A stretch of DNA of 64,000 nucleotides from the NCBI GenBank assembly GCA_029204225.1, contig CM055096.1:30452557-30516556 (forward strand). Direction: 5' to 3'. The DNA is from Diphasiastrum complanatum (taxonomy: Eukaryota > Streptophyta > Lycopodiopsida > Lycopodiales > Lycopodiaceae). The notes beneath the pieces are model-generated. The model was not told the origin of the DNA and did no database searches. It was given only the letters and a program-made list of their open reading frames with translations. The translations under genes and the position numbers were made by a program. Every line of letters starts with the position of its first letter. The first letter of the stretch is position 1. Positions 1 to 64,000 of the stretch are shown here, one piece after another.

Positions 1-690
1 CTATCTTTCTCTCTTTGGTTGCTCTTGTCCTAGTTGTAGATTTGCATGTCAGTCTTGACTTTCTTGTTTGCATGCGTGGTCTTGTAGGTCTACACTGGGA
101 CCAAAGAGTAGATCGAGGTCAATGAAGCATAGTCTCAAACTATATTCTCAACTGTTTGCCATCCTAGCGCTCGAGAGATTATGATATGATTGTTTGAAAG
201 ACTAGTTCTTGGACTCGAGAGCTGATAAAAAGAGCAAAAACCAACTAATCCAATTTTGCACTTGGAATATCTATGATGCAATTTGGATAGCCGTGGTTTG
301 ATTAAATGCAAAAGTTTAGTTGGCTCCAGCGAAAGGTATAGTCAAAGTTTTAGAGCTACTGAAGAGACCCATGTAGAACCTGTTTGGACGTATGTTCTTC
401 CTTGTAGTTTTCAATGATAGGGGATTTCCAAGTAACAAAGAGTGCAAATCAGCTGCAATTTAATGGGCAATTCTGTTATGCGAATTATCTGCAATCTGAG
501 GGACCATTGAGATTCTAAAGTATAACACCAGTAGATTTGTTTTCAAGTTGCCACTAGAATGAGAAAACTATCTAAAGGAGTTGAATTTTCCTGTATAAAG
601 TAATCATTTGTTGATTTGTTGTTGTCCATTTATGTTTTTGAATACAAGTTATAGACGCTCGCTTTCAAAAGGATGGGACATAGTTGCAGT
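1..690. other. Unassigned sequence at left edge
   Basis: AT-rich DNA without a recognisable coding region, LTR terminus or RNA gene. The short open frames here have no family resemblance that I can see. It could be intron or intergenic DNA. Confidence 0.5.
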
Positions 691-732
691 GAATTGCGAT
701 TCGCTGGGATTGCGTTTCGCGAATCGCAATTC
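691..732. repeat. Perfect 14-bp inverted repeat (hairpin)
   Basis: GAATTGCGATTCGC at 691-704 is exactly repeated in inverse at 719-732, with a 14-nt spacer. Related GCGATTC/GAATCGC words recur at 736-748 and 1517-1545, so it may be the edge of a small foldback or TIR element; that is inference. Confidence 0.6.
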
Positions 733-1542
733 TAACCGCGAATCGTGTAAAAAAAAAAGACTATATTATTTTTTGGGCCTCCTCCTCGCGGCCAGAAACG
801 CGCTAGCCGTGGAGGAGGCAAAGTTTTTTTTTATGAGCTATAGGCGTCCGATCTTCGCATGTGAATAGTCGGCAGGCATCTACTCGGTGATACGAAGGTG
901 GTGTGCATGGTGCTAGGGGGATTTGAGCTTCGTGGAGAGCGAAACGATCAATTTTCGATATTTGGTAAGTGTAGGCTTGATTTTTTGCAAGCGTTGACAT
1001 TGAGCTGTAGGCAACCAAATCGAGCATAGTTTGGCTCTAGACCACCTTTCTTCATGCCCATGGTAATTCCTACGGCGTCAGTTTCAGCCGTTACGGCACA
1101 CCTAGCAAGATTTGAACACCACACTCTAAATGCATGTGTATTGTTGCCATTTTCACAAAATGACTTGCAGGCAACCGATTGAGGTGATGTCTGAGCCTAG
1201 AATGCATTTCCACATGCCTGCGGAGACTCCTGTGACCTCCGTTTCACCCGTCTTCGTCCGTATCACAAATTTCAATTTCCATGCCCTAATTCCATGTTTT
1301 ATAGGGTTTAGGCATGGAGCATCGTGCAAGCATCTGCCAGGGGCGTGGTTTAGGCCTACACTACACTCCTTTACGCCTGCACGGACTCCCTCACGGATAA
1401 CTACACAGTAATAATGCTCTTAATTAGAGCTTTCATCTGATACCCATATTGCCCAAAAATAAATAAAAAATAACAAATAAAAAAACACGATTCTGAACAT
1501 TTCTAGAAAAAATCCGAAACGCGATTTTGGACCGCGATTCAG
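733..1542. other. Unassigned sequence, possibly the body of a small TIR element
   Basis: No recognisable gene. The right end (1511-1545, minus strand) reads TGAATCGCGG then ATCGCGTTTCGG, resembling TGAATTGCGA and ATTGCGTTTCGC of the left end near 690-720. The right limit coincides with the point where the G gag fragment breaks off. A non-autonomous DNA transposon is possible but unproven. Confidence 0.3.
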
Positions 1543-1680
1543 TTCGTCGAGTTCTTCGGCGAACTGTTCCTGTTCTTCCACTTCCATGGGTTCCTTCCCT
1601 TTTCTGTAAGCCAAGGCTTCTGTTTCAAGTTCGTCAAAGCCTCTCTCCTGGGGTTGATCAGGTCCCTGAGGAGTGGTCAT
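1543..1680 (-). pseudogene. Gag N-terminal fragment of gypsy family G
   Basis: The first 46 or so residues are nearly identical to the gag start of the G element whose ATG is at 55188 (beginning [10 protein letters not shown]). The frame then runs into unrelated sequence and stops at 1420. Only a fragment of the capsid protein N-terminus remains, so it is non-functional. Confidence 0.85.
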
Positions 1681-2601
1681 CTTCGGAACTGAAAGAGAGC
1701 TACCTTAACTTCTGAAGGAAAAAAGTCTAAAAGACTAATTTACAACTGTACAAGGGAAAGGAAAGATGACTTAGATGTACAAAGGAGGGACAGAAAACTT
1801 AGCTGTTTCTGTGGACTGTACTTCCAAAGAAAATATCAAGAAAAGCCCTCTCAGCTCTTTTACTGCAAATTTCAGACCTGCTATCCGGAAAAATCAGAAT
1901 TCGAAACTCGAATTTGTAGGATAAAATCTGATTTGAACCTCTGACCACCCTCGCTGATTGAGCTGTGGGTCTGCTGCTCCAAAAGACTCAGGTTTGAAGC
2001 GTAAAATGTGCTCTGGATTTCTGAATTTATAGAGGGAACTGCTCGCTGATCTGACTGAAATTCTATCTGAGGTTTCTGATCTGAAAAACAGGTGTGAAGG
2101 CTCAAAAAAATATTTAAACCTCCAATTTGGGGCTACTAGCTGCCCTCGCTGCCTGACCAGGAATGTTGCTACTTGTTTTTGCTTACTTTGAGACCCAAAA
2201 TCCCTCTCATAATCTGATTTTCTAGCAACACCTTCAGCGCTGGACCTGCACCCAAGATTCTGTCTCAGATCCGCTCCAAATTCCGGAAAATTTCACTCCA
2301 AAATCGAAGTTTTAACCCAATTTGGCAGTGCTGGACCTGCTCCACGTTTTCTATTTAGAATTTGCTCAAAAATCCACAATTGATACATAAAAATCAAGGG
2401 TAAATCCCTGATTTTTCAGCGCTGAGCCTGTACAAGGGATTGTGCCTCAGACAACTGTAAATTCCCAGCAAATTTCAAGGATTTGAAAGCTGTTCCTACA
2501 GCGATTTTCCTCCTCAATTCTTTCATGAGAATCTGAGAAATCTTTCCTGCCTTTTGATAGCTTTCTCTACTACTGCTACTAAACTCCTTAGGATGGAGAT
2601 G

Positions 2602-2613
2602 GCTCTGGTACCA
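2602..2613 (-). other. Primer binding site (initiator-Met tRNA type) of truncated G
   Basis: On the minus strand TGGTACCAGAGC follows the LTR end after one base. It differs by one base from TGGTATCAGAGC, the site seen in the complete G, c1, c2 and c4. Confidence 0.75.
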
Positions 2614-2614
2614 G

Positions 2615-2971
2615 TGTAATAGATCCTAACACCACAGTAGGGCAAACACTAACTGATCCGCCCAACCTTGCCTACTCCCTGAGATAGAGTAAGCCCCCCC
2701 TAGCCCAGTGTGAGGACTGGTAGCATGCTACTGCCAAGTGTCGGCCACGTGGCACTGACGTGGCCGACTGCATGTCGGGACCCAACTGGGGCCCTATCCT
2801 GCTAACAGGGTCCTTAGGCTGTGTTAGGCCCGCCATGGATATGGATCGTGCTGGGGCACACTACTCACACTGTCTTGCCATGTTGGTCATGTACGCTGGA
2901 CATGACCCTGACTGTGGTATTTGACCTATCTGTGTTCTCTAGGGTTCGGCACTGGTTACGAGCTCGTAACA
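2615..2971 (-). repeat. 5' LTR of truncated G element (357 bp)
   Basis: Bounded by TGTTACGAGCTCGTAAC at the 2971 end and by TTACA at 2615. It is a close match to the 358-bp 3' LTR at 50058-50415. The start carries a TTACGAGCTCGTAA palindrome. Confidence 0.9.
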
Positions 2972-3361
2972 GGTTTACTAACAAGTAACAAAGACAAGGT
3001 CCCCCTTTGAGATGGTCCTGCCAACGGACCTTTGCCTGGCCGCGCCCATACAAATCGATCACAGAATTAGCCCACATAGGACACCCCTCCAACTATCCGT
3101 GCTTTCACCATTAAGCAGCACATTGCCTCAGTCACGCCCCACCACTTTTTGGTCGATAGCCCTTATAGCTAAACGATCGGCAGCTATCCCGCACCGGCAG
3201 CTAACCACCCGTGCTTTACACCCAAATTCGAGCAGCATCTCTGTATCGATGGTTAACCCGTACAGTTCGAATATGTCGCCCCGCACCCCACAAGGCACAG
3301 ACCGTGCTTACACCAATCTAATGGCAGCACACTGCCTCATCTGTCCTACGTGCGGACAGCG
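2972..3361 (-). repeat. R-family leader fragment
   Basis: Matches the R leader at about 6547-6930, starting GGTTTACTA. It abuts the end of the R LTR at 3362, but the primer binding site and first part of the leader that follow the 7152 LTR are missing. So the LTR at 3362-4580 also acts as the upstream LTR of a second, deleted internal region. Confidence 0.75.
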
Positions 3362-4580
3362 TGTAGCGCAGGCATCCCAAAGGGAGCCGGGAACCACGAC
3401 TTAGCTTCCCAGCCTTCAACTCTTGCCATCCAAACCCACTTGACATACAAGCAGCCAACTCGCCAACAACGATCAGACTTAACCAACTTGAAGTTTCGAA
3501 AACCAACATTGAGATCCAACCTGGCGCCATGCCAGATCGGGGGTCCCGATGTGGGTGACTTCCCTCCAAGCAAGCCGCCCGACATACATCCAAGTTAACC
3601 AACTCGAAGCTTCGTTACAAACGAGTAACATCCATTCCAAGCAAGCGGTCTGACTTACATCAGACTTAACCAACTGAAAGCTTCGTCACGAGCGCTGGAA
3701 GCCAACCTGGCGCCACGCCAGACTGGACAACCATAAACAGGTAACTTCCACGCAAGCAAGCCATCCAACTCAGCCGACAGGTTAGAGCCCGTTCCCCAAG
3801 AGCTTAACCCATTCACGTTCATGCAAGGAACACTCAGAACCACAAACCGCGACAGATATGGAGACAACCAGTTCCTATACCAAATGGTCCCGACAACATA
3901 CCGCTGGCGCCACGGACCGAACAGTCCCGACGGCATATCGCTGGCGTCCTGGGATGCGACCCTCAACTATGTGCCAAGTTAAAAATTTTGAAAGCGGCCT
4001 TACAACTGGCGCTTTTACCGATCACTGAAACCCAGAAGGTAATCAGAGTCAGTTTGAGAAAAATCCCACTTTATTGATAAATCTGAGAAGGTTACATTTC
4101 AAGTGTGTGACCGACCCTAGTCTCCGGGGCGCTAGCATGCCAAGGCGAGAGCCATGACAACATTCTAGCAAGGGAGGCTGAGACTTGGTTGGAGCTCGCC
4201 CTGAGTCGCAACCCGCACTCCCCTATAGTATTGGTGTGATTCGGCACCCCCCCTCATACCAAGCACTCTACCCAAAGCTGGTAAAGCACGTTTTTCTCTC
4301 TCTAGGATTTTCTCTTTCTAGAAAGTCATTTTCTCTCTCCAGATTTTACTGATCCCCAGGCTTCCTTTAATCATGCCTAGATCGTGTGAGGTGATTGCAC
4401 ATCGATCTGAGCTCTCTGGACTCCGCTAGAACCGATCAAAGATTTTCAGCCATAGGAACTTGGCGCCGGCTGGATTCTGGTCACAGTGGCACCGGGAGCA
4501 GCAGGGGCGCTGCTGGCGCCGGGGACATAGCTGGCGCCGATGGCGCCGGAAGTAAAGCTTGTAAAGGTAGCTTTACAACA
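3362..4580 (-). repeat. R-family LTR (1219 bp)
   Basis: On the minus strand it begins TGTTGTAAAGCTACCTTTAC at 4580 and ends TGCGCTACA at 3362. Inside are a GGCGCC-rich stretch (4460-4555) and an AATAAAG-type poly(A) signal region near 4070. Other copies are at 7152-8352, 19049-20109, 59222-60414 and, split, at 31034-31089 plus 48910-50057. Confidence 0.9.
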
Positions 4581-5894
4581 TCCACCCCACCTTTATAAAA
4601 TCTGATGTCCTCATCAGATGTCAGATTAAAGTAAAGGTGTCTCCCAATTAAAATAACTATACATTTAAGCTACTTGGCACAGTACTCAATTTACTGGCCA
4701 CTTTTTATTAACATTGAAGCTGGCACACCACAAGTCGGAGGCTCAGCTCTTTGTACTGAAAAATTACATAACTTGATAATATATCTTTGTCTGGGAAAAG
4801 CGTAGATTTGATATCGCTTTCGTAAAACCCAAAAACCTTATTAACTGGTGACAGAGGCCTTTCTTTGAAATGTTCGCCCCTGTCGCTTCTGACTTTCGAC
4901 TTTGGAACTCCTTTGAGCTCCTGATTTGTCCTTGATGCACTTTGTGTTGAGCTCCCTGAGCTCCGGATTTGTTCAGTTCCGCGAGCCAAAGGATTTATTG
5001 TTTGATTGCCCACTTTATGGTCCACTCCGTGCCTTGTTGCTTCTGCACCTTGATTTCTCTCCTTGTCCCAGCCTGATCTTGATACTTTTCCATCTTGGCT
5101 CTTTAAGGTAGGCAAAGATTGAGTACTCCGCAATGCACCTCTCACTTAGGTTGAAGTAGCTCTTTGAATCAGCCCAAATGTAACCATTGACCTCGTGGAA
5201 AGCCAAAGGGTTGCACGAGTTTGATCCGCATCCGAACTATCTCTTCGCGTTTGTTTGAAGCACCATGTCCGTCGCGCAAAACTTGACTTTCACAATTCCA
5301 TCACTGGTCAGTTGCCTCACAGTCAAAACTAGAAGTGTACATCGAGCTTGGCTTCAAGTAGCTCTCTTTGAATCAGACACATGCACCCAGAGTTTGCACT
5401 AGTCCGATCTCAACGCGAACTGTCCCTTAGCGTTCGTTCGAAATACCAAGTCTCTCATGCCAGACTCAACTTTCACAGTTTCTTCATTGATCAGCTGCCT
5501 TACACGTAACACAAGCCAGCGTACTCATATGTTTCCTCATCATTGCTGGTCCAGAGAAAGCCTGTAACAAACTTTCCTTTCCACAACAAAAACTTGTCAA
5601 CTTATTAGGTCCAAAGTTCGCCAGTCTCCTCGTGTGAGTATGGCTAGGTCACCTTGAATTTGCCCCCATTTTGATCAACTTTCATTCAAAATTTGCCCCA
5701 AGAGAGAGGTGTGTGTGATAGTTCCCCTCCACTTATAAAATCAGCTGATCGGACTTAGAGTAGAGTTCTTCGGACAAAAAGCCTTTCCAACACTTTGCTT
5801 CCCATATGCTAGGATTATGGCTCGATCCAACTTGTTGCCAATCTCTGAAGAGGATCCTAGTCTTTCCCCTTTGAGGAAAAACCCAACTGATACT

Positions 5895-6398
5895 GGATAT
5901 CACCCATGCTCAGTGAGTTTCAGTTCCAAAGGTGGCTGTCCCAAAATGAAGACCAACTGCTCCATAGAAGATCTCCCCTGAAATTGCCCTTTCCAACTTT
6001 TGACTTCCTGCTTGCGTCTGGTGGGCGTTGTCGCAAATGAAACTAACCCAAGAAACAGGCTAGCCATCCATCCTTTGCAAACATTGAGTCGTTTCGTTGC
6101 CGTTCACGTGCGAGTACTTGAACTGCAAATCCGCCCCACAGATTCTGGATATCACCCATGCTCAGTGAGTTTCAGTTCCGAAGGTGGCCGTCCCAAAATG
6201 AAGACCAACTGCTCCATACAAGATCTCCCCTGAAATTGCCCTTTCCAACTTTTGACTTTCTGCTTGCGTCTGGTGGGCGTTGTCGCAAATGAAACTAACC
6301 CAAGAAACAGGCTAGCCATTCATCCTTTGCAAACATTGAGTCGTTTCGTTGCCGTTCACGTGCGAGTACTTGAACTGCAAATCTGCCCCACAGATTCT
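5895..6398. repeat. 252-bp tandem duplication inside R
   Basis: 5895-6146 is repeated almost exactly at 6147-6398, both starting GGATATCACCCATGCTCAG. Only a few substitutions separate the copies by eye. Confidence 0.85.
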
Positions 6399-7136
6399 GT
6401 AGTCCTCTTTGTTTGATGGTATCAGCCTTCAAAAGAAAAGCTTCCTTCTCGAGCCATCAGCTCCTTGTATCACAAGCAATCATGCAAACCAGGCAAAGCA
6501 CGAGTACTAAGACTCACCACGAATACATACAAGTAAGACACTCAGGCAGGTTTACTATTAAGTAACAAAGACAAGGTCCCCCTTTGAGATGGTCCTGCGA
6601 ACGGACCTTTGCCTGGCCGCGCCCATACAAATCGATCACGGAATCAGCCCACATAGGACACCCCTCCAACTATCCGTGCTTTCACCATTAAGCAGCACAT
6701 TGCCTCAGTCACGCCCCACCACTTTTGGGTCGATAGCCCTTATAGCTAAACGATCGGCAGCTATCCCGCACCGGCAGCTAACCACTCGTGCTTTACACTC
6801 GAATTCGAGCAGCATCTCTGTATCAATGGTTAACCTGTACAGTTCGAATATGTCGCCCCGCACCCCACAAGGTACAGACCGTGCTTTCACCTCCCTAGGC
6901 AGCACTTTGCCTCATCCGTCCTACGTGCAGACAGCGCCAGGCCTGAACCGCGAGAACTGACCGTGCTTACACCTCAAGGGCAGCACCTTGACTCATCAAG
7001 TCCCCCGTTCTGCCGACCACCCCGACCGTGGATGCACCCGTGCTTACACTGTGGGCAGCACCTTGCACAACAGTTGTTTTGATGAACCCCAAACCGTGGC
7101 CATTTCCGTGAGATCCGCATAGCTGACCGGCTAGTC

Positions 7137-7149
7137 GGCTCTGGTACCA
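7137..7149 (-). other. Primer binding site of R
   Basis: Minus strand TGGTACCAGAGCC lies two bases after the LTR end at 7152. It is complementary to the 3' end of initiator-Met tRNA apart from one base. Confidence 0.75.
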
Positions 7150-7151
7150 CA

Positions 7152-8352
7152 TGTAGCGCAGGCATCCCAAAGGGAGCCGGGAACCACGACTTAGCTTCCC
7201 AGCCTTCAACTCTTGCCATCCAAACCCACTTGACATACAAGCAGCCAACTCGCCAACAACGATCAGACTTAACCAACTTGAAGTTTCGAAAACCAACATT
7301 GAGATCCAACCTGACGCCATGCCAGATCGGGGGTCCCGATGTGGGTGACTTCTCTCCAAGCAAGCCGCCCGACATACATCAAACTTAACCAACTCGAAGC
7401 TTCGTTACAAACGAGTAACATCCATTCCAAGCAAGCGGTCTGACTTACATCAGACTTAACCATCTGAAAGCTTCGTCACGAGCGCTAGAAGCCAACCTGG
7501 CGCCATGCCAGACTGGACAGCCATAAACAGGTAACTTCCACCCAAGCAAGCCATCCAACTCAGCCAACAGGTTAGAGCCCGTTCCCCAAGAGCTTAACCC
7601 ATTCACGTTCATGCAAGGAACACTCATAACCACAAGCCGCGACAGATATGGAGACAACCAGTTCTTGGACCAAATGGTCCCGATAGCATACCGCTGGCGC
7701 CACGGACCGAATGGTCCCGACGACATACCGCTGGCGTCCTGGGATATGATCCTCAGATATGTGCCAACTTAAAATTTTTGAAAGCGGCCTTACAACTGGC
7801 GCTTTTACCGAACACTGAAACCCAGAAGGTAATCATAGTCAATTTGAGGAAAATCCCACTTTATTGATAAATCTGAGAAGGTTACATTTCAAGTGTGTGA
7901 CCGACCCTAGTCTCCGGGGCGCTAGCATGCCAAGGCGAGAGCCATGACAACATTCGCCCTGAGTCGTAACTCGCACTCCCCTATAGTATTGGTGTGATTC
8001 GGCACCCCCCCCCCCCCTCATACCAAGCACTCCACCCAAGCTGGTAAAGCACGTTTTTCTCTCTCTAGGATTTTCTCTTTCTAGAATGTCATTTTCTCTC
8101 TCTAGATTTTATTGATCCCCAGGCTTCCTTTAATCATGCCTAGATCGTGTGAGGTGATTGCACATCGATCTGAGCTCTCTGGACTCCGCTAGAACCGATC
8201 AAAGATTTTCAGCCATAGGAACTTGGCGCCGGCTGGATTCTGGTCACAGTGGCGTTGGGAGTGGCGCCGACGGCGTTGGCGCCGGGAGCAGCAGGGGCGC
8301 TGCTGGCGCCAGTGACGCCGGAAGTAAAGCTTATGAAGATAGCTTTACAACA
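7152..8352 (-). repeat. R-family 5' LTR (1201 bp)
   Basis: Minus-strand start TGTTGTAAAGC at 8352, end GCGCTACA at 7152. It is followed on its internal side by a primer binding site, so this is the true 5' LTR. It carries a (C)n run at about 8006-8018 and a GGCGCC-rich stretch at 8226-8320. Confidence 0.9.
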
Positions 8353-9748
8353 GTACCCCTCCATTGTCTGGACTCCATGTGCTGCACACTCACTAGACCT
8401 CCTCCTGCATTCCATCGGGCGCTTGCCTTGGGTTAGTGAGATTCTCACGAGGGCACTTGCGGTTGTGGACTTCGTCACACGCAAGCGCCGCATGACTGCC
8501 CTTTTCCGCACATTCAGCAGGTATGGTATTTATTTTTTGGCTCATTCAAGATGCTTCTTGTTTTTTGCTAATTTCATGTGTGCCTCTCATTCCGTTTGTC
8601 AATGCAGGCTCGACTTGAAGAAGCCCGCTCGCACCCGCTTCGCCTACCAGTTCATCATGCTTGAGCAGGTACACAAGCTCAAGGGTGATTTGTGGCACAT
8701 GGCTACTTCGGCAGAGTTCACTGCCATGGACCTGTCCACGACCCCAGAGGGCTTGGCCTTCCACGACATCCTCTTCATGGAGCCTTTCTGGGTGGATGTG
8801 CAGCAGCTGATGGACGTCATGCTCCCCATCTACTCTGTTTTGAGGCTCGTTGATCGCAAGGGGTTCACGATGGGCCTCATTTACGAGTTCATGGACCGCA
8901 TAGGCGAGTCTCTCCAGCGTTCCGAGCTGGACCCTGCCAGGTATAACTTTTTTCCGTCTCACCTTCCTTCCATTTCGCACTCTGTTTCGTCTTGCTGCCG
9001 CAACACGATGGTATGTAACTGTTGCCTCCACGTGGTTTGGTCCACAGGTCGGAGCCTATCAGGCGCTTGTGGCAGCGACGATGGGATAAGTTTCACCGGC
9101 CCATTCACAGTGTGGCCCACATACTGCATCCGCTGTGTCAGAACGAGAGGGATTACGACGATGCAGAGCTGCGTGTGGACTGGTTCGCATACATCCGCCT
9201 CCTCAGCAGCGACTCTGGTATCTGCAGCAGGTTCGAGGTGCAGAGGCTTAGTTACAGGTAAACTCTTGCTCTATCGTACGTTGTCGTTCGTTCAATTTCC
9301 CTGCGCGGGCTCAAGATGTACTCACGCACATCACTGATCAACTGCAGGCACTCTCTGGGGCTGTTCGGCGAGGACCTTGCACGTGTCCGAGAGAACAGGC
9401 TCTTGCCTGTATCATGGTGGGAGAGCTACGGTGTTGGACAACCAGACCTGAGGACGCTCGCGCTCCGAGTCCTTTCACAGGTATGTTGTCTAATCTCATT
9501 CATCCAACTAGTTTTTGCATTTTCTCTACAAGGTCGGTACTCACTCGAGTGGTTGCCAATCAATGCAGGATTGTTCTGCTTGCGTGTGCGAGCGGAACTG
9601 GTCAGCGTCAGCCTTGTTCACACGAACAGGGGGAACCGTCTGACGACGGAGCGATACAATGACTTGGTAACCTGCAACACCAACACCAGGGTGGTTCGAC
9701 GTATCACGGAGAGCATGGGGGCAGGAGGCACAAGCCCTACTCTTGCAG
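8353..9748 (+). pseudogene. hAT-family transposase, C-terminal half, five exons
   Basis: Five exons with good GT-AG introns encode the C-terminal part of a hAT transposase: 8353-8520, 8608-8940, 9048-9257, 9348-9480 and 9569-9748. Recognisable blocks are CAAHSLDLLL in exon 1 (the CxxH region of the catalytic domain), RRWDKFHRPIHSVAHILHP in exon 3 and the hAT dimerisation block SWWESYG...LALRVLSQ in exon 4. Exon 5 continues with CERNWS and, in another frame, TTERYNDLV, so it has a frameshift. The N-terminal half is absent because the R LTR abuts exon 1. It is a broken cut-and-paste transposase; a diverged relative lies at 13020-14640 in reverse. Confidence 0.8.
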
Positions 9749-9810
9749 GTATATGTCTATGCTCTATCATTTGCTTTCCTATTAGTTTAAGACATTCAGT
9801 ATTAATGGTC

Positions 9811-10505
9811 CAGGAATACAGTCCACTCGGGTATGAACCCAAGGGACCGAGCTTGGCTCGATTCAGGTATTGTCCGGTCAAAATGGCCGTTCGACGGGAC
9901 AGAAACGCAATTAGGTCAGTCGAAATGGACTAGTTTTGCAGCTCTCCGTCCGACGGTCCCGTTTCTCCAAACGGGATCCGTTTCAGGTGTCGTCCGTTTC
10001 GGCCAGCGGACAACCTCGATAGGAACCTGTGGGAGCAGATGGGACGAGGACCGGACGGACGACAGGCCGAGTACGTCCTTTTGAAGTTCGACGTCAAACA
10101 GCGCTTCAGGGACACTTGTCGGGACGGGACCTGAAAACAATTGGAATCGACAAAATGGCCCAGGAATATAGTCCATGGATTCGTGATCCCGATACGAACT
10201 CAAACGACCGTGTCATTCGGTCAAAATGGCCCTTCGACAGGATTGAAACGCAATTAGGTCAAGCGAAATGGACTAGTTTTGCAGCTTTTCGTCCGACAGT
10301 CCCATTTCTCCAAACGGGATCCGTTTCAGGTGTCGTCCGTTTCGGCCAGCGGACAACCTCGATAGGAACCTGTGGGAGCAGACGGGACGAGGACCGGACG
10401 GACGGCAGGCCCAATACGTCCTTCCGAAGTTCAACGTCAGACATGGCTTCAGGGACACTTTGCCGGGATGGGACCTGAAAGCATTTGGAATTGACAAAAC
10501 ATTTC
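9811..10505. repeat. Direct duplication, two units of about 345 bp
   Basis: 9811-10156 and 10157-10505 are two copies. AAATGGACTAGTTTTGCAGC occurs at about 9924 and about 10267. Each unit holds a small hairpin, CCCGTTT-CTCC-AAACGGG in the first copy. No coding function seen. Confidence 0.8.
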
Positions 10506-10540
10506 GACAGCGTATTGTAGCGTGTTGAAGTAGTGCCATA

Positions 10541-11240
10541 AGTAACTAGTAAGCTGTTGAAGTTCATCCGGGGAGAAACCGATCTCATCAACCGAGACAC
10601 AGTAGTGTGTAGGTCTTGTAGTTTTCTGTAGTGAATGAAACAGTTTTGCATGAGTAATTAGTAAGCTGTTGAAGTTCATCCGGGGGGAAACCGATCACAT
10701 CATATAAGACATAGTACTGTTTTGTGTAGGTCTCGTGGTTCCCTGTAGTGAATGAAACAGTTTTGCATCAGTAATTAGTAAGTTGTTGAGTTCATCCGGG
10801 GGGAAACCGATCACATCATATAAGACAGAGTACTGTGTAGGTCTCATGGTTCCATGCAGTGAATGAAACAGTTTTGCATAAGTAATTAGTAAGCTGTTGA
10901 AGTTCATCCAGGGGAAACTGATCACATCATATAAGACAGAGCAATGTGTAGGTCTCATGGTTCCCTGTAGTGAATGAAACAGTTTTGCATAAGTAATTAG
11001 TAAGTCGTTGAAGTTCATCCGGGGGGAAACCGATCATATCATATAATATAAGACACAGTATTGTGTAGGCCTCATGGTTCCCTGTAGCGAATGAAACAAT
11101 TTGGCATAAGTAATTAGTAAGCTGTTGAAGGTCATCCGGGGGGGAACCGATCACATCATATAAGACAGAGTACTGCGTAGGCCTATGCTGACAGAGGTAG
11201 CTATACCTCTTGCAGGATGGTCGGTCATGTGGTCCCCTGT
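10541..11240. repeat. Minisatellite, six units of 111-117 bp
   Basis: The marker AAGCTGTTGA (with variants) recurs at 10551, 10663, 10780, 10891, 11002 and 11119, followed by GTTCATCCGGGG and later GTGAATGAAACAGTTTTGCA. Unit lengths are 111, 112 or 117 bp. Spacers do not vary as in a CRISPR; the whole unit is repeated. Confidence 0.9.
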
Positions 11241-11573
11241 AGTGAATGGCATAGTTCTGCTGACCATTCACTCTTCTGGTGTCCATTAACTTCTGGAGTT
11301 CAAAATTGTGAACAACAGTTTTTCCACAGTTGTTTTCATCAAGCCATGGAATTGAGGATGCACACCACACAAGCCTATCAAAACGTGCAAAAGTGTGGAC
11401 CTATCATATGCTTTAGGGCCAACGGCTAGCAAACAAATGGCGAAAAGAAGGACATCAAATACACTGTTGAGCAAGATTCTTCTGATGATGAAGAGTACAA
11501 GTCTTCAGTTAGCCAGGAAGAAAGTTCGATCTCTTCCATAACTGGCGAGTGCGACAGACGTACTGAAGCTGTT
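11241..11573 (+). other. Unassigned; short coding-like acidic stretch
   Basis: A plus-strand frame at about 11437-11580 reads as an acidic, serine-rich peptide (includes EQDSSDDEEYKSS). No family recognised. It might be an exon of a captured gene, running into the left arm of the inverted repeat. Confidence 0.25.
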
Positions 11574-12308
11574 TGGTTACCGATGGGGATGGTGTAAATG
11601 AAAGCCAGTTAGAGCGGGTTTTTCAATATGTACAGAGTTTGAAAGGCAGTTATGTTGGCTTTATACTGTTTTATGATTTAGGTTTTGGCTTCACTGCCCA
11701 TTTCCTGAACTCAGACACCCAACGAATCAGTATATATCAAGCAATGTTCAGTGCCCTTTCTGGGTGGATATTTTGCCAAGAAGCCTTGCAAGAAAGCAAT
11801 GGCCAAAAAGGTCCGTCCAGGGCATGCAGACGAAAGGAGTGGTTGTGTTGCCTCCACATACTCCCGGATTTTACCACGCCATTAATTGCTCCGTTTTCGA
11901 CTCCACGCCAAACGTTTTTGGTGAGCCTTCAGAGAAAACACCAGCTGGTTTTTGATCAGTGGATCAAAAACCAGTGGGTGCTGTCTCTGGAGGCTCACCA
12001 GAAAAGTTTGACGTGGAGACCAAGACGGAGCAATTGATGATGTGGTAAAATCCGGGAACACGTACTGGCGTCAGAACCACTTCTACCATCTCCATGCACT
12101 GGAAAGACATTTTTGACCATTGCTTTCTTGCAAAGCTTCTTGGCCAAACATCCAAATGAAAGGGTATTGATCATTGCCTGATCTATGTTGCTTCCTTGGG
12201 TGTCTGAGTTCAGGAAATGGGTATTGAAGCCCATAAAACTTCCTTTCAAACTGTGTTCTTATTGCAAAACATGCTTTAACTGACTTTCACTCACACCGTC
12301 CCTGTCAC
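11574..12308. repeat. Long imperfect inverted repeat, arms about 370 bp
   Basis: The left arm (11574 to about 11950) and right arm (about 11973 to 12308) are reverse complements with scattered mismatches, meeting at TTTTTGATCAGTGGATCAAAAA around 11951-11972. Outer ends pair as GGTGT...TGAAAG...CAGTT. Both arms read as similar peptides in the same sense (CKKAMAKK on the plus strand, CKKAMVKN on the minus), so a formerly coding segment seems to have been duplicated head to head. A transcript would fold into a long hairpin, the expected source of small RNAs. Confidence 0.8.
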
Positions 12309-12329
12309 CATATTGAATCATACTGAACC

Positions 12330-12399
12330 ATACTGAATTGTGCTAAACCATATTGAATCATGGCTGAAACCAACCATACTGAAAAGATACGACACATGT

Positions 12400-12497
<98 letters not shown>

Positions 12498-12905
12498 TGA
12501 GATCACAACAAACCGAATTGAAATTACAAGGAACCATATTGAATCATACTGAATCATGGTTGAAACCATAATGAACCGTACTGAAGAGATACGACACATG
12601 TTCCCTCTCTGTCACTCTTCATCCCTCTTTCTCTCTCTATCTCTCTCTATCCATCTGATTACAACAAACCTAATTGAAATTACAAGGAACCATATTGAAT
12701 CATGGTTGAAACCATAATGAACCTTACTGAAGAGATACGACACATGTTCCCTCTCTGTCACTCTCCATCTTTGTCTCTCTGTTTGTCTCTCTCTCTCTCT
12801 CTTCATTTGAGATCACAACAAACCGAACTGAAATCACAAGGAACCATACTGAATCATGGGTAAAACCATAATGAACCATACTAAAGCGATAAGACACATG
12901 TGAGA
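12330..12905. repeat. Imperfect tandem repeat, about four units
   Basis: Units share GAACCATATTGAATCATG, a GATACGACACATGTTCCCTCTCT stretch and ATCACAACAAACC. The ACGACACATG marker lies at about 12390, 12590, 12737 and, diverged, 12892. The CT tract of the first unit has expanded into a microsatellite. Confidence 0.75.
12402..12493. repeat. (CT)n microsatellite, about 92 bp
   Basis: Near-perfect CT dinucleotide run. The Arg-Glu open frames on the opposite strand are only a reading of the repeat. Confidence 0.95.
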
Positions 12906-13019
12906 AAATATGAATATATACAATCTCGTGCCGCAAGGCAACGAACTGGTCCAGTACAATGAAATTATAACAATAATATGAAACAAAATTATCTAGACAT
13001 TGTTTCCGACTGGTAGTCA

Positions 13020-14640
13020 GAGTCATTTGACTCTGTGTTAGAATGAAATAGGGACTCTCTGTCCGATGACGAGGCTGACGTCGGTGGTGGTGATGCACTG
13101 GCTCTGCGTCTACGTGTGCTCCTCCTGCCCCCGCCTTTGCTTTATCCTCTGCCCCTCACCTCAATTTGACTCTCTCCTGTCCCTCGCCCTCTCCCTCTCC
13201 CTCTGCCACCCCCTTGGCTGCCTCCGATCCTACCACTCCTGCCGCTACCTCTAGGCCGCTCCCTAGCCCATCGTGTCTGCGTGTCTAAGGTCCCAGGTCC
13301 CACACCCTACGAAGGCGCCACGAACTGGGATGATGCCTGGCTTGCAACTGCTTATGATGCCCCGCTCCTGTCTACATACAACGAACCCAAGCCCCCTCTC
13401 GCTCTGCCTCTGGGGCGCCCCCTAGGCCTAATTGGAGGTGAAAATGGCTCTGCTTGTGTCTCTGCATTGGGGTCCACTAGCAATTGCTCCATGTCGAAAT
13501 TCCATGGATCATCTCCCGTAGCTCCCTCCATACCCCCCCACAACCTGCGACAACTCTCTCTCTACTGAGCGCTGGAGCTATGACATGGAGCGGCCATAAC
13601 AACCCCATCATGTCATTGGACGGAGCTGGTCCTCCCTCCGCTGGCACCGATCATGGCTAAAGACAAATATCCCTCTCTCGAACTTCAACAAGTCCCCCTC
13701 GATGATGTTGAGGCGCTCAGCCCCACCTGATGGCAAAATAACAATTCCATGAGTCAGTGTCTATGCAAGCAAGATCGTACAGGCATGAACCATGAAAACC
13801 CTCTAAAGATAAATTGAAAATTGCAGTGTAACACCTGGCCCTCAATAGACTCGGTCTGTGTACTCCAGCCATCCTCTGTGGAGCTCCGGGTACCCTGCTC
13901 GTCTGGTGGTGCGCCACAAGGTGTGCAACATGTAGGCTGCCGCATGGATGGGCCTATGGAAATAGTCCCACCTCTGCTGCTTACAAGATGAAACGGAAAT
14001 ATAGCACAAATACAGGAAAGGAATTGTACCTGGCCTCATCCAAGCGAGATTTGGTCAATGCCTCTTCAATGCGGTCCATGAACACGTATGTGAGACCGAG
14101 AGTGCACTCCTCTCGATCTACGAGGCACAACACACAAAAAACAGGCCTCAACACATCAATCAGCTCTGATGCCCGTGTCTAGAACTCATCTCCGTATACA
14201 GTCGACTGGAAATGAACTGCATCCTCATTACGGCCTTTGAACTCATCGAATATAGTGTTGGCCACCATTCTTCGCAAGTGGTCTCGCACAACTGCTAGAC
14301 ACTCGAGAATCACAAAGTAGTAGCCAAATCGTGTGGGTGTCGGCTTCATGAGGTCCAAGAGCGAGAAGCTGTGAAATAGGGCCAACATGCGCTTCTTCCT
14401 AGTTATGAAGTTGACCACGCACATGGCTTGAGCAATAATCTGCAAGACAAACACCCATCAGAAAATTGTTATGGGCTGAGCAAAGCAAGGAAATGACAAC
14501 AACAAAACTAGCATAAAAGACAGGAAAGAAGGTATGGAAAGGATACCTCATGGATCCATGGAAGTGTGCACATGTCGTGGATCTCTGGGTGACTCTGGGT
14601 GATCCATAGACGAAAACGGTCATTAACGACCACTGTACAA
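13020..14640 (-). pseudogene. Second hAT transposase remnant
   Basis: Minus-strand exons align with the hAT remnant at 8353-9748. 14640 to about 14549 includes FRLWITQSHPEIHDMC; about 14440-14035 includes VVNFITRKKRMLALFHSFS and FMDRIEEAL and has an in-frame stop after YGDEF; about 13985-13840 includes RWDYFHRPIHAAAYMLHTL. Further left, 13540-13350 reads as an acidic DPW motif followed by Arg/Gly/Pro-rich sequence, plausibly the C-terminal tail. Stops and unclear splice joints make it non-functional. Confidence 0.7.
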
Positions 14641-15545
14641 TCTAAACAACTTTCCAATGAAGAGTTGTGGAAGTTTTGAAGCTTTGACAATAGTTTTTGT
14701 TGGAATAAACTGTGCCATTTTGGTAAGCTTGTCAACTACTACTCAAATGGCATCATGACCCTTCCCTGACTTCGGAAGTCCGATCACAAAATCCGTGGAA
14801 ATACTTTCAACCTCTTGCTAGGAATTTCCAACGCATGTAACACAGCTGGTTTGAGTCTTTTTGCTTTTTTAATCTAGCATTGTTCACACTTTTGAACATA
14901 TGCCTCTATAGGACCTTTCATTTTTGGCCAATAAAATTCTCTTTTAACAAGGTCAAGCGTTCTTTGTATAGGATCTGTTGTGACACTCATGCAGGAATAA
15001 GACCCTAGTGTCCACGATATCTGGCACACACACTTTTGTATCTTTTCTTTACGAGACTTCTTGGAATTCTGCTTTCCAAGATTATCTCTCAAAGTAGAGC
15101 TTCTAGCCAGAACTTCTTGCCAAATATGACCGAAAAATTCATCAGTCCGACAAAGGACTTGTAGAGAAAGATACAACTTGGATTGAAACTCAACAAAGCA
15201 TAATTGATTAACCTAACCAATCTGGCTCAAAGCATCAGCGACACAATTCGACATACTTTGGTGGTATTTGATGTCGAAATCGAACTCTTGAATGAGTTCC
15301 GACCAATGGGCCTTATGACCCCTAAGATCCGAGGCTTCACAGATAAACTTTAGAGATTTGTGATCTGTCATAACCACGAATTTAGATCCGTACAAATAAT
15401 GTCTCTAGATCTTTAATGTGTGGATGACAACAAAAAGTTCCTTCTCATAAGTAGAAATCTACTTTGAGCTAGGTCCAATTTCTTGCTTTCAAAAGCCACT
15501 AGTTTACCATCCTGGTAAATTACTGCACCCACTGCATAACCAAAC
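14641..15545 (-). pseudogene. Ty3/gypsy pol remnant (RNase H to integrase)
   Basis: Minus strand, from the right: a degenerate RNase H start near 15540 (VAFESKKLD), the RNase H block VMTDHKSLKFIC (about 15370) followed by NCVADALSQ, an integrase zinc-binding region (REFYWPKMKGPIEAYVQKC near 14930-14880), and an integrase core start (KMAQFIPTKTIVKASK near 14720). Several frameshifts and stops. It is related to the G family but much more diverged, and its right part was lost or replaced beyond 15545. Confidence 0.75.
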
Positions 15546-16475
15546 CTTTGTTACCATGTGAAAGTTTCATACCTCAAGTACTTCACCAAGTGCCAAGATC
15601 CAATAAATAGAGCTCTAAGTATGAAACAAATTAGATGCAAATATATTAATATGCTACCAAATATCCATGCATTAAGACCTATCTTCCAAGATGATTATGG
15701 ATTTACAAAAGATTGATAATCTGAACTGACATTAAGATAACATCCAACACAAAGAATACACTTTCATCTTGTGGATCAACTCAACTATGGACAAGGAAAA
15801 TCAATTTATTTGATAGGGAGAGAAATATACACAATGTGATAAAAAATCCAAATGCTTGTCTACTAACTCGACACAAATTGAATGGGGTCCACCCTATTTA
15901 CATCATGTGTAGAAATTGGATTAGGTCTCCAAACCCTAATCATAGCATGTATCCAATGTCTAATTGTAGCACTAGATTGTTGCCAATGGTGTGGATGGTT
16001 CATTGGTAACTTGTGTTGCACTTTTGGAGATACCTTGAGGCACAAGTATTGGCTACCTAGCTGGAATTTACATGTGTAAGACCTGAAATATGACACGGAA
16101 TATTTTTTTAAGTTGGCCTCCAATATTCTTCTAAGTTGGTATTTGCATATCTTTCACACCTCTCCACAAATGATTTTCCTAATGGCCAAAATATAAGAAG
16201 CTTGAGTGGGTGGCAAATGATGCCCACTTGGGTTGTTTTGCCAGCAACAAATCGGTGAATTGCTTAACACTGCATCCACATTTTTCTACGAATGAGTTGA
16301 CTATCTACAAAAGAGATTTATGCATAAGAACTTTTTAAGTTGATCACAAGCATTTGACTTTGTAGGTACTCTTTTCATGTCTTGTTTGTGTAGGTATTTT
16401 TATACTCATCTCTTGGACGTATTACAGTTTTCTGTTTCTTTCTAATAAACTGTGTGGTTTGGATGTGGGACTCAG
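15546..16475. other. Unassigned, possibly intron or upstream flank of the E2F gene
   Basis: AT-rich DNA with no domain I can identify. I searched all frames by eye for the E2F winged-helix and coiled-coil exons and did not find them. It ends in a plausible acceptor (CTCAG at 16471-16475). Confidence 0.4.
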
Positions 16476-17817
16476 AATAAGACACTTATTGCAATCAAGG
16501 CACCACATGGTACTGCCCTTGATGTTCCAGATCCTGACGAGGTAAATGTTGCTGTGCAGAATTATGTGGAAATATGACTCAAAGAAAGACGAGTCATGAA
16601 GTGCTTTAAAGCTCTAATATTTCAAAGCAGGAATATAACCGTGGTCTAGAAATAGATGACCTTGCTAATAGTTCTAAGATGCCCTGGGGGTTTTCCTTCA
16701 AGTAACATCAAGATCAAATGTGAACTTTTGGCAAAATGTTGCTTTAAGCATCTAATGTTACAATTTTCAATTCATTAAAGCTGTCTCTAGTAATTCTGAA
16801 GGTCTGCCTTAAGCTGCTTATCTGCTGGGAGCTTTCCAGACTGGAGATAAGTTTCAGCTAATTCTTGGGTTTGCTTTGTTTCTGATTCACACATTTACAG
16901 GGTGTAGATTTTCCTCATAGGCGATATCAGCTTCTTCTTCAAAGTATAATGGGTCCTATTGATTTATATCTAGTCAGGTTTGTGGTAAATAAATGTTTGA
17001 TCTCTTGGATTGGAAACTGCAGAAATTTTTTTGAGTTTTTTTGTGTCTTGATGGAGCTTATCTTGAACGTTTTTTTTTGAAATTCAGATAGTTTTTCTGG
17101 TTAAACTGTTATTCCTTTTAATTGTCATGATGTAGTGGGTTTGAGATAAATCCGCATCACTTGCCATTGGAGGTAGTTCCTATCCTTCAGGAGGCAGGTA
17201 GTTTGGTGGATTTTGACTCTGCTAGTTATGAGATGGCATCTGGAAATGTTGAGCCATCAAGTCCCAGTGATCCATTGAACGGATTAATGAGGATATTGCC
17301 AGCTGAAGTCGTTGTAAGAGAAACTCATTCTCTCCATTCATGCTTACAGTTGTTCGTGGAAAATCCAATGCTGAACTCCCATTATTTTTTTTGGTTGCAG
17401 ACTGATGCTGATTACTGGCTATCATCTGATGCTGATATCGGCATCACAGATATGTGGAGCAGTGACCGTATCCTCATCTGAGTTCTATCATTATGCAACA
17501 TATGCTGATAAGGACGGTAGAAATGATATTATCTGTCATATCATGTTCTCAGTTTGTTTGTTGAGGATGAGAGAATTTCTTTCTTTCTAGCTTGCTGTTT
17601 TTGATGTAGTAGGTAGGGGTTTATGAGTGTTTTCCTTTTCTTGGTGTGAAATAATCATGATTGGTTATGATGGGATCCTTGATATTCCATAGTATCTGCT
17701 TCTATGTGGGATGAAATGCTGAAGTCGAATGCCTCCGAATTACAAATTGCAGTAGAGGGCTCACCTCATCAGACACAGCCTCCAATAGAATTTGTTCAAG
17801 TAGCTCCACTGAGCTAA
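16476..17817 (+). CDS. E2F: E2F-family transcription factor, C-terminal exons only
   Basis: Five exons with GT-AG introns and consistent phases: 16476-16541, 16901-16977, 17136-17313, 17401-17467 and 17693-17817 (stop TAA 17815-17817). Exons 1-2 encode the E2F dimerisation/marked region (NKTLIAIKAPHG, DVPDPDE, DFPHRRYQLLL, MGPIDLYLVS). Exon 4 encodes the retinoblastoma-binding core (DADYWLSSDADIGITDMW). E2F proteins pair with DP, bind S-phase gene promoters in the nucleus and are restrained by the retinoblastoma-related protein. The winged-helix DNA-binding exons are not seen upstream, so this is either the 3' end of a gene with a very long intron or a truncated copy. No frameshift or stop is seen in these exons, which favours a live gene. 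Reading through the exon 4 donor would give an alternative end at 17481. Confidence 0.85.
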
Positions 17818-19048
17818 TATTAGCAGTATTTCATTTTCTGGCTGTCATGCAGTTGTCTGTGGGGATGTATTGTGTTCATTTCAATTCTTCCCTGTTTTAG
17901 ACAGGGTTATGTAACATGTATAGTAGACTGGAAGCCTGCCATGTCAACAAAACATATTAGATATGGCAGTAAATTGGTTGTCGTACTCTAGAAATCACTT
18001 ATTTACATTTTTAGGCTCTATTGCTGGGGCTATTTTGTAAGGTTCTTTGCAGTCGTCAGTAACTGCTGATAAGTTGCTGCCAGCTGGTTTGATAGCACAT
18101 GGAGTGCAACAAGTGCCTCCTGCCCTTGAATATTGGGTTTGAGACAGTTGAGAGAGCTACTTATACAGCTGACAATCAATCTTTTTGTGAATCTTTCACT
18201 AAAAAGCGCAGTTACTATTGCCAAGCATAAGGCCTGAACAAAAACACTTCTAGAAGCTCTATATTGTTTGAGGCATCAATACAGGCTTGCTCTTGGAATA
18301 TGATTATTATTGTATATTGGTGACTGGTCTCGATTTTTTTAAGTGATTGGATATTTTGTCATTTTTGGGTATAAGAACATCGGTAGAATGTATGGAACAT
18401 CGGTAGAATGTATGGTACATCAAAATTCCAGGAGGAAGTAGCCACTCGGATAATTTGCTTGTGCTAGCTACAAACTCAGATAAAATCCACATCTGGTTGT
18501 CTTCTATCAATTTCATGCCGATGACAATTCTAAAATGCTAGAAGGTACTTTAGCTGCAGCCAAATCAGTCATGAAATGATAAAGTACTGAATAGTTCATG
18601 TGTACCTTGTGCTTGTGCGCCGGTTCTGGATTGTGGTTTTGGACATCGAGTTATATCTTGTGTTTTGAGATATTTTTATCACTACTTTTGTTGGGGTCTC
18701 ACTTGTTTGATAGCTTTATCAAGTCTATTGTTTTGATTGTATTACATTTCAATGCTCCATAGATGTCCATGCCAACAAAGCATGCACTTATAAGGTGTAC
18801 TTGTTAACACACACAAATGTGCTTGGCCCTCTGTATTTAGCTTTGCTTGCTGACTCTGAATGTTACTAGAGTTAGCAATTGCAATATTATCATGTCTCGC
18901 ATGTAATTGGCCCATAAGCTTACTAATTGCAATGCTCAATATAGCCATGGAGCTAACATAGAATATAATTAGTCAGTAGGATAGTCAAATAAAATGGCTT
19001 GACCAACTATGTTATATTTGAGAATATTGGGATTTGGAGGTGGTTAAG
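17818..19048. other. E2F 3' flank, otherwise unassigned
   Basis: Probably the E2F 3' UTR at first (17818 to perhaps 18000), then AT-rich DNA with no recognised gene. A 20-bp direct repeat (ATCGGTAGAATGTATGG) lies at 18379-18415. TTAAG at 19044-19048 would be the target-site copy next to the R LTR. Confidence 0.4.
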
Positions 19049-20109
19049 TGTAGCGCATCCCAAAGGGAGCCGAGATCCACGACTTAGCTTTTCAGCTTTC
19101 AACTCTTGCCGTCCAAACCCATTTGACATACAAGCAGCCAACTTGCCAACAACGATCAGACTTAACCAACTTGAAGTTCGAAAACTAACATTGAGATCCA
19201 ACCTGGTGCCATGCCAGATCGGGGGTCCCGATGTGGGTGACTTCCCTCCAAGCAAGTCGCCTGACATACATCAAACTTAACTAACTCGAAGCTTCGTTAC
19301 AAACGAGTAACATCCATTCCAAACAAGTAGTTTGACTTACGTCAGACTTAACCAACTCAAAGCTTCGTCACGATTATTGGAAGCCAACCTACCGCCACAC
19401 CAGACTGGACAGCCATAAACATGTAACTTTCACCCAAGCAAGCCATCTAACTCAGCCGACAGGTTAGAGCTCGAGTTTCTCAACAGCTTAACTCATTCAC
19501 GTTCATGCAAGGAACATTCAAAACCACAAGCCGCGACAGATATGAAGACAACTAGTTCTTGAACCAAATGAGACAACCAGTGCTTTTACCGAATACTGAA
19601 ACCCAGAAGGTAATCAGAGTCAGTTTGAGAAAAATCTCACTTTATTAATAGATTTGAGAAAGTTATATTGCAAGTGTGTGACTTACCCTAGTCTTCGGGG
19701 TGCTAGCATGCCAAGGCGGGCACTAGGACAATAATCCAACAAGGGAAGCTGAGACTTGGTTGCAGCTCGCCCTGAGTCGCAACCCGCATTTCCCTATAGT
19801 TTTGGTGGGATTCGCCACCCCGTGCTCTGCTGAAGCTGGTAAAGCACGTTTTCTCTTTCTAGTATTTTCTCTCTCTAGAATTTATTGATCCTTAGGCTTC
19901 CTTCAATCATGCCTAGATTGTGTGAGATGATTGCACATCGATCCAAGCTCTCCGGACTTCGCTAGCAAAGTTTTTCAGCCATAGGAACTTGATGCCGGCT
20001 GGATTATGGTCACAGTGGCGTCGGGAGCAGCAGTGGCGCTGCTGGCGCCGAGGACAATGCTGGCGCCCGTGGCGTCGAAAGTAAAGCTTGTAAAGGTAGC
20101 TTTACAACA
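19049..20109 (-). repeat. R-family LTR, diverged
   Basis: Bounded by TGTAGCGCATCCC at 19049 and TTTACAACA at 20109. It has lost the AGG of the usual GCGCAGGCATCCC terminus and a block around 19560. Confidence 0.85.
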
Positions 20110-20817
20110 TCCACCCCACCTTTATAAAATCTAATGTTCTCATCAGATGTCAGGTTAAAGTAAATGTGTCTCCCAATTACAATTAACTATACATTTAAGC
20201 TACTTGGCACAATACTCAATTTACTAGCCACTTTTTATCAACATTGTAGCTGGCACACCACAAGTTGGAGGCTCAGCTCTTTATATTGAAAAATTACATA
20301 ACTTGAAAATATCACTTTGTCTAGGAAAAGCGTAGATTTTATATCGCTTACGTAAAATCCAAGAACCTTATTAACTGGTGGCAGTTTGAAATGTTCGCCT
20401 TTGTCTCTTCTGACTTTTGACTTTGGAACTCCTTTAACCTCCTGATTTATCCTTGATGCACTTTGTGTTGCGCTCTCTGGGCTCCAGATTTGATCAGTTG
20501 TTCCACACAGGTATAAGGGCTCCTTGAGCCAAAAGATTCATTGTTGATTGCCCACTCTGTGCCTTGTTGCGTTTGCATCTTGATTTCTCTTCTTGTCCCA
20601 GCCTGATCTTGATACTTTTCCTTTTGGCTCTTTAAGGTAGGCAAAAGATTGAGTACTCCGCAATGTATCTCTCACTTAGCTTGAAGTAGTTGTCTTTGAA
20701 TCAACCCAAATGTAACCATTGACCTTGCGGAGAGCCAAGGGGTCGCACCAGTTTGATCCGCATACGAACTATCTCTTCGCGTTTGTTTGAAGCACCATGT
20801 CCGTCGCGCAAAAGAAA
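19049..20817 (-). mobile_element. Partial R element (3' LTR and part of internal region)
   Basis: LTR 20109-19049 is about 1061 bp and more diverged than the other R copies, with deletions. The polypurine tract and 0.7 kb of R internal sequence follow to 20817, where R sequence (ends GTCGCGCAAAA) stops and S-family LTR sequence begins in opposite orientation. Nothing is encoded. Confidence 0.8.
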
Positions 20818-21336
20818 AATGTGCTTTACCAGAAAGCACTATATTCCAGGACAGAGGGGGCACGCCAAATCACACCAGAACTATAGGAGGAGTCCGGCAG
20901 ACAGAAACTTGGGCAGTTCAACCAACGCCAAAAATCTAGTCACCAAGTCTCAGCTCCCTCTACCAACGCGAGTCAGGCACTATGCCCAACACGTGTTGGT
21001 GGCCCCGAGACCAGTCAGTCTATGTATGAATGTAACCTCTTTCAAATTCAATAAAGTTGATCCTTGGGGACGATTACTATTTTGGTTTCACTTCCGGAAT
21101 TGGTCCAAGTGGAAGGACCCTTTAGTACAACCTTTTTGCGTTGCCGATGCCTAAGGGTCCACGCCATCGACGTGTGGCTCGCCGCTATGCCATTTGGTCA
21201 GTTTGGCGACCACTATGCCTTGTGTTTCATGTGTGGTTTGTCTTTGCCTTTGGTTACCTTTTGGGGATGGATTCTAAGTAGCGCGTGTTGGGGAAACTGC
21301 TCAAGTCCCAGCGCCCTTTGAGACGCCGACACAACA
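20818..21336 (+). repeat. 5' LTR remnant of an S-family gypsy element
   Basis: Matches the 3' part of the solo S LTR at 27775-28694 (from its GTGCTTTACCAGAAAGCAC palindrome region to the CGACACAACA end). The first 290 bp or so are missing at the junction with R. A primer binding site follows, so this is the upstream LTR of the element whose gag starts at 28768. Confidence 0.8.
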
Positions 21337-21873
21337 TGTGGTATCAGAGCCAACTAGCCGGTCAGCTATGCAAGTCTCACAAGGATGGCCACTTTTTGGG
21401 ATTTGTCAGGACAACCGTTTTGCACGGTGCTGCTCACAGTGTAAGCACGCCTGCGTCCACGGTCGGGGTGGTCGGCAAAACGGGGGACTTGATGAGGCAA
21501 GGTGCTGCCCTTGAGGTGTAAGCATAGTCAGTTCCTACGGTTTGGGCCTGGCGCCGTCTGCATGTAGGACAGATGAGACAAGGTGCTGTCATTAGGTTGG
21601 TGAAAGCACGGTCTGTGCCTTGTGGGGTGCAGGGCGACATATTTGAACTGTACAGGTTAACCATTGATACAGAGATGCTGCTTGAATTCGGGTGTAAAGC
21701 ACGGGTGGTTAGCTACCGGTGCAGGATAGCTGCTAATTGTTTAGCTATAAGGGCTATTGACCAGAGTTGGTGGGGCGTGTTGCTTAATGGTGAAAGCATA
21801 GATGGTTGGTTGAATGTTTCCCCGTGGGCTAATTCTGTGATAGATTTGCGTGGGCGTGGCTAGGCAAAGGTCC
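21337..21873 (+). other. S-element leader with primer binding site
   Basis: TGGTATCAGAGCC (21339-21351) matches initiator-Met tRNA. The leader resembles the R leader read from 7136 to about 6600, which ties families R and S together. It is cut at 21873 by c4, with GGTCC repeated on both sides, and resumes at 27450. Confidence 0.75.
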
Positions 21874-22520
21874 TGTGAAAAATACAGATCCTAAGTGGAT
21901 CTAAACTCCAAGATCATTGGCTTGAATGCTTGCACTCCAAACTACATAAGCTAGGAATTGGCAACACATTCTATGCTACCTAGAATGCAAAGAACTTGAT
22001 CAAAAAGCATTTATCACAAATGGAAACTTCCATAAACATCAAGTGCGGCCCAAAATAGCATTATACAGTCCATAATACATCAGCCTACCACTTTTGGAAA
22101 GCACCTAAGATCATACACACAAAGCTTGAACTCAATCACTACACAATGCCAACAATGGAAGGAGAACCCAATAGAAAAATCTCTCATTAAGCAAATGAAT
22201 ACAATGGATCTGCTCCAACCTGTTTCTCCACGGCCTACCTGCTATATATAGCTGAGAGAGATGACTCTCTCTCCTCTCTCTAGACCCTCCTTACCTAAAA
22301 TATGCCCTATATAGGTAAAATTGGCATATATGTCCAAAATACATGAAAATGGACTCATTTCGAAGGTCTTGAAGTTTGACACTTCTTCATACTGAAAAAA
22401 TATACTTACTAAAAATATCTAGACCTGTTTCACACGTGTGAAAAGTCAGATCCTAAACTATGTGCCATTTTTAGCAATTTTGGCCTAAAACTAGACAAGG
22501 AAATGTTGACAATTTTCACA
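21874..22520 (-). repeat. 3' LTR of c4 (647 bp)
   Basis: Starts TGTGAAAAT on the minus strand at 22520 and ends TTTTTCACA at 21874. It carries a TATA-like CTATATATAG (22252-22261) and a CACACGTGTG palindrome (22431-22440). Confidence 0.95.
22431..22440. promoter_or_regulatory. CACACGTGTG palindrome (G-box core) in c4 3' LTR
   Basis: Sits in TTTCACACGTGTGAAA. CACGTG is the plant G-box bound by bZIP and bHLH factors; function here is inferred. Confidence 0.5.
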
Positions 22521-22533
22521 CTCCCTCTTCAAC

Positions 22534-24204
22534 TTAACTTGCTAGTTTCACAACACTACTTTGTTCCAACTTAAGAATGATCTCCATCATCAGAATAGAT
22601 CTCTTCTCAAGGATCCTAATATGTACAAAATAGGACACAACATAATTGATATAGATAATAGTGTCCATATAGGATGCTTCACTATTTCTTACATCAATTT
22701 TACATAGAATCATAAAAATGGTACATGTAAAAGAACATAGAATCTCAATTAATGAATTCCTCCATGTATCCATCTCTGGTTTCTCTGTAAAATAGCAGCA
22801 AACAAGTTGTAAATGAAAGTGATCAACAAGTGTTTGCATGCCTCCTCCACATTTCACTATACATATAGTGAATGCAACATGTATCTCCATGAATGAACTT
22901 CCATCACCACCTTGCCTTTGTAGATCTTCAATCCATGAAAGCCTTTGAGTGAATGAATGCCAAAAAGATGTGTTCCCTACTCCATTTGAATGACCAAAAC
23001 CTGAACTTGAAATACTTGAAGTACCTCCACAAGATTTGCACACAACGCTTGATCCTACAATGTCAACAAGTTGCCAATTTGCCAACACTAGAATACTAGA
23101 TCTTGAACTTTGTTCAAAAGAAAACATATTGACCACTTCAATACCTTTCAAGATCTGAATGAATTCATGTACTTGATCATACAAACCAGCAATGATAACT
23201 ATTCCATCTCCAAGATCCAAAGGATGCAAAACTATGGAACTAGTTTTATTGAAATTTGACAATTTCAACACATTGACATAACAATGTTCATACATGAGAT
23301 TAGGCAAGTGAGGTAGAGTAAGAAGACACTTCCTTGCAGCTCCAAAGACCTTACTTGAACCTTCAAGAACCTGTAAAAACAGATCCAAAATGCCTTGACC
23401 ATTTGTCTCTTCTTTGATGCTTTTCACTAGCTTCGAATTGCCACTTGTCTCTTGGTGTTGATGAAGCAATCCAAGATCAACCTCTTGATCTTCCAATAAG
23501 ACATCAAAGATCTTGCATATGTGAACATCTTCAGATCTGAAACTCTGAAGATACTCCCTCTCAAACACATGATTAAGATCCCACAAGATCTCATCAATGC
23601 TCAAATTTGACCCTTCACTATAGTTAGTGAAAACAATGCCACCATCATAAACCAAAAGATAGATTCCAACATTTCCATTTAACATGAAGTAGAGTAGGTG
23701 AAGATGAGTATCAAACCTAATCAAAACAGCCCTCTTGAGTTCATAACAAACCTCAATAAGCTCACCAATGATATCTCCCTTGCCTTGAAGAAGTTGCCAC
23801 TTGAGTTGCTCCATGTAGTCTTCTTCAACCAACCTTTTGCCATCTTGACCATGAATGAACAATCCACCACAATCATAGAATGCTTTGAGTTGATGAAGAG
23901 ATGTTAGATCCATGCTTTGGATCTTCCCAAGAACCACTCTTCCATTGCCCTTTCCTTCACAAGACTCCCTCTTAATGCTAGCACCACAAAAGTTAGAAAC
24001 CTCCCTCTTGATAGTTGCACCATAAGAAGTAGAAGACTCTTGAATATTAGAAGCCAAGAAAAGAATCCTTAGTACCTTCAACATAAGAGTGATTGAAGTA
24101 CTCTCTCTTTTCAAACATGAACTTCTACTCAATGATTTAGGTAATGAGTCATATGATAATGATTCTTCCTCACTATCGTTCATAAAAACATCATTCAAAG
24201 TACA
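22534..24204 (-). CDS. Unknown 550-aa region in the pol position of c4
   Basis: An uninterrupted frame that continues the c4 gag frame after one TGA (24205-24207); its first ATG is at 24183. It ends at 22534, a dozen bases before the polypurine tract and LTR, exactly where pol would end. I find none of the copia pol signatures: no DSGASSHM protease, no D-D-35-E integrase, no YVDD polymerase, no EAEY RNase H. The region is acidic and leucine-rich, with a Cys pair motif (VVCKSCGG) and a stretch of hydrophobic residues near the end, perhaps a weak membrane segment. I do not recognise the protein. It could be a captured host sequence or an element-specific protein. Confidence 0.6.
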   Translation of the reverse strand, partial: CTLNDVFMNDSEEESLSYDSLPKSLSRSSCLKRESTSITLMLKVLRILFLASNIQESSTSYGATIKREVSNFCGASIKRESCEGKGNGRVVLGKIQSMDLTSLHQLKAFYDCGGLFIHGQDGKRLVEEDYMEQLKWQLLQGKGDIIGELIEVCYELKRAVLIRFDTHLHLLYFMLNGNVGIYLLVYDGGIVFTNYSEGSNLSIDEILWDLNHVFEREYLQSFRSEDVHICKIFDVLLEDQEVDLGLLHQHQETSGNSKLVKSIKEETNGQGILDLFLQVLEGSSKVFGAARKCLLTLPHLPNLMYEHCYVNVLKLSNFNKTSSIVLHPLDLGDGIVIIAGLYDQVHEFIQILKGIEVVNMFSFEQSSRSSILVLANWQLVDIVGSSVVCKSCGGTSSISSSGFGHSNGVGNTSFWHSFTQRLSWIEDLQRQGGDGSSFMEIHVAFTICIVKCGGGMQTLVDHFHLQLVCCYFTEKPEMDTWRNSLIEILCSFTCTIFMILCKIDVRNSEASYMDTIIYINYVVSYFVHIRILEKRSILMMEIILKLEQSSVVKLAS

Positions 24205-25626
24205 TCATACTTTGAACACTTCACATACTTCTCTTCCTTTTGACTTGTGATCTCCCTCACCAAGTCTCATGATAGAAACCTTTGATCTACTCTTTTTATG
24301 AAGAAATGTGACACCACTTGTTGCACAAATGACTTTATCACAAAAAGATGTAAAAGAACCATTTCCTTCAAGCATGCTCAAAGCACCATCATCTTTTCCC
24401 ACATGATTACATACATCAATATGAAAAGAATTAGAAGAACAACCATCTTCTTGCAAAGAATGACACTTAGCATCTCCATCTTTTTCCATATGAACAAACA
24501 AGTCATTAGCAACAATCACTTCCAAAGAAGAATCTTCATCAACTCCATTGATGAAGTTAGCTCCTTCCTTACCTTTTCCATTTTTGCACTTGCCATCTAG
24601 CACCATTGAAGAACCACCAAGCCTTGGAAGTCCATGAGTAGAAGAGTACAAACATGATGCTAATTTAGCTCCACATGACTCCATATGACTAGTAGGTAAC
24701 ACTAGTGCATCTTCAAGATCCAATGGATCCAAAAAATTGACCATAGATTCACCAAAGCTTGCCAAGTTAGCACAACAATTATCATCTCCAAGAAGTACAT
24801 TAGATCTCAACCTAGATCTAGCATTTTGTTTCTTATGGCATTCATTTGCAAAATGTCCTTTTATCCCACAATAAAAGCACTTGAACTTTGACTTATTGTT
24901 CTTAGTAGAAGAGGAAGAGGAAGAGTGATCATCATGATCAAAGTTACCACCTTTGGACCATTTCCCTTTGCCTTTACCTTTGCCCTTGAATTTGCCTTTT
25001 GTGAAGAAAGCCTCTTCACCTCCACCTTGCAAGGATGCACCATCAAGCTTTGATTGCAACCTATGTTCTTCAGCCAATAAGATTTCTTGCAAGTCAACCA
25101 CACTTGGCAAGACTCTTTGAATGGCAAAACTTTGCACAAGGTTAGCATGTTCATTTAGCAAACCATTCAACATAACTTGGACTATTTCACCATCTTTTAT
25201 GTTCTCATCAATGCATGCTAAATCATCACTTAGGGACTTAACTCTCAAGATAAATGCATGAGCACTTTCACCCTCTCTTTGCCTACTAGAAAATATTTGT
25301 CTCCTTAGGGTCAATACCCTAGATGTGGACTTTGATTCAAAGAGCTTCTTTAAGGCATTCCATGCCTCACTTGCACTTTGACACTTTCCAACTTCCTTGA
25401 GAAGTTCATTTGTAACATTCATTTTAATGATATGAAGAGCCCTTTTGGCCTTCTTATCAAACCTTTGTTGCTCTTGAAGTGTGAGAGGTCTCTCTTCAAT
25501 TTCTGCAACTATGTCCATGAGTTCATTCAACTCAAGTAAGGACTCCATCCTCACTTTCCAAGTAGAGTAGTTTGATGAACTCAACCTTTCACTAGACTCT
25601 AGCATGATCCCACCATTGGAAGCCAT
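24205..25626 (-). CDS. Copia gag protein of c4
   Basis: 473 aa, ATG at 25626. The N-terminal half is a UBN2/DUF4219-type copia gag (YSTWKVRMESLL at about 20-31, then ESAHAFILRVKSL), close to the gag regions of c1 and c2. A Lys/Gly-rich linker leads to one CCHC zinc knuckle, CFYCGIKGHFANEC, from about residue 249. After it the protein departs from copia: c1 and c2 have the protease about 50 residues on, whereas this one continues about 210 residues of unknown acidic sequence to a TGA. Gag packages the element RNA into cytoplasmic particles. The TGA lies in frame with the next region, so a 1030-codon protein could be made by readthrough or was made before mutation. Confidence 0.85.
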   Translation of the reverse strand: MASNGGIMLESSERLSSSNYSTWKVRMESLLELNELMDIVAEIEERPLTLQEQQRFDKKAKRALHIIKMNVTNELLKEVGKCQSASEAWNALKKLFESKSTSRVLTLRRQIFSSRQREGESAHAFILRVKSLSDDLACIDENIKDGEIVQVMLNGLLNEHANLVQSFAIQRVLPSVVDLQEILLAEEHRLQSKLDGASLQGGGEEAFFTKGKFKGKGKGKGKWSKGGNFDHDDHSSSSSSTKNNKSKFKCFYCGIKGHFANECHKKQNARSRLRSNVLLGDDNCCANLASFGESMVNFLDPLDLEDALVLPTSHMESCGAKLASCLYSSTHGLPRLGGSSMVLDGKCKNGKGKEGANFINGVDEDSSLEVIVANDLFVHMEKDGDAKCHSLQEDGCSSNSFHIDVCNHVGKDDGALSMLEGNGSFTSFCDKVICATSGVTFLHKKSRSKVSIMRLGEGDHKSKGREVCEVFKV

Positions 25627-26785
25627 GATTCTAATGTTTCTTCAACTTTTAGGTTCTGTCCTAAAGCACTTAGCACTCACTTTTCTCTCAACAAATGATA
25701 GATAAAGAGATCTATGAAGATTTAGGACCCTAAAACACTTCTATCTTGAACCTAGATGGTTTCCAAGCATAGAAAGGAAGATTGAAACACATGCAACACT
25801 TTGCACACACTAAGAATGGATTACAAAATCAAACCAACCTGAACACACTCTTGCTTAAGCTCTCAAACTTTCCAGCAAGTGACCAAATCAAGTTATGGTG
25901 TGAAGAGTTACTTGCATTCTTAGAAAATACCCAAAACTAGGATGCCAAGATTACCTAGTAATGAACAAACTTGATCAACATATGATCAACACACTAAGAT
26001 ATTGATTCAACCTGTAAAACCACATGTAAACCACACTTCTAAAAGTTTATAAACTCCAGCAAGTGATAAATACAAGATTTAGAGGTGAATGAATGAGCAC
26101 ACTTAGTGAATCACAAGACTAGCTTCACTATCTTGTCAAATCTTGGTGTTTAGATGTAGATCTAAGATCACTTCACATGAGAATGTTCCTCAACCTGTTA
26201 AGAACCTGAAAACACACTTGCATAATGGTTAACACCTTTCAGCAAATGCTCCAATCAAATTACATAAGGAGAGTTACTTACATGCTCAACAAAGTACACC
26301 AAAAATTATGCCAAAATTGATGACAATCTTTACAATATGCTCTTCACAATGGAGCTTGCAATATGTTCACCCAAAAAGGGGATCTTTCATCCAAATGGGA
26401 GCTTTGCTCAGCCTTTAGGAGAATTACAACTCACTCAAAAGAGCATTTGTCATCCACTTAAGGAGAAGTTTCATCCACTTAAGGAGAGTGTTCATCCAAG
26501 AATGGAGATTGTCAACAATAGGATTGAAAAGAACATTGTTAGTATTGAATATGCACAAGCCTCACAATCACAAATGATTAGGTGTTATGAACTGATCCAA
26601 AATAGTTTCTTTTCAGCCTCTGATCTTCAATAGACCTGAAATATGCTTTTGATCCACAAGTTCAACTCACAAAACAAAGGTTAGTAAGATTTGATCAACA
26701 AAGCAATGCAAAATCATGCTAGAACTTGATCAAACATCCAAATATCACCAAAAATGGAATACTTACTGTAAATAGAAGCCAACCA
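25627..26785 (-). other. c4 5' leader
   Basis: 1.16 kb untranslated leader between primer binding site and gag. AT-rich, no conserved frame. A short direct repeat (TTCATCCACTTAAGGAGA) occurs around 26452-26490. Confidence 0.7.
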
Positions 26786-26797
26786 GCTCTGATACCA
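26786..26797 (-). other. c4 primer binding site
   Basis: Minus strand TGGTATCAGAGC directly follows the 5' LTR end; complementary to initiator-Met tRNA. Confidence 0.9.
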
Positions 26798-27444
26798 TGT
26801 GAAAAATACAGATCCTAAGTGGATCTAAACTCCAAGATCATTGGCTTGAATGCTTGCACTCCAAACTACATAAGCTAGGAATTGGCAACACATTCTATGC
26901 TACCTAGAATGCAAAGAACTTGATCAAAAAGCATTTATCACAAATGGAAACTTTCATAAACATCAAGTGCGGCCCAAAATAGCATTATACAGTCCATAAT
27001 ACATCAGCCTACCACTTTTGGAAAGCACCTAAGATCATACACACAAAGCTTGAACTCAATCACTACACAATGCCAACAATGGAAGGAGAACCCAATAGAA
27101 AAATCTCTCATTAAGCAAATGAATACAATGGATCTGCTCCAACCTGTTTTTCCACGGCCTACCTGCTATATATAGCTGAGAGAGATGACTCTCTCTCCTC
27201 TCTCTAGACCCTCCTTACCTAAAATATGCCCTATATAGGTAAAATTGGCATATATGTCCAAAATACATGAAAATGGACTCATTTCGAAGGTCTTGAAGTT
27301 TGACACTTCTTCATACTGAAAAAATACACTTACTAAAAATATCTAGACCTGTTTCACACGTGTGAAAAGTCAGTACCTAAACTATGTGCCATTTTTAGCA
27401 ATTTTGGCCTAAAACTAGACAAGGAAATGTTGACAATTTTCACA
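26798..27444 (-). repeat. 5' LTR of c4 (647 bp)
   Basis: Same length as the 3' LTR and nearly identical. CACACGTGTG at 27355-27364 and the TATA-like site near 27175-27185 are kept. Confidence 0.95.
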
Positions 27445-27449
27445 GGTCC

Positions 27450-27774
27450 TACGTCCGGTCTCAGGGGGGATGTGGCTTGAGAGGGATCCCTTGTGTTAGC
27501 TTTGGTTGGTATGTTCTGTCTATTGCGTACTTGCTTGGACACAAATGACCTGGTTCCTACTTGACTCTCAGGTGATGTGAGCGTGCTAGTTTAAGGAGGA
27601 GATACTTTTATATTGAAGCTGATTTAATAAAGAAGAAAAAAGAGCTATGGGGCCTGGCCGACAGAGGGGAGAGTTTTTAAAAGACAGAGGAAACAAAATG
27701 TTGGAAGTACACCTCTTATCAGAATGGATGACCACCTTGATGAGTTACGAGCATTGACAAACGGAGAGGAGTAG
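27450..27774 (+). other. S-element leader, continued
   Basis: Resumes the S leader after c4. No coding capacity. It ends at AGTAG (27770-27774), the target site of the solo S LTR, and continues at 28695-28767 up to the gag ATG. Confidence 0.6.
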
Positions 27775-28694
27775 TGTTGTAAAGCTGACTCGGGTGCACC
27801 CAACGTGCCCTGTAAGACTCAAAGGGGTGACACTCTCTAAGGTCCCAGAGCAAGTTAGAACGTCAAGGACTGAGCCTCCGACCTGTGGTGAGCCAGTCAA
27901 GTAGTCACAAAGTCATGAGCTAGCTTTGGAGCTCGAGTCATGGCCTAGTCAGGAAAGCAAGTTGATTCGGCTACCGGGACGGCTCCCGGGACCCATGTCC
28001 GGGAGCCAGACTGATTCTGCCAGGCTTGCCAGGCTTAATCAGCAAAATAAAAACTAAGTCCTAAAAAGCGTGCTTTACCAGAAAGCACTATGTTTCAAAC
28101 CAGAGGGGGTGGGCTGAATCACAGCAGAACTATAGGGGGAGTCCGGCAGACAGAAACTTGGGCAGCTCAACCAGCGCCAGGAATCCAGTCGCCAGGTCTT
28201 AGCTCCCTCTACCAGCACGAGCCAGGCACAATGCCCAGCACGTGTTGGTGGCCCCGAGACCGGTCAGTTTATGTATGAATGTAACCTCTTCCAAATCTAA
28301 TAAAGTTGATCCTTGGGGATGATTACCATTTCGGTTTCGCCTCTGGGACTGGTCCAAGTGGAAGGACCCTTACTACAACCTTTTTGCGTCGTTGGCGCCT
28401 AAGGGTCCCTGTCATCGACACGGGGCTTGCCGCTATGCCAATTGGTCAGTTTGGCGACCATTATGCCTTGGGTTTCATGTGTGGCTTGTCTTTGCCTTTG
28501 GTTACCTTTTGGGGACGGATTCTGAGTTGGCTTTCGGGTTGGTTGGGATTCCAGTTTTCTTAAGTCTGAATGGTTAAGCTTGTTACGTTTCTGAGTTGGC
28601 TTTTACGTAAGTGCATGATGGATGAATGTCAGACTTAAGCGCGTGTTGGGGAAACCTCTCAAGTCCCAGCGCCCTTTGAGGCGCCGACGCAACA
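27775..28694 (+). repeat. Solo S-family LTR (920 bp)
   Basis: Starts TGTTGTAAAGCTGACTCGG and ends GCCGACGCAACA, flanked by AGTAG at 27770-27774 and 28695-28699. A perfect target duplication without an internal region marks a solo LTR left by LTR-LTR recombination. It contains the poly(A)-like AATAAAG near 28299. Confidence 0.9.
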
Positions 28695-28767
28695 AGTAGG
28701 TTCGAGAATACGGCTCCTACATGCATCGAGATCCAAGTGGAGAAAAAAAGAGCGTATACACTCCACA

Positions 28768-29297
28768 ATGGCGCCTCCCCAAGAAGAGATTGGTGTCCCT
28801 TCTGAACCTACACCACAAGACGAACCCATACCAGAGGCGCAACAAGACCTCTTTGAAGTGAAGATGCATCAACACTTATAAAGTGCAACGACGACTATGC
28901 TTAGTGAGGTGAAGAAGGATAGAGAAACAGAAAGGAAAGAATGGCAAGCATCCCTGCGAGCCATGAACCACAGTCAATTCGACCTTGCTAGATAAATGAG
29001 AGACGTGCAAACACAGCTCGAAGCCAGGTTTGAAGAGTTGGAGGCAACAAGAGGGAATGCATGGGCGCCTCCTCCACTCATACCAAGGGAACCATGAGTG
29101 CGAAACACAAAAGGCCCGAAGAAGACTGCTAAAGTAAAAGGACCGCCTACTTTCAAAGGAGAGCGTGACATTCAAATTGTGGAAGATTGGTTTAGGGTTT
29201 ACATGGACCATTACTTCCGTCTAATAAACACTCTTGAAGAAGAAAGAGCGAACTTGGTATTAGCATATTTTGAAGGCTATACTACAAACTGGTATTG
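28768..29297 (+). pseudogene. S-family gypsy gag, 5' part
   Basis: ATG at 28768 opens a gag frame (MAPPQEEIGVPS) with internal stops near 28879, 28993 and 29095. It leads into the Retrotrans_gag-type core (KGPPTFKGERDIQIVEDW, LAYFEGYTTNWY). At 29298 it is cut by an R LTR. The rest of the gag is found inverted at 48904 and leftwards: codons across the TATTG target site join in frame (TNWYWVAEMQF). Function would be capsid formation, but the stops show it is dead. Confidence 0.8.
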
Positions 29298-29772
29298 TGT
29301 TGTAAAGCTACCTTTACAAGCTTTACTTTCGGCGCCATCGGCGCCAGCTATGTCCCCGACGCCAACGGCGCTGACGCCGCTCCCGGCGCCACTGTGACCA
29401 GAATCCAGCCGGCGCCAAGTTCCTATGGCTGAAAATCTTTGATCGGTTCTAGCGGAGTCCAGAGAGCTCAGATCGATGTGCAATCACCTCACACGATCTA
29501 GGCATGATTAAAGGAAGCCTGGGGATCAATAAAATCTAGAGAGAGAAAATGACTTTCTAGAAAGAGAAAATCCTAGAGAGAGAAAAATGTGCTTTACCAG
29601 CTTGGGTAGAGTGCTTGGTATGAGGGGGGGGGGGGGGTGCCGAATCACACCAATACTATAGGGGAGTGCGGGTTGCGACTCAGGGCGAGCTCCAACCAAG
29701 TCTCAGCCTCCCTTGCTGGAATGTTGTCATGGCTCTCGCCTTGGCATGCTAGCGCCCCGGAGACTAGGGTCG
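29298..29772 (+). repeat. R-family 5' LTR, truncated
   Basis: First 475 bp of an R LTR, including GGCGCC-rich sequence and a 13-G run (29626-29638). It is joined to internal sequence at a TCG microhomology, so the LTR end, primer binding site and leader are lost. Confidence 0.85.
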
Positions 29773-31019
29773 AGCCATAATCCTAGCAGATGGGAAGCAA
29801 AGTGTTGGAAAGGCTTTTTGTCCGAAGAACTCTACTCTAAGTCCGATCAACTGATTTTATAAGTGGAGGAGAACTATCACACACACCTCACTCTTGGGGC
29901 AAATTTTGAATGAAAGTTGATCAAAATGGGGGCAAATTCAAGGTGACCTAGCCATACTCACATGAGGAGACTGGCGAACTTTGGACCTAATAAGTTGACA
30001 AGTTTTTGTTGTGGAAAGGAAAGTTTGTTATAGGCTTTCTCTGGACCAGCAATGATGAGAAAACAATGAGTACGCTGGCTTGTGTTACGTGTAAGGCAAC
30101 TGATCAATGAAGGAACTGTGAAAGTTGAGTCTTGCATGAGAGACTTGGTATTTCGAATGGACGCTAAGGGACAGTTCGCGTTAAGATCGGACTAGTGCAA
30201 ACTCTGGGTGCATGTGTCTGATTCAAAGAGAGCTACTTGAAGCCAAGCTCGATGTACACTTCTTGTTTTGACTGTGAGGCAACTGACCAGTGATGGAATT
30301 GTGAAAGTCAAGTTTTGCGCGATGGACATGGTGCTTCAAACAAACGCGAAGAGATAGTTCGGATGCAGATCAAACTGGTGCAACCCTTTGGCTTTCCACG
30401 AGGTCAATGGTTACATTTGGGCTGATTTAATGAGCTACTTCAAGCTAAGTGAGAGGTGCATTGCGGAGTACTCAATCTTTGCCTACCTTAAAGAGCCAAG
30501 ATGGAAAAAGTATCAAGATCAGGCTGGGACAAGGAGAGAAATCAAGGTGCAGAAGCAACAAGGCACGGAGTGGACCATAAAGTTGCCAATCAAACGATAA
30601 ATCCTTCGGCTCAGGGAGCCTTGATACCTGTGCGGAACTGAACAAATTTGGAGCTCAGGGAGCTCAACACAAAGTGCATCAAGGACAAATCAGGAGCTCA
30701 AAGGAGTTCCAAAGTCGAAAGTCAGAAGCGACAGGGGTGAACATTTCAAATGAAGGCCTCTGTCACCAGTTAATAAGGTTCTCGGGTTTTACGAAAGCGA
30801 TATCAAATCTACGCTTTTCCCAGACAAAGATATATTATCAAGTTATGTAATTTTTCAGTACAAAGAGCTGAGCCTCCGACTTGTGGTGTGCCAGCTTCAA
30901 TGTTAATAAAAAGTGGCCAGTAAATTGAGTACTGTGCCAAGTAGCTTAAATGTATAGTTATTTTAACTCGGAGACACCTTTACTTTAATCTGACATCTGA
31001 TGAGGACATTAGATTTTAT

Positions 31020-31033
31020 AAAGGTGGGGTGGA
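31020..31033 (+). other. R polypurine tract
   Basis: AAAGGTGGGGTGGA immediately before the TGTTGTAAAGC of the 3' LTR; the expected plus-strand primer. Confidence 0.75.
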
Positions 31034-31089
31034 TGTTGTAAAGCTACCTTTACAAGCTTTACTTCCGGCGCCATCGGCGCCAGCAACGC

Positions 31090-31324
31090 TGTTACGAGCT
31101 CGTAACCAGTGCCGAACCCTAGGGAACACAGATAGGTCAGATACCACAGTCAGGGTCGTGTCCAGTGTACATGACCAACAGGGCAAAACAATGTGAGTAG
31201 TGTGCCCCAGCACAGTCCATAGCCATGGCGGGCCTAACACATCCTAGGGACCCTGTTAGCAGGATAGGGCCCCCAGTTGGGTCCCGACGTGCAGTCGGCC
31301 ACGTCAGTGCCACGTGGCCGACAC
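31090..31324 (+). repeat. G 5' LTR, left part (235 bp)
   Basis: Starts TGTTACGAGCTCGTAACC after target copy AACGC (31085-31089) and is cut after GACAC (31320-31324) by c1. Together with 55990-56117 (minus) and one GACAC it makes 358 bp, the length of the G 3' LTR. Confidence 0.9.
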
Positions 31325-31662
31325 TGTTAAAAATTCACAATTCTAGCTTGACTAGTTTTGGTCATATGACTTGTAAATAGTTAGATGGTCATGATGTGGC
31401 TTGTCACACGTGCCAAATAGCATAGGATTCCATTCATAAGGATGTTCTCAAGTAGACCTAAGTGTTAGAACCTTTGGAATGAGTCCAAATTATGCTTAGA
31501 TACAAGGGAGAAAAAATAGGAGCTATTTTTGGTAATTTTTGCATTGTTGAGGGATCTCCAAGATTCCAACCCTAACTTGGTAGGGATGAAAGATCCACCA
31601 AAATTAGCATTAGGGATAGGTTTAGGGCTACTCATACCTGCCCAAAACCGTGATGGATCATG

Positions 31663-31670
31663 TATATATA
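31663..31670 (+). promoter_or_regulatory. Candidate TATA box of c1 LTR
   Basis: TATATATA about 340 bp into the LTR, in the place expected for the U3 promoter; by position and sequence only. Confidence 0.5.
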
Positions 31671-31838
31671 GGTGATGATATCTCACCAAAATTAATCAAG
31701 CAATTTCATGATTTTTCTCTCATAATGGTGCAATTGCTCTCTATGTTCATAATTGTTTGAGTACTTGTGATTACTAATGATTATAGGATTGAATGTAGGT
31801 CTGGTGTACAGTACTCAGACTGTGGGAGGCCGTACTTT

Positions 31839-31848
31839 CACACGTGTG
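31839..31848. promoter_or_regulatory. CACACGTGTG palindrome in c1 5' LTR
   Basis: Flanked as TTCACACGTGTGAA. The same word is in the c1 3' LTR at 56276-56285 and in c2 and c4. Confidence 0.5.
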
Positions 31849-32006
31849 AAGCCTTCTTCAAGGATTTGGGCCATTTAGTGAGGTTCAAGCATAGATTTTT
31901 GATGGATTTTGATGGTTCAACTTGTGCTAATCTTATGAAATCATAATCTATTGTTTCCCTCATCATTTCAAGTGTTTTAGGATCCTTATTTGCTGTAATT
32001 TTTACA

Positions 32007-32018
32007 TGGTATCAGAGC
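32007..32018 (+). other. c1 primer binding site
   Basis: TGGTATCAGAGC immediately after the LTR, complementary to initiator-Met tRNA. Confidence 0.9.
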
Positions 32019-32817
32019 CTAAAGGCTGAAATGAGCTAAATCCTTGGTTTTCATTCAATTTGATCACAATTTTTGATCTAAATCTTGTGTAGATTGGATC
32101 TTAGCATCTAGTATTGATTCTAGAACTCAAAGTGAGTCAAATACATTGGAGATTGGTGTTGTGTGACTTCATTTGCAGGTGTTTAGGTGTCTAAAACCAG
32201 AGGCAAAGTTGAATTCAATTCACATGACCAAGATAGCAAGTTTTGCTTGCTCCAAGCATTGATTTCCAAGCGAGTTTTGGAGGTGATTTCATAGAGGAGG
32301 CTTTCTAGCATTCAAGGAGAGGGAAGATCAGAGTTTTGGGGACTCTTCAAGGCTGTTCTAAGGTGTAGTAGACACCTCCTAAAGTGATTTAGGTTCAGTC
32401 CAACCATTGCTTGACTTATGCACCACATTAGATCAATTTTTCATCAATTTTGATCATTTTTTGCTTGTGATTGGATAGTAGATTGTGTTGCATCCTCATT
32501 AAGTTCCATTTAGATCTTTTACAAGTGATTTTGGAAGTATATTAGGTTGCTGAAATTCACTCTTGATCAGATCATTTGGAAGCTTTAATGTTCTTTATAG
32601 AAAGAGGGGCAATTCTACTAGTATTGTCTACTTCAATCAAGCAAGTGCATTGTTTCTAGTATTCTATGATTTGATTTTGTTAGAGATCATTCTTAGATCT
32701 TTATAGGAAGTCTATTACTGATCTTTTCAGGTCCCTAAGAAGTGGGATAAGGTAGACCTTCAATCAAATCAATAGAAGTAACCTTCATTTGTGTCAAGTC
32801 CTTGATTAGGAGACTAG
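32019..32817 (+). other. c1 5' leader
   Basis: 0.8 kb AT-rich untranslated leader, no conserved frame. Confidence 0.75.
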
Positions 32818-35800
32818 ATGACATCTATAAATGCATATCTTTTGGATACTAATGAAAGGCTCAACAAAACTAACTATTCCATATGGAAAGTTAGAATGGA
32901 ATCTATCATGATCATGCAAGATCTGATGGAAATTGTAAATGGTAAGGAGGGTGAACCTATTCATCCTCAAGAAAAAGCCAAATACATCAAGAGGTGCAAT
33001 GTTGCACTACATTGCATAAAAATGAATGTTGCAAATGAACTCTTAAGAGAGGTAGGAGATTGCACTACAGCTCAAGATGCTTGGGAGACTTTGCAAAAGG
33101 TCTATGAATCCAAGAACCAAACTAGAATGTTAGCTTTGAAGAATCAAATCTATAGAAGCTATCAAAAGAAAGGAGAGAGTGCACATACTTTTGTCCTAAG
33201 AGTAAAGGAATTGAACAAAGAGCTAGCCTTTATAGGTGACCCTATCAAGGATGAAGAGCTTGTTCAACTCATATTGAATGGACTAAGCTTTGAATTTGAC
33301 AATTTGGTTCAGGGATATGCAATTATGGGTAAGCTACCCATACTTGAAGAACTCCAAGGCACACTCATGGCCGAGGAATCAAGAAGGAGCCAAATGCAAG
33401 AGAGGATGGATAGGCTTTCCATCCAAGGTGGAGATGACCAAGCTCTCTTCACCAAAGGCAAAGGCAAGTCCAAAGGCAAAGGATCAACATTCAAGAAGTC
33501 TACAAAGCTTGAGGATCAAGAAGGACCCCCAAAGGCATCTCCATCAACCACCAAAGTCAAGAAGGACAAATCAAAGGTGAAGTGCTACTATTGTAGCAAG
33601 ATGGGGCATTATGCTTCGAAATGCTTCAAGAGGAAGCAAGATCAAAGCCAAGCCAACATGAGCAAAGAGGAGGAGGAGGAGAGTTCACATGAGGACTCTC
33701 TCATGATGTCCATATTTTCTTCAACAAGCTTCAAAGGAGAAGATCCTTGGTGGATTGACTCGGGTGCTAGTTCACACATGACTAGTAAAAGGGAGTTTTT
33801 CTCTTCTCTCTTATCTTATGATGGACCTATAAAGTCTATCTATACAGCAAATGATGAAGCTTGTAAGATTGAAGGAGTTGGTAGCATTCCCCTTTGCTTA
33901 GGATCATCCAAAAAGATCAACATAGAAGGTGTTTTGTACATTCCTACAATAACAAAGAATCTACTAAGTGTTGGCCAAATGGTAGACAATGGTTTCAATG
34001 TTGACTTTGCTTCAAATGAATGTTTCATCAAGAAGAAGGGTAAGATAGTGGCTAAGGACACTAGACTTGGCAAGCTTTATAAGCTGGATGCATTTGTGGA
34101 TACTAATGTTGTCATGTTGGCCGAGAAGAGCAAGATATCTACCTTTACTTTATGGCACAAAAGACTTGGACATGTCAACTCGGGTTCCATGGAGGCTATG
34201 ATCAAGGAGGAGTATGCTTTAGGCCTACCAAGGTCTATTGGGAAGGAAGACAAGGTTTGTGAAGCTTGTGCCTTATCCAAGGCACATAAGAAGGTGTTTT
34301 CTAACTCCATCACAAAGTCATCTCATCCTCTTGAACTCATACACTCGGATGTGCACATTGCTAGCACCAAATCTAATGGAGGTTCATCCATGTTTTTAAC
34401 CTTCATTGATGACTACTCAAGATATTGTTGGGTGTTCTTACTTTCCTTCAAGTCTCAAGTATTTGATACTTTTGTAAAGTTCAAGTTGTTTGTGGAAAAG
34501 CATCATAATCATAGCATCAAGATTCTTAGAAGTGACAATGGTGGAGAATTCATCTCCAATGAGTTCAAGGCCTTTTGTGAGGAGGAAGGGATCAAGAAAG
34601 AGACTTCTTGTCCTTACACTCCTCAACAAAATGGAGTTGCTGAAAGAAGGAATAGAACATTATGTGAATGTTCTAAGGCTTTAAGATTAGATGCTTGTTT
34701 GCCCAAATCCTTTTGGGGTGAGTCTCTTGTATGTGCAAACTACTTGATGAATAGGGTGTCTTGCAAAGCAATTGAAGGCAAAACTCCTTATGAGATGTTG
34801 TATGGAAAGAAACCGAATCTTAATCACTTGAAAGTTTTTGGGTGTATATGTTATGTGCATGTGCCATTGGAAACAAAAACCAAGGAGGATCCATCTTCCA
34901 CAAGAGGGATCATGCTTGGATATACAAGCTCAAGCAAGGGCTACAAAGTCTATCTCCCATCCTTGAACAAATTTGTTGTTTCAAGGGATGTCATCTTTGA
35001 TGAACATCATATGCATATGCTTGAAGAAGGCTCAAGTGCTCCAACAATCAAGAAGAAGATGGCCGAGGAGCAAGATCTTGGTTTTGAGGAGGAGCTCATG
35101 GAGGAGCAAGCACCAAACCCACCTATCACACCAAGGAGATCTTCAAGGGCAAAAGTGGAGCCATCAAGGCTCACATATCAAGGCAAAGGACAGCAAGTTG
35201 AGGGTATCTCATCCACTTCTTATGCTTTATCTAGTTTTGAAGAACCGTCTAATGTTGAAGATGCATTGAACTCCAAAGAATGGTATAAAGCTATGTTGGA
35301 TGAGTATGATGCCTTGATTGAGAATGAAACTTGGTTGCTTGTTGAGAGACCTCAAAGGAATGTAATAGGATGCAAGTGGGTCTTCAAGCTTAAGTTGAAT
35401 GCAAATGGGAGTGTTAACAAACATAAAGCAAGATTAGTTGCAAAAGGTTATGCTCAAGAGAGAGGGATAGACTATGAGGAAACTTTTGCACCCATGGCCA
35501 AGATGGTCACAATAAGACTAATCATTGCACTTGCATCACATTTTGGATGGATTCTATGTCAAATGGATGTCTCTAATGTTTTCTTGAATGGTTTTTTGGA
35601 AGAGGATATCTATATGGAGCAACCACAAGGGTTCATCAAGCATGGAATGGAGAACAAAGTATGCCATCTCCAAAGAAGCATCTATGGCTTGAAGCAAGCC
35701 TCGAGATCTTGGAATTCAAGACTACATTTCTATCTTATTTCACTTTATTTTGTTCAAAGTGAATATGATCCCACTCTTTACATTAAGTTTGATGATGTTG

Positions 35801-36786
35801 GTATTGTACTTTTACTCATTTATGTAGATGACATCATCATTAGTGGAAATAGTGTTGATGGTATTGAAAAAATCAAGATAAATCTATCCTTAGAGTTCAA
35901 GATGCTAGATCTAGGGTGTCTTCACTTCATCTTAGGCATAGAAGTACTTAGAGGGTCTGATTTTATCTTTATAAGTCAAGTAAACTTTGCTCAAAGTCTT
36001 TTGAAGAAGTTTAAGATGGAAGTATGCAAAAGTGTTGACACACCAATGGAGCAAGATGTAAAAGTGCCAAATGAAGATGATGAAAGATCCTTCATGGACA
36101 TCATTTTGTTTAGGCAACTTATAGGTTCCTTAATGTGGATCACTACAACTAGACCAGATCTTAGCTTTAGTGTATGTAGGTTGAGCCAATCCATGCAAAA
36201 GCCATTGAATATCCATTGGAAAAAGGCTAAGAGGATTCTAAGATACATCTCGGGTACATTGGATTTTGGGATTCTATATAGAGGAGATGTGATTAACCTT
36301 CATGCATTTAGTAATTCAGATTTTGCAGGGGACAAGAGGGATAGGAAATCAACAAGTGCCTATTCAACTTTCATAGGAGAAGGTGTGGTTTCATGGCTTT
36401 CAAAAAAGCAAGAAACTATATCTCTATCTTCAACCGAGGCCGAGTACAAAGCTTTGACAACCACTACAAAGGAGGTACTTTGGATCAAGAGATTATTGGT
36501 GGAACTAAAGATCATGGATTCAGAGGAGGCACCAATCATCTACAATGACAATATATCAGCCCAACACCTTGCATCTAACCCAATCTTCCATGCAAGATCT
36601 AAGCACATTGAGATATGCCATCACTTTGTGAGAGAAATGGTGCAAGCCAAGGAGATTGCTTTGGAGCATGTTCCAAGCAATGAATGTGTAGCTGATCTAC
36701 TTACTAAACCACTTCAAAAGACACCTTTTATGAAGTTCAGATCATCACTTGGAGTGATTAGTAAAGCAATGATTGAACCAAGCTAG
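32818..36786 (+). CDS. Ty1/copia gag-pol polyprotein of c1 (intact, 1322 aa)
   Basis: One uninterrupted frame from ATG 32818. Domains in order: UBN2-type gag (about 1-230); CCHC knuckle CYYCSKMGHYASKC from residue 256; aspartic protease WWIDSGASSHM with D314; integrase with D511 (HSDVH), D573 (SDNGGEF) and E609 (NGVAERRN), the last pair 35 residues apart; reverse transcriptase with YVDD at 1002-1005; RNase H with SSTEAEYKAL near 1205-1214 and a C-terminal ADLLTKPL. It makes the capsid and the enzymes that copy RNA into cDNA and integrate it in the nucleus. All key residues are present, so the protein could be functional, but the element now lacks a 3' LTR in cis. It is clearly related to c2, at moderate identity. 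Confidence 0.95.
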   Translation: MTSINAYLLDTNERLNKTNYSIWKVRMESIMIMQDLMEIVNGKEGEPIHPQEKAKYIKRCNVALHCIKMNVANELLREVGDCTTAQDAWETLQKVYESKNQTRMLALKNQIYRSYQKKGESAHTFVLRVKELNKELAFIGDPIKDEELVQLILNGLSFEFDNLVQGYAIMGKLPILEELQGTLMAEESRRSQMQERMDRLSIQGGDDQALFTKGKGKSKGKGSTFKKSTKLEDQEGPPKASPSTTKVKKDKSKVKCYYCSKMGHYASKCFKRKQDQSQANMSKEEEEESSHEDSLMMSIFSSTSFKGEDPWWIDSGASSHMTSKREFFSSLLSYDGPIKSIYTANDEACKIEGVGSIPLCLGSSKKINIEGVLYIPTITKNLLSVGQMVDNGFNVDFASNECFIKKKGKIVAKDTRLGKLYKLDAFVDTNVVMLAEKSKISTFTLWHKRLGHVNSGSMEAMIKEEYALGLPRSIGKEDKVCEACALSKAHKKVFSNSITKSSHPLELIHSDVHIASTKSNGGSSMFLTFIDDYSRYCWVFLLSFKSQVFDTFVKFKLFVEKHHNHSIKILRSDNGGEFISNEFKAFCEEEGIKKETSCPYTPQQNGVAERRNRTLCECSKALRLDACLPKSFWGESLVCANYLMNRVSCKAIEGKTPYEMLYGKKPNLNHLKVFGCICYVHVPLETKTKEDPSSTRGIMLGYTSSSKGYKVYLPSLNKFVVSRDVIFDEHHMHMLEEGSSAPTIKKKMAEEQDLGFEEELMEEQAPNPPITPRRSSRAKVEPSRLTYQGKGQQVEGISSTSYALSSFEEPSNVEDALNSKEWYKAMLDEYDALIENETWLLVERPQRNVIGCKWVFKLKLNANGSVNKHKARLVAKGYAQERGIDYEETFAPMAKMVTIRLIIALASHFGWILCQMDVSNVFLNGFLEEDIYMEQPQGFIKHGMENKVCHLQRSIYGLKQASRSWNSRLHFYLISLYFVQSEYDPTLYIKFDDVGIVLLLIYVDDIIISGNSVDGIEKIKINLSLEFKMLDLGCLHFILGIEVLRGSDFIFISQVNFAQSLLKKFKMEVCKSVDTPMEQDVKVPNEDDERSFMDIILFRQLIGSLMWITTTRPDLSFSVCRLSQSMQKPLNIHWKKAKRILRYISGTLDFGILYRGDVINLHAFSNSDFAGDKRDRKSTSAYSTFIGEGVVSWLSKKQETISLSSTEAEYKALTTTTKEVLWIKRLLVELKIMDSEEAPIIYNDNISAQHLASNPIFHARSKHIEICHHFVREMVQAKEIALEHVPSNECVADLLTKPLQKTPFMKFRSSLGVISKAMIEPS

Positions 36787-36791
36787 ATAGA
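36784..36791. other. Left inversion breakpoint (c1 / c2 junction)
   Basis: The c1 stop TAG (36784-36786) is followed by one base and then by c2 LTR sequence from LTR position 58. The c1 polypurine tract and the first 77 bp of its 3' LTR are missing from the window. Joined ends share little homology. Confidence 0.8.
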
Positions 36792-37592
36792 ATATGTTGA
36801 TGATATGATTTCACACGTGTGGAGCATGTTCCCATGTGTGAAAGGATGTACTTTTCATGTTTGTATATATCCAAATTGATTTTGTATCATTCTAGTTAGT
36901 GTGAACATGAAATGACTAGTTTTTAGTCAAGTTGACTAGTCACCTACAAATTAGCTTTTCCTTGCATGTGCATGAGTAAATGCTCCCACATGGCAAGTGG
37001 ATGTTCACATGTGTGTATAGAGTACTAGAAGATAAGAGTTGACCATTTTCCTTAGATCCTATTTTGTAGGGAATATTTCTATATTCTAGGAGACTAGCTT
37101 TTTGGATTTTAGTCATATTCTAGAAGGTCAACTATTGGATAAGGATCAAGGATGGATCAAATGGATAGATATGAGTGATGTGGCACTCTTCACACGTGTG
37201 AAGGCCTGCTGGACTGTACCAGACTCATGGATGTACTTGATCCATAAAAGGATCATCATTTTGCTAAGAAAATTGATGAGACTTTTGCACTCTACACTTT
37301 TGTGAGATTTCTAGTCATTTGTCTTGTGATTTTTATGCATGATTGCTATCTAGTATCATTGTACTTGTTGTTTCAGGTGCAGGCCGTACAGTGGACAGTA
37401 CTCCACACGTGTGAAGCCGCTCTCACTAAAAAATGATGTGTTGATCCATTGCTCTTGCTTAAATCCAAGTGTAGTGAATCTAGATCAAGATCTAATGTGT
37501 AGAACTTGATAGATTCATTGATTAAGCAACCAATAACTCTCTATGATTGTAAAGTACAATCATTATTGTCCTAAAAACTGTAAAATTTATCA
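36788..37592 (+). repeat. 5' LTR of c2, lacking first 57 bp
   Basis: Matches 42241-43045 with one visible substitution. Three CACACGTGTG copies: 36812-36821, 37191-37200 and 37404-37413. Confidence 0.95.
37191..37200. promoter_or_regulatory. CACACGTGTG palindrome in c2 5' LTR
   Basis: Middle of three LTR copies; a fourth lies in the leader at 37756-37765. The matching 3' LTR sites are 42265-42274, 42644-42653 and 42857-42866. Confidence 0.5.
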
Positions 37593-37604
37593 TGGTATCA
37601 GAGC
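37593..37604 (+). other. c2 primer binding site
   Basis: TGGTATCAGAGC directly after the LTR end TTTATCA. Confidence 0.9.
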
Positions 37605-38189
37605 TAAGTAAGAGAGTGATCATTGAATCATAAATCTTGTAAAGATCATTGGCAAAATTTGTTTTTTGGCCAATACTAGTGAGGGCGAGTTCTTCTAGAG
37701 TGATAGCTTGTAATCATTTGGATCAAAACGACTTGGAGGCTGTGTATGTACTTTTCACACGTGTGAAACCGTACAGCAACTTTCAATTCAAGTTACTTTG
37801 TGTTTTTTGGTCCCAAAATCACAATACTAGTTCATTTTTGGTGCTTTTTGAAGCATAGTATTGATCTAGATTCATTCTAACTAATGCCTATGACCAAATA
37901 GTGTTTTGGATCATTGAAGCATTTCTTTTTAGAGTCTAAGATCAGATCTAAGAGGCTGATTTGTTCAGATCCTTAGTTGAAGTGAAATCTCTAAGAAAAG
38001 TGTAAAGCAATTTTTTTTTTGTGAGAGTGAAAGCTAGAAATTTTTGGTAAGATCTTTGAGTATCATTCAAGCTTGTGTGTTAGTTTGATAGAGACAAGCC
38101 TATAGGCATTCTAGTAAGCTTTAGGCCACTTCATAGATCTTTTAAAATTCAAAAATCTTTGTGATTTTTAAAAGAGCATTCATTCTAAA
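37605..38189 (+). other. c2 5' leader
   Basis: 0.6 kb, AT-rich, no conserved frame. Holds an extra CACACGTGTG at 37756-37765, followed by CCGTACAG as in the LTR. Confidence 0.75.
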
Positions 38190-41100
38190 ATGTCATCCAT
38201 GGGTGGATATTTGATGGAACCAAGTGAGAGACTCACTTCCACAAATTATTCCATTTGGAAAGTGAGAATGGAATCACTCCTAGTGATCCATGATCTATAT
38301 GACATAGTTCAAGGAGTAGAGGAAGAGCCTCAAACTCCCCAAGAACAAGCCAAATACAAGAAGAGAGCAAGATTAGCTCTACATTGCATAAAGTTAAATG
38401 TATGCAATGACCTCTTGAAAGAGGTGTCTTCTTGTACCTCATCCAAAGAGGCTTGGGATTCATTAAAGAGCATTTATGAATCCAACAATACTTCAAGAAT
38501 CCTCATGCTAAGAAATCAAGTTTTCCAAAGCATGAAAGGAAGTGGAGAGAGTGGACAAGAGTATGTTCTTAGGATCAAATCTCTTAACAAGGAGTTAAGT
38601 GCAATAGGAGAGAAGATCCAAGATCAAGAACTAGTACAAATCATTTTGAATGGTCTAAGTGATGAGTTTACCAACTTAGTCCAATCATTTGCCATTCAAG
38701 ACTCTCTTCCATCCATTGAAAAGTTGCACAATGTTCTTGTGGCCGAGGAGAGTAGGCTTCTACACCTCAAGACAAGAATGGATAGCATGTCACTTAATGG
38801 AGGAGAGGAGAAAGCTAACTTTACATCTAAAGGCAAGAAAAAGCAAAATCCATTCAAGAAAAATCAAGGCAAGGAGGCCGAGATGAAGAATGGAGGATCT
38901 ACCTCCAAAGGCAAAGTGAAGAACAAGGCAAAACTAAAGTGTTTCTTTTGTGGAAAGAAAGGACACTTTGCCTCAGAATGCTACTTGAAGAAGAATCAAC
39001 AAGCCAAAGGAGATCAAGGGGACATTGCTCAAGAGGAAGAATATGAGGATGGATTCAACACATCCTTAATGGTTGCATCTACACCAACTTCAAGTCAAGA
39101 CACATGGTGGATAGATAGTGGGGCTAGTTCCCACATGTCCTTTAACAAGCATTATTTTTCTACTCTTCTATCTTGTAATGACTCTAAGAAGTCAATATAC
39201 ACTGCTAGTGATCAAGCATGCAAGATAGATGGCATAGGATCTATACCTCTTTGTTTAGGCACATCTAAAAGGATAGATCTAGATAATGTTTTGTATGTTC
39301 CTACCATTTCAAGAAACTTGCTTAGTGTAGGACAATTAATGGACAATGGACTAGATGTACATTTCAAGAATGGAGTTTGTTCCATCTTGAAAAATGATAA
39401 GTGCATAGCTAGTGGCATTAAGCAAGGGAGACTTTTCAAGTTGGATGCTAATGTTGCAAGTGAAAGTGTGAACTTGGCTAGGGAGGAGCTAACTCAAGTG
39501 GAGCTTTGGCATAAGAGATTAGGCCATCCTAATCTTCAATCTATGGAGTCAATGGCAAGCAAGGAACTAGCTCTCGGCCTACCAAGAGCTTTCAAGAAGT
39601 GTGGAAAAATGTGTGAGGCATGTGGCCTTGCAAAGTCACACAAATCTTCTTACAAGAAATCTTCATCAAGATCTCTCTCTCCCTTGGATCTCATACATTC
39701 TGATGTACATAGTTTTTCACATGCAAGTAATGGAGGTGCCTTGATGTATGTAACTTTTATAGATGATTGTACTAGATTCACATGGATTGAGTTACTATCA
39801 AAGAAAAATCTTGTTTATGAAGCTTTCATTAAGTTCAAGTCTCTAGTAGAGAAACAACTTAGTACTTCTATCAAAGCACTAAGATGTGATAATGGAGGAG
39901 AGTACACCTCCAATAAAATGAAAGACTTTTGTGAGATCAATGGTATTAAGTTACAATACACTTGTTCCTACACCCCTCAACAAAATGGGGTGGCCGAGAG
40001 GAAAAATAGGAGTCTATGTGAGTGTGCAAAGTCCTTGAGGCTTGATGCATCACTTCCCATCTCATTTTGGGGAGAAGCCATAACATGTGCTAATTATTTG
40101 TGTAATAGACTTCCTAGTAGTGCTATAGATGGGATCTCACCTTATCAAGCCTTGTTTGATAAGAAACCCAATGTAAAATATTTTAAGATCTTTGGATGTA
40201 CTTGTTATGTACACATTCCTTTGGAGACTAGAAGGAAAGAAGATGCTACCTCCTTCAAAGGAATCTTTGTTGGCTATGGAGAAAATAGCAAGGGATATAG
40301 GATATATGATCCTACATCCAAGAAAGTAAAGGTAAGCAAGGATGTACTTTTTGATGAGTCACAATTTGCTAAGAGCTTGTCAAATGGATCTAACCCATTG
40401 TGCATTGAAGATCTTGACAAATCCGAGGAGGATCTTGACAAACCCGAGGAGGATCATGACAAACCCGAGGATGGAGATTTGGATCCAAGTCAAAAGGGGC
40501 CAAGAAGATCATCAAGGAGCAAGGCCGAGCCCTCAAGGCTTACCTATGTGGACAAGGGAAAGCAAAAGGAAGGCTCTACATCTTCTACCTCTTACTCTTT
40601 TTTAGCTACATTGATTGAAGAACCATCATCTTTTGAAGAAGCATGTAAATCTAAAGTTTGGAGAGATGCAATGCAAGTAGAGTATGATGCATTAGAAGAA
40701 AATCATACTTGGAATCTTGTAAATCTTCCAAGAGGAAAGAAACCACTTGCATGTAAGTGGATTTATAGAATTAAGTACAATCAAGATGGATCTATTAGTA
40801 AATACAAAGCTAGGCTTGTTGCTAAGGGATTTCTTCAAATAAAAGGATTGGATTATGAAGAAACATTTGCACCTGTAGCTAAGCTTGTAACTATTAGATT
40901 AATCATTTGCATTGCTACTTTGTTCAAATGGGATCTCTACCAAATGGATGTGACAAATGCCTTCTTGAATGGCTTCTTAGAAGAGGAAATCTACATGATG
41001 CAACCCGAGGGCTTCATCAAGATTGGTGAGGAGCAAAAGGTGTGCTACTTAAGGAAGAGCCTATATGGCTTGAAGCAAGCACCTAGAGCTTGGTACTCTA

Positions 41101-42170
41101 GGTTGCATGATTTTCTCTATTCCCTTGGCTTTGTACTAAGTGCTTATGAACCTTCTTTATATTTCAAATGTAATGAAGGAAAGATCATCATTTTGGTTCT
41201 TTATGTTGATGACATCATTATGACAGGAAATGATGATGATGGCATAGGCAAAGTAAAAGTTGACTTATCTAGTGAGTTCAAGATGGTAGATCTAGGCTTC
41301 CTAAAGTTTATACTTGGGATAGAAGTGTCTAGAAGTAGCAATTGTACTTTCATAAGTCAATCTAAGTATGCTACTTCCATTCTTGAAAGATTTGGTATGA
41401 AAGATTGTAAGGGGATTGACACCCCTATGGAGCATGTTGTGAAAGCAACTAATGAAGGTGATGAAGCATCCTTTGAGGACATCACTCTCTTTAGGAAGCT
41501 TATAGGCTCTCTAATCTATTTAACCATCACTAGACCTGACTTAAGTTTTTGTGTAAGCAAGTTGAGTCAAAGTATGCAAGCTCCTTTAATTCATCATTGG
41601 AAAAGTGCCAAGAGAGTACTTAGATATGTTTCTAGTACTAGATTTTTTGGTATACTTTATGAAGGATCTAACTTGCACTTGAGAGCCTACTCGGATTCAG
41701 ATTTTGCAGGTGACAAGATGGATAGGAAGTCCATTAGTGCATTTGCAACATTTCTTTGTGGAGGAGTGATATCTTGGCTTTCCAAAAAGCAAGATACAAT
41801 CTCACTATCTTCTTGTGAAGCCGAGTACAAGGCATTGACTTCAACAACCAAAGAGCTCTTATGGCTAAGAAGACTCTTGATGGAACTACATGTGCTAGAG
41901 GCCGAGGAGATCCCTTACATATTTTGTGACAATCAAGCTTCTCAACAAATTGCTTCAAATCCTATCTTCCATGCTAGAACAAAGCATATTGAGATAGCTC
42001 ACCACTTTGTGAGGGAGAAGGTACAATCCAAGGAAGTGCAACTACATCATGTACCATCATCCGAATGCATAGCTGATATCTTAACCAAACCATTGTCCAA
42101 AGATCCATTTTTTAAGTTAAGATATGCTCTTGGAATTGTAGATAGATGTACACTAGATTTGCCAAGTTAG
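38190..42170 (+). CDS. Ty1/copia gag-pol polyprotein of c2 (intact, 1326 aa)
   Basis: Single open frame from ATG 38190. Gag; CCHC knuckle CFFCGKKGHFASEC from residue 251; protease WWIDSGASSHM with D309; integrase D505, D567 and E603 (D-35-E spacing kept); reverse transcriptase YVDD at 1005-1008; RNase H SSCEAEYKAL near 1207-1216; C-terminal ADILTKPL. A short repeat of Asp-Lys-Pro-Glu-Glu-Asp type lies between integrase and reverse transcriptase (nucleotides 40411-40470). Domain order integrase before reverse transcriptase defines Ty1/copia. All catalytic residues that I checked are present. With nearly identical LTRs this element was probably able to move until the inversion removed the start of its 5' LTR. 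Confidence 0.95.
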   Translation: MSSMGGYLMEPSERLTSTNYSIWKVRMESLLVIHDLYDIVQGVEEEPQTPQEQAKYKKRARLALHCIKLNVCNDLLKEVSSCTSSKEAWDSLKSIYESNNTSRILMLRNQVFQSMKGSGESGQEYVLRIKSLNKELSAIGEKIQDQELVQIILNGLSDEFTNLVQSFAIQDSLPSIEKLHNVLVAEESRLLHLKTRMDSMSLNGGEEKANFTSKGKKKQNPFKKNQGKEAEMKNGGSTSKGKVKNKAKLKCFFCGKKGHFASECYLKKNQQAKGDQGDIAQEEEYEDGFNTSLMVASTPTSSQDTWWIDSGASSHMSFNKHYFSTLLSCNDSKKSIYTASDQACKIDGIGSIPLCLGTSKRIDLDNVLYVPTISRNLLSVGQLMDNGLDVHFKNGVCSILKNDKCIASGIKQGRLFKLDANVASESVNLAREELTQVELWHKRLGHPNLQSMESMASKELALGLPRAFKKCGKMCEACGLAKSHKSSYKKSSSRSLSPLDLIHSDVHSFSHASNGGALMYVTFIDDCTRFTWIELLSKKNLVYEAFIKFKSLVEKQLSTSIKALRCDNGGEYTSNKMKDFCEINGIKLQYTCSYTPQQNGVAERKNRSLCECAKSLRLDASLPISFWGEAITCANYLCNRLPSSAIDGISPYQALFDKKPNVKYFKIFGCTCYVHIPLETRRKEDATSFKGIFVGYGENSKGYRIYDPTSKKVKVSKDVLFDESQFAKSLSNGSNPLCIEDLDKSEEDLDKPEEDHDKPEDGDLDPSQKGPRRSSRSKAEPSRLTYVDKGKQKEGSTSSTSYSFLATLIEEPSSFEEACKSKVWRDAMQVEYDALEENHTWNLVNLPRGKKPLACKWIYRIKYNQDGSISKYKARLVAKGFLQIKGLDYEETFAPVAKLVTIRLIICIATLFKWDLYQMDVTNAFLNGFLEEEIYMMQPEGFIKIGEEQKVCYLRKSLYGLKQAPRAWYSRLHDFLYSLGFVLSAYEPSLYFKCNEGKIIILVLYVDDIIMTGNDDDGIGKVKVDLSSEFKMVDLGFLKFILGIEVSRSSNCTFISQSKYATSILERFGMKDCKGIDTPMEHVVKATNEGDEASFEDITLFRKLIGSLIYLTITRPDLSFCVSKLSQSMQAPLIHHWKSAKRVLRYVSSTRFFGILYEGSNLHLRAYSDSDFAGDKMDRKSISAFATFLCGGVISWLSKKQDTISLSSCEAEYKALTSTTKELLWLRRLLMELHVLEAEEIPYIFCDNQASQQIASNPIFHARTKHIEIAHHFVREKVQSKEVQLHHVPSSECIADILTKPLSKDPFFKLRYALGIVDRCTLDLPS

Positions 42171-42171
42171 A

Positions 42172-42183
42172 AGTGAGGAGGAG
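42172..42183 (+). other. c2 polypurine tract
   Basis: AGTGAGGAGGAG immediately upstream of the 3' LTR, overlapping nothing and two bases after the pol stop. Confidence 0.85.
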
Positions 42184-43045
42184 TGTTGAAAATTGTCACT
42201 TCTCACTTGACATTGGTTCATGTAAATATTGATCAAACATTAGAATATGTTGATGATATGATTTCACACGTGTGGAGCATGTTCCCATGTGTGAAAGGAT
42301 GTACTTTTCATGTTTGTATATATCCAAATTGATTTTGTATCATTCTAGTTAGTGTGAACATGAAATGACTAGTTTTTAGTCAAGTTGACTAGTCACCTAC
42401 AAATTAGCTTTTCCTTGCATGTGCATGAGTAAATGCTCCCACATGGCAAGTGGATGTTCACATGTGTGTATAGAGTACTAGAAGATAAGAGTTGACCATT
42501 TTCCTTAGATCCTATTTTGTAGGGAATATTCCTATATTCTAGGAGACTAGCTTTTTGGATTTTAGTCATATTCTAGAAGGTCAACTATTGGATAAGGATC
42601 AAGGATGGATCAAATGGATAGATATGAGTGATGTGGCACTCTTCACACGTGTGAAGGCCTGCTGGACTGTACCAGACTCATGGATGTACTTGATCCATAA
42701 AAGGATCATCATTTTGCTAAGAAAATTGATGAGACTTTTGCACTCTACACTTTTGTGAGATTTCTAGTCATTTGTCTTGTGATTTTTATGCATGATTGCT
42801 ATCTAGTATCATTGTACTTGTTGTTTCAGGTGCAGGCCGTACAGTGGACAGTACTCCACACGTGTGAAGCCGCTCTCACTAAAAAATGATGTGTTGATCC
42901 ATTGCTCTTGCTTAAATCCAAGTGTAGTGAATCTAGATCAAGATCTAATGTGTAGAACTTGATAGATTCATTGATTAAGCAACCAATAACTCTCTATGAT
43001 TGTAAAGTACAATCATTATTGTCCTAAAAACTGTAAAATTTATCA
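42184..43045 (+). repeat. 3' LTR of c2 (862 bp)
   Basis: TGTTGAAAATTGTCAC...TTTATCA, followed by target copy CATTG. Three CACACGTGTG sites. Confidence 0.95.
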
Positions 43046-43377
43046 CATTGTTGCTTCTCAATCTATTAAGGAAGTGTTTTGGTTGAGAAATTTGCTGTCA
43101 GACATCAATATGTATCAGTACAGCCCTACAATTTTATTTTGTGAGAATCAAAGTGTTATTGCCTTATCGGCCAACCCTAGATTTCATTCTAGGAGTAAGC
43201 ACATTGAGATCAGATATTACTACATCAGGGGCAAGGTTCTCGATAGAGAGATTAACGTACTGCAGAACACAGGACATGGTTGCAGACATCTTCACGAAAG
43301 CACTCAATGTTACTACACACAACAGATTTTGTGCATTGCTCAGTCTGAAGATCAAGGCATTCATGGATCCAAATTAA
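43046..43377 (+). pseudogene. c3 copia RNase H C-terminus
   Basis: Begins inside RNase H (VASQSIKEVFWLRNLL, then ENQSVIALSANPRFHSRSKH) and, after a frameshift near 43255, continues to the conserved end (VADIFTKAL). It continues the c3 coding sequence on the minus strand at 56767: across the shared CATTG the frame joins as ETEYI then VASQSIK. The piece is therefore the inverted 3' end of c3. Confidence 0.85.
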
Positions 43378-44400
43378 GGGGGGGGGTGTTGGATTTATTC
43401 CCTCTAGCTCTCCTAAATCCCATTTTAATCTGCCTCCATTCATGCTGCATATTTACTAACGTTGTCACGCAGTCTGTATATTTACATGCAAATTCGCACA
43501 GACGAAGAAAAGACGAAAGAATTGTGACACTGTGTTTCTACACAGTTCAAGGTGACAGGCGAAAAGGGAACACTATCTTACAGAATGTCAAAAGTGTCCT
43601 AAAAGCTTAAGGCACCCTATAAATCTTATCCTAAGGCCATTTGTAAGAGTGACGCACTTTTTGCATCATCACCAACGTTCACTTCAGCACTGGCTGACGT
43701 CGCATCCTTTTCACGCTCACCTCATGCAGTTGCGCTAACAAATTGGACAACGATCGTAGCCACCCACGTCAAACCAGTTTGTCCTGGTTTCTTAGCTCGT
43801 GCTCTCTACAATCCTCATCCGAAAATTATAAGATCTCCTACAGACAGCACATCCACTTTGTACTTTCACATCTACACACATGTAATATTCTGTAATATAT
43901 ATATACTGGACACCATTTGTGTAAAAGATGATAAGGAGATCAGAAGAAGACGACATAAACGAAGTAGATGCCTTGAGCATTGATTCTTCATTTTGTCAGA
44001 ATCAAGGTTTAATTCTTTTTTACGGATTGAAATAAGCTTTGTAGGGCACGCAGTTTCGTCCACTACTGTATTGTGCTCTACCGCATTATTGACATGTATA
44101 CATGATATACTTAATCTGATACAGTTCATTGTTTTGCGTTCAGATCTATGTTAATATTGCTATACTTATCTTTCATTCTGTTTGACCTTTCTAGTTGTTC
44201 TTACTTGTAATATGCGATTAACATTTAATCTTGTCTTTCACGAATCATTCGCGACTAATTATCAGTCGAGCACAGTCTAGCTCTTCGCGAATCATTCACA
44301 ACATATGATTTGTCTTGTTATTCGTGACAAATTATTCTTTTGGCGCTTCATCTATTAATGTTTGGCTACGTAATCTAAAATGACCGTGATTTCTATCACT
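43378..44400 (+). repeat. c3 polypurine tract and 3' LTR (right limit uncertain)
   Basis: G-run 43378-43386 followed by TGTTGGATTTATTCC at 43387, the expected LTR start. No second copy of this LTR is in the window, so its end cannot be set; TATATATATA near 43899 could be its promoter. A 28-bp tandem repeat (GTTCGAGTTCGTTTCTCG) follows at 44481-44536. Confidence 0.6.
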
Positions 44401-44570
44401 AAAGTTCTGTCATTCTGATAGGCATAGTTATGCTTACGGAGGGAGTCGTATAGTTCATTCCGCTGCACACGAACATTTTTGTTCGAGTTCGTTTCTCGTT
44501 CGCTTCTTGTTCGAGTTCGTTTCTCGTTCGTGTTCGTCATTTATTTTCCCCCTCTCTCTCCAACAAGGCC

Positions 44571-44961
44571 TTGGAGGCCATGATCGAAAAATCTAAAGCC
44601 TATGAAAAAACTTTGCCTACAAAGGAGGAATTTTTGGAATTCCAAAAAAAATATCCCCCAAGGCCTAGATATATCCCCTCCAGAAATGTAGAGGTCATTG
44701 GAAAACATGACATTAGCAGACAAACGTCATTGATTACGATGATTATGATCTGGTACGTAGATATTATATTGGTATTGGTATTGATATTGTTTAGTTTTCT
44801 TATTGAGTTTGCAGTGTTATGTATAATTCTAAATTTATTTATTTTTTTCGGTTACAGGATGCTATTGAAATAGATGCCTTTGGTATGAGACATGGAGGCA
44901 ACCATGGTGTACCAGCCAAGAGAAAAGATGTGTCTCTATTTTATTATTTGAAACACTTTTA
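44571..44961 (+). pseudogene. Two-exon gene remnant, unknown
   Basis: A basic, lysine-rich peptide (MEAMIEKSKAYEKTLPTKEE) is followed by a plausible intron (donor GTACGTAG at about 44753, acceptor TTACAG at 44859) and a second exon (DAIEIDAFGMRHGGNHGV). Exon 1 and exon 2 are out of frame as they stand; an Asp/Tyr-rich alternative frame at the end of exon 1 would fit exon 2. Probably a decayed gene, possibly part of the neighbouring transposon. I do not recognise it. Confidence 0.35.
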
Positions 44962-45342
44962 AAATAATGAGAATTGCGTATATCAGTCATCTTTTAATCC
45001 ATATGCAACCACTGTTATTATGGGCATCAAATAATTAGGAGGCCATAAGTACACAAGATGAACATATAAAATAATTTTTGTGAAATGAGATTTGGCTATT
45101 AAGATATTGAGTTATACTCCCAATGAGACTACAAAAAGATCATTTGCAATGGCCCTTTATTCGGGTTGAATCTTGAAGAGGATGATGATGATAATTAAAT
45201 TTTTTGTAATAGATTTTTGATATATTACAAGGATCTCTCTTTTGTTATGAATTTGAATCCTTTCGAAATATTCTAATACTTGGCGAGTTTTTAGCTTGAT
45301 ATCTAAATTGTGCTCTTCTAGAAAATCACTGAAAAAGTTGAA
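44962..45342. other. Unassigned AT-rich sequence
   Basis: No gene or repeat terminus seen. Confidence 0.4.
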
Positions 45343-46890
45343 CTAAATATTTATTTTTGAATTGTGTCCTCCATGATTTGTTGCTTTATGAAATGCTCCC
45401 CTTGCTTGCCAATGAGATTTTACCATGCCTTGTGATGACCAGATACTTAAGCTCTCATATTCCTTTGCAAAGTAAGTTGCATGATGAAGAAGGATGTGCT
45501 GCAAACAATAGTTTTGATTAGTTTTGAGAAAAGTACCAGACAATTATATAGATTAGCACCATGTAATGAGTAACGTTGTCTTTTTCCCAACAATCACGTA
45601 CAAATTTTACACATGTAGTGCAATGATTTTGCAAAGTCCTCATATCTTCTGATGATAGGTTTTCTTTCCTGATAACACCTATGAGTTTGTCTAAGTTGGT
45701 CTACACTTGTCCCTTTTCCACTCGATTACTTCTTTCCAGTGTTCGTGTGGCTTGAACAATTTCTCTCCAAATTTCGTATCTGACACTTGATTCTTTGCAT
45801 GTGTGATTAAAGAAGAATCTTCTTTAGCACCTCCAATTGATGGCTTATTAGGAACGTTTCTTTTTTTCCCGGAGAGTCTGTCACTTTTTTCAATCGTGAC
45901 ATTCCCTTTATGCAGTCCTGCATTTGACATAACTATTTCCAACCTCCTAATTGCTGCTTTGGCCACAGACTCCGGTTTATGATTCCATGCTAGTAAAATA
46001 TGTAGGTAAATAAGTTTTTCAATAATACGAACCTCAGCATGCAATGTGCATATGTGAACATATTTTAATGAAATTGGCTAGACACTTTTCATATTTGGAT
46101 CTTCAGCTTCTCGTGTTGGGCCAGTGTTTGTTGATCATCCCAAATTCATATTGTAGCAATCCTTCATGCAATAAAGACATGGATGCTTTGATGTTGTCCC
46201 ATGAGGGACATTATACATATATTTTAATGTTTTCAAATCCCCTGCAAGGTGCCATTGAATTTGAAAACTTCCAGGGTTTTCGACTGTAAATTTCTCACTC
46301 TCCAAATGTCTCTTTATAATGTCGCCATAATTTGTTCTTGAAAATATCCATGAAAGTATTTTATGGTCCTCTTTCAAGACCTGTAGAAAAACAAGTAATG
46401 CATGCCGCCAACAACCATATGTGATTTTTCGATTGAACACTAAACGTTCGATCATTTGTATCTGCAATTTTGTTCATCAAAGTGAACTCACTCGTTCCAA
46501 CCCTTGATGATTTCAGATTCGTCCAATTTTATTATAATAATGATCTTTCCATTTACTTAATGTTCGTCTAGTTTATAGAATTGAATAATGTATTTTAGAA
46601 CATTTTCAATATCAAAAAAAATATTATTGCAATCGTTGTAATTGAGCTCATCATATTTAGATTTGTATAATTCAGTTATACGAAGTATTTGGCCAACTAC
46701 TTTGAACATTCCTTCATTATAAAAATTTCTAGATGATCTTACTCGATATGGACGCGGAAGATAAATTTTCTTCACTATCACTTGGGAAAAAGCTTCTTTA
46801 ACTATTCTAAAAAAAAGTAGAATAAGCATTTTTGCTAATTCCAGATACATCACATGCACCTTGTATCACATTCGCATCCAAGTATGATTG
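45343..46890 (-). pseudogene. DNA-transposon-like protein, several exons
   Basis: Minus-strand coding blocks in order: 46890-46557 (GACDVSGISKNAYSTFF, a frameshift, then LPRPYRVRSSRNF), 46467-46135 (WHLAGDLKTLKYMY then SKHPCLYCMKD), 46044-45691 (HKGNVTIEKSDRLSGKK) and 45520-45343 (SLSIWSSQGMVKSHWQARG then HGGHN). Gaps between blocks look like introns. The GDLK...PCLYC block and the final S.W..QGME.SH block resemble large uncharacterised eukaryotic transposon-type proteins, with a zinc-binding Cys pair; I cannot name the family with confidence. At least one frameshift makes this copy dead. It seems to have inserted in the S element's pol region. Confidence 0.5.
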
Positions 46891-47150
46891 AACTTTAATC
46901 AAAATAGTCTCCACAATTTCATTTTTCATTTTTTTCAGATCGAACATTTTTTATCATCTCCTTTGCTGACTTTCTTGGTAAAACATGACTTAAAGATGAT
47001 CCAATGCATAAACGATCTGTTAAATAGTTTTTTGCCACCAAACATGATCTGCAACAAACATATGAAACTCAAATTATGTTTAATAAATTAATAATCCATG
47101 TTATCAAGTGCAAATCAACTTAAATAACATATACAAATCAAATAAACAAT
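46891..47150 (-). other. Unassigned, likely intron of the transposon-like gene
   Basis: AT-rich stretch between the coiled-coil exon at 47151 and the exon ending at 46890; nothing else recognised. Confidence 0.3.
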
Positions 47151-47948
47151 CTATATGATAACATATTTGAATGCTCGAATTCTTTTTTTCTGATTGCCGC
47201 TATGTGTAGATAAGTCATCAATATTCTTCATCGGTACTCTCTTTCTTTTCCTCTTCACCATTGCCTTATTGATAACTTTTATATCAACAGTAGATTTTAA
47301 ACTCTCGGATCGCAACTTTTCCATTGTTTTCAACACTGTGTGTTGCACATAATGAAACAATTGTTGATTTGCACGTTGCAATTGTTGATTAGTAAACTGT
47401 AATTGTTGATTAAGACAAGATATGCTATGCATTCCAATATCACGCAACCTTTGACAATATCCAAGTAATCTGCTATTTCTTTCACATACATATTTAAGAA
47501 GATGAGTTACGGACTTAAAATCTAGGTTGAGCTCCTTGAGCTCTGCATCAGCACTTGGATCCATCTTTGATGTAGAAGTTACAGGCAATGTTGGCTCCAT
47601 TTGATCCCGTGTCAGCTGATTTGTCGCTACTGGCTGTCCTTCATTAAAGAGGTGAATGAGATTGGGAGGGATGGTTGGCTCAGGTTCAGTTGTGTCATTC
47701 CTTTCTAATTGGTCCCCTGGCATAGCTCTGATGATGCAAGGTCTTTTGCCATTATATAATAACACAAGGTTAACCCATTTTGCCAAGAAGGCCACCACGT
47801 GTTCGTTAAACCAGCTTGGTCCCAAGATAGCATCGAAAGCATCCATCTTCAAAATTGTGAACGTTAATCGATTTTTCCAGGTGCCCAGCAAGATTGGTAA
47901 GTTGGTTGCCAATCTACAGGTTGTCATTGTACCTATCGCGGTCTCCAC
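47151..47948 (-). CDS. Chimeric frame: S protease C-terminus joined to coiled-coil exon
   Basis: 265-aa frame. The N-terminal part is the end of a gypsy retropepsin and its linker (ILKMDAFDAILGPSWFNEH is the conserved ILG...WL block). From about residue 125 (near 47575) the sequence changes to a Gln/Asn-rich coiled coil (QQLQFTNQQLQRANQQL) ending in a basic KRKRKRV patch. The second part probably belongs to the transposon-like gene on its right-hand strand continuation (45343-46890). Whether any fused protein is made is unknown. Confidence 0.5.
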   Translation of the reverse strand: METAIGTMTTCRLATNLPILLGTWKNRLTFTILKMDAFDAILGPSWFNEHVVAFLAKWVNLVLLYNGKRPCIIRAMPGDQLERNDTTEPEPTIPPNLIHLFNEGQPVATNQLTRDQMEPTLPVTSTSKMDPSADAELKELNLDFKSVTHLLKYVCERNSRLLGYCQRLRDIGMHSISCLNQQLQFTNQQLQRANQQLFHYVQHTVLKTMEKLRSESLKSTVDIKVINKAMVKRKRKRVPMKNIDDLSTHSGNQKKRIRAFKYVII

Positions 47949-48909
47949 ACAAATAGGGGTCGCATTTTCTTCACATTAAATGCCCAATTCCCCTGCCAGG
48001 CTTTCTGACAAGTAGTTATGCGATGCTCCCATGTCTACCATGAAGTGAATGATCTTGTCTTGGATACAGCCTTTCAGGTACAATAACTTTGATCCTCTCG
48101 CAGGAGTCGCTATGAGATGTTCACGATAAGCCGCAAGTGCCCCTATTTGTTGTAAGGCATTCAGGTCAGACTCCGTCAAATCCGTTTTTGGGTCTTCTTC
48201 GTCATCATGTTCACCATCTTCTTGATCAAATGCCTCTCTTTCCATCCTATCAAGTACCTCGGTCGCCTCCATGATTTGTTTGTTCAATGGCTTGGGGCAT
48301 GACCTCCAAGAGTGACCTTGCATGACAGTTAAAGCAACGCATGGAACTGTCCACCGTTGGTGAGTTGTTGCTGTGACTAGCTGAAGGTCCAACGTTGTTC
48401 CTTCTCTAAAAGTGTTCCCTCCATTGTTGCCTTGGTTGCCAAACCCTGTTTTTGCTGGGAATTTGTTCACGCTACTCAAGGCTTGGTTGCCATTTAAAGC
48501 TAAGTCCCCTCTTGAAAAGAAGCTTGGACTCGGTCTGGATCCACGAAATACTCTTGTTGAGGTTTGAGGAAGCAGTTGGTGCAATGTGGTCTCATAATTG
48601 CAGACCATTTCAGCCGACCGAATAGTTGAATCGAAGTCATTAGTCATTGGGCATGTAGTTGTCTATTGCTCGTCGGGTCCAAGATTGCATTCCAGACAAC
48701 AGATAGTGGGTCTTGTCAGCCTCGGACATATCTTCAATAATCCATACACTCTGTCTGAATTTATTTAGGTACTATCGCAATGAACCTTTCTTCTTGAGTC
48801 CTGATAATTCTGTTTCCAATCTCATGTGTGAATCCTTAGGTATGAACTCCTCTCGTAACGCAGTTTTGAACGCGTCCCATGTCTGGAACTGCATTTCTGC
48901 CACCCAATA
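47949..48909 (-). pseudogene. S-family gag C-terminus and protease (continuation of 28768-29297)
   Basis: Minus strand from 48904: gag core (WVAEMQFQTWDAFKTALREE), several stops and frameshifts, then 48647-47976 with a decayed zinc knuckle (MQGHSWRSCPKP) and a retropepsin start VDMGASHNYLS (about 48040-48010), where the usual DSGA/DTGA has Met. A stop lies just before 47949. It is the second half of the S gag that begins at 28768; the target copy TATTG (CAATA at 48905-48909) abuts the R LTR. Confidence 0.8.
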
Positions 48910-50057
48910 TGTAGCGCAAGCATCCCAAAGGGAGCCGGGAACCACGACTTAGCTTCCTAGCCTTCAACTCTTGCCATCCAAACCCACTTGACATACAAAC
49001 AGCCAACTCGCCAACAACGATCAGACTTAACCAACTTGAAGTTCCGAAAATCAACATTGAGATCCAACCTGGCGCCATGCCAGATCGGGGTCCCGATGTG
49101 GGTGACTTCCCTCCAAGCAAGCCGCCCGACATACATCAAACTTAACCAACTCGAAGCTTCGTTACAAACGAGTAACATCCATTCCAAGCAAGCGGTCTGA
49201 CTTACATCAGACTTAACCAACTGAAAGCTTCGTCACGAGCGCTGGAAGCCAACCTGGCGCCACGCCAGACTGGACAGCCATAAACAGGTAACATCCACCC
49301 AAGCAAGCCATCCAACTCAGCCGACAGCTTAGAGCCCGTTCCCCAAGAGCTTAACCCATTCACGTTCATGCAAGGAACACTCAGAACCACAAGCCGCGAC
49401 AGATATGGAAACAACCAGTTCCTGGACCAAATGGTCCCGACTACATACCGCTGGCGCCACGGACCGAATGGTCCCAACGGCATACCGCTGGCGTCCCGGG
49501 ATACGACCCTCAACTATGTGCCAAGTTAAAAATTTTGAAAGCGACCTTACAACTGGCGCTTTTACCGAACACTGAAACCCAGAAGGTAATCAGAGTCAGT
49601 TTGAGAAAAATCCCACTTTATTGATAAATCTGAGAAGGTTACATTTCAAGTGTGTGACCGACCCTAGTCTCCGGGGCGCTAGCATGCCAAGGCGAGAGCC
49701 ATGACAACATTCCAGCAAGGGAGGCTGAGACTTGGTTGGAGCTCGCCCTGAGTCGCAACCCGCACTCCCCTATAGTATTGGTGTGATTCGGCACCCCCCC
49801 TCATACCAAGCACTCTACCCAAGCTGGTAAAGCACGTTTTTCTCTCTCTAGGATTTTTTCTTTCTAGAAAGTCATTTTCTCTCTCTAGATTTTATTGATC
49901 CCCAGGCTTTCTTTAATCATGCCTAGATCGTGCGAGGTGATTGCACATCGATCTGAGCTCTCTGGACTCCGCTAGAACCGATCAAAGATTTTCAGCCATA
50001 GGAACTTGGCGCCGGTTGGATTCTGGTCACAGTGGCGCCGGGAGCAGCAGGGGCGTT
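48910..50057 (-). repeat. R 3' LTR, right part (1148 bp)
   Basis: Continues the R LTR begun at 31034-31089, now inverted. It ends GCGCTACA at 48910 and is cut at 50057 by G, with target copy AACGC (50053-50057, minus). Confidence 0.9.
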
Positions 50058-50415
50058 TGTAATAGATCCTAACACCACAGTAGGGCAAACACTAACTCAT
50101 CCACCCAACCTTGCCTACTCCCTGATATAGAGTAAGCCCGTCCTAGCCCAATGTGAGGACTGGTAGCATGCTACTGCCAAGTGTCGGCCACGTGGCACTG
50201 ACGTGGCCGACTGCACGTCGGGACCCAACTGGGGGCCCTATCCTGCTGACAGGGTCCCTAGGCTGTGTAAGGCCCGCCATGGCTATGGACCGTGCTGGGG
50301 CACACTACTCACACTGTCTTGCCCTGTTGGTCATGTACACTGGACACGACCCTGACTGTGGTATCTGACCTATCTGTGTTCCCTAGGGTTCAGCACTGGT
50401 TACGAGCTCGTAACA
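50058..50415 (-). repeat. G 3' LTR (358 bp)
   Basis: Minus strand TGTTACGAGCTCGTAACC...ATTACA. Flanked on the outside by AACGC and on the inside by the polypurine tract. Confidence 0.95.
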
Positions 50416-50431
50416 CTCCCTCCCCCTTAAG
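50416..50431 (-). other. G polypurine tract
   Basis: Minus strand CTTAAGGGGGAGGGAG directly upstream of the 3' LTR; it overlaps the last codons of the chromodomain frame. Confidence 0.85.
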
Positions 50432-51407
50432 AACCGTCTTGGTCCTCTAAGACAAAGTCTGGAAAAATCTTGCGAAGGACGCTGCCTCTTTCCCAAGTGG
50501 CATTCTCAACAGGCTGATCATTCCACTTAACCAGATATTCTCGGTATAGAGTATGATGAGTCTGCGTCTCTCTACTATCAAGAATTTCCTCTGGTTCATG
50601 TGGAGGTTGTTGAGGATCCAATGGGAGAACTAGAACACTGTCCCCTACCAGATTATCTGATCTGGTTAAGGCTTTTCGTAACTGACTTACATGAAAGACT
50701 GGAAAAACCTTACTGCTGTGTGGGAGTTCTAGTTCATAGGTGACCTCGCCTAGTCTCCTACTGATGGTAAAGGGACCACAATACCTTGGAGACAACTTAG
50801 CACACACTCCTGATTTGAGGGTTTTAGAGTCAACTGGGACTCTCAAGTAGACTTTCTCACCAGTGGAGAACTGTACATCCCGTCTGTGTGGATCTGCATA
50901 ATGCCTGGCTCGATCCTGGGATTGTCTAATGCTACGCTTAGCATGTTCTATCATCTGGTTTAGGTCTTCTAAAAAGTTTCTGGCTGCTTCAACTTTTTCT
51001 TGTTTAAACCCTACAGCTGTGGGTGAGCGTGGCTGAAAACCGTACATCAGCATAAATGGGCTGTATCCCGTAGCTGAATGTTTGGTACTGTTTTGAGCAA
51101 ACTCTAATATTGAGAGATACTCCTCCCAATTAGTCTGCCTCTTGCTGACGTATGCACGAAGCATATCCTCCAGCACTTGATTTACCCTTTCTGTTTGACC
51201 GTCCGTCTGTGGATGGTCGGTGGTACTCATATTAAGTTTAGTATGGAGATGATGGAATACTGCCTTCCAAAAATTTCCAGTAAACTTACTGTCCCGGTCG
51301 CTGACTATGCCGGAAGGTAGACCGTACAATTTAAATAGCCCGTCTACAAACAACCTCGCTAACTCTGGAGCTCTAACGGTTGTTTTGGTCGGAATAAAAT
51401 GAGCCAT
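50427..51407 (-). pseudogene. G integrase core and chromodomain
   Basis: 326-aa frame: integrase core with the second Asp (VSDRDSKF, about residue 38) and Glu (TDGQTERVN), exactly 35 residues apart, then the C-terminal integrase region (KLSPRYCGPFTI) and a chromodomain (EYLVKWNDQPVENATW). Its upstream continuation (GLPKTQKSNDAIWV) is in this frame, but a deletion of about 28 bp near 51480 has removed the block with the first catalytic Asp and shifted the frame. The integrase is therefore broken. Confidence 0.9.
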
Positions 51408-51459
51408 TTTGGTCAGACGGTCAACTGTGACCCATATAGCGTCATTACTCTTTTGGGTT

Positions 51460-52407
51460 TTAGGCAGGCCTACTATTACCAGCTAGTATTTCTAAGGGAT
51501 GCAACAACCCTCCTGCCTTTAAACGCTCTGCTTTAGTTACTTGACATTTCTGGCAACTGGTTACATACTGGTGGACGTCCTTTTTCATACTGGGCCAGAA
51601 AAATTGCCTACGAAGAAGCTCATAGGTCTTCTGTATGCCTGGGTGTCCCGCGCTAGGATTGTCATGACATTCATATAGGACCTGCTGCCTATAATCCTCT
51701 GAATTGGGGACACATACTCTATCTCTATAGAGCAAGTACTCATCCTGAATGGAATACTGTTTCCAATTGAATCCTTGAGTCAACTGACCCTCAACCACTG
51801 GGGTTTGCTTGGGTAATACAGGCTCAGAATCCTCAACGTCATCTGACGACGTATACTCGGACTCATCATCATCCTCAACGAAAGCTGCCGTATTCTTGGA
51901 TGAACTGGCACCAGCCCCGGGAACTGGTTCTGGAGTCTGTAACTGTCTGTTCTGGACTGAGTTCCAGATAATAGAGAAGAATACATCATGCTGGCATTTC
52001 CCTCTCAAGGACTCGAGTAACTCATTACGAATCTGAGTAAAACTCAGCTCGTTTATCATAGGCATTCTGCTAAGGGCATCTGCTACTGTATTGAATTTTC
52101 CACGCCTATATCTGATAGACGTGTCAAACTCTTGCATCAACTCTGCCCAACGAGCTTTCCGACCTCTAAGCTCAGGTTGATTGCAAAGGTATCTGAGACT
52201 CTCATGGTCTGTCAGGACCTCAAAGTTGGCACCATACAAATAATGCCTCCAACTCTTAAGGGCATGGACTATAGAAAAGAGTTCCTTTTCATAGGCACTG
52301 TACCTAGTCTGAACTGGCTCGAGTTTTTTACTCTCGAACGCAACTGGTCGTCCACCCTGAGTTAGCACAGCGCCTACTGCAAAGTCGCTAGCATCAGTTT
52401 CGACCAC
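51460..52407 (-). pseudogene. G RNase H and integrase zinc-binding domain
   Basis: 315-aa frame in phase with the upstream gag-RT frame, from which it is separated by one TAG near 52483. RNase H begins ETDASDFAVGAVL, continues VLTDHESLRYL and NTVADALSR. An acidic linker precedes the HHCC integrase domain (HDNPSAGHPGIQ, then SCQKCQ). It ends by frameshift at LEIL, where the integrase core should begin. Confidence 0.9.
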
Positions 52408-52482
52408 AAATGGCTGATTGGGGTCGACGACTTTTAAGACTGGTGCTGTAGCTAAGGCTGTTTTGAGAGCATCAAAGCTCTC

Positions 52483-55188
52483 CTATTGTGCAGACTCCCA
52501 AATGAACTCCTTTCCCTTCCCCTTAAGAAGATTTGTCATAGGGACTGCTATCTGAGCATATTCCTTGACAAATCGTCTGTAATATCCCGCCAGACCAAGA
52601 AAGATTTGAAGTTCCAAAATATTCTGAGGTCTCAGCCAACTGAGTATGGCTTTAACCTTATTTGGGTCCATCTTAATCCCATCTGAAGAGATAATGTGAC
52701 CCAAATATGCTACTTCTTCAACGAAGAATTCACACTTGGATTGTTTAGCATAAAGCTTATGCTTTCTAAGCAGTCGAAACACCTTTCTGAGGTGTTTTAG
52801 ATGCTCCTTCCTCGTTTTGCTGTAAACGAGGATGTCATCTAAGAATACGACTACAAACTTACCCAAGTATGGTCTGAGGACACTGTTCATCAAGGTCATA
52901 AAGGTAGCTGGAGCATTTGTGAGCCCAAATGGCATCACCTTAAACTCATAATGACCGTGACGAGTCCTAAAAGCTGTTTTCGAGACATCTTCCGATTTTC
53001 TACGGACTTGATGATATCCCGATCTGAGGTCTATTTTGCTGAAAAACTTAGTCCCGTCGAGTTGATCAAACAACTCGTCTGCCCGAGGCATAGGGTATTT
53101 ATTCTTAATTGTGACTTTATTGAGGGCTCTGTAATCTACGCAAAGACGCATAGACCCGTCCTTCTTTTTCACCAATAGGACTGGTGAGGCCCATGGTGAA
53201 GTACTGGTCTGAATTTGGCCTTTCCCAAGATAGTCTGTTAACTGCCTAGTTATTTCTTCATCCTCTGTTCGGCTGACCCGATACGGAGGTTTAGAAACAG
53301 GTGCTGTACCTGGTACTAGGTTTATTACATGATCTACCTCTCTGCTCGGTGGTAAACCATGTGGCAAATCTTCAGGAAAAACGTCTTTAAATTTAGACAA
53401 TAAAGTTTCTAATTTACTGATTTTCTGCTGAATAGAACTGGAAATAGAAACTTCAGGAATAAACTGAAAGTCACATAAGAATACCTGATGGTCTTCGTCT
53501 CCGATTAGCTGACAGAGTTCTGAACTGCAGACCATAGGGCTGTTGGGAACATCATGCTCCCCATGCAACTGGATCTCTCGGCCTTTGTGCTGAAAGCTGA
53601 GGGTGTTCTCCTGATAGTTTCTGTGGAGGGAAGGTCCTAAACTGTAGAGCCAGTCTCTCCCGAGAACAATGTCTGTTCGATCCAGGTGCATTATCTGAAA
53701 GTTTATTTCATCTTGGTACCCCTGAATACCAAGATTTAACTTACTTACCATATTTTCCCATATTTTTTTATCTTCACCCTTAGCTAATGAAACTATGTAC
53801 CTATGCTGACTAGGTACTTCTGGTAGTTTAAGCTTTTTAACCAGGGTGTGGGTGATGAAATTATGGGTTGCCCCATCATCAACCATGACTCTTACTAACT
53901 GGTTACCAACTTTCCCATGCATACGTACTAGGTCATGCGGCCCAAAACTGAAGGGTCTTGCTAGCATTGCAGAGGTCAGCTGGCAACAGTGTTCATGATC
54001 TTCATGATACACTTTGATCTCGGAAGCTGCCGAGTCACTGGGGAAACATACAGTCTGAACAAGATGAACTTGTTTTTTATCTTTCTTATCTTTTTTAGTG
54101 AAAGGCCCCTTGGGACACTGTCTGACTGTGTGTCCCTTGCCCATACACACAAAGCACAAACGTTCTTGTTTGGCTTTCTCAAAATCATCTGGTTTTAAGG
54201 GCTGTATGAGTGAAGGGCGTTTCTGAGGAGCTTCACCTTTAAATTTATCTTCTTTCTTTATTTTTAAAAATTTCTTTTTAAATTGAAAGTCTTTCTGAGG
54301 AAGCTGCTCCGAAAGTGGTTGTTGTCTCGCTCTCTTCCTACCCACTGAATCATCATAGATTTGAGCATATCTGAGAGCTTGCTCAAGGGTAGTAGGCGAG
54401 TTTCTCTGGACCTCTACTTTATATTCATCTTTGAGGCCACGGACAAATCCCCTGATTTTTTGATAGTCATCCATATTTTTAATCTTTAAAATTGCTTCTC
54501 GATACTGCGAGATATATTGGATGAGGGATTTATCCATTACTGTTCTTTCCCAGGCTTCCCAGGCTCTATCCAGTTCATTCTCTGGTAGAAATTCTCTTAG
54601 GAAAGCTTCTTCAAAAGCTTTCCATGACCGGGGAGTCTGCCCAGTCTCCTGGAGATTTAACCACCACTTATAGGCCATGGGCCCTAAGGAAAGACTGGCC
54701 TCAATTGCTTGCAAATGGTCAGGGGTCTGTTTAAGAGCATGAATGTTCTTCCATTTGCTGAGGAAGGTTTGTAGAATATCTGCATTTCTATCCTTCTCTT
54801 CCCCATTAAAAGTAGGAGGCTTTAAATCTTTAAAAACACTGGGGTGAGACCGTAAAGTCTCACCCGAAACTGATGGAAGTGGAGAAGGGGATAACTGAGA
54901 AGTGGAGGGAAGGCTTCCTTTCGCGGAACTCAAAATCAAGTTTTTGAGTTCAGCGAACGAGTCGTCCACACTGGACTTGAAATTGGCTAATGCCAACTTC
55001 AGTTCATCCACTTCTGTTACCAATTGGAGGAACTGCTCCTTGGTAACCAGTTCGTCGAGTTCTTCGGTGAACTGTTCCTGTTCTTCTACTTCCATGGGTT
55101 CCTTCCCTTTTCTGTAAGCCAAGGCTTCTGTTTCAAGTTCGTCGAAGCCTCTCTCCGGGGGTTGATCAGGTCCCTGAGGAGTGGTCAT
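52483..55188 (-). CDS. G gag-protease-reverse transcriptase (901 aa, stopped by TAG)
   Basis: ATG at 55188. Gag with a Retrotrans_gag core (about 115-260), zinc knuckle [14 protein letters not shown] from about residue 344, retropepsin [11 protein letters not shown] near 434 (DDGA in place of DSGA/DTGA) and ILG-type VLGRDWL, then reverse transcriptase with [22 protein letters not shown] and catalytic FLDD near 780. A single TAG ends it between reverse transcriptase and RNase H; the same frame then continues open. It would make virus-like particles and cDNA, but the RNase H would be missing unless the stop is read through. Confidence 0.9.
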
Positions 55189-55976
55189 CTTCGGAACTGA
55201 AAGAGAGCTACCTTAACTTCTGAAGGAAAAAAAGTCTAAAAGACTAATTTACAACTGTACAAGGAGGGAAAGAAAACTTAGCTCTTTCTGAGAACTGTAC
55301 TTCCACAGAGAGAATCAAGAAAAGCCCTTTCAGCTCTTCCTCCACTGCTTTCAGATCTGCTGTCCGGAAAAATCAGAGATCAAGGTACCAAGAAAAAGAA
55401 ACAAACTTCTGATCGTCTTGGCCCCTTCCCTCGCTGTCTGAGGTGTATACCTTGTGCTCCAAAATTCCCGTTTTAGGACCCAAAAACAGTTGCAAACTTG
55501 TGGTTTCTGCCAAATACCTTCCTCGCTGCCTGACCAGGAGTGTTGCTACTTGGTTTTGCTTACTTTGAGACCCAAAATCCCTCTCAAAATCTGATTTTCT
55601 AGCAACACCTTCAGCGCTGGACCTGCACCCAAGATTCTGTCTCAGATCTGCTCCAAATTCCAGAAAATTTCACTCCAAATTCGAAGTTTCCACCCAATTT
55701 GGCAGCGCTGGACCTGCTCCACGTTTTCTATTTAAAATGTGCTCAAAAATCCAAAATTGATACATAAAAATCAAGGGTAAATCCCTGATTTTTCAGCGCT
55801 GAGCCTCTACAAGGGATTGTGCCTCAAACAACTGTAAATTCCCAGCAAATTTCAAGGATTTGAAAGCTGTTCCCACAGCGATTTTCCTCCTCAATTCTTT
55901 CTTGAGAATCTGAGAATCTTTCCTATCTTCTGATAGCTTTCTCTACTACTGTCCTGAAGTCCCTAGGATGGAGATA
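55189..55976 (-). other. G 5' leader
   Basis: 0.8 kb untranslated leader, shared with the truncated G at 1681-2601. No coding function. Confidence 0.8.
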
Positions 55977-55988
55977 GCTCTGATACCA
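55977..55988 (-). other. G primer binding site
   Basis: Minus strand TGGTATCAGAGC, one base after the LTR end; initiator-Met tRNA. Confidence 0.9.
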
Positions 55989-55989
55989 G

Positions 55990-56117
55990 TGTAATAGATC
56001 CTAACACCACAGTAGGGCAAACACTAACTCATCCACCCAACCTTGCCTACTCCCTAATATAGAGTAAGCCCCTCCTAGCCCAGTGTGAGGACTGGTAGCA
56101 TGCTACTGCCAAGTGTC
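55990..56117 (-). repeat. G 5' LTR, right part (128 bp)
   Basis: Ends ATTACA at 55990 and is cut by c1 at 56117, where GACAC (minus) is the second target copy. Confidence 0.9.
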
Positions 56118-56722
56118 TGTAAAAATTACAGCAAATAAGGATCATAAAACACTTGAAATGATGAGGGAAACAATAGATTATGATTTCATAAGATTAGCAC
56201 AAGTTGAACCATCAAAATCCATCAAAAATCTATGCTTGAACCTCACTAAATGGCCCAAATCCTTGAAGAAGGCTTCACACGTGTGAAAGTACGGCCTCCC
56301 ACAGTTTGAGTACTGTACACCAGACCTACATTCAATCCTATAATCATTAGTAATCACAAGTACTCAAACAATTATGAACATAGAGAGCAATTGCACCATT
56401 ATGAGAGAAAAATCATGAAATTGCTTGATTAATTTTGGTGAGATATCATCACCTATATATACATGATCCATCACGGTTTTGGACAGGTATGAGTAGCCCT
56501 AAACCTATCCCTAATGCTAATTTTGGTGGATCTTTCATCCCTACCAATTTAGGGTTGGAATCTTGGAGATCCCTCAACAATGCAAAAATTACCAAAAATA
56601 GCTCCTATTTTTTCTCCCTTGTATCTAAGCATAATTTGGACTCATTCCAAAGGTTCTAACACTTAGGTCTACTTGAGAACATCCTTATGAATGGAATCCT
56701 ATGCTATTTGGCACGTGTGACA
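56118..56722 (-). repeat. 3' LTR of c1, lacking first 77 bp, inverted
   Basis: 605 bp that match 31402-32006 with about three differences. It carries CACACGTGTG at 56276-56285. At 56722 it joins the tip of the c2 LTR. Confidence 0.9.
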
Positions 56723-56761
56723 CATGAACCAATGTCAAGTGAGAAGTGACAATTTTCAACA
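56723..56761 (-). repeat. Right inversion breakpoint: first 39 bp of the c2 5' LTR
   Basis: Minus strand TGTTGAAAATTGTCACTTCT and onward equals 42184-42222. It follows CATTG (56762-56766, minus) in c3 and ends at the c1 LTR with about one base of microhomology. Confidence 0.85.
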
Positions 56762-59221
56762 CAATGTATTCTGTTTCAATAGAGGAAAGTGCGATAGAGG
56801 TTTGCTTACGACTGTTCCACGAAATAGGACCGCCGTTGAAGAAGAATGTAAATCCAGATGTGGACTTACGATTGTTTGCATCTCCTCCCCAGCTTGCATT
56901 AGAATAACCACTGAGCTGATGAAGATTGTTGTTGCTGACATCTCCATAGCAGATGCACTGGTTCATGGTAGCTTGAATATATCTCATGACTCGAATAAGA
57001 GCCTTCCAATGGATAATTCCAAGATTAGCCATGTATTGGCTGAGTGAGTTGACAAAAAAAAGATATCTGGTCTTGTACATACCATTGTGTACATGAGAGA
57101 TCCAAGTATCGATCGATACGAATATTCTCTCATATGCTCATCTTCCTGCTTGGTCTAGGGACATTGGTCCTTCAACAAATGCAGGCCTGGATCCATTGGT
57201 GAGTGAGCTAATTTACAATTCATCAAATTGTATCTGTTAAGAACATTGTGAAGATACCTTTGTTGAGTGATGTAAATCAATCGATTTGCTCTGTCTCTGT
57301 GGATTTGAATTCCAAGACAGAAGTGAGCTTCGTCCAGATCAGTCATGTCGAATTCTGAGAACAACATTTGTTTTACATCCTTGATCATTTTGATATTGTT
57401 GCTGAAGAGCAACGTATCATCAACGTACAACGTGATGATAATGAAGGATTGCTGCACTGACCTTGAATAAACGTTGCAATCAACAGTGCTTGGTTTGAAT
57501 CCTTGTTCAATGAGGAATGTGTTGATCCTCTGAAACCAGGTTCTAGTAGACTGTTTCAAGCCGTACAGTGCTTTGTGGAATTTACAGACATGATTATTCA
57601 TGCCTTCCAGAACGTATCCTTTGGGCTGGATCATGTAGATATCTTCTTGTATGACTCCGTTCAGATAGGCTGTTTGTACATCAAGTTGATGTACTTCGAG
57701 GTCGGCAGTTGCAGCATAAGACAGGAGCATTCAGATTGACGAATGTTTGACGACTGGACTAAAAGTCTCATTGTAGTCGACATTCGAGATGTGGGTAGTG
57801 CTACTAGTCTAGCCTTCCTTTGATCAATTGCTCCGTTGACATTATATTTGATCTTAAAGATCCATTTCCAATCAATAATATTGCAGCCAATAGGAGCTTT
57901 GACTAATGACCATGTCTGATTCTTGATCAGAGAGGAATACTCTCTGTCTATGGCTTCTCTCCAGAGATCAGAGTCTGGTTGGCTAAGTGCCTCTTTGATT
58001 GTCATCGGTTCCTGCATTAAGAAACAGACAGACTCAAGAGTACACCTTGTGGGCTGTGTGCGCACTTGGGTTGATCTTCTGGGAGGATTCGACTGATGAA
58101 CCGCTCTTGGGACTTGTTGCTGGGTAGCAGCAACATCTTCGTCTGATTTCTTGTCTTGAAGTGGGTCGACAATAGGCATGCCTAAGCCAGAAGCTCGAAC
58201 TGTCGTGTCAACGGCAGGTGATGAAGATTCTTCTTGAGCAATGTCCTTGCCTTTGAGGTCGACGAACTGATCCTCGATAAAGATTGTATCCCAGCTATAC
58301 AAGATTTGTTGGGTATCAGGATCGTACAGCTTGTAAGTGTTATCAGAGGAAGTATATCCGATCAGGATGGTCTTCAGACCTTGGAAGTCCAATTTCTTCC
58401 TTGTGTCCTTAGGGATCTGCGTGTAGGCAATGCACCCAAACACTCTTAGGTTCTTCAAAGAAGGCTGAGCCTGTCCACACCTCGTGGGGTGTCTTGTCTA
58501 AGAGGGCCTTAGTCGAACATCTGTTCTGGACGTAAGCTGCAGTGGAGACAGCTTCAGCCCAGAATTTCTTGGGCAACGATGCATGCAATAGCATACACTT
58601 AGCAGATTCAACCAAAGTACAGTTCTTCCTCTCAGCTAAGCCATTAGACTGAGGACTGTAAGGAGTGATGAATTGCTGCTCAATGCCTTGGCTTTGGCAG
58701 TACTCTTTCTTAAACTCGACAGAGATGTATTCTCCACCGTTGTCTGACCTTAGGGCCTTGATCGTCCTTCAAGTCTCCTTTTCTGCACACTCCTTGAAGA
58801 TTCTGAAGCAATTGAAGGCTTCTAATTTTTTCTTTATAAAATACACCATCGTTCTTTTGGAGAATTTGTCAATAAAGGTTATAGAATACTTGGCATCCTT
58901 CAACGAAGGATTTTTTATCGGGCCACAAATATTTGAATGTACAACATCTAGCAATCCTCTAGCAAAATGCTGATGGCTTGACTTAGATGGTTTCCTAGTC
59001 TGTTTACTAACTAGACAGTCTTGACAGACAAGTAACTCGACTTTTTCGCGAGGATAGTCGAGATCAAGAACAATAGATTGTCTAGACATTCGTTGTACAA
59101 CAACATGATTTAAATGACCAAGTCTATAATGCCAAAGTAAACCTTTATTTGAATGAATTGAAGTACTGAGAGCCTGACTAGAGGCAGAAAAACAATGACT
59201 CAACTTATACAAGTATCCATG
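56762..59221 (-). pseudogene. c3 copia pol, degenerate
   Basis: From the right on the minus strand: pre-integrase and integrase (LLWHYRLGHLN, HSNICGP with Asn for the first catalytic Asp, TFIDKFSKR), integrase C-terminal part (LRVFGCIAYTQ), reverse transcriptase (DVQTAYLNGVIQEDIYM, YGLKQSTRTWF, LYVDDTLLFS) and RNase H (GYSNASWGGD, ALSSIETEYI). At least four frameshifts or stops separate the blocks. It is cut at 56762 by the CATTG junction and at 59221 by a solo R LTR. It is much older than c1 and c2 and of a different copia lineage. Confidence 0.85.
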
Positions 59222-60414
59222 TGTTGTAAAGCTACCTTTACGAGCTTTACTTCCGGCGCCAACGGCGCCGGCGTCGCTCCCGGCGCCACTGTGACCAGAA
59301 TCCAGCCGGGACCAAGTCCCTATGGCTGAAAATCTTTGATCGGTTCTAGCGAAGTCCAGAGAGCTCAGATCGATGTGCAATCACCTCACACGATCTAGGC
59401 ATGATTAAAGGAAGCCTGGGGATCAGTAAAATCTAGAGAGAGAAAATGACTTTCTAGAAAGAGAAAATCCTAGAGAGAGAAAAATGTGCTTTACCAGCTT
59501 GGGTAGAGTGCTTGGTATGAGGGGGGGGGTGCCGAATCACACCAATACTATAGGGGAGTGCGGGTTGCGACTCAGGGCGAGCTCCAACCAAGTCTCAGCC
59601 TCCCTTGCTGGAATGTTGTCATGGCTCTCGCCTTGGCATGCTAGCGCCCCGGAGACTAGGGTCGGTCACACACTTGAAATGTAATGTTCTCAGATTTATC
59701 AATAAAGTGGGATTTTCCTCAAACTTACTCTGAGTACCTTCTGGGTTTCAGTGTTCGGTAAAAGCGCCAGTTGTAAGGCTGCTTTCAAAATTTTTAACTT
59801 GGCACATAGCTGAGGGTCGTATCCCGGGACGCCAGCGGTATGCCGTCGGGACCATTCGGTCCGTGGTGCCAGCGGTATGCTGTCGGGACCATTTGGTCCA
59901 GGAACTGGTTGTTTCCATATCTGTCGCGGCTTGTGGTTCTGAGTGTTCCTTGCATGAACGTGAATGGGTTAAGCTCTTGGGGAACGGGCTCTAAGCTGTC
60001 GGCTGAGTTGGATGGCTTGCTTGGGTGGATGTTACCTGTTTATGGCTGTCAAGTCTGGCGTGGCGCCAGGTTGGCTTCCAGCACTCGTGACGAAGCTTTC
60101 AGTTGGTTAAGTCTGATGTAAGTCAGACCGCTTGCTTGGAATGGATGTTACTCGTTTGTAACGAAGCTTCGAGTTGGTTAAGTTTGATGTATGTCGGGCG
60201 GCTTGCTTGGAGGGAAGTCACCCACGTCGGGACCCCCGATCTGGCATGGCGCCAGGTTGGATCTCAATGTTGGTTTTCGGAACTTCAAGTTGGTTAAGTC
60301 TGATCGTTGTTGGCGAGTTGGCTGCTTGTATGTCAAGTGGGTTTGGATGGCAATAGTTGAAGGCTGGGAAGCTAAGTCGTGGTTCCCGGCTCCCTTTGGG
60401 ATGCCTGCGCTACA
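59222..60414 (+). repeat. Solo R-family LTR (1193 bp)
   Basis: TGTTGTAAAGCTACC...GCGCTACA, flanked by CCATG at 59217-59221 and 60415-60419, inside c3. Complete terminal sequences and target duplication with no internal region mark a solo LTR. Confidence 0.95.
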
Positions 60415-60520
60415 CCATGCCTCTTTTCATGTGCTAGGATCTTGCCTGTCCTATCAACTACTTTACACTGATCACATTCGAATTCTATTCTGTGTTCTAG
60501 ATCTGTGATTCTGCAAGGAT
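60415..60520 (-). pseudogene. c3 pre-integrase fragment
   Basis: Resumes c3 beyond the solo LTR: ITDLEHRIEFECDQCKVVD, then GKILAHEKRHG, a copia pre-integrase region that leads in frame to HGYLYKL at 59215. Upstream of about 60520 a stop occurs and copia similarity ends, so gag and 5' LTR of c3 are not found. Confidence 0.65.
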
Positions 60521-61558
60521 TTTTTTATGAGATTGATACCATAGAGCTTAGACCATGTTGTGTGGTAAGGGAGGAGGTAATGCACTATCTCATGAGATGA
60601 CTGTTCCATTGGTGTGGAGGTTCCCAAAGTTGGCAGTCAAGTAACTTCAGCTAGATTTCTTACAATTGGAATGGAAGATCTTGCATGTCCTTCACTCCTT
60701 GTGTTTGGAAGTGCTTGCAAATCTGCCATGGTTGCCACCATACATCTCTTAGCAGCCTCACCACCTGGAGCATGCATGCTATTCTTGTCACAACTACAAG
60801 GCATTCGAAAAACATTGTGAACAAACTATAAAGGGGAGCAAACAGATGTTACGACCTGCTAAACCAGAATATTGCATCTGGCCTATATGGAAGTCCTACA
60901 AGCAAAGTAGCTCATCAAATTATGTTGGGACTACAATGTACCTGGAGCTCATGTTCATACTGTGTAACAAGCTAAACATTAGAGCACCATTTCTAGGGCC
61001 ATCATGCATTGTTTGCATCACAATGTTCAATCATGCATTGTTTGCATGTCTTCGTAGAATTTTAAATGCAACAAATGCATGATAGTAAAGCCTTCACCCA
61101 AAGTCCAAGCCTTAAAAGTTTAGACCACCACCACATATTAGCCTTCAAAGTTGACTTTTTTTATAAACTCCATTGACCAACCTTAACACATAGTATTGGC
61201 TTTGCAAAGCAAGGTCAAAAATTAAAAATTTTCCTTCCAAATTTAGAGAATATTGTCAACATCTAAGCTTGAAGAACAAACTTCACAGTCCAGAGTAGTC
61301 CAGACTCTCTACTCTGGAGTCCCAACTTAGCTTGAAAAAGAAACTCAGAGTCCAAACTTTGGAGACCAAACTTAGAACTTAGAAGGCACTCTAAAGTTTA
61401 AAATGTACACGCCCTTAGAAGTTCACTACTCATGGTTGTCCCGGTCGTCAGTGCACTTCGTGTGGCCAGCAGGGCCCACGGGGCCCTGACTTAGCCAAGG
61501 ATCGAGAGTCGGGAGTCTGGACGTCTGGACTCTGGACGTACCAAAAGGCCAAACGAAT
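60521..61558. other. Unassigned sequence between c3 and the right S element
   Basis: No recognised gene. A small hairpin (CCAGAGTAG at 61290-61298 with CTACTCTGG at 61309-61317) is present. CGAAT at 61554-61558 would be one target copy for the S element; its partner is outside the window. Confidence 0.4.
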
Positions 61559-62476
61559 TGTTGCTCCGGCGCCTCAAAGGGCGCTGGGACTTGAGTGGTT
61601 TCCCCAACACGTGCTTAAGTCTAACATTCATCCATCATGCACTTACGTAAAAGCCAACTTTGAAACGTAACAAGCTTAACCATTCAGACTTAAGAAAACT
61701 GGAATCCCAACCAACCCGAAAGCCAACTCAGAATCCGTCCCCAAAAGGTAACCAAAGACAAAGACAAGCCACACATGAAACCCAAGGCATAGTGGTCGCC
61801 AAACTGACCAATTGGCATAGCGGCAAGCCCCATGTCGATGACAGGGACCCTTAGGCGCCAGCGACGCAAAAAGGTTGTAGTAAGGGTCCTTCCACTTGGA
61901 CCAGTCCCGGAGGCGAAACCGAAATGGTAATCATCCCCAAGGATCAACTTTATTAGATTTGGAAGAGGTTACATTCATACATAGACTGACCGGTCTCGGG
62001 GCCACCAACACGTGCTCGGCATTATGCCTGGCTCGTGCTGGTAGAGGGAGCTGAGACCTGGCAACTGGATTCCTGGCGCTGGTTGAGTTGCCCAAGTTTC
62101 TGTCTGCCGGACTCCCCCTATAGTTCTGCTGTGATTCGGCGCACCCCCTCTATTCTGAAACATAGTGCTTTCTGGTAAAGCACGCTTTTTGAGACTTAGT
62201 TTTTTTTTTGCTGATTAAGCCTGGCAAGCCTGGCAGAATCAGTCTGGCTCCCAGACATGGGTCCCGGGAGCCGTTCTGGTGGCAGAATCAACTTGCTTCC
62301 TGACTAGGCCATGACTCGAGCTCCAGATCTAGCTCATGACTTGTGACTACTTGATTGGCTCACCACAGGTCGGAGGCTCAGTCTTTGACGTTCTAACTTG
62401 CTCTGGGACCTTAGGGAGCGTCACCCCTTAGAGTCTTACAGGGCACGCTGGGTGCACCTGAGTCAGCTTTACAACA
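61559..62476 (-). repeat. S-family 3' LTR (918 bp)
   Basis: Minus strand TGTTGTAAAGCTGACTCAGG at 62476, GGCGCCGGAGCAACA at 61559. Close to the solo S LTR at 27775-28694 (920 bp). Confidence 0.9.
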
Positions 62477-62487
62477 TCCTCCCCTCG
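62477..62487 (-). other. S polypurine tract
   Basis: Minus strand CGAGGGGAGGA directly upstream of the LTR. Confidence 0.8.
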
Positions 62488-62716
62488 TTTGAAAAAGCTG
62501 ATGTCCTCATCAGGGCCAAACTAGACCTAGGACGTATGGCACGGGCTTAATTCACCGGCCTTAACAACTTTGAATTAAAAATACATTAGCAGTAGCACAG
62601 GAAAAGTGTAGATAAAGTTCACTTACGTAAAACCTGTGTAAAGCTGCAAGTGATTTATTGACAAACTTAAGAAAGATATCTAGAAGTTCCTTGAACTTCA
62701 GAATGGCCATGAATGT

Positions 62717-63075
62717 TTATGTAGGAGGCATGCTGCCAGGTAGTGCTGTGTGTACCGATCTGGGAAAACGGCTATTGCGTTGGTTCTTCTGCAGATAATC
62801 TGCTAGTACTTCAGGGGCTCCCTCCTTAAGTTTGTCTTCGTACTCCCAAGAAGTCTCAATAAGTGGAGCCCGTAGCCACTTCACTAGATATTCACATTGA
62901 ACACCAGTTCGCTTTCTATGTGTCAATAATTGTTCTGGTACAAGCTGCCTCTTTGTATCATCAAGTGTCATTGGTGGGTGACGGAGTTCGTGTTGCCGAT
63001 CAAATCGCTCATCTAGTTTGTACCGTTTGAGTAATGAGATATGAAACACATTGTGTATATCCAAGACAACGATAG
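62717..63075 (-). pseudogene. S integrase C-terminus and chromodomain
   Basis: NVFHISLLKRYKLDERFD is the conserved end of the integrase C-terminal domain; CEYLVKWLRAPLIETSWEYED is the chromodomain. The frame is open for 127 codons but starts in the fused upstream segment, so no complete integrase can be made. Confidence 0.8.
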
Positions 63076-63412
63076 AACTTTGTAACCTTTGGTACTGCAT
63101 TAGGTACTAAAAGTATGGTATGTTCAATGACTGATGTCAGAATACCCTTCAAATTTTGATAAGTCCATGCAAAACAGTCTTGATACTTAATAAGTAACAA
63201 ACGGAGTGCTTGATACTGCTCAGGAGTAAGTGTGATCCCACCTGTACAATCTTTTTCGGTTCTTCTGGTTCTGCAAGATTCATTGGCTGCATCCTAGCTG
63301 GGCCATCGTAAACCTCTTTAGATTCTGGCATGTGTTCTTCAGGTTCACGATGTGCTTTAGGTAACATGATAACCACATCATCCAGTGTATAACATTTAAA
63401 ATGCTCTGGCAT
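63076..63412 (-). pseudogene. S pol segment before reverse transcriptase
   Basis: YQDCFAWTYQNLKGI and VIEHTILLVPNAVPKV are typical of the linker just upstream of gypsy reverse transcriptase. The copy then runs straight into integrase C-terminal sequence near 63075, so about 2.5 kb of pol is missing compared with a usual element. Confidence 0.7.
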
Positions 63413-64000
63413 ATCATGCTGGACTACATTTGCTTGTTCTTTTTCAAAAGGACTTGTCTTGGATCTTCGTTTAGTCTTCTTAGCAGGAATTGATCGTGGA
63501 GGTGATGACTTTATTTCTTCACAGGTGAAGACTTCCTAGACGATGATGTCTTGCTGGAGATCTGACTTGAAGAATCATTCTTGACTTTTCCTTTGCCTTT
63601 ATCCAATAGAGGTGGCACTTCCTTTGAATCAATTTTTTGAGGGGGGTTTTCTCATTTCAGGACCGTATTATAATGTTGCTTTGCTTGTTTCTTTGTCATC
63701 GAACCTGTCATCCTGTCTCCCTTCAATATAACTGCTTTGGGCGATTTGATTGTTGGTTCATCAGGAACATTACGCACTCCAAATCTGGTTGGATCCATAT
63801 GATGTAGAATCTGTTGATTCGTAAGTTCTACATTGCCATCATAAGTTAAGACATGGCTCATTGGTATGAGATCATCCTCAATTGGATTTGGTACAGGTTC
63901 CGTTGATATCCAGGCTACATTTAGCACATTTAGTGAAAACGTGATTGGCGTATCCAAAGTTCGATCTAACAAGGAATTCTCGCTCATCTATGATTGAATA
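63413..64000 (-). pseudogene. S element gag/protease-side coding remnant
   Basis: A 111-aa frame at 63987-63652 (includes MSHVLTYDGNVELTNQQILHHMDP) and a lysine/serine-rich frame to about 63520, separated by stops. By position it should be gag-protease sequence, but I see no diagnostic motif. Confidence 0.4.

Follow-up and report, generated by a model that had tools for sequence, protein, structure and literature searches.

The 64,000-nucleotide stretch of Diphasiastrum complanatum DNA analysed here (the window) holds nested LTR retrotransposons, four of which (R, G, c1 and c2) straddle a segment that appears to lie inverted between 36788 and 56722 (Table 1). Elements c1 and c2 both show the organization of Ty1/copia retrotransposons, with a single ORF running from gag through integrase to an RVT_2 reverse transcriptase, LTRs bounded by TG...CA, and 5-bp target-site duplications (TSDs), in this case matching in inverted orientation. 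The c2 protein showed 31-42% identity among the best 120 of 371 matches, including Cichorium, Rhynchospora and Vigna, and residues 830-1322 of c1 up to 50% identity among the best 120 of 5915 matches, including Taxus, while the best match of the G protein (35 matches) had 42% identity over half its length. The c2 LTR has a full length of 862 bp (copy at 42184-43045), and its 5' copy is divided, with positions 58-862 at 36788-37592, positions 1-39 reversed at 56723-56761, and positions 40-57 absent. The c2 LTR stretch spanning these 18 bp gave 0 matches in viral_contigs (which may omit the records of this genome), and Rfam returned 0 matches at the gathering threshold.

Table 1. Features of the inverted segment, its joins and the elements that straddle it (window positions).
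Feature	Position	Strand	Remarks
Inverted segment, favoured reading	36788-56722	n/a	19,935 bp
Join B	36778-36796	+	c2 LTR position 58 follows the c1 coding-region end, one base past stop codon 36784-36786
Join A	56712-56733	-	c2 LTR 1-39 joined to c1 LTR from 78; 1 bp microhomology
Chimeric LTR (c2 1-39 + c1 78-682)	56118-56761	-	exchanged TSDs CATTG / GACAC at flanks
c1, Ty1/copia	31325-36787	+	5' LTR 31325-32006; gag-pol ORF 32818-36786 (1322 aa)
c1 3' LTR remnant	56118-56722	-	only positions 78-682 of 682-bp LTR
c2, Ty1/copia	36788-43045	+	gag-pol ORF 38190-42170 (1326 aa); 3' LTR 42184-43045
Continuation of RNase H of c3, which hosts c2	43050-43253	now +	
c3 copia remnant, outside segment	56763-59221	-	integrase to RNase H, frameshifted
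G, chromodomain gypsy	50058-56117	-	ORFs on - strand; complete LTR 50058-50415
G, other LTR, inside segment	55990-56117	- (as G)	128 bp
G split LTR, remainder, outside segment	31090-31324	+	235 bp; strand by G ORFs
R LTR, first 1143 bp, inside segment	48910-50052	+	strand by LTR numbering, not coding sense
Rest of R, outside segment	29298-31089	-	LTR stub 31034-31089 (56 bp), internal part, truncated other LTR 29298-29772
S (host of R), gag piece, outside segment	29098-29295	+	
S gag continuation, inside segment	48777-48906	-	Retrotrans_gag E=7.8e-5, 23.3 bits, just below 24.1 cut-off
TSD of R, TATTG	29293-29297	+	
Partner, CAATA	48905-48909	-	
TSD of G, AACGC	31085-31089	+	
Partner, GCGTT	50053-50057	-	
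TSD of c1, GACAC	31320-31324	+	
Partner, GTGTC	56113-56117	-	
TSD of c2, CATTG	43046-43050	+	
Partner, CAATG	56762-56766	-	

In all four straddling elements, the two TSD copies match only as reverse complements, with no direct match, and the eight 5-mers are found where the first-pass annotation had placed them when it paired them in opposite orientation. Among 400,000 random pairs of window 5-mers, an inverted-sense match had p = 0.00128, so the chance of four such matches jointly is about 2.7e-12. Outside the segment, c4 (21874-27444) carries the direct TSD GGTCC, and a solo R LTR (59222-60414), which interrupts the c3 remnant at 59221, carries CCATG; the latter showed no TSD at its initial boundary and a perfect one after its start was shifted 2 bp to TG. 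The outside elements do not all serve as clean controls, because the R copy at 3362-8352 has no TSD, direct or inverted, as is also the case for its two LTRs taken singly. Neither a direct nor an inverted TSD was found for the G LTR at 2615-2971, and the control count omits all of these TSD-less features.

Reversal of 36788-56722 as a single inversion accounts for every element piece, as the first-pass annotation had proposed, and the two LTRs that it expected to see restored were recovered. In the numbering of the complete G LTR, 55990-56117 corresponds to positions 1-128 and the reversed 31090-31324 to positions 124-358, the pieces being complementary with a 5-bp TSD overlap (235 + 128 - 5 = 358 bp); the unoccupied c1 site is seen in two further copies of this LTR. 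The 1199-bp R LTR is made up of 48910-50052 (1143 bp) and the reversed 31034-31089 (56 bp). The in-frame joins claimed for S gag and c3 hold locally, the frames reading ...NWY / YWVAEMQF and ...IETEYI / IVASQSIKEVFWLRNLL, respectively, but a stop ends the S gag frame after another 45 codons, and in other parts c3 is frameshifted. By itself, the S gag piece at 29098-29295 gave no Pfam gag match.

Taken alone, the TSDs narrow the breaks down no further than 31325-43045 and 56118-56761, and they do not fix the breakpoints, because a flip of 32007-56117 restores the same four TSDs. The precise join positions derive instead from the LTR pieces, and on that basis the exact joins and losses given earlier stand: 18 bp of c2 (LTR 40-57) and at least 77 bp of c1, probably about 89 bp, are missing. 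The sequences of both joins are observed directly and have little microhomology, as had been noted. At join B it is 0 bp, TAGA flanking the join on both sides, and at join A 1 bp; the only match of the join B sequence in the window at up to 3 mismatches is itself. With so little microhomology and such small losses, both joins look end-joined. The earlier conclusion, end joining and not LTR-LTR recombination, was nevertheless too strong, because both breaks lie in or touch matched LTR starts and a chimeric LTR with exchanged TSDs is among the products.

The LTRs at the breaks, which in the pre-inversion order are the 3' LTR of c1 and the 5' LTR of c2, belong to different families but are related and oppositely oriented. 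Their best local match, between c1 1-124 and c2 1-122, scored 50, compared with a mean of 29 and a maximum of 42 in 500 single-base shuffles, and the lost bases (about -12 to 77 of c1 and 40-57 of c2) lie in or touch this best-matching block at the LTR start. For two random breaks, the probability of both landing in matched inverted blocks of this kind is about 5e-5, a post hoc value; given the first, the chance for the second is 0.75%. The likeness between the two LTR starts is loose, with no exact run above 9 bp at matched positions; exact runs of at least 12 bp occur between the two LTRs at unmatched positions (c1 512 / c2 79, for instance). In addition, the LTR start of c4, which is not involved, matches those of c1 and c2 better (scores 66 and 65), and the motif CACGTG is present at position 83-84 in the LTRs of c1, c2 and c4.

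Divergence between paired LTRs amounted to 1/844 in c2, 4/605 in c1, 5/647 in c4, 6/390 in R and 10/363 in G, a total that includes the 5-bp overlap at the TSD two times. The values for G and c1 agree with the nesting (p = 0.011) and the difference between c1 and c2 has p = 0.17; R is older than G according to the nesting, whereas their point estimates are reversed, not significantly (p = 0.31). The proposed inversion is later than the insertion of c2, whose LTRs have one difference in 844 compared sites.

Taken together, these data make it likely that 36788-56722 was turned round in one inversion, through wrong-partner rejoining of breaks at the starts of two oppositely oriented copia LTRs. 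Before it, two canonical copia insertions would have lain in opposite orientation at a distance of about 20 kb, c1 on the + strand within a G LTR and c2 on the - strand within c3. The c1 3' LTR would have suffered a double-strand break or gap at its start, and the c2 5' LTR a second one at the corresponding position. Rejoining of the wrong ends would have followed, with end processing that took 18 bp from c2 and probably about 89 bp from c1. The products are a chimeric c2/c1 LTR at join A and, at join B, the end of the c1 coding region directly followed by a c2 LTR without its first 57 bp. From these features we infer a single event, end joining, and a choice of sites either through pairing of the two LTR starts, which are related, or through a break-prone feature common to them. 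A bolder proposal, which we put forward only tentatively and regard as rather doubtful, is that diverged LTRs of different copia families can direct the place at which breaks are exchanged, their conserved start block, with its CACGTG motif, serving as a site of pairing or of ready breakage while end joining seals the ends. If true, the inversion would be homology-placed and end-joined, in a middle position between random end joining and LTR-LTR recombination of the classic type.

A flip of about 24.1 kb (32007-56117) by homologous recombination between two inverted c1 LTRs, on which the first-pass annotation was silent, restores all four TSD pairs equally well in a coordinate test, and the inverted c1 LTR stretches (605 bp, 99.3%) would be a good substrate for it. 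It would require a prior state with a solo c1 LTR in G, GACAC on both sides, and a c1 LTR-plus-internal piece already placed in the c2 5' LTR instead of the 18 bp. Such a piece might have been captured from, for example, a one-LTR circle, in which both of its ends would lie side by side, or as cDNA taken up at a break. We find this flip unlikely: at least three events (solo LTR, TSD-less capture and inversion) are less parsimonious than one, and the loss at matched c1/c2 positions still needs explaining. An assembly mis-join, in which the segment would merely be wrongly oriented without a biological inversion, appears improbable too, even in a window so dense in repeats, where the 605-bp inverted c1 LTR pair or the inverted R LTR stretches (98%) could mislead short-read assembly. 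Mis-joins usually lie inside repeats, but both joins here are base-resolved, reciprocal and non-homologous, with small losses, the uniqueness of join B in the window argues the same way, and a mis-join within the c1 LTR pair would leave the composite c2/c1 element to be explained.

A clean homologous crossover between the LTRs, with deletions arising secondarily, would fit the opposite orientation, the matched LTR position, the exchanged TSDs and the one chimeric LTR. However, neither join contains a crossover: c1 is skipped up to position 77 at join A, and at join B the whole start of the c1 LTR is missing. The crossover point would have to be covered by each of two independent deletions, and the exact runs at matched positions are short. 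This account is thus very improbable, and as a full explanation it was rejected. Insertion of a composite c1-c2 copy as a unit in the present order was also rejected, because its sides carry GACAC and CATTG and not a common TSD, and such an insertion would not have split R and G; the same unlike sides and the splitting of R and G led us to reject the present order as ancestral.

The proposed inversion appears to be a small, recent and ordinary rearrangement of a known kind, although unusually well located, with nested LTR elements providing a base-resolved and ordered record of it without an outgroup. An annotation that missed it would probably list truncated elements at the locus, plus a c1-c2 tandem that is not real. 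In view of the matched LTR position, one may ask whether end-joined rearrangements in plant repeats fall at corresponding sites of related inverted LTRs above chance.

No report of this locus was found in the open-licence literature, and comparable cases come from other systems, each considered here as far as the cited part of its source describes it. Inversion 2z3 of Drosophila buzzatii is presented as the product of ectopic recombination between Galileo elements (PMC2775673) and shares with our locus related elements in opposite orientation at both breakpoints, exchanged TSDs and a chimeric element. In that case, both copies are chimeric and of one subfamily (GalileoN), and the crossover is placed within 141 bp; here, two different copia families are involved over a 20 kb span, a single product is chimeric, and both joins look end-joined with loss, so that opposite related elements and exchanged TSDs are found but not two chimeric products with a homologous crossover. 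In the einkorn chromosome 2A centromere, 5-bp TSDs of plant LTR elements likewise diagnose rearrangement between copies, and a duplication and inversion is traced to recombination of RLG_Cereba elements (PMC10447253), which differs in that the elements are of one family and the duplicated units measure about 700 kb. REANNOTATE similarly flags non-transposition rearrangements from the order and structure of LTR elements, although TSDs are not checked by the tool and its authors leave improved detection of inversions to future work (PMC2672092). Finally, in the maize p1/p2 region, nested LTR elements and a TSD were also used for reconstruction and end joining of double-strand breaks in plant repeats was invoked, the outcome being a large insertion and duplication instead of an inversion between LTRs (PMC2686159).

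Nested LTR retrotransposons crowd the window, whose repeats suggest plant DNA, and gag-pol ORFs were open in both copia elements, c1 (1322 aa) and c2 (1326 aa). Four elements straddle the segment 36788–56722 (19,935 bp), namely c1, c2, the chromodomain gypsy element G, and the LTR retrotransposon R, and in all four the target-site duplications (TSDs) paired solely as reverse complements, as the first-pass annotation had claimed; the chance of an inverted 5-mer match is p = 0.00128, and that of all four jointly about 2.7e-12. Outside the segment, direct TSDs were found for the copia element c4 (GGTCC) and for a solo R LTR used as control. The R copy at 3362–8352 showed no TSD, direct or inverted, at its outer ends or at either LTR singly, and none was found in either sense for the G LTR at 2615–2971, so that these two say nothing for or against an inversion.

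Features of the window, with TSDs where present
Feature	Position	TSD	Remarks
R	29298–31089 with 48910–50052	TATTG	reverse-complement match only; internally deleted; first LTR whole after summing its two pieces, second LTR with only about its last 475 bp, beside the TSD
G		AACGC	reverse-complement match only
c1		GACAC	reverse-complement match only
c2		CATTG	reverse-complement match only
Solo R LTR	59222–60414	CCATG	inserted in c3; - strand by LTR numbering; perfect direct TSD on both sides
Second cluster	1540–8352		further G and R copies
G LTR of second cluster	2615–2971
R LTRs of second cluster	3362–4580 and 7152–8352
Tandem duplication in second cluster	5882–6399		252 bp
ORF	8249–9337		362 aa; starts inside R LTR 7152–8352; weakly similar to DUF659 (E=1e-8, 35.4 against 34.7 bits)
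Tandem repeats	within 10537–11181 and 12403–12901		111-bp array (5.7 copies), 154-bp array, perfect 45-copy CT run

Reversal of the segment had also been said to reunite split LTRs, and the pieces indeed completed each other: 1–128 and 124–358 for G (numbering along 50058–50415), 1143 and 56 bp for R, 1–39 with 58–862 for c2, and, for c1, a partner copy holding positions 78–682. The unoccupied c1 target is visible in the G LTR 2615–2971 and in G's own other LTR. At the R site, the host gag, S, reads ...NWY and then, on the opposite strand, YWVAEMQF..., with the shared Y within the TSD, and at the c2 site the copia remnant c3 reads ...IETEYI and then IVASQSIKEVFWLRNLL, with the shared I within the TSD. 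A tblastn search with c1 placed c3 residues 1073–1220 on the minus strand, as far down as 56736, and residues 1214–1280 on the plus strand, from 43056. The right S piece scored 23.3 bits against Retrotrans_gag (Pfam), just below the 24.1 cut-off, and Pfam gave no relevant match for the left S piece or for the c3 pieces at the c2 site. The in-frame joins proposed for both hosts hold locally only, because both are broken elsewhere.

The TSDs require one break within 31324 to 43046 and the other within 56117 to 56762, but they cannot choose between a flip of 36788–56722 and one of 32007–56117, because either restores all four pairs. On parsimony, a single inversion of 36788–56722 is the likely history, as this one flip would yield two ordinary elements, c1 in G and c2 in c3. 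The flip of 32007–56117, although equally compatible with the TSDs, is improbable, since it calls for a solo c1 LTR in G, a c1 piece captured by a c2 LTR, and then recombination between c1 LTRs, in place of one event. The inverted c1 LTR stretches 31325–32006 and 56118–56722 (605 bp aligned, 99.3%, 24.1 kb apart) are a possible substrate for further flips. Under the favoured 36788–56722 reading, the inversion is recent and younger than c2, because it split that element; LTR divergence was 1/844 sites for c2 and 4/605 for c1, and any conversion to years rests on an assumed rate.

Both joins bear end-joining signatures. At 36787/36788, the c1 stop codon and one base are followed by c2 LTR position 58, with no microhomology and with TAGA flanking the join on either side; at 56722/56723, c2 LTR 1–39 is followed by c1 LTR 78, with 1 bp of microhomology. 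As 13 bases separate the stop from the 3' LTR in c2, c1 probably lost about 12 + 77 = 89 bp. End joining, advanced earlier to the exclusion of LTR–LTR recombination, fits these junctions, but the exclusion is less clear-cut, as both breaks lie at related LTR starts. The top local c1–c2 LTR match (c1 1–124, c2 1–122) scored 50, against a mean of 29 and a maximum of 42 in 500 single-base shuffles, and CACGTG at LTR position 83–84 is common to c1, c2, and c4. About 120–180 bp at the LTR start (31325, 42184, and 27444) are conserved across these three families; of the 11 occurrences of the palindrome CACACGTGTG in the window, 10 fall within their LTR copies. Of 100,000 random pairs of breaks, about 5 would be expected to hit such matched inverted blocks, a post hoc figure and therefore only a hint. 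Against homology pairing, no exact c1–c2 run at matched positions exceeds 9 bp, those of at least 12 bp sit at unmatched positions, and the c4 LTR start scored higher with c1 and c2 (66 and 65) than these did with each other. Weighing these points, we regard the inversion as end-joined; the related LTR starts may have determined its sites, either by pairing with each other or by having a fragile feature in common.

This kind of inversion is already known: for Galileo, PMC2775673 records inversions between elements that lie in opposite orientation and have exchanged their TSDs, and for einkorn, PMC10447253 describes TSDs of LTR elements that served to trace centromere rearrangements, one of them an inversion. 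The twist here is that the two LTRs belong to different families and that their breaks, at matched positions, are end-joined.
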